From Branchiostoma lanceolatum (taxonomy: Eukaryota > Chordata > Leptocardii > Amphioxiformes > Branchiostomatidae), in NCBI RefSeq assembly GCF_035083965.1, contig NC_089729.1, forward strand, positions 13,813,464 to 13,877,463: 64,000 nucleotides of DNA. Reading direction: 5' to 3'. The notes under the pieces are model-generated. The model was not told the origin of the DNA. It saw only the letters and a list, made by a program, of their open reading frames with translations, and did not search any database. The position numbers were made by a program, and so were the translations under genes. Below, in pieces: positions 1-64,000 of this stretch (position 1 is the stretch's first letter; each line of letters starts with the position of its first letter).

Positions 1-1684
1 AACCAACATGCGAATCACTCCAGGTGTGATTATCTGGGGTTTATTCATCGCCAATGGCGTGAGATAACCCTGGCCGAGATAGGCCGCACGGAGAGGGGAA
101 CGTGCCACGAGTAGGGGCGCCCGCGGGATAAACAGCTCTATTCGCCTTCTCTGTTCAAACACAAACTGGCAAAACACGGAGGATCGTGGGGGAAACACTT
201 AAGACATATCGCACCTGCATCACCAAAGAGCTGTCTATTAACATACATGGGCTATAGACGTTGTGTGTAATACAGAATGATATGGAAGTTCACATTATTC
301 TTGACAGGGCTTTCTAGTACAGTGTGACAGTGGTAAAGTTGATCAAATCATACATGATATACATGTATGCATGGCAACAGTATTAGGTTACATTTAATGA
401 CATCAGAAAATATTCCTGATCAAATATAAATCACATATACAAAAAATGACCTTAAGTACGCAGAAGCACTACATATTAGAATTATAGCAAAATCTGTCTT
501 ATATGATATCACAATCTCTATCTTTTCCTCAACTTACATTATGTTACCTGCAGTGTAGAGATTTACAAAGCGATAATAGACAGGTATGACAGTGTACAAT
601 CCAAATCATTGTACATTTATGAAGGCATGCGGACACTATGATTGCTAACCACAAGTCACACATACACATGTACATTGCAAGTCCTTTGTGAAAACAAAAT
701 TGTTTACACGTCAGACATTGATACGATCAACTGCCATTAATCCAGTTCCTTTGCCTTTCATTAATTTTGTTCATCGATGCAGAGGCTAAAAAGTTTGCAA
801 GGACTCGGTCACTTATCATGAAAATGTCAAAACATCTTGGATGCCAGCCAATCTTTGAACCACAAAGAATATTGACAGATTTTCAGACTCAGCAGGCTTA
901 TTTGTTCACCTGTTGGCTGAACTTTGAAATGTCAGCACTGGCAAATAATCCTACATTGTGTGGAGAACGCAGGAGTATTTACCCAGGATTATGAAGTTGG
1001 GGCATTATCTGTTATTGGGAAGTCGGGAGAAGTTTGATGTGACGTACAAAGTGCCCCCTAATGTGCCTCAAGAGCACAGTTTTGTTCCCAAACCGATTTG
1101 TCATATGCAGTCTTCAACGGCGTGATAGAAAATAATTTCACGCTAAATGCGATAATTTGATAATTACATTCAAGCACAAATGCCAAAATCAAATAGCAAC
1201 CTAAGTTGACAAATATTCAGTAATGCTTATCTCCCAAATTCAATATTGTCACAGAAATGAACTTTTGTCTACTGCGTACAAAACAAGAGAGTAAACATGC
1301 AAATCGAACATGATGGAATTTGCAGTGTTCTGGAAATTCACTATCAGTAAGTACTAATCATGTCATTACATAGAAACTGTGAGATAAATGCAAGTTAGAC
1401 TTAGTACTGCGTTAACAAAAATACATTAGGCAAAGTAGAATCTTAGTTTGCATCATTTTTTTTCCAGAGAGGGCGAATAAATAAGTCTACTAGTACAAGC
1501 AAAGTCTACTAGCATATAAGTTATAACCTCCTTGGTACAAGCATAGACAGCAAACAAAATGTATGTCGTATAATGTTTGAGTACATTGTCAAAGGTTTTC
1601 AAGTACAAAGGTTTTTTTTCACATCATGTACATCATGTTAAGTAACCGCAACAAACTAAATAACCAATGATATAGGTTGTTGTG
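1..1684. other. Non-coding stretch, no gene recognised
   Basis: No exon with convincing splice sites or family similarity was found here on either strand. A 75-codon plus-strand open frame at 767-994 has no recognisable domain. The sequence is AT-rich with many ACATGTA-type words. It lies downstream of the minus-strand coiled-coil gene, so it may hold that gene's 3' UTR or further 3' exons. Confidence 0.5.
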
Positions 1685-1777
1685 TTAACTAAGTTCAAGT
1701 TCAACATCATGGTAAAAAATTATACTTTTGACACCCTTGCAATCAAGGCTTAAGAACATTGACATCTGTGTAACAGA
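1685..1777 (-). CDS. Candidate terminal exon of the coiled-coil gene
   Basis: On the minus strand a pyrimidine-rich tract ends in AAAAG, and an open frame of 30 codons follows that ends in TAA. Its phase (0) matches the donor of the exon ending at 1886. The translation (SVTQMSMFLS onward) is not coiled-coil and shows no family similarity, so this could be chance. If real, the full protein would be about 723 residues. Confidence 0.3.
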   Translation of the reverse strand, partial: SVTQMSMFLSLDCKGVKSIIFYHDVELELS

Positions 1778-1885
1778 CTTTTACAAAGAGGACAGTTAGG
1801 ACAGAAAAAAATATCCTTGCAATACAACTATTTCCAGTAGTACGAACAATCTGAAGGTCGTGTAAATTAAAACACTTCTACTTAC

Positions 1886-4800
1886 AGATTTGGCCTCAGA
1901 TGAAACTCTGGTACTCATGACAGTCTTACTGGTTTGTAGCATCTGCTCCAAGTTCTTTACTTGTGCAAGTCCCTGATAAAAAGACAAAGACACAACATTG
2001 TTATTGGATTAAAGGTACATAATTATATTACTAAGTCCCAACAAAAAGATGCATCATGATATAGCAGGATGTATTCTACCATCCCTATTTGCATAACATT
2101 GGCTTGCCTTAATGTATTCATAACTCTCAGACTGACAAAAACAGTACAGCAAATCAAATTATTATAAATCTTGAATGTTTGCTGCGGTTTTATATTTGCT
2201 GTGACCTGACTCCACTGCAAATTAACGACACTGCAAAATATGCTTTTTCAATGAATCACCACGAAACTACAGAATAGTTTCAACTTCGAACTTGACTCAC
2301 TGCGAAAACAAATTGAGTCCCACGAAAAAAGACGAACATAGAGTAATGCAGAGAGTGATATCTTCCATAATCTTAACCCCTTATAGAAGTTAAAATTATT
2401 CCCTAATGTTGCTGACAGGTACATGACATTTAAATATTATGTACATGTATCTGACGGTGTATTCTTTTGTTATCAATTGTTCTTCCTACCTGAGTTAGCT
2501 GTGACTGGACTGCGTTTAACTTGGCCTCGTCTCCACCCTTGGACACGTTGAGATCCTCCAGGATCCTAGTGATGTCTTCACGCACGTTCTGTATGTCACG
2601 GATCCTTTACAAAAAACAATTATTAATTTTATTTCATTAAAATAATAAATTTTTATCAAAATATTGTAGAGACAGGTGAGCTTCTTGATGTGTGATAAGA
2701 ATTAATATGTACATTTTATGCCATCCATATCGAATGTCTCTAACCAGAGCTTTTATTGAACATATTAAAAATAAAGTTGTCACAAGTAAAAAATAAGATT
2801 GGATGGGTGGCATAACTAATTAAGCATGGTAAACCACAATGTGTATTGCTACTAGATGAAAAACATTACAATGAAGAAAAAAGTTAGTACTGATAAATAT
2901 TTCAATAGCGAGAGCTGATGTACTGATATTTGTAATAGCTGCGACAAGATATCTAAACATTAAGACATACCTGGCCTGCATCTCAGTGTCTAGTCTGGTC
3001 TCTACTTCAGACTTCATCACTCTCTGCTGTTCCTTGATGTAGGATACCTGCATTTGTATAAAGTGTAAATTGTTACATCCAAATCATCCTGAAATATTAA
3101 AATATGTTACAGAGGATTTATCGATTTGGTAAGAAACTTAACAGTTGAAGTTGTGAGATATGCCAACAAATATGAATTATTGTATCCGTGTTGACTTGCT
3201 GATGAATTTCATATTCAGTTATAATGGATGCATACTGGCATACAGTACTCCTGGCACATTTCACATTGAAATGTGTTTTTATTTTTGGTGGGTATGACAT
3301 TTAAATGATATTGTGTAAACAAAATACAACACGGTGTATTCTGCATCATCCTCTTTCCCAGCCCTTCCATGGGTCGGGCTGGTACCTCTGGCAATACAGA
3401 ATGCACTGTGTTGTATTTTACATGTACCGCCTAGGTAATTGAGAATATAGTGGAATTACCTCCGTCGGCAGTTTCTCCAACATCTCCTGTATGTCCTTCA
3501 TCTGTTGTTGTGTTAGGGCCTGCCACTGAGTCAGTGAGTCCATGTTCTTACGCAGATTGTCTGTCTGCAGGGATTGGATCTGAAGTGACAAGAACAGATT
3601 CATCATCCGGGGTTAAAGAAAGTTTTCAAAATTCAGATGACCTTCCAGGAGTGTCATTTGAACATGACTTTTTGAGAATAACACAATCACCTATGTGTAT
3701 ACATGTACCATATGAACAATTGTTTTATTGGGTAAACTGAAATTGAACATTCTTCTCCTAAAGGATAGGCACATGCACGATATTCTATCACAGTACATAT
3801 ACATGTAGCGCTCTCCCCGAATTATTCCATGTAGTACGACCAACTTCATAAAATTATATAATGAAGACTCTAGACTAACTTTAAGTTAATTTGGACAGTA
3901 TGGTCTTGATTCTGGCATTACCTCAGCTTCCTTCATTGTTGCAAGCACAGGGAAAGAAAATGTACAATGAGGGAATGACATTGCGAGATTATCACAAAAT
4001 CCTACATAAAAAGGAAGCATAAGGAAAATCATGGCGGTATCAATAACCTAGAATAATTATAGTATCACATTATCAATATGATCAGCAACGTATGAAGACA
4101 TAATCTTTGTCCTTTTTGCCAAATGCAAAGGTACAGGACACATCATGTATACATGTATCTAGGCTGGTACATAAAAAATAATACAACAAAATTGACAACT
4201 AGAATGAAAGTAGCAGCACCTTTTCCCTTGCCTCCATTTGTTGTTTCTTGGCATTTTCCAATGCCTTATCGCAGCATGTGTACAACAGTACATTTGTAAA
4301 CTAACCACATATTATGTAAAACTTTAAAAGTAAAGCTATATTGTATCAAATTATATACGACACTAATATAAAATTCATCATAGAAAATAGAATTTGTAGC
4401 TTATTTATTTCATGCATTGCAGATATATGACTTTGTCATGATAATTACATACCAATCAATATTACATAATATACTCTCATCTCCCAAATAAACATACCCC
4501 CCGGAATAAACATACCCCCCGGACAAATTTTCAAAATCTAATAAACGTACCCCCCGGAATAAACATATCCCCTGGAGAATTAACCAAATGTACAGATAAA
4601 CTGTGTCCGAGGGAAAGAAGATGATAAGGTAGCTGTAGGCTCTCTTTATTCATTTATGCCTGTCTGAGGACCATACCAGTTAAGCGTATAAATATTGAAC
4701 AGAGTAACTGCACACATCTTGTTCATCTTCTTGCTTGCCACTTCAAAAAATATATAGTAGTAATGTTGAAAAATTGGGCATAGGTTTTCCGCTATGAACC

Positions 4801-7800
4801 CTAACCGGGGGCCAACAGTGCTTTCAAATTCAACAAGTGAAAATATACATGATACATGCATTTTCTACTTGGAACTTGAAGCAAGTGATCAAGGAAAATT
4901 GTTGTATATACTGACATAAAATCAAAACACGACAAGTAGTCGCCAAACTGCTCAGTTCACTTGGATGGGCAACACTTTCAAAGTCTACTCTTTGTTTTTA
5001 AACAAATGTATCAACATTAAGAACATGAACAGAAGATTTCAATATCCTGAATATATGGTCATCACAGGAAAGTTATTACTTATTTGTAAAAGCCATAGAG
5101 AAAAGGAAGAACTATGACATGTATATGATGTAACTTTTTATCTTTCCCTACTTTCCTTTTATCTTATATGCATTGCATATAGAAATATAGATTTGTAAAC
5201 ATTACGATTTGTAAACATTACATGCCACAAATTATTGTGTTGTGTCAAGGACATTATCATATTATATCAAGGACAATATTATATAATGTTCTGGTTTTTG
5301 TTGTTGCAATCCAAATGATTTAAAATGCACAAATCACCCTTGTATGTAGCAAAAACATTTAAATTTTGAGAAACTAAATTGTCAACAAATTTGTGAGAAA
5401 CCTCAGGCCTTTTCCAATGTTGCCACAAAGCACAAGGTTCTCATGTTACACATGAAAAGTTGAGCTAGACACAGCGGCGCCGCAGACAGAAAGGGGCAGG
5501 GCTAACACTGACTAGTAACAGAAAGTTTCACCCATATTCCTAGAAAGCTCTGGTATTCTTTCTGTAGAGGGGTGATCTTTTCGAAAGCATTTTTAAGTGA
5601 TAATAACGGTGACTAGATTGCAATTTAATTTTACATATAGACTTTGATATTAAGATTCTCTTTGTAAAAATGCAAAACACATTTCTGACCAAGGGAAAGG
5701 AGTTTTATTTGTACATAAAAAGAGTTGTTTCCCCTTCTTCGAAGTGAGCTCTTCCATGACAAAACGTTCCCACGGCCAGAGTCACTGACGTCCAATGCGT
5801 TACTCACTTTACTAATACTGTGGCGATTCTCCAAGCGCTAAATTTCCATGTTTGTGGTAGGATTGAAAATTGATATATATTGAAAGTAACTACACAGTTT
5901 TTTTTATGCTAAGACACTGTTTTTTTGTGGTGTTGTTTTTATATTTTCATTTTTGGAAGGACTGTATCTCACGTGAGTAGTTGAAACACTGTGGGCCACT
6001 GGCATGTATATTTTTTTCTGATCAGCGTGCTTTAGTTTACGATGTAAACAGAGACTGTCAAAGTTGTTTATACAAAAAGAATTGCATTTCAAAACGTCAG
6101 TGTGGCGTCTTATTTTCTCCCAATAACAACGTTGACTTTGTAGTGTCATAGAGATCTACCGATACGTTACGAGTTACTCCGGGATTTCACAAAGGGCGGG
6201 TCATAGCGGCAGGGAAATCAACGCCGCTTGGCCGAAAAATAGCGAATTGTGAGCAAAAATGCCGGGGAAATATGGGCAGGAAAACCCAAACTTTCTATTT
6301 CAATGGGATCCCTGGTTAGCAAAACTCTGATTTTCAAAAAAATAATAAACGTACTGTCCAAAATAAGAACGTACTGGGTGGATTTTGAGGCTGAAAAAAA
6401 TAAACGTACCGGTACGTTTATTTGGGAGATGAGAGTACACATGTCTAAGATACAAAACAACATCATGCCCCTCATCAACTGTCATACACTTTGGCTGACA
6501 TTGTTCACTAAGACTGTAAAATAATATCTATATCAAGTACAATGTACCATAAACAGAAGAGTGCTTTCTTTTCACAACTGGAAAGATGCGATTCTACATG
6601 TACATGTACATGTAGGTACGAAGGTCTGATTCAGAAGTGATGTGAATATCTCACCTCCCCTAACTTGGCTTCAAAGGCTTCCTCTTGGTGTGATACTCGT
6701 GCGTTAAGGCCCATGATCCGAGCATCCAAGTCTGCCAGGCCCCTGGTGTTGGACTGTCTGCTTTCATCCATGATGTTCCTCATGTCTTGTAGTGTCTGTA
6801 AGTGGAGGACATTATTTAGATGGAATGTATCATATTGGAGAGAGATATTTTGAGAAACAGTAGCACGGTGACTGTAGCTTCTGTTGCTTCAAAAGTCCGA
6901 AAGCAGAATAGTACAGTCATGCTGGTTTTGGATGGGCAGAGAGAGCGAGAGAGAGAGCGTGAAGTACAAAGTTTAGTTTACATTCCACAAAATAGCATGA
7001 AAACTTTCAACTTCTACTGCAGAACGGTGTGGTACGTCCCACAGAACTTTAAACGTTGATTCCAGTACGAAAAATAAAGTTACAATATCTACAGAGACAC
7101 ATTCATAGCCTGAGTGCCAGCCTTTTTAGTTTTTAGCTTTCGTACGCTACCCAAGCTCCGCTGCCAGCCAGCTTAAAAGGCTGGCACTCAGGCTAACACA
7201 TTCAATCAATGGTAACAAACACATTCGATATATTTGAAGTTTCACTATCATTGATTTGACAGTATTCAGTATGATGGATCATATTCTTCTTTCCGCAAAG
7301 ATAATGCAATCTGTAAAGTGTATAAACATTGATGTGCATGTAGTTCAAACTTGCAAAATTGCATGCAACAGTGTGTGCAGGACAATAGACAAAGGGATTA
7401 GGAATGGTGCAAATTCAATCAATGAGCAGAAGATACATGTACATATGTACATTGCAGATGTACAATGTTCAATGTATCTTGTGTGATATCATGTGCCTGA
7501 CACAGTGAAATAGTGCAAGAAAAGTCAACTTTTCAAATTTTTCCACTGAACCTCTGGTTCCTCTGAATGAACCACAGTTTCCTCTGTATCTACATTGTGT
7601 ATTTCAGGTTCCTCTAGTGTGTCTATCTCTGGTTCCTCAGTGTCTTGTCCGGATTCCATGGCCTGCATATCACCAGTGTTAGGATATGGCTGGTAACAGA
7701 TGTGAGTTACTTTATATTGTGGCAATTCAACTTTTTAAGTGTCATAAAATATAAAACTACATTACATTCTCAGCATTTGCAATTAAAATTGCATAGCTGA

Positions 7801-10800
7801 TACAAATAACCAAAGATTCCGTGCAGGAAAACAACAGAAAAATGAAACTACAACTTCACATCCCACAAGCTCTGAGCTATTACTTAATGTAGAAATGTTT
7901 GTGGTGGTTTTATGTTCACGTTTTTTTGCGGTTAACCCTAAACCACGAACTTAAAACCACTGTGAAAAGCTGTTCAATTGTGTGACTGTAGCGCTACTAT
8001 TGTTTCAAACGCAAACTCAAAACCACCACGAATACTCCAATTTCTCCCTACCAAGAAATTTAATCCCCGCGAACATTTCTGCATTTACAGTAACTCAGTC
8101 TGCTCATCTGGCATGCATCATATTAACTTTTTGTTCACCCTTTAGTTTCTTCATGCTTTGAATGAAGTACGCATTTTATACATATCTTTTTAACAATTCC
8201 ATCAAACAATACCTGTGACCTAACATATTACTCAAAGACACGGTCGTTATATACTGAGCCAATATAGATTTTATGACAATATTTCCTCTCCCTACCTTGG
8301 CATGTACATCTGCCATCTGTGTCCTGACTCCGCCCACAGCCTGCTGTAGGGTGGAGACAGCCACGCCCAGTTTCTCCTGGAGGTCATCGACCCTGTTACT
8401 CAATGCCTGGTCCTGGCTTTGTCTAGGGGGAAAATATTCAAGTATGTACTTGCTTGACAAAATGTAACATGACAATGTTTTGATTTTTTAATACGCCCAG
8501 TTAACAGCTGTTTACTTCAACAAGAAAGTAAGAGTTCTTGACATGTAAGTCTGCATTGGCTAAACTTTATTGTTAACTTATGATATTCACTGTTAATGTC
8601 ACAAAACATCTGATGGTTTATATATCAGTATACATGTTACTTTTCATGCTGAATGGTAGAGTCACATCTTGTCTTATACATGCTGTGATATATGCTATTG
8701 TTGTAAAAATGATGGCTAAATTCTAATGCGCTGAATAGACTGTCAATTTTTTCTATCCTAAGGTTGTATTCAGTTATCTTCCAAACATGGAAGTGATGAT
8801 GTAACAAAACAAGCCCTTGAAATTAAGCAACATTTTGTGTCACTGGGATGTTAATAAATAATGAATTATCAACTCAAATGCAAGATGAAGACAGAGGCCT
8901 CACGCCACCTGCTGAGGCTAATCAGTATTGCAGGTGCAGCAGCAAATAAAATGTGTGGCTTAGGTGCGCCACCTATCAGTTGTTATGATTACTGCAGTTG
9001 TCCAAACCATACTGAAAGATCAGGACATGACAGACCAACAGCTTCTGTCTGGTAAGTTTGTGTTATCATTCTTGTATATCAAAAACTACACTCCCTTTAT
9101 ACATTAAGTAATAGGTCACTTCTCCTAACCTAAGGCGGTTTAAGTCATGAACCATTTTATCCTTCCCTAGGACCTCATACAGTTTACAAATGTACTATTT
9201 AGAGGGGGGGGCGAAAGCAATGCAGGGCAAATGCAAATGCTGGCAGTATTGAGAAATTTGCTAGACAATGGCAACATTTTTTTTCAAAAAGGCAGTGTGA
9301 ACTGTTATTTTTCTAGATGAAGGTCTAACACATTGAAGTGTACGTCATACATGTACTTAGACTAGTGTTACTAATGACATGAACTTTGAACAACAGGCAA
9401 CATGTCTCAAAGTTCAAACGTTTTTGATGACACAAGTTTTCTCTTCATCTCGTTGCTTTCTCACCTCGTCTGTATCTCAGCTTTCAGGACCTTCTCTAGC
9501 TGTCTCTTGGCTTCCACGGCTTGCTTCTCCAGCACTGACACTGACTCACTCAGTGTCTGGAAGTTCTCTGCAGTTTTGGACTTATGCACCTGTAATATAT
9601 AGACCCACAGAAAATGTTATCCACAGTTTAAGTTTTTTTTGTTCATAGATTTATCAAGATTTGCCATATTTGTGCAGGGATTGACATGTACATGTAACAG
9701 GTGACTATCACCATGATTACAAGATGTCAACCTGGAGACCAAACTGTAAGGTTTGAACCACTCACACCAAGAAGGATCACTCTATCTTAATATGTGTGCT
9801 GGGTTTTTTAACCTGATTGAGCTGTGGCTTTCCTAAAACACAGGACCTCCAGCAGTACATCCCATCCGAGATGACCCTAACTGTACCAATTTACACCTCC
9901 AGTGTCCAGTGAGAAAATTAAGGTGTAAAGTGCCTTTCTTAAGAGCACAACATTGGGGCCTTTAGTTTCTTAAGACAACAACCCTAACTACAGGACAGCT
10001 GCTTTCTTAAATCTTTTAAACTTCACATTACTGTCAGTATCTCTACAGTACATTCAATCCGAATTGCATTAGATACTTTATTTTCCTGGAAGCTGACAAC
10101 CTGAATGGCTGCATTTATCAGTGACTAGGTGGAAATACCTTGACAATATCCCTGAGGGCCAGAAACTCCTGTTCGTTCATTTGCTGCAGTGCACTCCAAC
10201 GTTTTTCATTGTCCTCCCTGATGGTGCGTTCGTGTCCTATCCTTGCAGCTTCCTCACCTCTGAGGACCTGTTACAAGGTCAAACAAGGTCACCTACATGC
10301 TACAAACATGTCAACACAGTCTATCTTATTCAGTTAGAACATTCAGCACAGAAGATATTTCTACTTTGTGATGTTGTCAGAAAGTTGAGCACAATTATGA
10401 AAAGGGATGGCATTCAATGTCTATTACTTCCATATAAATGCATCACAATAGGGCTCACTTCAGAGTATAGATCCTTGACTAATAAGAAAAAATACAGGAG
10501 CTAAGAAAGACTGATTGCAGCTGCAGGATGTTCAGACCACTGAAGCAGCAGAACACAGTGGACGACTACTACTACTGGTTCCTTGACCCCTTCAGAAAGA
10601 AATCATGCATGTATACTAATTGGAACCAAGGAATTGGGTACTTTTACTATTACTTCCACATAAACACATCACAATAGGACAACCTTCAAAAGTGGTAGAT
10701 CATGGACCCCTTCAGAAAGAATCATGTAAACCATTGGAACCAAGGAATGATTGCTTTTTGATATTTCATGAATTAGTTATCAGTCGCTTATTGTTACAAT

Positions 10801-13800
10801 GACGATAGGTGAGATATTGTGTCATACTTTGCAAAAGAATAGGAAATAGCAAGGTCAAAGCAATTACAGGATAAATTTAGCTCAACTGTGCCCAAAAGGC
10901 ACAATGTACACATTGTATCCATGCAATTATCCGAATAGAATACCTTTTCAACATTATGGAACTTTTGCTGGGCCTCCTCCCTGAGTCGGATCTCTTTCTG
11001 CAGTATTTTTTTGCTGACCTCCTCTGCTATCTCACTCAGCTTACCCTGAAAATAGATAGATTGTTAGATGAAATACAAATTGACTGTACTTCAGTTTTTT
11101 AATAGAAAGGGAAAAAGAAGATAAAATTCATTGCGTTACAAAATTTCCAACAAGTGTTAAAAATAACAATAACATTACTGGTGACACTTTTTGCCCGGAA
11201 TATTCTAATCTTAAACCAAGCAAACAAACTTCACACATTGTATTTTGCTTCGGACAAATTTCTTTGAACTATGAACATCGATAGCCTCGGTACCATCCTC
11301 TGTAGTAACTGCTAGCTCAATCTTTTTGCTTGCTTACCACGGAATATTGAGGCAGCGATTTCTACGGAGGATAGTACCCAGACTAGAAAACCCACAGACC
11401 TGTAGTCTAACCCTCTCGTTCTCAGCAGCCTGTTCCCTCTCTCTCTGCAGAATGTCCACGGTGTGCAAGTCCCCTTCTCTCTTCTGTTCCAGGTTAGACA
11501 ATGTGGACTGCATCTCTGCTATTCTACAGTGGGGAGAACAGAACGAATTTCAAAAATACAGTTTTACATGACTTGTACTAAGCTTCCAATAACATGCGTC
11601 AAATTAAGGGTTAGGAAGACACAGACAGTTCATGCTAAAGTAAACCAATATCATAAGTTTGTATGTTTTCGTCTTTATCTTTCTTTTGGTAAACCATTTT
11701 TAGGTGCAAAACACAAGTATGTACAGTAACTAGTAAGTATACAAGCTGCGTAAGACAAGATAGTAAGGCTTGATCCATTCACACTGAGATGGATTCTTAC
11801 TCTTCTCAAATAAGTGTGGTGGGTTCTTAAATGTGCTAGAGGTAGGACTCTCCTCAAACACGGGACCTCCACTTAACGTCCTATTCAAGACACACACGGT
11901 ACCTAAATGAAGTGAGGAACTTTGTATAAAGTACATTTCGCAAGGACACAGCATTTTGTCCTGTCAGGGATTGGAAACCAGAACCAGTCTCCATTCTGGG
12001 GCTGCAACCCTTAGATAACCACAAGGCCAACCAATGCATATTCATGTATCCCTTACAATAGCAAATGCTAACCTCTATCAATGAAACCTAAAGCTTGTCA
12101 TGACAGGCCAAACAATGTAAGAAGCAATGATCGTACATCAATTCAAAGTGCTACAGCTGGTCTAGAAGGGTTATGCACGAATGCCTAGCCTGACAAAACC
12201 ACACCTTGACATTAAACGAACTGCACATCAAATTGCTGACATCTGGATTGGGAAGGTTTTGCATCAAATGTCTGTCAACAACATCCCACCTTGATTCCAT
12301 CTGTTGTTCCAGCTGTCTTCTTGACATCTCCTCTTGACTCTGCCTGTTCCTCAGCTCCAGTACAACATCCCTTACCTCCCCCAACCTGGTATTTCATGTG
12401 GCAACCAAAAAAGTGCATTGCAACTATGAAAAGTTCAGTGTGGTCATCTATCATTCTACCAAAATAAATAAAAAAATTGTACGGTTTTTGGCGGCAAATG
12501 TGCTACAATGTAGATGTTAGCCTATTGGTAACAAAATCCATAGTGTTTTTTGGCACACAATCCAAAGTTAATCGGTAGGCATCACTCCACTGCCAGGGAA
12601 GGTCATGTTAAGTGCCTTTCTCGAGGGCACAACTTCGGGGCATGGTGAGCATCGAACCCTGAGCCCTAAGCCATACTGATGCCTCACCAAAACTGAAAGA
12701 TGTTTTAACTATTATCCAAATATCCAGTGAAAAAATATATCGTACAATAAACAGTTTAACACACCACATTTTTACAAGACAAAGAACTAGTGTACAACAA
12801 GTTGCATGCAACATTGATTTTATCAAACTAATAAAAGTAATCTACAAACCTTCCATCAAACTGCATTCTGAGCTGACTTGAGGACACTTCAGTATGCTGT
12901 TGCATCTCACTCTGTTTTCTGATGGTGTCAATCTAGATAAGTGGAAGGAAAAGAGTTCAATTAGCATTATACCTGTATTGCCGGCCTACTTTTAGACAAT
13001 GACATTAAGCTGGTGCTATCTCTAGGTGTAGGGTTGAGTTCATATAAAGTTTATCAGTGTTTGACATCATGCAGTTAAGAGTTGATTCTCATTTAATTCA
13101 CATTAAACCTTAACATCCGTATCTGTAGATTATTAACAAAGGGGCTACTTGCCTGTGGTGAACCCACTACGACAACTCAGTATACTATATTTAAAGCAGA
13201 TAACAGATTCTAAAGCAAAATACATCACCATTGACAGGTTGTAGTTCCTTACTTGAGAAGTTAATGGGTTATTTTAAAGAGGCATCTCAACCAGTGTAGC
13301 TGCAATGACTCGAATGAGTTTGTACTTCAATTAAACACATTGTGAAATAAATTTTATCATTAGCACATGCCTACTAAATAGGTTGAGAATTAACACCTAC
13401 TTTGTTGCTTGAAATTTGGAATTTATGTTTTTTCTAGAAAATGTTTTAATTACTAGTAAGGAGTAATTGTAGAAACTAATTTAGAAGTAAAAGACAGTCA
13501 TGCCTATTCTTACAACTAAATATTTTCAAACTAATCCTCAACTTTTCCTTACCATAATAACTGTAACTTCAGTATATACTAATCAAAGATTTTGAAGAGA
13601 GAAGAGAAGAAAAACAAAGTTTCTAATTACCAAAGAAAGGTTGTACCTACCCACTATAAATACACAAGTGTCCACAGGTGCACACAAAAAGTAAGGAGAA
13701 AGAAATGATATGAATATAGTGGACAACACAATTACATAGATATGACAAATGCTGCACTAGAAACTTAATGAAGTTTTGAAATTGTGCAAACTCTAGAATA

Positions 13801-15936
13801 TTAATGGTGGCAGAATGTTGTGCTTTAACTTTCAAAGAATTAGTAGTTAGTTTAGAAAAGTGACAGCATTGACAGTAGAAATATCAATACATCTTCCTGT
13901 TATACTTCTAAAACACAGAAATTTAAAGTCCTACTTTTGGTAATATATTACCAAAAGTAGACAGCTACTTTTCTTTTTAAAATGACTGTCTGTTATATCT
14001 CAGCAATATGAGGAAAAACTCTGAAGAAACTTTTCTAACTGTCCTTGATGGCCAATGGCTGAGAGGAAACTATGTTGCTAGGTGGGTGTGATGGATCGAG
14101 AACCCCAAACAATGGTCAACAAAGGTATGTGCATTATCTGAGTTTACAATCATGGCCTTCATTACAGCAAAAACATGATTGGAAGATCCTCAGCCAATAG
14201 CTGAGTCAGAGATGAAACTATGTTGCTATGTTTAGAAACCCTAACAATGATCATAGTTCACAACAATGGCTTCATCACATCAAAAACATGTAGATAAAAA
14301 TCTTTGGAGTGTGAAAGTCGTCAAGACTCGGAGGTCCTTTTTACACATGATCTAGGTGAAAAGTATCCTCAATTTAACTTTTTTGAGAAATACATCATAC
14401 CTAAAATGTTTGCAGCCTTTCATGAACTAGGTCAATTTGACTCAAATTCAATGTCATTTTTATTTTTGAGTTTTGGCACCTTGAATGAAGCTTGAAATTC
14501 ACAGCCTTGTGCGGTAATTTGCAAATTTGTATCCATGGTAAGGTTGGTACATTTTGATCAAAATAGTTAGCATATTAACATTATGGTAATACTAACAGTC
14601 GACTGTCTAAAGTCTTCATATTTGCTCAACCAAATCAAAATGCATTTATCAAAGCAAGAAAAACAGACAGTAGTAAATTGTTATAAGAAATAATCTCGTA
14701 CAGCTTGTCTGCTGTCCTCTTCCAACCGCCGCGATCGCTGCTTGACTTCGTCCGCAACTTGCTTTAGATCGGCCCCCTGACCGTCCAGCTTTGCCTTCAT
14801 CTGTCGTACTTCGTCAATCAGGCTCATAGTGGCACGTTCTAGCTGCTCCCGCGCATGTTTTGACTGGTCAAGATCGTGTCTTAGTTCAGTAATCCTGTTG
14901 ACGACACAAGTTATCAAAGAATTTTGAATATACTATGACTTTGTGATCATGAGATGTTATTTCTCTCATCATTACATATATTTGATACAATCATGATAAT
15001 GGCAAAAATAGCATCACTGGTAAATCTATGAGCTAATCTAAGGCTCTTTCATTCAAACTTGGTAAACACAAATAACAAATTATGTACAGTTCTATTTTAG
15101 AAATATTAATGCATAATATCTCTGGATGAACAGGAAAAAACAATATTCTGTGACATGAATCCAAATTCCAATTAACCTTCTGCCTGCAACTTGCATAAAA
15201 AATTATGCTTTAACTTTAAGCTTGGTGACAAATGGTATTCTGAAGGTTATATCAAAATGTTACATAAAATTTCAAACATTACCTTGTACTCTGTGTGTCT
15301 CTTCTTCCCACCAGCTCCTGTTGGCTGCTGATGACTGCCTTTTCCACTTGTTTTGTATGACCAACTAGGGCTGACACTGCTTCTCTCTCTTCCACTACAG
15401 AGTCTTCAGCTCTCTTCAGCCTCGTGGCAAGCTGTGATATCAAGTCATTGCTCGACCTCAAGTTGTCTATTACCTGTTGCCTGGCCTTTCTTTCCTCCGA
15501 AATGATTTGGTCCTGTCTTCTGTTCGAAGCCTTAAGCTCTCCTTGGAGTCGGACTACTTCTTCTAAGAGTGCACGGTTGGACTGTTCCACTATCGTTATA
15601 CGGGAGTCCACGCCTTTTCCGCTGGAACCCATGCTGCTGCTTTCTCCGTACCCAGGGTCTATTACAGGAGATAAATGTTTTCCCCGTGTTACGGGGACCA
15701 CTTGGTTCTGAGAAGTCGGTTGCGGCGAATCTGAACCAATTCCGGGGAGGATTCCCACCCGCGTGTGGAAGGGAGGAGCCCTGTGTACGTTAAAAACAAA
15801 AATGTCAGGTTATTATCTACCAACATGTCATGTCTTAAACTTTAGAGAAAGAAAACAACCATATTATGATGTTAAGAAAACCAACATCCATAGTGTAGAT
15901 AAGAATTGCAAGTGCTTACCTACGACTAGAACGCAT
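1886..15936 (-). CDS. Multi-exon coiled-coil protein, possibly CCDC154-like (C-terminus uncertain)
   Basis: Exons read on the minus strand are 15936-15920 (start, MRSSRR), 15780-15283, 14894-14702, 12932-12850, 12385-12290, 11523-11400, 11045-10944, 10267-10139, 9589-9465, 8422-8296, 6795-6655, 4264-4220, 3579-3460, 3047-2971, 2604-2490 and 1972-1886. Every junction has GT/AG and all phases agree, giving about 693 codons. The protein is almost wholly heptad-like and rich in E, K, Q and R (for example RITELRHDLDQSKHAREQLE), after a Gly/Ser/Pro-rich N-terminus of about 75 residues. There is no signal peptide or membrane segment. The ATG was chosen because it opens an exon with a good donor and joins in frame to the long second exon. 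A coiled-coil scaffold role is inferred. The length and all-coil design fit CCDC154-type proteins, but I recognise no diagnostic motif, so the name is tentative. The 3' end is unsettled (see 1685-1777 and 7525-7689). Confidence 0.8.
3922..3930 (-). CDS. Possible 9-nt microexon of the coiled-coil gene
   Basis: On the minus strand the nine bases GAAGCTGAG are flanked by AG upstream and GTAATG downstream. The phase is 0 on both sides, like the flanking exons at 4264-4220 and 3579-3460. Inclusion would add Glu-Ala-Glu between AREK and IQSLQ, which suits a coiled coil. The same GTAATG/GTAATT donor type is used at 3459. Confidence 0.25.
4474..6435. mobile_element. TA-flanked DNA transposon without a transposase (about 1.96 kb)
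   Basis: The left end CTCTCATCTCCCAAATAAAC and its exact reverse complement at the right end form terminal inverted repeats. Both ends are flanked by TA (4472-4473 and 6436-6437), the target duplication of Tc1/mariner-type elements. Four direct copies of an AATAAACATACCCCC-like word follow the left end. The right end contains a perfect 26-bp palindrome at 6398-6423. No transposase frame was recognised inside. The element lies in an intron of the coiled-coil gene, between exons 4220-4264 and 6655-6795. Confidence 0.75.
7106..7195. mobile_element. 90-bp MITE with 21-bp inverted repeats and 9-bp target duplication
   Basis: Bases 7106-7126 and 7175-7195 are perfect reverse complements (outer end TAGCCTGAGTGCCAGCC). 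The 9-bp word ACACATTCA lies directly outside both ends (7097-7105 and 7196-7204). A 9-bp duplication suggests a Mutator-like source, while hAT elements usually leave 8 bp. It lies in an intron of the coiled-coil gene. Confidence 0.85.
7525..7689 (-). CDS. Candidate alternative terminal exon with EEPE repeats
   Basis: On the minus strand an acceptor (CTGTTACCAG) opens a 54-codon frame at phase 0, the same phase as the donor of the exon ending at 8296, and the frame ends in TGA. The translation is acidic with a repeated element (TEEPEIDT, LEEPEIHN, SEEPEVQW). Splicing to it would end the coiled-coil protein early with an acidic tail, whereas splicing past it to 6795 gives the long form. It could instead be a chance open frame. 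Confidence 0.35.
   Translation of the reverse strand, partial: PYPNTGDMQAMESGQDTEEPEIDTLEEPEIHNVDTEETVVHSEEPEVQWKNLKS
7885..8097. mobile_element. MITE-like repeat ending in CGCGAACATTTCTGCATTTACAG
   Basis: The left end reads GTAGAAATGTTTGTGGTGGTT and the right end is close to its reverse complement, finishing TTTCTGCATTTACAGTAA. Related copies lie near 18230-18342, 45030-45170 and 59440-59645. No coding potential is seen. The copies are diverged, so exact boundaries are approximate. Confidence 0.6.
9690..9980. repeat. SINE-like dispersed repeat, copy 1
   Basis: Contains the words AACCACTCACACCAAGAAGGATC, GTGCCTTTCTTAAGAGCACAACA and a hyphenated CCTCCAG block. These recur in the same order and orientation near 11755-12030 and partly at 12555-12665. 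The GTGCCTTTC...GAGCACAAC word followed by a GGATT-Gaa-cccag block resembles tails of tRNA-derived SINEs of marine animals. No target duplications were resolved. Confidence 0.5.
11755..12030. repeat. SINE-like dispersed repeat, copy 2
   Basis: Shares ATCCATTCACACTGAGATGG, a GTGTGGTGGGTTCTTAA word, ACACGGGACCTCC and AGTACATTTCGCAAGGACACAGCAT with the copy at 9690-9980 and with one near 39670-39870. The end carries a GGGATTGGAAACCAGAACC block reminiscent of a decayed tRNA B box. Confidence 0.5.
12555..12670. repeat. SINE-like dispersed repeat, partial copy 3
   Basis: Contains AAGTGCCTTTCTCGAGGGCACAAC followed by a GCATCGAACCCTGAGCC block, the 3' part of the repeat family seen at 9690-9980 and 11755-12030. 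It lies in an intron of the coiled-coil gene. Confidence 0.5.
13931..13960. repeat. Perfect 30-bp palindrome
   Basis: CTACTTTTGGTAATA is followed directly by its exact reverse complement, with no spacer. The palindrome stops at both ends, with no further pairing. It lies in the intron between exons 14702-14894 and 12850-12932. Confidence 0.9.
14035..14290. repeat. Diverged tandem duplication, unit about 145 bp
   Basis: The words GCCAATGGCTGAG, AACTATGTTGCTA, AACAATGGTCA and GGCCTTCATTACAGCAAAAACATG occur in order, then recur as GCCAATAGCTGAG, AACTATGTTGCTA, AACAATGATCA and GGCTTCATCACATCAAAAACATG. It is intronic and non-coding. Confidence 0.6.
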
Positions 15937-15952
15937 CTGGTCTGTTGTCTAA

Positions 15953-15966
15953 CTGTCCCTGGTAAC
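15953..15966 (-). promoter_or_regulatory. RFX X-box-like motif upstream of the coiled-coil gene start
   Basis: The minus strand reads GTTACCAGGGACAG, about 17 bases upstream of the ATG at 15936. The first half matches the RFX consensus (GTTRCC, spacer, GGNAAC); the second half is imperfect. X-boxes close to the start mark many ciliary genes. One weak match is not proof. Confidence 0.25.
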
Positions 15967-15984
15967 AACTAAACTTTAACTGCC

Positions 15985-17480
15985 CTTGGTATATGTCATC
16001 TTCAGTGTAAAGTCTAAGCTTGCTACACTAAGAATAACACAGGGTCCACAGGGTCAAGAAAAACTTTTGTTTCACGTGTATTTGAAAATAATCAACATGG
16101 ATCAACACCGAAAGAAGTTTTTATTTGCAGCTACAATGAACTGCTTTCTTTTGAATAGAAAACTTGTTTTCTTTTCATTTCATATGAGTTTTTTAAAAGT
16201 GGGACAAACTGAACATCCCTTTTAGAGAGACAGTGGCCTGACCCATCTGTAAAAGGCCAATACAAGGTTCTTTGTGTACCTGTAGCTATAGTCACAAAAT
16301 GAATCTTGCATAATTAATGACATTTCCAGCAGGGACATGCAGCAGAGGACTGCCGAGTCCTTTGACTTAAGTTTAAGGTGAATGTGTCGTGACAATATCC
16401 AATTCAATATCTTGACAGCCTCACTTACGTTACCTATATAGCTACTCTGTACTGTGATATCAATGGTGATATCAATGACATGTGTATGTAATTACCAGAA
16501 GGGAATGGGGGGGGGGAGTCTTTTATGGCGTCCTTTAAATAAATACTAGCTTTAGCAATTTAGGCGCCCTCCTGTAAAAGAGGGCATCTAATTTTCTGAA
16601 TGCCTGCTAGCTAGCTTGAATGAGAATCCAAAAAATGCTGACAAAGATAGAGTTGTCTCAAGAGACAACTACTAGTGCATGGTTGAAGGATATTACATGC
16701 AGCTGATTACCTTTCTCTCATCTACATCCTTTGATTTCAAATAACTCCTAGCATTTGAGGTATTTCAAAATTGAAATGCACGTCGACCACACCATCTAGG
16801 ACTAGTAGGAGTAGGCACCAAATTACTTTCGAAATTATCAGTTAGTTCGATAAGTATAGATTCCATACAGTATGAATTGATAGGAGTCATTATTACACAT
16901 CCGACATGTGTATGCACAATGTGACATGTAGATATAGGAGATAGGACAACTGAAAAATCAAACATTAAAAGGCCAATACCCATCTTTTACCGAGTGATTA
17001 TTGTTATCTTTTGGTAGATAAAGCATCAGCTTCCACACCATTGATCATGATACCCTCATTTCATGAATAATAAAAGAGTCATCAATAATAGATAGTGGAA
17101 CAGTTATGTCTGCAGCAACTCAACAATATGTACAGGTACACATTCCATATTATGATCTAAAAAAATTTACAATGTGATTGAATTTTTAGTTTTGCTGCAT
17201 AATGTGTTGTACAGTTGGATTACAATATTTACGTTGAATTGTGAGAATTATCATTTTTTAACAAGAATGGAGAATAAAAGTTCACAAAGGTAAGTACATG
17301 TCATTTGACTAAGTGCAATCACCCCAAATAACCTCTTGCCTTGGTCACAATACTGCAATACTGTCAACAACAAAAAATACTACTATTTGGTAGTAAGCTG
17401 CTTAAAATGTACACTTAGAATACGCTACATTAAATGCTATTGCTATTGAATCCTAATCATACAACATATATCACACATTG
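15985..17480. other. Non-coding interval
   Basis: No coding exon, RNA gene or transposon end was recognised. It holds poly-G runs near 16508 and scattered short open frames without domains. It is upstream of the minus-strand coiled-coil gene, whose promoter probably lies at its left end. Confidence 0.5.
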
Positions 17481-18768
17481 TACAGTAGAATCCGCTTAAC
17501 TGCACCACCCATTTGTCAGCGTTTTGGTGCAATTGTGCGGCTGGTGCAATTATGCGAAATGCCCAGCTGGACCGCACCATGATGGGCGGGGGGGGGGGTG
17601 TATTGTTAGTCAAAACACTAGCACAACAAAAACATGACCCTTTGCTGAAAAGAAAGAAATGACTACGACTGACCTGTTTTGATTTTGCATTATTTCATTT
17701 TTCCATGCGATCTACCGCATTAATTTACAACACACGTAACGTTACAGGGGAGGCATTCTGAAACATCGTCATGGGATAACAGTTTCTGTGTTACATTACG
17801 TAGAGTACAGTTGTCGATTTACGTAAATCATGTACCGCCATGAAACTAGGAACTGAACCTAAGACTTGGTTACTGATTACGGGTGAGCCCAGAGCAGTGC
17901 CCCCTCTCATGTTTGGACAAATTAGACTGTCGACACCATGGTAGTGAGTTGTACAATGTATCCAGTGGGTAGATATGGTTAGATGACTTAGATCAGTGAC
18001 AGATCATTCTCCTTATAGCAGAGCCGAACCCGCGTTTACCTCGTTCTGGTGAATGCAGGAAGTTTCTACGACGCGGATTCAGCTCTGCCATAAAAGAATG
18101 TGACAGATGATCACGTGAGCACCGCACTGCCAAAAGCGACTGCTATGTCTTCCTACGTGTTTGTAGGTTTTGCTGACTCGCTGTACGGTTTCCGACTGAA
18201 TGTGACGTAAAGACGCCGGTCTTTCATAATTACAGCAGTATGTGACTATAGCGCTGCCGCGAACCTCGAACCACCGACAACACCCCATGTCATCCTTAAT
18301 GCGAAATCAAATCCCCGCGAACTTGAATGCACTCACAGTAATAAGACAGTGTACAGGTAGAGACCAATCTTTATTGAGTACAGCGTAATGCCGCCTTTGG
18401 TAGGCGTGCGTCTCTTAATGGTTCCTACACGCCCTGTGACCCACCCGGGACCTCCCAAACGATTCCTATCAACGTGACTGTCAATGGAGACCGCCTTCTT
18501 TTGTTACTCATAACATATTGGCAGTATTGTGCCTTTACACCGGCAAGTATCGGCTCATTTGTACAGCGTTTGCCGATTTTTAAGTCAACTTGTGGAGGAT
18601 TTTTGAAAAATTTTGGTGCAGTTATCCGGCATTGGTGACAATGCGTGGTGCAGATATGCGGAGTCACTAACAATGCAGTGAATGGGAACCGGTTTGGGAT
18701 TTGGGGATTTGGTGCAATTAAATGGAGTGTGCGTTTATCCGAGGTGCAATTAAGTGGCTTCGTCTGTA
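17481..18768. mobile_element. Pogo/Tigger-like DNA transposon, non-autonomous (about 1.29 kb)
   Basis: The left end reads TACAGTAGAATCCGCTTAAC and the reverse complement of the right end reads TACAGACGAAGCCACTTAAT. Both continue into TGCACC, so the terminal repeats agree at about 80% over 26 bases and begin with CAG next to TA. The motif GGTGCAATTATGCG recurs near both ends. TA targets and CAGT starts are features of the pogo/Tigger branch of Tc1/mariner. The longest internal frame (119 codons, minus strand, 18425-18784) shows no transposase motif. Confidence 0.75.
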
Positions 18769-21400
18769 TGTAGTACCTGTACATGTCAAACCAGTCAACT
18801 TTTACCGTTTTATTGTACTACCATAGCAACCAATAACAACTTGTGTTACCGTGGACTGTTCCAATGCAAATGGGGGTTGGATATGGGAACTGGGAGTCAA
18901 CCAAATATCATTTTTATATTTTCATACAGGGTATGGGGGAAAGTTAGAAGTTTTTTGCTGGTGTATTCTTCTTCTTTCTTCTTCTGTCATGTTTGATTCT
19001 TTGAACACCTCTTTCATATGGTATAAGTCAAGAAGAAATGAACAGATAATTTTTGGCATGTGAGTAGGAGGCACAACAAAGTACTAATTAGTCTGAGTGG
19101 AACCTCATTTACATAATTAATGTGTCAAGATAAAGAACTTGTACATTAATCTAAACCTGATACAAGTGCGATTAGCAATAGACATGCAAGTTTGAGGGCA
19201 AAGATTCTATTTAACTTTACTGTACATGAAGCTGTATCCAACCCACGGAGATCTTACTTAATGATCAGTTTTTTACATGTTGTTGACAAAGTCAGAACCA
19301 GCACAATAGTGCAAACAATGACCTGGAACAGGTAGCAAGGTGGACACAAAAGGGACTCAAACACCTAGGATTTGACAGTCTGTTCAATTTTGAATATTTG
19401 GGATGGTTTCAAAATGAGCAAATTTCAAACCTTGAATGGCCATTTTGAATTTGTAATAGTAACTTATAGTCATACCTACCAAATGAAAGTAACTTACTGA
19501 GTACTGAAAAGTAGGTCAATTTAAATTAAAGTTTTAGAATGTTTTGTCTTAAGTTGATGTTGCTCGTAGCAAATGATAATGCACTATTGGCATTTGGTAG
19601 TGCTTATTATAGTGTTTATTTTGGTAGTCTTTATTAGACTGACTGACTATATATAACTATATATATATATATATTTTAGTAGTCTTTACCTGTTTTTTTT
19701 ACTTGTTTATTTATTTTTTTTATTTTTTTCTTTCTCGAACAAGTCGTAGCAAATAATAATGGCCACTATTGGCATCTGGTAGTGTTCCAGGTAACACTAA
19801 CAGAAAAAAAGTATTTTGAGCTGTCCTTTTGCTTACATTCAATCAAAATACTAATTTAGTACTTACAAATACAGTAACAAAACACAGTTCAGGTATCAAA
19901 GTCAAAATTCCATCACAGATAAGTATCAAAAATAGGTATAAAACTGCACCTCAGAACCCCTTTGTTGCTATTTTCTGTAATCATAACTTTTGACATGGAA
20001 TTCAAGATACAATGAGCAATGGCAAATCCAACGCCTTTGCGATTGACAGTATATACTTTAGTTGCTCTGTAACATCAGACACAACTATATTAGAAGCATT
20101 AACCACATATTTGAACAACTAACAGGTATCCCTGAACATTGTACCTCAAGTACCTTCATCCACTTTATCACCAGGTGACACATTACGTATAATTACACTT
20201 TATTGTTTTGATAATCAATACAATAAACATATAGAAACTACAAAAACAGTAGCACCAAAATATATTATCATTGACGATAATCTATACGTAACTGCGAATA
20301 GCAGTTAGTAATAGTATAGCCCTTGGTAACCAAAACGCGGCCCAGATAACCACCTTAGGATTTTGTTTGCCAAGTAAAGCCTTCGCTGTTTGTGACAATA
20401 TTGGTTGAAACTCAGTTTGCAAGCAGAAGCTGAACAGTTTATCTCAAATTACTGAAAACATTCCTTTATACAAAGAGAAGAAATTCTGTTTTTATGATCT
20501 TGAACTCTTTTGTTATACTACAAAAGTACAGCAGGAATATCAAAATCTAACATGATTTGTGGCCTTTCATGAATATTCAAAAAGCACTTCAGCCATCATG
20601 AAAGGCCCTTTCTGTGGTAGTAAGTCGGTCTTTTGTTGGGTAGCCATGCGTTTGTTTGACTGTGAACACACTGTCTGATGGTGTTGGTCTACAGTAGCGA
20701 GCATAACAAACACAAACACAAGCTTCCTGCACGCTCAAGTGCACCATGACGGGCTAAAAATGTCCCCGCTACAACCGAACAAATAAACTGACTACAAGAT
20801 GGTTCCTGTACTCAAGTTTGCTCGGACTTATATCTGTTTGTCAGGGCGGTAAAAGGTAAACATTTAACCGTCAGTTCACCTCGTATAAACATTCCTACGC
20901 AACGCACTGTACAGGTAAAATGCCGTTAGGGGAAAGTTTGTGGTGGAAAATATTTGGCACACTTGCGATGTTGTTGCGGGAATCGTACGCTCGATTTGAC
21001 TATCGTAACATCTGACAACTCGACGAGAGGGTCACTGATCACAGAAGTCGAAATTCAGAGACAATTTTGGTCAGAATTTCACGAATTTTTCCTCAGATTT
21101 TATTCTAACTTTATCAATGATCCCACCGAGTAGTTGTTAACCCAGGAATATGGTTTGAGTTGACCAAAAATGTTGCAAAAAATTTAAATGTGGAAAGTTG
21201 AAGCGTAGTACAGCCGACATCTAACCACTATGTGTATGAGTGGATCGGGGTCACACACCGAATTATTAGCATAATTTCGGTCAGAATTTCGCCCAATGTC
21301 CCTCAAATTTTACGCATGACAGGTCAATAATATCACTGGGGTGTTATAGATGTAACAATATGGTTTGTGTTGACCAAAAATATTGCAAAAATGCGGAAAA
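18769..21400. other. Non-coding interval with minor repeats
   Basis: Holds a (TA)n run near 19652-19675. A diverged direct repeat of GTAGCAAATRATAATG...CACTATTGGCAT occurs at about 19565 and 19745. A 12-bp inverted repeat, GGCCTTTCATGA, lies at 20561-20572 and 20596-20607. A duplicated block containing GACCAAAAATRTTGCAAAAA occurs near 21150 and 21370. No gene was recognised. Confidence 0.5.
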
Positions 21401-21469
21401 TTCGTCACCTTTGCTCGTTCCACATCGACATCTTTGCTGTGTACGCCGGTCGTATTGGCGACTGAAATC

Positions 21470-21545
21470 TGGCGCTGTGATTGGTTGATTCGTGGTCACG
21501 TGATAATTATTGTAAAATTGCGAAAAGCGCGGGATTTGAGAAGAT
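21470..21545 (+). promoter_or_regulatory. Promoter-like patch with inverted CCAAT box and CACGTG E-box
   Basis: GCGCTGTGATTGGTTGATTCG holds an ATTGG (inverted CCAAT), and GTCACGTGATAA follows, a CLEAR/USF-type E-box, then GCGCGGGATTTGAGAAG and an ATG at 21544. Spacing and GC content resemble an animal promoter. It lies about 0.9 kb upstream of the spermine oxidase start, whose first coding exon has an acceptor just before its ATG. This patch may therefore drive that gene through a 5'-UTR exon. Confidence 0.35.
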
Positions 21546-21666
21546 GTCAGAGAAGACTGGTGAACAAGAATGTCATTGGAGCTCCAAAGTGCTGTACTTG
21601 AACGTTCAGTGGCAGGAAGATCGATACAAAGTGCAAGGGGTGTACGGCAATAGTCAAACAACGTAA
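21544..21666 (+). CDS. Short open frame (about 40 codons) beneath the promoter-like patch
   Basis: Starts MSEKTGEQECHWSSK and ends NSQTT. It starts in a good context right after the CCAAT/E-box patch. No family was recognised. It could be an upstream frame in a 5'-UTR exon of the oxidase, the first exon of an unseen gene, or chance. Confidence 0.2.
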   Translation: MSEKTGEQECHWSSKVLYLNVQWQEDRYKVQGVYGNSQTT

Positions 21667-22435
21667 TCTGATACAGGCCACCTGTTAAGACTCGTAAAAG
21701 CGATTTTGTGGCCTTTTTGGTTGGATGGGTCATAGGTGGGAGGGGGGCGGATGAAATTTAGTGCTGTTGATGTTGCAAATAGATGTCAGTGAATTGTGTG
21801 TCTCCAGGATTATCCATGTAAGTGTTGGGGATTTTTTGAGTGCACCTTTTTGACCGAGGCATTTATATGCATCAAATATCATTTTGATTATGGAGCACAT
21901 CACGTCACCTGAAGCCATTTTTGTGCAACTACTTTATCATATTGATATATAAATTATAATGCCATAACTGGGCCGCGAAAACTCACTGGCCCGTGAAAAC
22001 TCACTGGCATTTACTCACTGGGTGTTCCGGACCGGGTGATAACTTGGCTTATGACACGGGGTTCTACTTTTATCACAATGGGCTTCCTTGAATATGTAGA
22101 ATGCATTTCGAGTAAGCCGCTGCATTATCATATTCTCAGAAGTTACTGAAGGTCAGTTGAATCAATATTCAATTGATACAAAATCAATACACAATTAGCT
22201 TGATATACTGTAAATCTTGAAATGCTAGTGGTGGTAATTTATTTTTACAGTGACTTCATCTCACCTGCATGTTAATGTATACCTATATATATAATTCTAG
22301 ACTGTACTACAGAATTGTTTCAACAGTGAACTTCACTGGGAAAACATTCTTTTCTCTCCTACCACAAAATAAAACCAACACAATTTAGTGAAAGCATTGT
22401 CCAGTATTGATTTCCATTCCCACAGACGAGTTGCC

Positions 22436-24963
<2,528 letters not shown>

Positions 24964-26387
24964 CGGTACATGTAGTAGGAAATATTTTAAACAGAGCAAA
25001 GCATGAAATTTATTTCTCTAATGAAATTGAAATTGGACAAGTTCGAAATAAGGTAAAAGAAATCATTACTTTGTCACTTGTAAATGGTAGAGAAACATTT
25101 GTTTTACCTCCCTGAAGGAGGTATTAAATGATTGGTCGTGTCTGTGTGTTTGCAGCCACATTTTGTATAACTCATAATCCTTTTGATACATTCATATGTA
25201 GTTTGGCATGTCATCTGATAGTTTGCTTTGATGTACCAGGTCAGGCTTGTTTCCATTAAAAATAATATTGAATATGGTCCATTACAGTAACATTCTTGAC
25301 TACATGTACATGTGTAGCTAGTCTTGATATAGTACATGTATTGATACTACATTTGTATCTAAGTTACAGTGTCATTCACGAAATACAAATGATACCTGGG
25401 TGGGTGCCATTCAGGTGTTACCCACTTGGTTACAGGGGTGGTTGGGACTCTTCTCTATTCTCTAAGCAGAGCCGCGCTAGGTGTGGCCGCAATTTTAAGG
25501 GGGGTAAACGATAAAATCGAGACCACTTCAACCTTTGCATGAAGAATGCGTTTTCTGTGATACTTTAAAGTGTACGTTTCTGCTACAGTGTTATGTCGTG
25601 TAGTTTCATCTAGCAAGATAAGACTTTTTTTCTTATGCGCGTCAAGTTAGAAGCAAGTAAGACGTTACGGACAAGTATGAAGTCTGTTCTGAATAGAGGA
25701 ATTTGAACGGCACAAACTGATGTCGTCATTCAGGAGATTTTACTCACAAACTGTCTAATAGTATGTTATCGCGAATAGAACAGAATGCGTTCGAACATGC
25801 GAGATGACATGGCAATTTGTGAGTAAAATTCCGACTCTGATGAAATCTGTGTCTTTCAAATTCATCTATTTTATTACCTGATTTTTTTCAGCAGACAACG
25901 TTTACAGTCGCTCTCTAACTCGGTTCAGCTCGCTCTGAACCTTTTCGCGAATATAATCACGAGATATCAGACCAAGCATACTGTACTGTTATTGTAAGGA
26001 CGTCAAGTACACCTTTCAACGTATCAAAATAATTGTATATAACAAGTTGAGTTGTTCCATTAGACTTTATTAATTATGACCATACTGGTATGCCCCCTGT
26101 CATATTTCTTTAGAACTGCAGGTCAACAATAGCTTTTTATCTTCCTACTATAGTATCCATCCACCCATCCTTCCATCAATACACCCACCCACCCATCCAT
26201 CCACTCATCCATCTACATATCATATAAGCTTTTGTATAGAAATCTCTCTGTCTATATAATCTATCTACATTAGATAAAAAAGAGTCGAATTAAGGTGGGA
26301 AGGGAGAAAGAGAGGGTTACTAAAGGACAGTAACTTCCAATTGAAATTTAGAATGATGTTGGATGTTATGAATATGGGCTTACTGTC
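24964..26387. other. Intergenic stretch between convergent genes
   Basis: No coding exon was seen. It includes a CTCCCTGAAGGAG palindromic word at about 25110. A CATCC/CACCC simple repeat runs at about 26155-26215, and a diverged inverted pair GATTTTACTCACAAA / TTTGTGAGTAAAATT lies at about 25735 and 25835. No AATAAA was found just after the oxidase stop; ATTAAA occurs at about 25124 and 25256. Confidence 0.5.
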
Positions 26388-26393
26388 TTTATT
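26388..26393 (-). terminator. Poly(A) signal AATAAA of the kelch-like gene
   Basis: AATAAA on the minus strand lies 83 bases after the TAA of the kelch-like gene, the expected place for a short 3' UTR. Confidence 0.6.
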
Positions 26394-26475
26394 GCAAAGA
26401 ATTCTTTTTAGTTGTAAAACCATTAATTAATTGAACAAGATGCATCATTTTCAGAATGTTAAAGAAATGGTATCT

Positions 26476-29400
26476 TTACTGTTTGGTATGTAGTCCTCTC
26501 AGGAATTCTACTGGTAATCTGAGCTTACAGAAGGCTGCTGACATGGTAGTCATCCCTCCTGTGTTCATAGCTGTCCATGTTCTATCCCTATACACAAACC
26601 CACTGGAATATATCTTACTGCTGCTGTTTCTGTCATGCCCTCCCCACATGTAAATAACTCCTTTTTCCACGTGAACAGACGCTTTTTTTCTAACAGAGCC
26701 GTCGGGTGGATGTGGTACGGTATGGTTCGACACGACAGTCCACGATTCGCTCTCCGAGTCGAAGACACACTCTGATTGGCCGATACTGTAGACGTGGATC
26801 ATGCCGTCGCCAGGGTGGACTTCCGCAAAGGGTACCTCCTCGAAGCTGATTGGTGCAGGAGGTAGGAGTCGCCATCGGTTCGTCTCAGTATCGTACACTT
26901 CTACCGATTGGCTGGTGGTGACCATGGTTTCTTTTCCACTGATGCAGTAGATGTACCTGTGAAGGGTAGTATATGGACTATTGGACTAATCATCCATGGC
27001 ATAAGAAAACAATGCAACTGCAATTGCTAGACACTGCAAAAAAGAACTTAGCATTTCAATTGAGATGGATGCAATACCTTTTGCATTCAACTGTTCCTAT
27101 ATGAGAGAGACATTTGTGGATTTGATTGGTGAAATTGGCTCAAAGAATAAAAACGTCTGGTAGATGGTGTCAAATCTTTATAAACTTGTCTTTTCGCATT
27201 TTTTTTCAACAAAGTAGACAAAACAACAAATTTGTTATGAAAATACATCAAAATTTAATATTTTCTTGAAAATATTATTGCAGTTACATGGCATTTTAAT
27301 GTTGTAAACCAATTAATGAATACTTTTTCACATGTATCAGGTAGAAACATCCCTTGTACCAGTACTAGTATTGGGTGATTTAGAATGGTTATTTCAAATT
27401 TGTGTCTTTAACCTTCTCCCGGCTAAGGGAGACTTTTTATGACACATTTCTTTTGCTCTTAGTTTGGGTTGCAGGGAGATGGCCAAATGATTCATATGTA
27501 TTATAATTTAATTCAGATGAATTATACACCTATGTGTACATGTAACTAGCATTAATATTAGTTATTACAACTTACCGGTCGTCCTTGACGACCGTTGCCA
27601 CATTAAAACGAGCACTGTTCATGGATGCGACGTGCCGCCATTGGTCCTCCTTGGGGCTGTACCTCTCTACGGTGTTGTTACGATGAAGTCCTCCTGAACT
27701 CAGCCCCCCGATAGCATACACATACCCCCCACAAGCCACCACACCTGGATACGCCCTCGGTGCATTCATCTCTGCCACCTGCGTCCACGTATTAGACAAC
27801 GAGTCGTAGCGATAGGCTTTAACACTGCACACGATAGCTGTTGTTCTTGTTCCAACAGGTCTAGCAAAGAGGCCCCCGACCGTATACGCTTTTCTGTGAA
27901 GTACAGTTGTGCCATAGGCCCCTTGAGCAGAGGGTAGGCGTGGAAGGCCTATCCACTTTCCTTCCTCCATCACATACGCCTGGGCATACTGTATCGGGAA
28001 CCTCTGTTCGTTAGCCGAGTTCAAGTACCCGCCGGCCATCATTAGAACTTCTTTCAGTCTCCCTCCTCTTGTCTTCATACCTGCCGATGCCTCTAGTTCA
28101 GTTCTGAACTTGGACATGACATTGTCGATGATCAGTTGGCATTCTTCGCTATCACGTATTAGGTCCTCCATCCTGATTTTTGACAAGAAGTCTTTGTTTA
28201 TGTCGCCGTATCGAACAAGTTTGACTAACTCGGTGAGGTATTGTTTCCTGTTACTTTCGTCGTAGCAAATCCATCGCAGAACGAGTTCAAAGACGGATTC
28301 TTCGCTCTTGACTTGGATGTGGTCATCAGAAAAGAGAGCGCGCATGTCTTCAATCGAAGTTTGCAGTATGTCCTCTCTCTTTGAAATCTCGCCGAAGTTC
28401 TGGTGTACGAAAGTCAAGGCCTTTTCCTCCAGTGTTGTCATGTTGTAAAGCTTTGCCAGATTTCTGATTCGCAGGCACTGGACTGCATCGTTGGAGTCGA
28501 GCATGTCTTTTAGGACATCCTGGCATTTCAGTTTCACTTCTGTCATGAGAAATAAGTCTGAAGCATGTAGAACATCTTCTACATGTTCTGGGTCCACTTG
28601 TGCATGTCCAGTGTACATGTACTCAATGACTGTGCTTACGGCTTCAGAGCTTACTCCAGTCAGTGTCACCTACGTAAAGGAAGACAAAAATGTTAAAACA
28701 GATATTTCAGTGAGAGCAAGGCAATCAGAGCTGGAAGAATTTACCTTCTCAGTGTGCAAGCGCCCTCTGGCAGAGCATGCATAAATTGCACTGTCCTCTC
28801 ACTCACACAAAATCACACAGACACACGCACACACACACAAACAATACCTTCCTCCCTTAGGGGTAAACTTATATGCTAATACAAATTTGCTAGTTATTGC
28901 CAACTAATCTATAGGTTAGGTCTGCCATGACAAGTTTGGCTATATACATATAACCAAGAAGGTTCTATATTTATAGTATATAACCTCCTTGATATAACGT
29001 TATGTAACATCGTGCAAGGAATTGTATAAAGAACCATACACTTTATATGAGGGATGTTGACGATATAACAGGAGGTTTTGATACCTACCCTGTGACATAA
29101 GGAAATGTGTTCTCTTCTTAGTCTTACCAAGGACATTATATAGAAATAGTACATGATTTTTATTTTTTACTAAACGGGAGTGCCCCCACACCCACGCCCC
29201 ACGCACACACTGAGGTTTTCAAGCCTAAAGCTCGACTGAAGGTCTCGTATTGGTAACCAACAATTAACTTCATTAATCACTTCTCTATTCATATATTAGC
29301 TACGTCAAAAAAGATTATTACAAACTTTTAAACCTTTGCTGAACAACAAGTTTACTTCACCTGACTGCTGCGACTTTCGGCCATGTTTCCACCGAACATG

Positions 29401-29582
29401 GCGTCAAAGTATGAGCTACAAGCCGCTAGTACGTTACGGTGGGCCTGAATCATTTTACCCTCTACTTCAAGAACTACATCACAGAAGTTTCCATGGGTCC
29501 TCTGCGTATTCAGAGCCAGCAGAACGTCGTTGGCGTGATCCAAACTTTTCCGGACAGTTTTCGTGTTTTCACCGGTCGCCAT
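26476..29582 (-). CDS. Kelch-like BTB-BACK-Kelch protein (three exons, 598 aa)
   Basis: Exons on the minus strand are 29582-29361, 28669-27576 and 26956-26476. GT-AG junctions and phases agree and rebuild a full protein of typical KLHL length (about 600). Residues 20-130 are a BTB domain ([37 protein letters not shown]). A BACK domain follows (about 135-240, [25 protein letters not shown]). Kelch repeats fill the C-terminal half with GG and spaced Y/W residues ([26 protein letters not shown]). KLHL proteins usually bring substrates to cullin-3 ubiquitin ligases through BTB-BACK and bind them through the kelch propeller, and that role is inferred here. The intron splits BTB after SRSSQ, a common KLHL position. 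I cannot assign a numbered ortholog. The gene is convergent with the oxidase. Confidence 0.93.
28796..28842. repeat. CA-rich simple repeat
   Basis: An imperfect (CA)n microsatellite in the first intron of the kelch-like gene. Confidence 0.8.
28955..28993. repeat. Imperfect AACCTCCTTG hairpin
   Basis: AACCAAGAAGGTTCTATA and TATAACCTCCTTG form an imperfect inverted repeat. It is related to the perfect 28-bp palindrome at 49481-49508 and to single arms near 1521. Confidence 0.5.
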
Positions 29583-29719
29583 TTTAGGTCAAAGGTCACG
29601 AGGGACAGAAATACTACCTGCTTACACGGTGAGTGTCTGAGGTCGGTATGGGAACATCCAAAATAGTAATATGCTTTTGAGTATTATTTCTGTGTGGCTG
29701 AATACACTGATAAGAAGAT

Positions 29720-30135
29720 GTACAAATTGCGTTTGTGCATTACAACGGAAATCCTATGATTCATCTAACCATACTCAATAAATACAAAATTGATACACAT
29801 ACTTGTAAGATACTCAAACTTCAGCCCACTTATACCAATATCACTGTATGAGCTTATTTTCTTTGCCGTAGAATATATCATATCAAATGTGTCGCATGTA
29901 TGCCGTTCGGCACTAATGGTCCATCGACAGAACAACCCTTATGTCTTCACTTGTATTAAACGGTAACATTTTTTTCTCTCACGACAGTCATGTTGAAGTG
30001 TCAGTGCACGTAAACCATTTAATTGACTGGCGTGCATTAAGCCAATGCCACGGCGTTTATCGCGGTTTACCTGAACTGCTGCTCTAGTCATGAGTGCCAT
30101 AATTGGATCATCCTGAGAGGGAAAATGCGATTTTT
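29720..30135. mobile_element. Left arm of a large inverted repeat
   Basis: This block is the diverged reverse complement of 31500-31925. Matching words in order include TTTGTGCAT, GATTCATC, CCATACTCAATAAATACAAAAT, TTCAGCCCACTTAT, ATATCACTGTATGAG, GAAGTGTCAGTGCACGT, GTTTATCGCGGTTTAC and CATGAGTGCC. Each arm is about 420 bp, making a foldback or long-TIR DNA transposon of about 2.2 kb. It starts about 140 bases upstream of the kelch-like gene start codon. Confidence 0.7.
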
Positions 30136-30276
30136 CTAGGGCAGCGAGTGCAGGAACCCCGGGAAGAAACTGGATGCGCCCAGGATACTGCATAAGTTGT
30201 ACAGTGTGCAAATCAAACCAGCCTACTGTGTACTGCCTGCTACATTACAAACTATACAATTAACAGCTTTTAAATT

Positions 30277-30312
30277 AATGAATCAATGAAGGCGGTTATT
30301 GTATATTTTTAC
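30277..30312 (+). repeat. 36-bp segment repeated identically at 35824-35859
   Basis: The segment runs from AATGAATCAATGAAGG to GTATATTTTTAC and is identical at both loci, while the flanks differ. It is non-coding and lies inside the large inverted-repeat element. The second copy lies in the first intron of the peptide-precursor gene. Confidence 0.8.
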
Positions 30313-30551
30313 AGCCTTCAGTTTATTTTGGGAATTTCAGTTCAATTTGGGACTACCTTAGCCTGGTCCCAGTCTCTAGGGGTCGGCTTAGGGTTGTTTT
30401 ACCGGGCCCAGTCAGTTTCTGGTAGCCTTTCTACCTCTGGCTGCCACTCTACTTCCGCTACACCATACTTCCGCTGCAACCCTACTTTCGCCGCCTACGG
30501 TGGCGAGCTAATTTAATCCAAGGCCGTAAACAACAGGCCGTAAATGCAGTG

Positions 30552-30889
30552 TAAAATAATTGCTACTTATTCGCTATGGTCATTGACCCGCTTGCTCGAA
30601 CAAATTATTTGGGCTAATGTCTTTGATGATTCTCTGCCGTCACTGAATGATTGGAAATTATATCCATATATTGCAGCAGGACTAAATTGGGCCATTTTCT
30701 TAGCACTGGTGAAAAAAATCACACTTTACTAAAAGTTCAAAATACAAGATTCAAAGTAAATTTGAAATGCCGTTGAAAATAATTGCTTTGCTTGAACAAA
30801 TTCTTTGGGCTAATGTCTTTCACGATTCTTTCCCGTCACTAAATGATCAAAATTCATATCCATACATTAGAGCAGGACTGCTCATTTGG
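30552..30889 (+). repeat. Tandem repeat pair, unit about 220 bp
   Basis: AATAATTGCT, GCTCGAACAAATT, TTTGGGCTAATGTCTTT, GATTCT, CCGTCACT, ATATCCATA and GCAGGACT recur in the same order at 30552 and 30777. Part of the unit continues after the LINE insertion, at 31321-31435. It is internal to the large inverted-repeat element. Confidence 0.75.
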
Positions 30890-31320
30890 ACATTGTGTAA
30901 TGAAATGAGACTTATATACAATCAATCGTTCGCAGGTATCAGTGCATATCACTTGATATACACATGTTTGTAAATTGTAAAAGACTTGGAAAGAGTTGAG
31001 AACATGTTGAATCATAATGGTACTAGTGTAAAGATAACCAAATTGTTGATATTTCTTGGACCCAACCATAATCTGGAAGTCAATGTTACTGTGAACAAAG
31101 TAATTGCTGTGGCAAAATTTGTTGTCTACAAGTCATGTATAAAACATAAGGAGAGTGACAGAGACCTGATGTATGACAATTTATGGAACACTTCTGTCCG
31201 ACTGCGTAATGATTAACAGTCAGCACCCTTAGCTTTGTACATTGTTATTTATTTACATTTTATATTGTGTATGATTGTCTACATGTTGTACATACTTTGT
31301 TGAAAAAAAAATGAAAAAAA
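30890..31320 (+). mobile_element. 5'-truncated LINE tail with poly(A) and 15-bp target duplication
   Basis: GGACTGCTCATTTGG is repeated at 30875-30889 and 31321-31335, directly outside the insert. The insert ends in an A-rich tail (AAAAAAAAATGAAAAAAA). An open stretch to the stop at 31213-31215 (NKVIAVAKFVVYKSC, then SVRLRND) resembles the C-terminal tail of non-LTR reverse transcriptase proteins. These are the marks of target-primed retrotransposition. It interrupts a tandem-repeat unit. Confidence 0.85.
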
Positions 31321-31499
31321 GGACTGCTCATTTGGCCATGTTCCTTGTAATGGTAAAAATGCACCATCTACAAGGATTTCAAAATGCCACATCAAAGTGA
31401 ATTTGAAATGCTTTTTAGAAATAATTGCCAGATTTTGAATAAGAGGGCATGCTGTTGAAGTGCATTAGCAATGTTGGAAGCGCATATCATCTTTGATAA

Positions 31500-31925
31500 T
31501 GTTTTTTTTTCCGAGTCAGGATGCAATTAAGGCACTCATTACTACAGCAGCAAGTGAAGTAAAACGTGATAAATGCAATGACATTGGCTTTATGCACGTC
31601 AGTCAATTAAATGATGAACGTGCAGACACTTCAACATGACTGTTGCGAGAAAAATGTGCTTAAAGTTTGATACGAGCGAAGACATAAGGGTTGTTATTTA
31701 ATGAACCATTAGTGTCGAACGGCATAAATGCGACACTCTCTATACTGCCATATAATATATTCTACAGCAAATAAGAAAATAAAGTCATACAGTGATGTTG
31801 GGATAACGTTAGTGGGCTGAAGTTAAGTATGAATATTTCGTTTTTGTATTAATTTTGTATTTATTGAGTATGGTTAGATTATGATGAATCACAGCGTTTC
31901 CGTGCCATGCACAAATATCAACCTC
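31500..31925. mobile_element. Right arm of the large inverted repeat
   Basis: The partner of 29720-30135, read in reverse complement. Arm identity is moderate (clear shared 10-22 base words with small gaps), so this is an old element. Confidence 0.7.
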
Positions 31926-33000
31926 AATGTCTTGATCCCCCAGTACCATATATTCTGTGATCTTTTCTACGCTTAATGCGCTTCTGAAGATTTTTTTGGT
32001 TAAAACTAAATTATTGTTACCGTCAAGCTTAGCACTTCGCATCCTGAAGGTCATTGTATCCAATTCGTTCATAGTTTTCGTAGTTGACTATCCTTTGGGG
32101 TCTGACAGACTTTTACTAAATTTGAGCTCCTTTCAATGAGATCTATTTTGGCCCTTAGTTAAATTTTCGGCTATCATCCAAGCACGAATCAGAAAAAATG
32201 AATATCCCATTAATACAAATAAATTATAGTTCACTGCTTATATGAGTTCGTAATGGTCTTTGTCGTGTTTATTACAAGCAAACAAATTGTAAATGAATCC
32301 AAACACTATGCCAATCTAACATGACTAGTAACAATGCGGTTTGCCTTTTACTTGTGCGCTTTGCCTGCTGGCCTTTTTTCGCTGTTGTGGTCGCAGAACA
32401 CAGTATTAATGGGCGATAGTAGTTCGGGTATGAAGTAGTGCGTCACATTGCTTGGAAAGGCCGTAGTTTTTCTTCTGTGCACGTTAGCGAGGCTGAAGCT
32501 GTGGTGAATGGTAGAGGAATATGTAAGTTTTGAGACTGTACGAGTTTGATTACGATGTTTGTTCGGTCGGGTTGGATTCGCGCCTGAATATTGTAAACCG
32601 TCCGACTACTGTGAGTCGGCTGCAGTACGGTGACCTCCCCTGGGGGTCATATCAAAGTGTTAAAAGAGAACGAGCCGGCAAATTCAAGCTCATTTTCACA
32701 TATTTTGTAGATTGAACCTTGAAGTCAAACATATTAAAATCTGGCAGCCTAATTGTGCACCTTACTATAATTTTCAAGCGTCGAAATTTCTCACTTTGGG
32801 ATCCTTAACCATGTAAATACCTATAAGCAAAATACTGTGCTCTGCAACCTTGTGGCATTACATCAAGCCACTAACACTTACCATAAACCATAAACAAACG
32901 GGTACGGTCAAACACACCTGCGCCACAGTGTCTAAAGATTATCTAAATCAAAGAGGATTTTCAAAACGTCATTTCATTTGAATTTTAAATCAAAGGACAA
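31926..33000. other. Non-coding interval
   Basis: No exon, repeat family or RNA gene was recognised in this stretch. Short open frames carry no domain signal. Confidence 0.5.
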
Positions 33001-33029
33001 CGGGTTAAGTGATTTAATTTCCTTCGTGA

Positions 33030-34075
33030 CCTTTGTGGGGGATTAGTTCAATGCATCGTTTGACTTGAATTTGAGCGAACCACAGTTTTCTGACTTATTT
33101 TCGCTTTTACATTTTTTTGTGAATCAGCACGATGCATCATTTGACTTGAATTTCATCCTTGAATGGTTTTCTGATTTTGTTTGCGTCATGACGGGTTTGG
33201 GGAATTCGCACAATCCGCCAGTTGACTTCAATGTAAGCGGATAACTGTTGTCTTGTATTGTTTAATTTCTGTCATGACAACATTATTAGGGAATTAGCAC
33301 AATGCGTAATTTGACTTAGATTTCAGATGTTGAATTTGATTGCCCATTATGTTGTTTCTTTGTGACCAGTTTTTAGGAATAAGCGCAATGCTTAATTTGA
33401 TCAGCAGCAGACAAAGGTCTTTTGATGTTTGTCTTCTTTCTGTCATGACAATTTTGGGAATTAGCACATTTGACTTGAATTTCAGAGGATGTCTTGTCCC
33501 TAATGCTGTTTTCTTTGTGACCTTTTTTAAGAGTTCTCGCAATGCGTCATTTGGCTTCAATACCAGCCGATAACAGTTTTGTAGCGTTGTTTAATTTCTG
33601 TCATGACAACTTTTGGAAATAGCACAATGCACAATTTGACTTAAATTTGATTTTTTCCTAATGTTGTTTTATTGGTTACCATTTTTAAGAACTCGCGCAA
33701 TGCGTTACATGTATTTGCCTTGAACATTATCCGACACAATTTTCCGGTGTTGCTTAATATCTTTAATGACATCTTTTGGGCATTATACATAATGCGTAAT
33801 TTTGATTAAAATTTCTGAGGATGACTTGTTGTTTTCTTTGTGAGCATCTTTTGGGGATTTGCGTAACACGTCATTTAAATTCAACATCAGTCGACAATGG
33901 TTTCCTGATATATGTTTGATTTCTGTCATGACAACCTTTGGGAATTATGTTAATTGGTCAATTTCTGAGGTCGACTTGCCCCTAATGTTATTTTCTTTGT
34001 GACCATTTTTGGGAATAACAACAGCTCGCTATATGTGACTTCAATCTTAGAGGTCAACTAGTCCCTAATGTCGTT
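33030..34075. repeat. Decayed satellite-like tandem array, dimer about 165 bp
   Basis: TTTCTGTCATGACAA (or close variants) recurs at about 33263, 33436, 33592, 33760 and 33920, spaced 156-173 bases. Between these lie words such as GCGCAATGCGTCATTTG, GACTTCAATNTCAG and TTTTCTTTGTGACC. Two related half-units of about 80 bp alternate, one with TGTCATGACAAC and one with TTTGTGACCATTTTT, each followed by GGGAATTAGCACAATGCG. It is therefore a dimeric array of an older monomer. No coding potential. Confidence 0.8.
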
Positions 34076-34161
34076 TTCTTCGTAACTATGTTGGCAATTA
34101 AAAATCTGCCTTTCTGTTGGTTTCTGACGCGGGCGAAACATATATAAGGACCTTATTGTAA

Positions 34162-34820
34162 GAGTGGCTTTACACTGAGTCTACTTTACCCGAACTAGTC
34201 CACTTTAACTGGACTAGTTCGCCTCCCGTTCCCAGTCTAAAGAGGAGAATCCGGTTTCTCCAGGAACCGCACCAGACCACATCCCAACCCTGGTCTAGTC
34301 CACATCAGCGGGGGGTCGATGCGGTTCCGATCTGTGTGTAAAGAGGAAACTGGCTCCGGGACCGCTTTCGGGGTCATGATAATGATATGCTAATAAGCCT
34401 GCGCTAGCAATAGAAGCATATTTTCCTCATTCTGAAACGTTTGTGCAATTGTCATTGAAAGTTTTCGAATGTTTCAAGTGCAATGGCCTGCCACCCGTGG
34501 CTGCTTCTTCTTTGGTGTTCTCCTATGACCCGATCAACGTGCCCGACTTGCAGTACAGCCAGCGAGGCGAGGACGAACGCCGGCGGGTTCAAGCCTGGTC
34601 TTGCCTATCCCTGTACATGCGTCTCATCGTCCTTTTTTTGTTGGGCCCGTACTATTTCATATGCCAGAAAACGCTTGTATCAAACATAAGAAATATGAGA
34701 GGAGCGACTGTAATATCTCGCACCGCGGGTGGCGCAATGCCCTTCCGCCCGTAGGTCTAAAGACAACCGATCCGGTTCGGAACCGGTTCGGATTATCTGA
34801 AGTGGACTCAGTGTAAAGTG
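34162..34820. mobile_element. MITE-like element, about 660 bp, ends TTTACACTGAGTC
   Basis: The left end GGCTTTACACTGAGTCTACTT and the reverse complement of the right end (CACTTTACACTGAGTCCACTT) match at 18 of 21 bases. Subterminal CTAGTCCAC/ACTGGACTAG and GGTTCCG/CGGAACC words are also inverted. Two overlapping open frames of 60-100 codons inside show no transposase motif. Confidence 0.7.
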
Positions 34821-34928
34821 GGTCTAAATCTCATATCCTCCCACGCACTGCCAGCTTTTGTCTGACAAATGTGAAATCTTACTATCTCAGGTGCTTTGCA
34901 ACACGTTTAATCTCACATCATGAGATGG

Positions 34929-34994
34929 CCAATTACGTTACCACGCGTCGATGTGCGTAGAAAAGCCCATGCATAAATACATTTAAGACGTCAC
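34929..34994 (+). promoter_or_regulatory. Core promoter of the peptide-precursor gene (CCAAT, TATA-like, CRE-like)
   Basis: CCAAT at 34929-34933, CATAAATAC at 34972-34980 and GACGTCAC at 34987-34994 precede a 5'-UTR exon that ends at a strong donor (35113/GTAAGCT). With a TATA-like box at 34972, transcription would start near 35003. A CRE-like site is common in neuropeptide promoters. The use of these sites is inferred. Confidence 0.5.
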
Positions 34995-35002
34995 ACCGCT
35001 GA

Positions 35003-35113
35003 GGCAGAGAGAAGATAAGATTGGACACCTTTCGGTTGTTTGCGCAGTTTGTCGCAGCATCAGCTTGAAAAGGACAAATCTCCGGAAAGCTTCTCGTTTT
35101 CGTCCCAGAAAAG
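35003..35113 (+). other. 5'-UTR exon 1 of the peptide-precursor gene
   Basis: It lies downstream of the TATA-like box and ends CCCAGAAAAG before GTAAGCT. The first base is inferred from the TATA position. There is no long open frame in this strand. Confidence 0.5.
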
Positions 35114-36523
35114 GTAAGCTCCATCCTTCGAGAAATTGGGACTGGATCTTTCTCTGTCAGTCGGTGTAAAAATACTAGGGTCTGTTCAATTCAGGTATGA
35201 AACCAAATTCAAATTAATCCATGATTTGTAAGCAAATAATATTATCTAGTTTGTTAAATTGTCTTGCGAAACGCTCTGCCTGAAAAAGCGTTTTGTTTTG
35301 TCGGACAGTGGTGCAGGTATTGCTAGCCCTTAGCATGTTGCCACGGAAGTGTCATATCCGTCTAGTTTCGTATTTTCTGCATTCGAAGAAGAGCTGGGAA
35401 CTGCACATTGAGATTGAAGGGCTGAAAGGTTTAATTCGTACCGTAAATAACGATAATCTACACATCTTGACTGTTTCAAAATTTTATCCAGTTGCTTCAT
35501 TAACTATTTTTGGCGCATAATCTACATAGTTTCAGGTAGGTATGGACATTTTTTAGCAAATTCAATCCGATTCGTTTCCTGCTGAACTCGAGTTAGGCCT
35601 TATAAGAGATTGCGACGCCGAAGAATTGATACACGTTTCAGAAATTCTTTACTCCGGTCTCCATTTCAAGCGCAAAAAATTAATACGTTTCTTAAATTCT
35701 TTAGAAAAATCAGAGCCTGATACCTGACTGTAAATTGACATTTTTACTGGATGTTATCGATTGAAATGTGTAATAACTGTTCGATCGTGGGATAAACTCG
35801 TAAAGAAATGTCTCTTTTAAATGAATGAATCAATGAAGGCGGTTATTGTATATTTTTACTTAGCTAGGCTAAGCACAGGTCACAAGAAATGTTTACAAAC
35901 ATACCCAGTTTGGTACACGTATCGCGGTCTCGCATAAAGGTCCCTTTTTTTCTCGCTTGTCGGTTATAGTTAGAATATAGGATTGCATGGGTTTAGGTAT
36001 GGTCAGAAAAATAACTGCTTCTCTTACTTCCTACTTAATCAAAAATGATATTTCCATCTTAAAAATACATAAAAATACATTACGATTAAGTAAACTTTAC
36101 CTTCCATCTACCGTATTCTAGGTGCAAAATTGACAGATTCTTTACTTTAGATAAGTGGATGCTAAACGGAAACGACTATCTTATGCGTGCCACTTAATGG
36201 CTTTTGGGACATAAATCATATATGGCAGCCATAAGCTATAAAATACTATATCAATTTTTTTCCGCAAACAGTGAATGTTATTTCCATGGCTTTGTCAGTC
36301 ATTGTGGATTCCGCAAACAAAGAATGTTATTTTCATGCCCTTGTCAGTCATTTCCACTTTCTAACTACCCTTAATAGCGTGATATCAAAGCTTTAAAAAT
36401 CCCACTGCACCTGAGCATGGCGAGAGTACCGTTTAGATGAAATGGGGGTAAAAAAACTATTAGCCTCAATGCTGCCTCATAATCACTGGTAGTAAGACCT
36501 TAACTCTGTGTTTCCTTCCATAG

Positions 36524-36596
36524 GAAAAGACGGTAACAGACAAGCGATCTTGTGTGACTAGATAATCCATCTCTACTCAAGCAAGACATCAGCCAG
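36524..36596 (+). other. 5'-UTR exon 2 of the peptide-precursor gene
   Basis: A 73-base block is bounded by TTTCCTTCCATAG and GTAAGCG, both near-consensus. It contains several stops in all frames, as expected for a leader exon. It fits between the exon ending at 35113 and the acceptor at 38159. Confidence 0.6.
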
Positions 36597-36693
36597 GTAA
36601 GCGTTGTATCTTGTCCATTATTCTCATAAAAGCGATGTACCTTTTTCCGTCCAAAACCGATAGGCTTGTTAGAATGGGAGGGCCCAGAGATTA

Positions 36694-36700
36694 AGTGAGT

Positions 36701-36755
<55 letters not shown>
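36694..36755 (+). repeat. (GA)n microsatellite
   Basis: A nearly pure GA run of about 55 bases preceded by GTGAGTGAGTGA. It lies in the second intron of the peptide-precursor gene. Confidence 0.95.
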
Positions 36756-36759
<4 letters not shown>

Positions 36760-37591
36760 TTTATTCAGAGTAGCATTGGCAACTGCAGTGCTAAAGGATC
36801 CAATCATTTCAGCCTCCCTTTCTAGAGTTTCTGAACAAGGTTTGCCTTCTTACTATTCCTAATTGGAGCTCGTTATATAGATAGAACCGCCTGAAGTGTT
36901 TTGTTTTTCTCCTGTGCTGAGTTGAAGAACTGTACGTTTACGTATATAAGGCCACAGCAAGTAAATCTAATGGATCAAGTCCTCTCAAAGTCCCATTATG
37001 ATAAAAGAAGGTGGAAGAATTGCGTTTAGTTTAAAATTAGAGAACTATTTGCTTTTAACTATAATCAAAGCAATCAAACATGGTATAACAGCCGTAAGAC
37101 ATTTTTAAAGACTTTTTTTATTCGTGTATTCAAAAGTGTAGTATGTCCATGCTCTTTGTAAAAGGCCCACTGCTCCGGAAATGCGGAGCTTAAGAAGCGT
37201 TACGATTTTGCCTTTCGCTATCTACTTGTAGTTTACTTTCATTTTTCAAATTTCATTTTTTCTTCACTTTTTGGCCATCACCGAAAGAAAACACTGTTTT
37301 TCTAAATCAAGTGAAACTCGATACATGCTATGATGCCATCTATACAATTTACTTCCTTCGGCAACGCCTGGTAGGCAGTAAGGAGATATTAGGCTGTATA
37401 CGTAATCCTCCGGATTCAGGAAGTCTCATAAGTGTTCGTTCCCTTGATCAAGGGCTCAAGATTGTATCTAATTACCTCATTAAGAGTTTCAACCGGAGGC
37501 GTATCTAATTAATTCTGATGCCACCTGTGCTTCAGTTGGAGGAAACGGCTGTTTTTCGTCAGTGACATACGTCATAGACATAACCATGTTG

Positions 37592-37983
37592 ATAAGCCAC
37601 CTCACAGTTCTGAGTGCGCTTGTGTAGTGTGATGTATCTAAGGTCAAAGTTTAAGGCCCCTACTTGCAAACAGTCCTCTGTCTAGACTTCCTGGCCAATA
37701 AGCTCTTTCATACTTCCAAGTACGCGTGCGCGGCGACAGGATTTGTGGGTAATATGTCAAAGGTGAAGTCCTCTGAGACGTAAACACAGCCAGTTATGCA
37801 AATAGAGACAATGATCGAGACGAGATTGTTCAAAAGTTAGGGGCCTTAATCTTTGACATGTTACCCACAATTCCTGTTGCCGCGCTTTTCGAAGTGTGAA
37901 ATAGCTTACTAGATATTGCTTTCGTCTCAGTGGTCATAAATTGTTACGTCAACAACAATCCCCTACACTATGAGGTGGCTTAT
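37592..37983. mobile_element. Foldback MITE, 392 bp, ends ATAAGCCACCTCA
   Basis: The 13-bp ends at 37592-37604 and 37971-37983 are exact reverse complements. Internal blocks are also inverted: GTTTAAGGCCCCTA against TAGGGGCCTTAATC, and GCGGCGACAGGATTTGTGGGTAA against TTACCCACAATTCCTGTTGCCGC. Most of the element could fold on itself. It lies in the second intron of the peptide-precursor gene. Confidence 0.75.
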
Positions 37984-38173
37984 ACTACTTAAATTGATTA
38001 TTGACTGAAAAAAGGCGAAATCATCGTTGTCAGCAGGTGCGTGTGACCAATGACAGTATATAGAATAATGTCCTTGGGGTGACAACGTGAACGCATTCAC
38101 CGGTTTGAACCAATTAACGCTTAGGTAAGAATTTTACAATTTTGTTGTGTTATTTGCAGGCTTCGGAAGCACG

Positions 38174-38518
38174 ATGAAAACGATGTTTATCGTGCTGTGT
38201 CTTCTGGGCGGGACATTCGCTCTGAGTCGCGATCCCTGGTGGTCCGAATCCTCCGCCGACGAATATTCTGCTGACGACATCTTCGCCAACCTCGTTCCCA
38301 GAGCCCTGTCCGACGTAGAAGGGGAACGAGCCGTCGACAATGTCTACGCCCTATACAGCCTCGTCCCAGGAGGCGTCGCCAAACGAGCTCGCTCGATGGT
38401 GCATAGTTTCGGACCCGGTCTCCGATACCTCCTCCTGCAGCCTAGACCATTCGGCGCTAGAGGAAGAGCAAGGGGGCGTCTAGGGTATGGAAAACGGTCT
38501 GGAGAATATTACGAATGA
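38174..38518 (+). CDS. Predicted secreted neuropeptide-type precursor, 114 aa, family unknown
   Basis: The coding sequence lies in one exon whose acceptor (TTTGCAG) ends at 38159. Residues 1-18 form a signal peptide (MKTMFIVLCLLGGTFALS). Then come an acidic propeptide (19-69), a Lys-Arg site at 70-71, a basic Cys-free peptide (72-105) and Gly-Lys-Arg (106-108), which should give a C-terminal Tyr-amide, then a six-residue tail. The likely product is a 34-residue peptide starting ARSMVHSFGPGLRY and ending RGRLGY-amide. Prohormone convertases, a carboxypeptidase and the amidating enzyme normally act on such sites. Its receptor would presumably be a GPCR. I do not recognise the family. SFGPGLRY recalls kisspeptin FGLRF but lacks the amidation Gly there, and the overall layout is only vaguely orexin-like. 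Two leader exons and a poly(A) signal support a real gene. Confidence 0.75.
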   Translation: MKTMFIVLCLLGGTFALSRDPWWSESSADEYSADDIFANLVPRALSDVEGERAVDNVYALYSLVPGGVAKRARSMVHSFGPGLRYLLLQPRPFGARGRARGRLGYGKRSGEYYE

Positions 38519-38761
38519 TTTTTTGGTACCGGCCAACAACCTTCCTCCGACATTCTTTATGTCCACGATATACCGAATTTTCACACTATAGATTTCTCAC
38601 CTTTCGTAATGCAACGGATGCTAATGAAGTCCAGAGACAGATTTGAGCATTGATACACACATTATTTGTTGTTTAAAGAAATAAGCACGAAAATATCGGA
38701 AAGGATTGCAATGCCATGAGAGGATTTTGTAATATCAAAATAATCACTTTTATGATCTTCG

Positions 38762-38767
38762 AATAAA
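38762..38767 (+). terminator. Poly(A) signal AATAAA of the peptide-precursor gene
   Basis: AATAAA lies 244 bases after the stop codon, with a GT-rich stretch about 20 bases further on. Confidence 0.7.
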
Positions 38768-38897
38768 TGAAAAATATTTGGAAATGTGATGATTCGTTCT
38801 CATTACATTGTATTAGGCTCTCTGTCACGATATGAAATTATTGATATATAGAAATAGAACGTAATTGCCAGCTGCGACCTCTAATATCCAGGCTATA

Positions 38898-39162
38898 TGT
38901 ACAACGTGAGATAACTACATTATCGCACAACGTAAAATAACCACGTTATCATACAACGTGAAATTATCACGTTATCATACACTATGAGATAACTAAGTTA
39001 CGGCACAACGTGAGATTACCGCGTTATCGCACAATGTCAAATAAACACATTATCTTTCATCGTGAGATAACCCTGTTATCAATATCATACAGCGTGGTCC
39101 AACCACGTTATCATACAATGTAAAATAACCACGTTTCACACAACGTGAAATAATCAAGTTTC
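38898..39162. repeat. 26-bp minisatellite, about 10 units, each with inverted AACGTG/CACGTT
   Basis: Units such as CATACAACGTGAAATTATCACGTT repeat with small changes. Each unit holds ACAACGTG and, about nine bases on, CACGTTAT, so each can form a small hairpin. One unit carries an insertion near 39085. It starts about 130 bases after the poly(A) signal of the peptide-precursor gene. Confidence 0.85.
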
Positions 39163-40215
39163 TTGTTCAAAATTGATTTATTAGGCATACATAGCTTTTT
39201 GCAACGCGGGAGTTACAGATCGACCTAGCTGTTATTGTTGCTTTCTACTCTATGATGACTTTATTTGATTTTATTGCCACAATGTACAAAACTAAGCACA
39301 GACAGGGAATACCGGTGTCGTGCACTACACATTATATGTCCCAGAGCACATAAGACATGATCACAAAGGAAAGGCTAAGTAGCGGCTTATCAAGTTACAA
39401 GGTTCTGACTAGAACGAATATAATTGTAGCCAATTAGCATGAACTAGTGCAAGCTTTTAATAGTTGGTACGCGTTATGAGCAGTAACGACTGATTCGTCA
39501 GCTTGCAGGTCTAACAAGACGGAACTAAGCTAAGGAAATAGATCTTGCATGTCTCGAATCCCTGTATGTCTCGAAACATCGCGATCTTGTTTGTTTGTAT
39601 TGCCTACCTGGTAGACTGCCTCACGGAATAATATGCCGAGTTTATACTGAACAGCTTATTACAAGCTGTGTACCCATGTGTGGTGCTCGAGGTAACGCTC
39701 TCCTCAAACACAAGAACTACATCTGATATCCTAGCCGAGTGACGTCTCTGGTGTGATCTAAGCTACGTATCCATTTTCACCTGAGTGAAGTGAGGAAATT
39801 CCGGTAATTTCTTTGGACGACAACGTCAGGAAGTGTCAGAGGATTCAAACCCAGGACCTCATTAAGCCACGCGACGGTATTGTGATTTTCTTAGTTTAGA
39901 CAAGAATACCCGGGTATAGATCAATGTTGTATGCAGATTCCTGAGAAAACGCTATCTTCAGGTGCTTTTATTTTGTTGCCCTTGTATCTACAGATATGCT
40001 GATAATAGACTACATTACACGATAGAATGATTGAAGATATAACTGACACAGCAAACGTTTTAAAGCTAAAAGACAAACACATCACATAGACAAAATAGCT
40101 TAGAAAATGCAATTCTAAAAATACTTATTTGAAAATAAGTCATCTAACGTTGGCAGTCTTCCAGAGAAGATGTGGGTTCGTAGGTTAGCATGACTTTGCT
40201 AAATCATTAGAAAAC
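39163..40215. other. Non-coding interval with SINE-like and other repeats
   Basis: Near 39670-39870 it carries words of the SINE-like family seen at 11755 (GTGTGGTGCTCGAGG, CTCTCCTCAAACAC, GAGTGAAGTGAGGAAATT, GATTCAAACCCAGGACC). Near 39250-39480 it shares TTTGATTTTATTGCCACAATGTACAA and CAATTAGCATGAACTAGTGCAAGCTT with blocks at 47030 and 52390. No gene was recognised. Confidence 0.5.
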
Positions 40216-40221
40216 TTTATT
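40216..40221 (-). terminator. Poly(A) signal of esterase copy A
   Basis: AATAAA on the minus strand, 107 bases after the stop of copy A. Confidence 0.6.
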
Positions 40222-40327
40222 TCATCATGATATTATGATGCTCATAAACCATTTGTGCAGTAGTTGAAAAACCTTGAATTCTGACAGAAGGTTGTTCACG
40301 TTCTTTAGGTTACAGTAAGCATATCCT

Positions 40328-43300
40328 TTACAGCAAGAAGACCATCGTGACGAAGCTGATGAAGTCCTTGAAGACGGTGAGCAGAAGAGCCAGTGTCAGA
40401 CTCTGTCCCCAAACTGACGGCAGGCCAGCACCTGACGTTGTCTGGCACTGGACGGGGTCTGGCGACATCAGGTCGCAAAACAGAAAGAGTTGTGAGTGAA
40501 ACTTAAAAGAAAATAGACTCAATGCCTATCGTGTCAGAAATGTCACAAACATTCCTTTAAGACACGTTGATGAAGATTAGACATCCATGTAAAAAAAAAA
40601 TACTTGTTACAATTCATACTCTACTACTAGATAAATTATGGAGATTACTTCAGGATGCTTCGAGTGACATCCATCACTTTTCTTCAGCCTCACTAGCGGT
40701 TGTTCTAGTGACGCCGAAGCAAAGTGATGGATGTCAATCGAAACGTCCAGAAATAATCTCAGTAATTTATCCAGTGATAGAGTTTGAATTGTATGTATTC
40801 TTAAAAGCCGTTACCGTCTTTTAACTGAGCCTAATTGAAGGAAAATCACATTGCTAATGATTTTACTGACGAGATGTAGCTACTGGCCTATTTTTCCTCC
40901 AACTCACCTGTTTTGTTCATGAGTGAGGGCACGTAGACATCCCACAGGGAACATTCAGTTGTCTTTAGTCCGGTCATCATCCTCGGGCTACTCCCGTCCA
41001 AGAACATATAGGCTCTGTTAGTCTCGGTGAATGGCGTCCACACTGCGTCGTCGTTGTTATTAGGGTTGCTGAAGGAGCAATACATCGTGCGGTTGATTTG
41101 CTAGGTTACATTCTATATGTTTTAAACAATGATGCTGTAAACTAGCTAGAAGAATACTAATTTTGTGACATGCGCGGTTCCACGAATTGCATAAAGCAAT
41201 AGCAATACTGCCATGAATTGGAAACCTAGAGATACTACGACCGAGATGATGACCTAAAGTCACTCTCCGACGAACGATAAAAATGACGGGAATACAATTT
41301 CATTGAATTCCCGTGGGGAAAATGCAGTAGCGGCACAAAACCGAAAACTTTAGAGAAAGAAACTTCGCCGCTAAGTCGGCCAATGCAACATAGTTGCGGG
41401 AGGATCTAAAGGCCCCCTCTCATTGGGCTGCGGTACTGTGGCGGTAGCGTGTGGTAGCTTGGAAATGGCTACCGCCGCAGTGCCGTGCATAGACCTCGGC
41501 GTACCGTCCTAGTGACGTCTCAGTGCCGTACAAGTGCCGGTCCACACCGCCGGCGTGCCGGTTGAAATGGCGATTTTTTTCAAATTTTGAAAAAAAACGC
41601 AAGTGGCAAAGTGCCGCGCGCTCGCCGGGAGCTTACCGGGAGCTCACCGCGCGCGCTATTGTATAAAAAGTGATATGTCAGTTTCAAGGTTATACGTATA
41701 TTCTATAACATGTTACCTTTGTTGTACCAAGTGTCATAAGTGAAAATCTTTTTATCATTTGAAATCAGTTTTTGATGCATTTTTTATTGATTTTGCATTG
41801 TATTTTGATCCATTAACAGCTAGCACTGCGATTTCTGATTAATTGAAATCACTACCATCAAAATACAATCGGTTCATTTCCCTAGCTATTGATCTGTTTA
41901 AGAGTTTGGTTAAACCTATTTTACTGCATTGCAGTGAGGTTGATGATTGTAGCTGTAGAACTTCTCATATTTTCATTGGGATATTGTTTTATCACACTTA
42001 AAATTAGATCATTGTACATTTATTCCAGTACGGAAGTTGGTAGACTAGTCGCTCAGGAAAGGAATCAGACCACTCGTCTACATGCACTCGCCCCGCTCTT
42101 GTGCCATTCAAGAAATACAGTACAGTGATAAACTGAACTTGATATACCAGTCAGACACTGTATCGCAAATTCTACTCAATGTTTCACCGTAAGGGGTGAA
42201 TTGGCGGAATTCCTATTGATCGTTGATAGTCAAACACAGTTGATTAGATACTCTCGCCAAGATTAAATAATTTACCTACTAACAGGTTTATTTAAAAAAC
42301 ATACGACACTTCATCATTCGGGGAAGAAAATGACTGTCAATACCAACCGTTTTGGATATACATTTAAAGAAAGTGTGAAACTCACGTTTCTCCCTGGCTG
42401 GAGGGAACCACTTAGAAATATCAGTAAACTCCACACATTTTATAAAATCAAAAATCACTTTAGCAGGGAAGACTTTATCACATCAATTCATGATAAACCG
42501 TTTGTAAGAAGTAACTACACTGAGAATCAGCGCACGTTGTCTAGAAGTTGAAAAAGATCGACACCACAACACACCAGGCACTCACAGATGAATTGCAATT
42601 TGTAATGGCCATGGCCTGTCCCACTTATGGCAAAGAGAGAGATGCGCTGCAAAGTATTACTACTAAGACTAACTTCACCATATCTGGTACACAGAACGAT
42701 GTATTGTTGTCATGTCCAACTCTTATACCACCTACATAGGTCAATTTCATTATACTTCATCCTAAAAGCGAGGGAAAAAATAATCCATACATGGCTTTAT
42801 TGTAATTCATACACTGTTATCGATAATGTTTTGTACTTATAATTGTAGGATAGGTTAGCCTTGCAGTATTGTTGATTTAGTGCCATATATTGTACCATAT
42901 ACGATGGTCGAACAATAAAGTTCATTCAATAACTTGCTCATCTAGGCTTCAAACGCAAATGCGCCGCACGTCAGTGAGAGTGCAAATGAGAATTGGTGAA
43001 AGAAACGCGACGGTGCCGTAAAAATCTGCCGTGGCAGTGCCGCCGCAGTGCCGGAGCCCAATGAGAGGGGGCCTTAAGGTCTAAGGTAATAGCAACACCT
43101 GCGCTGCGCGGGAGGTTAAGAAATGAATTCAAATCTATCGAAAAGAACCTGACATTGTAATTTCCAAGCTGAATTGCAAGGTGTGTTGGCAGAAAAAGTT
43201 TAAATTGTTAGTAAATATATGTACCCTATTTTGGCGAAGTTTGCCCAGTATCGCATCACCGTGCGGGACACCTCAGCATCCTCGGTACTGTAGCCGGCAT

Positions 43301-45728
43301 CTGGCATCGTGGGCAGTCCGAACACGAACTGCAGTTCATCACCGTGAGTTGTGACAACCCAGTCCGGCCAGGGTGATGCAGTGACGCGATGGGCAAACTG
43401 GTACATGTACACGGAGGTGCCGAACCGTGCATGGGCTTGTGCCGTGGTAACAGCTGGGCAGACGAACGAATAGTCTCCCCTTGCAGCATCCAGGATGTCC
43501 CGGTACCTGGTGTCGGCGTCAGGGTGTGGCCAGTCAGTATACTGGAACTCGACTGCCTCCAGTACCAACTCATTGAACCCTTGTGGAGGCATGTTCATAG
43601 CCTGTAGAAATTGCTCTCTATCTACGGGACTATTCGACCCTACGCTAAAACCAGAAATGCCAAGAAGGAAATTAAAGAGAAGGACACATTCATTTGTATT
43701 GGTCCCGATCAGAATATCGGCTCTTTTGAACATGCCGTCGTCGATGGCATCTGATGGGTTTAGAGGAATAAAGATGTTGTCATTCACTGGGTAGAAGCTG
43801 GTCAGGGTTGCAAACTGTTGTGCATCTTTAGATCGTAGACAGGTCAGTAGTGCTGCTGTCCCTTGTTCAGTTGGGCAGCCGAGACTTTCAGAAAACGCCG
43901 TGGTCTTGTCGGTAGCGTCGGATATGGTGTCGAGTATACCTGGCCATGGCTGTAAGGCAGTTCCACTCTGCAGAATGCCCCGACTGAAGACATCTCTGCT
44001 CTCCGGTGACAGGAGATGGAAACCTACGCTAGCCGCGCCCGCACTATTGCCAAAAATGGTAACCTTAGAAGAATCTCCTCCGAAAGATGGTATGTTTTCC
44101 TGTACCCACTGAAGGGCCAGTAGCTGGTCCGTCAGACCCATGTTTCCAGGCGCGTCATTAGTTCCTGTGTACAGGAATCCCAGCACGCCGATCCTGTAGT
44201 TAATGGTCACCACGACCACTCCTTCTGCGGCAGACAGATACTTACCTGTGTACTGTGCAGAAGAGCCACTGAAAGGAACAAAAAGTAATATAGTTTTAAA
44301 TTGTCAGATGTAGTCCTTTGGTCCCAATTGCACCGGTTCCCGTCGGGGGTGATTAGCTCACGGCATCTATTTGTAGCCGGGTCCCGCGCTTAATTCAAAC
44401 ATGAGTCAAATTGATTCGAAGTCCGGGCCGGGCCCGAAAATAGCCTGGCTACCGCGGGGTTTCCGACGGGGCCAGGGGTCACGCCCAAAAGCCCCCCCCC
44501 CCTCAAAAAATGGCTTTTTTCCAATTGAAACCGAAGCATGAAATAGCGGTTGACCACAAAACTAAGCATAAATTCGAAAAACATACATCCTATTGTGTTT
44601 TGATATGGGTCCAAATCCTTACTTATATTTGGAATTTCTTCTGATAATGTTGATACTGCGATTTCAAAGGACGTATATAATCGTAAAGTAATCGAAAAGT
44701 AGTGGATGCTACGTGAAACGTCTGACCGTTTCCGAAATCATATCCAGTTGCTTGTCAATGAGTTATTGCTATTTAGCGAAGATTTGTGATCTTTCATACG
44801 TACGTCCTGAAGCCCCCACCGTGAATCCAGACCATGACGGCTGCTCCTGTAGGGACAGGGTTTGGTTGCCAGACGTTCAGGTACAGACAGTCCTCGCTCT
44901 TCGGGGTGATCTCACCTCCCAATACAGTAAGACTCGATTCTTGAATGCACGTATTTGGATACCTAGGGATAGTGAATTAGTTATGTTTTAATTTGCTATT
45001 AATTTATCCCAATCACTTGTCTTTCGCGAAATGGAGTATTCGCTGTTGTTTTAAGTTCACGGCAGTGCTATAGTCACATACTGCTACAGTATTGGACACA
45101 AATGTTTTCGGTGGTTTTAAGTTGGCGGTAGAGCTATATACCAACACATACAGCTACAGTATTGGAGAAAAAATGTTACATATATATATCAAATTATATA
45201 TATTGTGTTATACATGTCAAATATTTGAAAATAAACAAAATAGGACGGAGGTGAAAATCTTTGGAAAATAAAATGAAATCAGAAACAGAGTTCTAGTTTT
45301 GAATGTAGGTGATTTAAGTTGAATGCCCGAATTTCAAATTTGGATTTTTATCCCAGTGGTACGTTATCCCGGAGGCCCTTTATTTGTTTTAACATCTGAT
45401 AAGGGAAAAATCACTGATTTTATATTGTCAAAACAAAACAAGTAAAATTAAACCTTCTGTTTTAAGATAGAAAGTGAAAAGAAGGTCAATACGTTGTGGC
45501 ATTGTAGACCCCGTCCCACGGAGGTAGGCGTTCAGCACGCCGAAAACGCCGCTCGCCGACCGGAGGATGAGCGAAGGGGATCCCGAGGAAGGTGTGAACA
45601 GTCGTCCCGAACACGTCCTGCTCCAGCCCGACAAGTCTTCCCGCAGGAGCCGTCACTTCAGCCGCTGCCTGGACTGTCACTGGGCTGAACATGGCGGCGC
45701 AGAGGGCCGCTAGAATGTACACAGCCAT
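40328..45728 (-). CDS. Secreted type-B carboxylesterase (cholinesterase-like), copy A, 576 aa
   Basis: Exons on the minus strand are 45728-45493, 44962-44804, 44268-43225, 41068-40908 and 40458-40328, with agreeing phases. The protein should hydrolyse carboxylic esters. It has a signal peptide ([21 protein letters not shown]), [23 protein letters not shown], the oxyanion loop HGGGF and the nucleophile elbow GNSAG (Ser about 207). The acid follows in NTNECV and the His in HGDELQF. A C-terminal hydrophobic run ([19 protein letters not shown]) may be a GPI or membrane signal. The aromatic choline-site residues of true acetylcholinesterases are not evident, so substrates are unknown. The first donor (AC/GTATTG) and the exon 3 donor (GG/GTACAT) are weaker than in copies C and D. 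Intron 3 carries a transposon missing from copy B. A 5'-UTR exon probably ends at 46631. Confidence 0.88.
40605..40797. mobile_element. Foldback element in intron 4 of esterase copy A
   Basis: Left words (AATTCATACTCTACTACTAG, ATAAATTATGGAGATTA, GACATCCATCACTTT) recur inverted on the right (AAAGTGATGGATGTCA, TAATCTCAGTAATTTAT, CCAGTGATAGAGTTTGAATT). The arms are about 75 bases with a loop of about 40 bases. The same element sits at the same place in copy B (48015-48195), so it predates that duplication. Confidence 0.8.
41409..43075. mobile_element. DNA transposon insertion, 21-bp inverted ends, in intron 3 of esterase copy A
   Basis: The ends at 41409-41429 and 43055-43075 are exact reverse complements (outer part AAGGCCCCCTCTCATTGGGC). 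Outside, GGATCTAA and AGGTCTAA suggest an 8-bp target duplication with changes, as for hAT elements. The matching intron of copy B reads straight through (GAGGCTCTAAGGTAATAG), which is an empty site. The ends are rich in GTGCCG/CGGCAC words. Inside lies a decayed LINE tail. Confidence 0.85.
41880..42930 (+). mobile_element. Decayed LINE 3' fragment nested in the transposon
   Basis: Plus-strand frames at 42330-42551 and about 42550-42740, broken by frameshifts, carry words typical of the C-terminus of non-LTR reverse transcriptases: [18 protein letters not shown], then [20 protein letters not shown], matching the usual D-E-x-H-F-x-x-x-C-P-x-Y block. AATAAAG occurs near 42914. It is not intact. 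Confidence 0.6.
44314..44538. mobile_element. Inverted-end repeat, GGTCCCAATTG family, copy 1
   Basis: Starts CCTTTGGTCCCAATTGCACCGG and ends CCAATTGAAACCGAAGC, roughly inverted. The interior is GC-rich (CGGGTCCCGCG, GGGCCCGAAAATAGCC). It lies between exons 2 and 3 of esterase copy A. Related copies lie at 46885, 49586 and 49918. Confidence 0.65.
45030..45170. repeat. Copy of the TTTTAAGTTCACGG / GCTATAGTCACATAC repeat
   Basis: The words TAAGTTCACGGCAGTGCTATAGTCACATAC, CTACAGTATTGGACA and TCGGTGGTTTTAAGTT match the MITE-like repeat at 59440-59645. It lies between exons 1 and 2 of esterase copy A. Confidence 0.55.
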
Positions 45729-46630
45729 ACCTGTCCTCTTCTGTACTTCTGTAGAACATCATACGAATCATAAATAACAAACTGACTGAGGTGTCACTAA
45801 AGGATAAAGGCAACAACAACATCAAGAAAAGAATACTGACTAAAGAATTATCTTTAATCATGAGTTTCAAAATCTTGGCTGTTTAAATGCCTTACATAAA
45901 GAGTCAACTTTTGTTTATTTATTATTTTCGTTATCAATGTATTCTCCCGTGCAGAGCTGTCCCGTGACCTTTATTATACATTAGGCCGGCCAAAAGAATA
46001 TCAAAGTCCGGATCTACGTGGGAGAAGGACAATGTGTAAATGCGGCTTGTTTGGTCTGTTGGTGACCTGGTGTGGTGCCCTCACGCCGCTGCCAACGTGC
46101 CCTTATTCTATAGCTGTAGTTGTGGCTGCATCATCTGACCTTGAAGACCTGTCAGTCGTAACGTAGATTTTTTCATCATATTGATATGCAGCATTATATG
46201 ATAGTCATCTCTATATATGAAAAATTGAATATTAAGCGAATACATCCATTACTCTACGATCACTGTTTTTGAACATTTTTCCAGCTCTCATGCAACATTG
46301 TCTTGAACAGCATACAATGAGAGACAGTTTATGTCAATTTGTTCTATAAAAGATAATGATTCAATGAAGGTCCTGTCCATGTTTAAGCATTGTAACTCCG
46401 ATTATTACTATCAAATACCAAATTGACCTCTGTTCCTTGTAACGCAAGCACTCGTCTATAAGACCTTTCTTCATTGTAACGCAAGAACTATAAATATGTA
46501 GCTTTGATAGCAGTAGTACACACTCAGTTCATCGTGAGTTTGATATCTGTCACTCAATTAGTTGATAACTAATGACGACAGTTGTTCACTCATGGTGCTT
46601 TCTATATGAAGGGAGCTCCGGTGATATTAC

Positions 46631-46680
46631 CTGTTAACTCTTCCGCTGCTGTGGTGGTGGCCTCACCTGCGCTACAATGA
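46631..46680 (-). other. Probable 5'-UTR exon of esterase copy A
   Basis: On the minus strand CAGCGGAAGAGTTAACAG is followed by GTAATATC. Copy B has the matching AGAGGTTGACAG followed by GTAACGTC at 49198. The first coding exon has an acceptor two bases before the ATG, so a leader exon is needed. The upstream end is not defined. Confidence 0.5.
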
Positions 46681-46884
46681 ACAACACAATTTGACCTCTT
46701 GGTCATATCACGTCAGCAGGTGACACATGCCCTGGATTCAGTGCCTGTTCGTTGATCATGTGTGAGAATATGTGTTACCTGATGACCAAAATGTCGGTTT
46801 GTGTTATTCTTTTATGATAGGGGAGAATTCCACAACAGCGCCGGTTCGTTGATCAGGGGATATGTGTCAGTAATGGCAGTAATT

Positions 46885-47028
46885 CTTCGGTCCCAATTGC
46901 GCCGGTGTCCCGGGGGTGTAGACCCAACCGGGCCCCGGAGCCACAAATCTGTCCCGGTGGGCTGCCGGGTACCGTGGGTTAACTGCCGGTGCTCGCACGA
47001 TTAGCTCACGGTGTCTATTAGTTGCGTC
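46885..47028. mobile_element. GGTCCCAATTG family repeat, truncated copy 2
   Basis: Starts CTTCGGTCCCAATTGCGCCGG and runs to ATTAGCTCACGGTGTCTATTA, then breaks off into the block shared with 52390. The right end is missing. Confidence 0.6.
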
Positions 47029-47600
47029 GGTTTTGATTTGACTTTGATTGCCATGATAAGATACAAGAGTAGCACAGGCGGCGAATGTAGATTCTGACAA
47101 TAAGGGATGTAATTCTATGCAAATTAGCGTGAACTCATAAAAGCTTGCAATAGATGGTATGCATATAAGAATCATTCTGTAGCTTGAAAGGCAACCCCAG
47201 GGGACTAAGGGTATGGGTCTTGTTTTTTTAAACCCTTTCACCAGTAGAGCACAACACAGGATTCTTTTAATCTTGTCACATTTTTTAAAGGTTGGACAAA
47301 AATAGTCAGATTATATCATTATTATATGCAATCTATGGTGGCACACGTGCACGTTTTTATCAACAGAAGCTTCTAAATTCATTGATATTTGTTATGTCCT
47401 TATACCTAGAAGTGAGTGGAAAATAGTCAGACGAAATACCAGAAAGCAGTGATTGAAGACTTTATTGCCACATCAAATGTTAGAAATCAAAAGACACATC
47501 ACAGCAACTAAACACTTCAGGGTAAATAATTCTACGTCAAGCCATGTTGAATGAAAATCACCTAAAGTAAAGAGCCTTCATGAAACAATAGGTCCGTAGG
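47029..47600. repeat. Segmental duplicate of 52385-52960 (3' flank of esterase genes)
   Basis: Long near-identical runs are shared, including ATTCTATGCAAATTAGCGTG, ATAAGAATCATTCTGTAGC, AGAAGCTTCTAAATTCATTG and ACTTTATTGCCACATCAAA. The blocks lie downstream of copies B and C respectively, so the duplication unit carried the gene's 3' flank. The minus-strand AATAAA at 47461-47466 is the poly(A) signal position. Confidence 0.8.
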
Positions 47601-47738
47601 TAAAATTAAATTGATATGAATAATCATTAGTATGAAATTCTATCATGCTCACAAAGAATTTATTTAGTGGCTATAAAACCTAGCTAGTGGTCAAAGGTGA
47701 TTTATTTTTGTGCTCATCTATTCAGCTCTGCGCATCTC

Positions 47739-49028
47739 TCACAGTAGGAGGATGGAAGTGACGAAGCTGATAATGTCCTTGAACACAGTCAGCAGTAGAG
47801 CCAGTGTCAGACTCTGTCCCCAAACTGACGGTAGACCAGCACCTGACGTTGTCTGGCACTGGACGGGCTCTGGCGATCGACACCAGGTCGCAAAACAGAA
47901 AGAGTTGTGAGTGAAACTTAAAAAGAAAAGAGACACAATGCCTATCGTGTCAGAAATGTCACAAACATTTCATAAAGACACGTTGATGAAGGTTAGACAT
48001 CCATGTAAAAAAAATACTTGTTAAAATTCAAATTCTTCTACTAGATAAATTACGGAGATTACTTCAGGATGTTTCGAGTGACATCCATCACTAGCGGTTG
48101 TTTTAGTGACGCTGAAGAAGAGTAATGGATGTCAGTCGAAACGTGCGGAAATAATTTCCGCAATTTATCCAGTAGTAGAGTATGAATTGTATGTATTCCT
48201 AAAAGCCGTTACCTTCTTTCAACTGAGCCTTATTCAAGGAAAATCACATTGCTAATGGTTTTATTTATGAGATATAACTGCAAGCACTTATTCATTGCAC
48301 TCACCTGTTTTGTTCATGAGGGAGGGCACGTAGACATCCCAAAAGGCACATTCAGTGGTTTTTAGTCCGGTCATCATCCGGGGGCCACTCCCTTCCAGGA
48401 ACATGTAGGTTCTGTCAGCCTCCGTGAAAGGCGTCCACACTGTCACGTTGTTGTTGTTAGGATCGCTAAAGGAGCAATGCATCGATTGAATTAATAGGTT
48501 ACATTCCATATGTTTTCAACAATGATGCTGTAAACTAGCTTAAAGAATACTAGGTTTCTGACATGTTCGGTTCCACTAAATGCATACGGCAATAGCAATA
48601 CTTCCATGACTTGGAAATCTACGAATACTACGACCGAGATGATGACCTAAACTAAAGTCACTCTCCGACGAACAATGATAAATGAGGGGAAGACAATTTC
48701 ATTAAACTCCATTGGGAAAACTGTAGTATCGGCACAAAACCGAAAACTTTAGAGAAAGAAACTTCGCCGCTAAGTCGGCCAATGCAACATAGCTGCGGGA
48801 GGCTCTAAGGTAATAGCAACACCTGCGCCGGAGGTTATGAAATGAATTCTACTCGCCGACCGGAGGATGTGCGAAGGGGATCCCGAGGAAGGCGTGAACT
48901 GTCGTCCCGAACACGTCCTGCTCCAGCCCGACAAGTCTTCCCGCAGGAGCCGTCACTTCAGCCGCTGCCTGGACTGCCACAGGGCTGAACACGGCGGCGC
49001 AGAGGGCCGCTAGGATGTACACAGCCAT
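47739..49028 (-). pseudogene. Esterase copy B: deletion pseudogene
   Basis: On the minus strand exon 1 starts at 49028 ([16 protein letters not shown]) and is intact to about PPVGE. At about 48852 it runs into sequence matching intron 3 of copy A (GGAGGTTA-GAAATGAATTC). Exons 4 (48465-48305) and 5 (47869-47739) follow with sound splice sites and open frames. The rest of exon 1, all of exon 2 and all of exon 3 are gone, so the catalytic Ser, Glu and His are absent. Donor context of exon 1 is lost as well. Exons 4 and 5 resemble copy A closely, down to the shared [10 protein letters not shown] tail and intron 4 foldback. A promoter-side donor at 49198 is kept, so it might still be transcribed. 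Confidence 0.88.
48015..48195. mobile_element. Foldback element in intron 4 of esterase copy B
   Basis: The same hairpin as at 40605-40797, at the same intron position, with a shorter loop. Inverted words are ACATCCATCACT and GTAATGGATGTC, with ATAAATTACGGAGATTA against AATTTCCGCAATTTAT. Confidence 0.75.
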
Positions 49029-49480
49029 ACTAGACTTCTTATGTAGTTCTGTAAAACATCAAAACAAATCAAAATCAAATGGCAAAGAAGTATACATTGT
49101 TGCTATTGTTGTTAACTTAAAGCTACTGATAACTTTTGAGGATGGTTGTACACTCAAAGTACTTTCTATGAAATAAAGGGAGCTCCAGAGACGTTACCTG
49201 TCAACCTCTGATATTTTAGCTGCTGTACTACACATGATCAATGGACAAGCGCTGCTGTGGAATTCTCCCTTGCCATAAAAAGAATAACACAACCCGACAT
49301 TTGGTCATCGAGTAACACATATTATTACACATGAGTAACGAACCGGCACTGAATCCAGGTTATGCATCACCTGCCGACCGCGGAGTCAGTTTATGTTATT
49401 CGTTCTTGCACAGGTGACACCACCACATGTAATAACATGTGTTACCCGATGACCGAAATGTCGGTTTGTGTTATTCCTAC

Positions 49481-49508
49481 CAAGGAGGTTTTATATAAAA
49501 CCTCCTTG
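49481..49508. repeat. Perfect 28-bp palindrome
   Basis: CAAGGAGGTTTTAT is followed directly by its reverse complement. Related imperfect copies lie near 28955, and a CTCCCTGAAGGAG word lies at about 25110. It lies about 280 bases upstream of the copy B leader donor. Confidence 0.9.
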
Positions 49509-49585
49509 TTCCTACTTGTGCAGGGGAGAATTCCACAGCAGCGCCGGTTCGTTGCTCAGGGGATATGTGGTGTCACCCGCTAATG

Positions 49586-49896
49586 CCTCGGTCTAATTGC
49601 GCCGGTGTGTATATGTAGTCCCGGGGGTGTAGTCCCGTCGGGACCCGAAGCCAAAAATTTGTCCCGGTGGGCTGCCGTGTATCTGGGGTACCTCCCGGTG
49701 CTCACACGATTAGCTCACTGTGCCTATTTGTTATCGGGTCCCGCGTTCAATTTAACTCAAATTGTCAAATTGATTCGGAATACGAGGTTGGACCCAAAAA
49801 AAGCCCGGCAACCGCAGAGTGTCCGACGGGACCACGTAGGGGTCACGCCTGAAAAAAGCTACCCGACGGGGCTACTTTTTCCAATTGGGACCGAAG
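49586..49896. mobile_element. GGTCCCAATTG family MITE, copy 3 (about 311 bp)
   Basis: Starts CCTCGGTCTAATTGCGCCGG and ends CCAATTGGGACCGAAG, so the ends are inverted. The interior is GC-rich with direct CCCGTCGGG/CCGACGGG words. Confidence 0.7.
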
Positions 49897-49917
49897 TATA
49901 ATAAAGACGCCAGGTAA

Positions 49918-51776
49918 TGCTTAGGTCACAATTGCGCCGGTGCCCGTCGGGGATGTAGCCCCGGCCGGGCTCTGACGTTTGGGGGGCACCGGCTGTCTTG
50001 GTCACAATTAAAAGTTTCCTTCACGCTGCCCTGTAGGGGTCCCGGGGTGCTCCGACAGGTACTCGGTGGCATTTTTGTAAAATTTTCATTGTCGGTCTCC
50101 GGCAGGTACCCGTCAGTTGCTCTGACGGTGTCTTGTAGTGACCCCTGTGGGGTCCGACAGGGTACCGCGTGCTTATCACATCCAGGTGGGGCAGTTGTAG
50201 GGTCCCTGCAGAATGCCCCGCGAACGACGGTCGGCCATCAGGCAGGCTCCTGGCGGGCACTCGTCATATCTCGGGGTTATATAAAACTGCACTCGATCCG
50301 GAGCTCAAAAAGAAACACGATATACGAAGTTCACGCTTTAGTTCTACTCACCTGATCTGTAACGTCACACACTTGACCCGGTCTTACGAAGTACACACAT
50401 TTAGTCTGTCCACTTGATCCGTATCATAACATAACAATACCTTATTCTAAAATCTTTGGCGATAACACCAACATATTCCTTTTCCACAAAAACGTTGACC
50501 CTCTGATACAACTGGCTAACCAAGATATGTGTAAAGTACGTGGTTTGATGCAAACAAGTTACGGACAAATTCCAGAACTACCTTATTTTCTGTAGTAAAA
50601 ATAAAAGTTATGATATCAATAAGTCCAAAATGTTCCTAATGTACAAGAGAAACAGACCAACATTTTGGGGGGTAATAGTAGATGAACATTTAAACTCGAA
50701 AGCCCAGTCTCTGCTATAAGTAAAAAAAATGCTAAAACAATTGGTGTTATTGTGAAAAGCAAATACATCATCCCTGAAAAGATTCTCACAACTATTGGCA
50801 ACAGCCTTATATACTCATATTTGACCTAATGTAACATTGTTTTGGGATGCGCCTGCCACACAACTCTAGATCCGCATATAACTCTCCAAAAGAAATTCAC
50901 AAGGATAGCAACTGCTTCTGACTTTCGCTCACACATGGCTCCTCTATTTCAAAAATACTAGACATCCACGATATCAATAAATTACGTTTAATTTCCATTC
51001 TAACAGTTTCCCCAATATATTCTATATTTTCCCAAACCCTTCTTCACACTTGTTCACAACTATTATACCAGGCAAAGAAATCCATATTCCTCTCTTTCGT
51101 ACATCATTAGCAGAGTTCTCGTCAAGTGCAAATATATCACAATATGGAACAGTCTTCAGACAAATATACAAACAATCACCCTTTTTTCTTACCTTTAAAG
51201 GTGCCCTGAAAACCTATCATAGCCGCCCTGTAGTAGAGTCACATGTCCAGTTATTATCTAACTTTTATTTAGACCATTATTTGATTATCATTGTCTATCG
51301 TTATCATATTCTATGTATTACTTTGCTATATTATTTATAAGTTATAATCAAGTTTGATAAGTATAGACGAGGAGGGCCAAGTATAAGCTATAAACGCTTT
51401 TTTCCTCCTCCTGAACCTGTTATTATCTATTGTTTATCGTATTGTGTTTTATAAATTTTCTTGTTGTGCAAATGAATAAAAAACAAACAAACAAACAAAC
51501 AAACAGACAAATTATTACTTGTCCCGGTGGACTGCCGGCAACCGGAGGGGTACCACGCGGTGTTCTCACGTTGAGGTCACGGCGTCGTTGTGTCCGCGGG
51601 GCCCGGGTAGAATTTAAGTCAGAACTAAATTTTTCTCGGGTCCCCGCCGGGCCCAAAAATAGCCCGGTAGCCGCAGGGTGCCCCAAGGGGCCACGTAGGG
51701 GTCACGCCCGGAAGTGCCAAAAAGCGGCCCGGGAACTACCCGGCAGGGCCCCTTTTTCCAATTGTGACCTAAGCAT
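49918..51776. mobile_element. GGTCACAATTG family transposon, copy 4, split by a LINE
   Basis: TGCTTAGGTCACAATTG at 49918-49934 and its exact reverse complement at 51760-51776 bound the unit. The GC-rich family sequence occupies about 49918-50270 and about 51515-51776. Between these is an AT-rich plus-strand LINE fragment, so this looks like one element with a nested insertion. Confidence 0.75.
50440..51510 (+). mobile_element. Decayed 5'-truncated LINE with reverse transcriptase remnant
   Basis: Reading through stops and frameshifts, plus-strand frames give GDNTNIFLFHKNVDPLIQLA (the usual FADDTNIF catalytic box, here with an Asp lost). VIVDEHLNSKAQ, VKSKYIIPEKILTTI, IYSYLTYGNIVLGCACHTT and TLQKKFTRIATAS follow, all in the order found in CR1/Jockey-like reverse transcriptases. 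It ends in an (AAAC)n tail at about 51478-51508. Confidence 0.8.
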
Positions 51777-51790
51777 AACGTTATTCTTTT

Positions 51791-52150
51791 GTGGATGAAA
51801 TAAAATCACATGCGGAACTTATGACAATAACGTTACTTGAAAACTTGTCTATGCAGACAAACATCAATGATAGCAGGCCTGGCATTCTTGTGCTTACATG
51901 TGGGGTAAGTAAGCTAAGAATGTCAAACTGTTTGAAACATTTGGGTCATACAAACAAGGGTGTTAAACTAAAGCCGTTGAATCAATGGTCCAGGAGCTAT
52001 CTGTTAGAGGAAGGGTGTAGCGACGTTTGCATCTCGCAAGGGGGCATCCCAACACTGGGTTGCGGTATCTGGAGTCTTGCTAATGATTTTGCGGATCGGC
52101 GATTAACCCTTCAAAACGCAATCATGCTCCGGCATACTTTAATCAATTAA
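51791..52150 (+). CDS. Unassigned open frame of 119 codons
   Basis: An uninterrupted frame starting MDEIKSHAELMTITL right after the transposon at 49918-51776. It has no signal peptide, repeats or known motif. Codon use and neighbourhood give no support, so it may be chance or part of an unknown repeat. Confidence 0.12.
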   Translation: MDEIKSHAELMTITLLENLSMQTNINDSRPGILVLTCGVSKLRMSNCLKHLGHTNKGVKLKPLNQWSRSYLLEEGCSDVCISQGGIPTLGCGIWSLANDFADRRLTLQNAIMLRHTLIN

Positions 52151-52785
52151 TGTAGGTTTTCAATTTTCAAATTTTCAAAACTCTAAGTTTTTCAATATGA
52201 AAATAAACGTAATGCGCCCCATGCTAGTTCAGTGCTAATATAAAATCATCTTTTTATTCACACATTTTGTCCTGAGATAAAATTGACAATCAATTCACAC
52301 ATTCCTTTGTTCTTTGAATCAATTAGCAAGCAAATCTTTCTTTCTTTCAAATATAGCGATCAATAAGTTGTGAATCCTTTTCAACTTATGATTTGATTTG
52401 ACTTTGATTGCCACAATAAGATACAAGTTGGCGGCTAATGTAGGTTCTGGCAGTAACGGATGTAATTCTATGCAAATTAGCGTGAACTCATACAAGCTTG
52501 AAATAGATGGTATGAGCATATAAGAATCATTCTGTAGCTTGAAAGGCAACCCCAGTTTCTTTTTTTTAAAATCCTTTCACCAGTAGAGCCCAACACAGGA
52601 TTCTTATAACGTTTTTTAAAGGTTGAAATAAGATAGTCAGGTTTTATCATTATTACATACAATTCATGGTCGCACACGTTGTTATCAACAGAAGCTTCTA
52701 AATTCATTGATATTTGTTATGTCCTTATACCTAGAAGTGAGTGGAAAATAGGCAGACGAAATACCAGAAAGCAGTGATTGAATAC

Positions 52786-52791
52786 TTTATT
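52786..52791 (-). terminator. Poly(A) signal of esterase copy C
   Basis: AATAAA on the minus strand about 395 bases after the copy C stop, inside the 3' flank shared with copy B. Confidence 0.55.
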
Positions 52792-53184
52792 GCCACATCA
52801 AATATTAGAAATCAAAAGACACATCGCAGCAACTAAACACTTCAGAGCAAATAAGTCTACGTCAAGCCATGTTGGATGAAAATCACCTAATGCACTAGCA
52901 GAGAGCCTTCATTAGAACAAATTGCGCGGGTAAAATTGAATTGATGAATAATTATTTGTATAAAAATTTCTCTAGCCTGTATTTACACAGGCTCTCGGCC
53001 GGAGGTTACTGACCCCCTCTAGAGGGATGGTGGTTACAGGACCGGCTGGCCACTAGGGGCGCGATTCGTCAGGTTAGAATTTTGTCATGCTCACAAATAA
53101 TTTCTTTAGTGGCTACGAAACCTTGACTTCTGGTCAAAGGTTGTCTCTTTTTGCCAAGTGCCCAACGGTCTCCATGTCCATCTC

Positions 53185-56490
<3,306 letters not shown>

Positions 56491-56593
56491 ACCTGCAGAA
56501 CGTTTGGAAATATGACCCATTTTAAAAGTCAGGGTTACTAGTTTTGAGTTCATACATCTAACACATAAGTGCAATAGCTGGCTGCAATAGCTG

Positions 56594-56905
56594 AGGCCGT
56601 CCACGAGTCAGTCACGTCGCCAGGTCCGGGCTCGACACGACGAGCGCGCCTCGCCCAGCCCCGGACATTCCCGTCTCGCTTCTGGTCCCAGCCCGACCGG
56701 CCCAGCCCTTAGAGCCAATCCTTCTCCCGAAGTTACGGATCCGGCTTGCCGACTTCCCTTACCTACATTGTTCTATCGACTAGAGGCTGTTCACCGCGAG
56801 GCCGGGCGCCCATCTCCGCGTTCGGGAGCGCGGCCGCACACCACCCGCCGAGAGACCCCCGCAAGCGAGAGTCCCACAACAAAGGCGGGGCGACACCTGA
56901 AACTA
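56594..56905 (-). pseudogene. 28S rRNA gene fragment inserted in the leader intron of esterase copy C
   Basis: On the minus strand the block contains GGTGAACAGCCTCT, AACAATGTAGGTAAGGGAAG, TCGGCAAGCCGGATCCGTAA, CTTCGG, AAGGATTGGCTCTAAGGGC and TGGGCCGGTCGGGCTGGG. In order, these are the conserved core of eukaryotic 28S rRNA just before the D8 expansion, with GC-rich variable sequence on both sides. Only about 300 bases are present and it is surrounded by intron, so it is a dispersed fragment, not an rRNA gene. The matching intron of copy D lacks it. Boundaries are approximate. Confidence 0.88.
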
Positions 56906-57028
56906 CTTCATACTTTTGCCATATTTTGGCAGATTTCAGTAACGATAGTCATGCTACCGATAATTCAAGGATTGCGAACCTTAGGATGCTGATCAAAAAG
57001 CCCGTGAATTAGTAAAAGAACAACTTAC

Positions 57029-57110
57029 CTGCAACTTTAGAAAGCTTCGATTTTCTTTCTTCAAGAGGGTTACTCAAATGATGTCCGTCCTGTGCTGGCC
57101 TAGACGTATA
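57029..57110 (-). other. Probable 5'-UTR exon of esterase copy C
   Basis: On the minus strand GAAAGCTTTCTAAAGTTGCAG-like sequence precedes GTAAGTTG. The block and its upstream flank (GAGTAACCCTCTTGAAGAAAG) are conserved at copy D (63650-63700). The first base is not defined. Confidence 0.5.
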
Positions 57111-57119
57111 TTTGGAGTG

Positions 57120-58612
57120 TTATCTGTTACAAAAGCCTCTTAAAGGGCTCGGAGCTAACAAACTCACAGGACGTATTTGTCTGTAAGCATGCCTGTACGC
57201 ATACCTTAACGCCACCTGCTCTACAAACACTTTCACAAAGGAAAACCAAACTGTTGACTTCGTCTGGCAAATATAAACAGTTGCGTCTTCACGATTCGCT
57301 TACTTTCAAACGCAACTTAAGTTGTATTTACCTATTTCAAAGGTGCGTGTCTGGTTTGCTGTTAACTTAACTGACATAATTGGGCCAATGGTGCATACAG
57401 GGTAAATTTGCAACTCATTGCTGTCAATATTGCTGGGCATGTCATTGCCTCGTCAATCGTCAACCATTGCGACATTAGAAAGGATGTATGGGACGACCTT
57501 TGCTATTACAAATTCGAATGAAGACGTTATTGAAACAACATACAGTCTAAAATCAAGGCTCTGTATCATTAATCTTTAAGGAGAAGATGGCATGTCAATC
57601 TAAGATCAATATCAAATATATCTATTGGCCAACAAAAGGTAGTTACGGATCTCTAAGAAAAATAGCTGAACCTTGTTAAAGAAGGACGTACAAATGGGGT
57701 CTCAGTTAATGTAATACTAATAGGTCGATTCAGAACTCTTGTTTGTATCACACAGATCTATCAAAGAGTTTGTCAGCCTTTGACAAATGTTATCCTACGT
57801 ACTAGGTACAAATATAAAGATGCCAAGTCTCGTATTGGATGTTTGTCTACGAGAACAAAGATACCTGTCCCGCATTGTCATTAGTTCCACAGGTGATTTT
57901 CTTTGATCTCCACAACAAAGAATAACACAAATCGACCTCATGGTCAGCTGGTGACACATTTCATCTGTCGCAGCAGTCGATTGAAATGGGGGGTGGCACA
58001 GCAGTGAAAACGTGGACAGAAAACGTCTTCCTTCATTTCATAGAAGTCAATGTACGAATGTACAAATTGTTGTAATTGGTTTATCTGGAACCAGCTTTAA
58101 CTTAAGTTTTTAACTTCACCCCAAATAAATCGTATGTTGTTCTCTTGGTGTTACCACATATCGATGAATACCCATAAACTCTGCGTTGCAATGTACATTG
58201 GTAACTACATAATGGGAACAAAGATGTTAAAGCATAAACAAGAGATCCATTGAATGATGTGGATCTGTGTGTTGGAAGGAATAAATTGTAATAGATCGGA
58301 TCTCTTCGTATGCTTAGAGGGTGCAAGGCAGACGTTCGAAAACAGTGGTCACAGACGGAGTTACATATTTGGTTACTTTTTGCCTTGGTTTCAGAGGCAA
58401 ATGTTATAAACGACTTAATCAACTTTGTACATTTCTCTGTGAAAATCCGCATTAAGCCAAAATAAGTCTATTTTTAATGGTTTATGTCATCACACACACT
58501 ATTTTGCAAAAAGAACTGAAGGACGTCAGAATAGCTTAAGACTTAACAATAACTCGATGTATTGAGGTCAGGCACACACTAATGTGTTCGTAACACAGCA
58601 AGGCGTTAACAC
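57120..58612. other. Intergenic stretch between esterase copies C and D
   Basis: No exon or repeat end was recognised. A 116-codon minus-strand frame at 58102-58452 has no domain signal. The left part should contain the promoter of copy C. Confidence 0.5.
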
Positions 58613-58618
58613 TTTATT
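58613..58618 (-). terminator. Poly(A) signal of esterase copy D
   Basis: AATAAA on the minus strand about 450 bases after the copy D stop. Confidence 0.5.
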
Positions 58619-59068
58619 AGCACAGCGAATACATTCCAACGTTTGAAGAAAAGCAAAACAAAACAAAGGCACAGCAAACAGTTACAAACAAACACACCAT
58701 TCTTTGGAGTAAGTACGTACGTAACCAGCAATGATAACAATGACAATCAAAAAACGCACTGAAGAATAAAATGCTGGTCTGAATGATATTGTAAAGCTGA
58801 ATACGTACAACAAAATAGGCATAACTCATACTTGCAAATATGGATGTTCAAAAACATCGTATCAGACTATACCAGATACTGCAGGGTTGCTGACTCTAAA
58901 GATCTTTCAATGTATTGCATATCTTGCATGTGTCTCTACATATTTGTATGTCTGCATCATAACTACATTTGAAGGCTAGCTCAATCAATTTCAACTGTTT
59001 AACAAGTTGTCTATGTGATACATTGAAGCGTACTTCTAGCCACTCTGTGTTATTAAAGGAAGCATCCC

Positions 59069-62800
<3,732 letters not shown>

Positions 62801-63649
62801 ACCTGCGGGTTCGATTATTTGTCATGGCGTCAAACTTAACCATTCCAAGTGTATAGTTATAAACAACGGGTGGATATTCAGGCTCAGGCTAGAATGTATA
62901 TTTCTTTACATACACGTTTATGATCCGTCACGATGCGTTTTAAAAGAAGGAAATTAACAGCATCACAAGAGTGACGGCTTGGTCCGCAGACAAATAGATA
63001 TTTACACCAGGTTTACTTTTACCTTACCTTAAAACACGTTTGGAAATATGACCCATATGATTGATTATTGAGTCCATAGATTTGATGTAACATTGCAATA
63101 GCTATCTTTAGCCATAACCTGAGTATAATAAAAAAATGAGTAAACAAATACGTCTTGTCAAGCCCTATGACATTTTAAAGGCAGCCAAAGCAATATTAGG
63201 GCCCAACATATGGAAATTTAAAAAATAATGAAATCTTTATGGTAGTGACATTTACTAACACCGCTGAATAACGTCATACTTTGGACATTCTAAAACCACA
63301 CAGTAATCGTGACGTACGATGATTCCCCTACTTTCGCGAGCCTACAAAAACCCTGGCGACGATTTTCAGTGAGTACTCACATTACAACGTTAACGACGTC
63401 GTAGTTTTACACTATGGTAGTCGCTAGACATTTTGATAGCGTAGTTTGAACTAATCATGTATAGAAATTACCAAACAAAATTTACTTTCAAAATCCGATT
63501 TACGGGCGCGGCACTAATATTGCTTGGCTTTCCTTTAGGGGCTATGGCTAGTAACGATAGTCATGCTAACGATAATTTTCAAGAAATTCTAACCTTAGGA
63601 TGCTGATCACAAAGCGTCTGAATTAGGAAAAGAACAAATTAAGTAATAC

Positions 63650-63700
63650 CTTAAGAGAGAGCTTCGATTGTCTTCCTTCAATAGGGTTACTCAAATGGTG
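63650..63700 (-). other. Probable 5'-UTR exon of esterase copy D
   Basis: On the minus strand GAAGCTCTCTCTTAAG precedes GTATTACT. The block aligns with the leader exon of copy C, including the AACCCTATTGAAGGAAGACAATC region. The upstream end is not defined. Confidence 0.45.
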
Positions 63701-64000
63701 TGTGTCATACGCCGACCTTAATGAAGTGCTCATTTAGATTGACAAAAGCCTCTTACATGATGAAGAGTATCCTCACGGGGCGTATTCGTCCGTACGGACA
63801 CTTCTCCAATAGCATACATATATTTTATGTGTTCTACAGACACTTTCACAAAAGAAAGTCAAACTGTTGACTAAGTTTGTCAAATATTAGTTTCAAACAA
63901 TTCTGTTTTGACAGCACGTGTAAATACGTTGGTTTGCTGGTTACTCAAATGATAAAAGTGGGCCGATAGTGCTTACAATGTTGAAAGGATACATATTCGG

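Follow-up and report, generated by a model that had tools for sequence, protein, structure and literature searches.

An uninterrupted frame of 114 codons on the forward strand of Branchiostoma lanceolatum contig NC_089729.1 (38174–38518 in the window, by which we mean the whole stretch of 64,000 nucleotides analysed) raises the question of whether it encodes the precursor of a secreted amidated peptide and, if so, what such a peptide would do. Its translation reproduces exactly the layout described in the first-pass annotation: signal peptide, acidic spacer, KR at 70–71, a 34-residue Cys-free basic segment, GKR and a tail (Table 1). The precursor begins with M-K, carries small residues at −3/−1 and has a best 9-residue hydropathy mean of 2.99; judged by eye with the −3/−1 rule, the signal peptide MKTMFIVLCLLGGTFALS may be cleaved after A16 as well as after S18. 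The negative charge of the spacer is composed of 10 acidic and three basic residues, the positive charge of the basic segment comes with seven Arg, and the monoisotopic mass computed for the predicted amidated 34-residue peptide is 3811.107. AlphaFold, run on the single sequence without alignment, gave a mean pLDDT of 46.5 with no residue at or above 70, which hints weakly at a precursor without a folded domain.

Table 1. Predicted elements of the candidate precursor and its gene, in window coordinates
Feature	Position	Strand	Basis
Putative non-coding 5′UTR exon, CCATAG/ ... CCAG/GTAAGC	36524..36596	+	splice consensus in sequence
Putative intron GTAAGC...TTTGCAG	36597..38159	+	splice consensus in sequence
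Coding exon, splice acceptor to stop, including 14 nt of 5′UTR	38160..38518	+	splice signal, coding score
CDS, 114 aa, no interruption	38174..38518	+	translation; coding score
Predicted signal peptide MKTMFIVLCLLGGTFALS	38174..38227	+	hydropathy; −3/−1 rule by eye
Acidic spacer, 51 aa, net −7	38228..38380	+	charge count
Dibasic cleavage site KR (70–71)	38381..38386	+	translation
Predicted mature peptide, 34 aa, net +7	38387..38488	+	translation, charge count
GKR (106–108), amidation and cleavage signal	38489..38497	+	translation
Acidic tail SGEYYE, then stop	38498..38518	+	translation
Polyadenylation signal AATAAA	38762..38767	+	begins 244 nt beyond the end of the stop codon

The frame has the general traits of peptide-hormone precursors, namely an N-terminal signal peptide (hydropathy, −3/−1 rule) and a dibasic-bounded peptide with a Gly amidation donor, together with a trait of cationic antimicrobial precursors, an anionic pro-piece before a cationic mature peptide. 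Layout alone does not distinguish a neuropeptide precursor from a charge-balanced antimicrobial one, and what we describe looks like a real amidated secreted-peptide precursor of unassigned family, with a function that may be signalling or defence.

Proposed processing and function of the predicted peptide

Convertase cleavage at KR and GKR, trimming of the exposed basic residues and Gly-derived amidation are established prohormone biology, and from these well-known motifs we infer the processing of the present precursor. On this view one animal gene, present in one copy in the window, encodes a preprohormone that would enter the secretory pathway by means of the predicted signal peptide; prohormone convertase would cleave it after KR70–71 and after GKR106–108, carboxypeptidase would remove KR, and peptidyl-glycine alpha-amidating monooxygenase would use the Gly now at the end to form a C-terminal Tyr-amide. 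The expected product is a lone Cys-free peptide of 34 residues and net charge +7, ARSMVHSFGPGLRYLLLQPRPFGARGRARGRLGY-NH2, which may be shortened by additional cuts at single arginines. Since a tail follows GKR, the Gly would become accessible only once the convertase has cut, a situation known from classical prohormones, and an amidation site with a further tail appears in this sense prohormone-like. A tblastn search for paralogues in the 64-kb window returned nothing below E 0.83 besides the precursor's own locus.

The peptide would then most likely serve as a regulated-secretion signal to a G-protein-coupled receptor, and a single amidated regulatory peptide of this kind is on balance the reading we prefer, with somewhat more confidence than doubt; receptor and function are deduced solely from the kind of precursor. 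Several observations count against it. Neither Pfam nor PDB sequences revealed similarity to a known hormone, and NPFF, the closest in a panel of canonical peptides, reached only p 0.11. For a signalling peptide, +7 is an unusual net charge; 1/33 of the signalling members of the panel reach at least +6. Finally, the mature part has a weaker coding signal than the spacer.

Balance of charges between an acidic pro-part and a cationic mature part is a classical trait of antimicrobial precursors. In the present case a pro-piece of net −7 faces a mature peptide of net +7 that has no acidic residue among its 34, as would be expected if an anionic pro-piece neutralised a basic host-defence peptide up to its dibasic release and C-terminal amidation; the Arg-Gly/Pro-Arg-rich end would then bind microbial surfaces or nucleic acids, not a receptor. 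The same order of parts is found in BjAMP1 of B. japonicum, for which PMC4683396 describes a 97-aa precursor with signal peptide, anionic region, dibasic site and a 21-residue cationic peptide of +6, found in silico, then bench-tested as antimicrobial and called non-homologous to the antimicrobial peptides known at that time. As BjAMP1 shares the charge-balanced layout, the defence reading has to be taken seriously as a rival; the first-pass annotation had not considered this comparison. Both precursors are about 100 aa long and end in a short cationic peptide, and the hydrophobic ratio is 35% in the candidate against 38% reported for mBjAMP1 (PMC4683396). The mature peptides differ, since mBjAMP1 has 21 aa, two Cys and a GRR at the precursor end which was kept in the synthetic peptide, while the candidate has 34 aa, lacks Cys and continues after GKR with a six-residue acidic tail. 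Charges of at least +6 were counted in 4/7 antimicrobial against 1/33 signalling peptides of the hand-picked panel, and mBjAMP1 aligned second of 40 (z 3.34), although without panel-wide significance (p 0.229). The segment does not, however, look like a clear amphipathic helix: the Eisenberg moment in 11-residue windows has its maximum (0.53) near the start and, of the 24 windows, the final 11 lie at 0.11–0.28. Prohormones often have an acidic spacer as well, and GKR with a further tail is more like a prohormone. We rank the hormone reading ahead and regard a defence role as the less likely of the two.

The first-pass annotation had proposed an undescribed neuropeptide. Its proposal of a secreted precursor that yields one basic and probably amidated peptide, of a family it could not name, agrees with the sequence, the coding signal and the failed family searches, while the word neuropeptide claims too much, the −7/+7 layout being equally of the antimicrobial type. 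Tentatively, one may think of an undescribed family of Tyr-amidated peptides rich in Arg and Gly, which lancelets or invertebrate deuterostomes alone may possess; its members would have a hydrophobic N-terminal half and a highly basic RG tail, and may act both as receptor ligands and as host-defence peptides. One synthetic peptide of defined mass could separate the two functions. If the gene is expressed, the peptide repertoire of an invertebrate chordate would gain an orphan ligand, in a setting with many known peptide receptors; for B. floridae, 16 receptors of kisspeptin type and three of PrRP type are reported in PMC4062910.

Comparison with known peptide families

Pfam gave no match either to the precursor or to the 34-residue segment alone. 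The single sub-threshold NCBIfam match of the precursor (BREX-6 BrxE, 14.3 bits at a cut-off of 80) was dismissed as chance. Among PDB sequences (chains of at least 20 residues) the precursor had no match, and the lone scribble match of the segment (E 3.1) was also taken as chance. Rfam at gathering threshold matched nothing in the whole window. Close relatives were sought in bacterial/archaeal and viral contigs, and none of the 247 and 21 pattern matches, respectively, was confirmed, which is no surprise if the gene is an animal one. In the literature texts searched, a set outside the catalogue of Mirabeau and Joly 2013, reportedly the main published one for amphioxus peptides, none of twelve letter strings from the precursor or its predicted peptide occurred.

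The panel mentioned above comprised 40 hand-picked canonical peptides (33 signalling and 7 antimicrobial; three with sequences taken from papers), which were aligned to the segment with its Gly and to 1000 shuffles of it. Panel-wide significance was reached by none of the 40, the 7 antimicrobial ones included. NPFF came first (z 3.88, p 0.111), and NMU (z 2.87, p 0.412) and PrRP (z 2.35, p 0.657) followed mBjAMP1; since the likenesses to these four fail the panel-wide test, they were not used for naming. As far as its sequence tells, the precursor fits no peptide family tested.

The kisspeptin core is NSFGLRF, and the candidate contains a faintly similar HSFGPGLRY, which is internal and not at the amidated end (panel z 0.94). 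Kisspeptins require, according to PMC4062910, two Asn 5–8 residues and a Phe/Trp 3–4 residues from the amidated residue, and the candidate, with no Asn among its 34 residues, lacks this feature.

A strongly diverged member of the NPFF/GnIH, NMU, PrRP or NPY families with an altered diagnostic C-terminus would also yield an amidated peptide, and it is in this direction that LLQPRPFG, which resembles LFQPQRFG of NPFF, RYLLLQPR, which resembles RYFLFRPR of NMU, and the fourth place of PrRP among the 40 may be read. The first two stretches lie, however, inside the segment and not at its amidated terminus, and none of the three is favoured by its panel-wide p (0.11, 0.41 and 0.66). NPFF/GnIH-type precursors are likewise amidated, but the C-terminal PQRFamide (PMC4077772) or LPXRFamide which they require is replaced by RLGY-GKR in the candidate. 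The amphioxus NPFF-type precursor described in PMC4077772 yields three PQRFamide peptides, as opposed to one ending in RLGYamide here, and its locus is proposed by the authors to be syntenic with HOX-linked vertebrate loci; among the window neighbours examined no HOX-linked gene was found. With PrRP/sNPF and NPY/NPF the candidate shares an amidated peptide of about 20–40 residues with an aromatic last residue. According to PMC7314547, RF/RYamide is required in both, with an intron inside that Arg codon for NPY/NPF and a phase-1 intron in the peptide-coding part for PrRP/sNPF, whereas the candidate ends in LGY-GKR and its coding sequence is intronless. Moreover, in chordate and echinoderm PrRP precursors, as described there, the single peptide adjoins the signal peptide, which is not the case here. 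Such a diverged member is improbable.

Coding evidence and gene model

The 142 stop-free stretches that span 75 codons or more were ranked by their best 75-codon score, using codon log-odds trained on eight stretches of the evident exons of the window (three with one stop codon each, one with intron run-in), and the candidate frame came fifth. Ranks 1–4 are carboxylesterase exons, three by Pfam and the fourth (62564–62821) by near-identity to one of these three; the training set contained three of these four and not the candidate. The score was repeated with six stretches free of stops (1796 codons, mostly inside Pfam matches), comparing synonymous codons only. The candidate then scored 0.155. 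The null, made of 2000 back-translations with whole-window average usage, lay at −0.101 (sd 0.050), and 0/2000 draws came as high; with such a null, part of the excess may stem from local GC, which is 0.567 at the candidate versus 0.346–0.427 in the five flanking stretches measured. Split at KR, the synonymous-only score was 0.191 for the signal peptide plus spacer and 0.099 for KR and all that follows. In six 90-base windows lying fully within the coding sequence the frame exceeded +2 in all six and +1 in five; the exception is the last of them, at the Arg/Gly-rich end, where +1 contains a stop. For windows starting at 38372, 38417 and 38462, the third of which extends beyond the stop codon, the open frame scored 0.27, 0.20 and 0.01, and +1 scored 0.17, 0.30 and 0.19 with stops in the latter two. 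One precursor-like frame was found in the real window and one across 60 simulated 64-kb order-1 Markov sequences, which is a rough guide only as the filter was devised after the candidate had been seen. Based on these data, 38174–38518 looks like a real coding exon.

The splice acceptor TTATTTGCAG has its last base at 38159. Joined to the coding exon, the putative UTR exon brings an in-frame stop and no ATG into the 87 nt modelled before the start codon, which is thereby well placed. Together the acceptor, this likely 5′UTR exon with its stop and the AATAAA form a coherent gene model, and the gene structure may be regarded as supported. Nothing in the sequence suggests an artefact from a missing upstream exon in the candidate frame. 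The concern that the exon might be joined in another frame, raised in advance by the first-pass annotation, finds no support in the gene model, with its stop preceding the ATG, or in the frame comparison given above. A chance open frame, or a secreted protein other than a peptide hormone that is never processed at KR or GKR, would account for the lack of database matches, but with a coding score among those of true exons, coherent splice and polyadenylation signals and, by the post hoc filter, a comparable frame in 1 of 60 simulated windows, it is the least probable of the explanations weighed here.

Repeated elements surround the coding exon. The putative intron contains a GA dinucleotide microsatellite of 29 copies (36697–36754) and an inverted repeat at 37728–37885 with 47-nt arms, 85% complementary and spaced by 64 nt, possibly a small MITE. 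Shortly 3′ of the polyadenylation signal lies a degenerate 26-bp tandem array (38901–39160; 9.8 copies, 65% matches, near-palindromic unit), and all five matches to AACGTGAGATAACYACGTTATC with at most three mismatches fall within it.

Neighbouring genes in the window

The window is animal genome DNA. On its reverse strand, three tandem cholinesterase-like (carboxylesterase) genes occupy 43200–62821, with main exons at 43200–44303, 53996–55084 and 60127–61209, the first sharing 80% and 71% identity with the remaining two. A signal-peptide exon, near-identical by eye, occurs three times (45486–45758, 56251–56607 and 62561–62821), and the residues around the catalytic Ser differ among the three esterases (GNSAG, GQSAG and GESAG). 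The one esterase compared with PDB sequences had acetylcholinesterases as best match. The window also carries an amine oxidase, with spermine oxidase as best PDB match, and a BTB-BACK-Kelch gene recognised by Pfam. Several open coiled-coil-like stretches on the reverse strand at 6631–15809, perhaps exons of one gene, may be FAM81-like; 15279–15809, the sole stretch among them scanned with Pfam, gave sub-threshold matches only, the best being HOOK at E 0.018.
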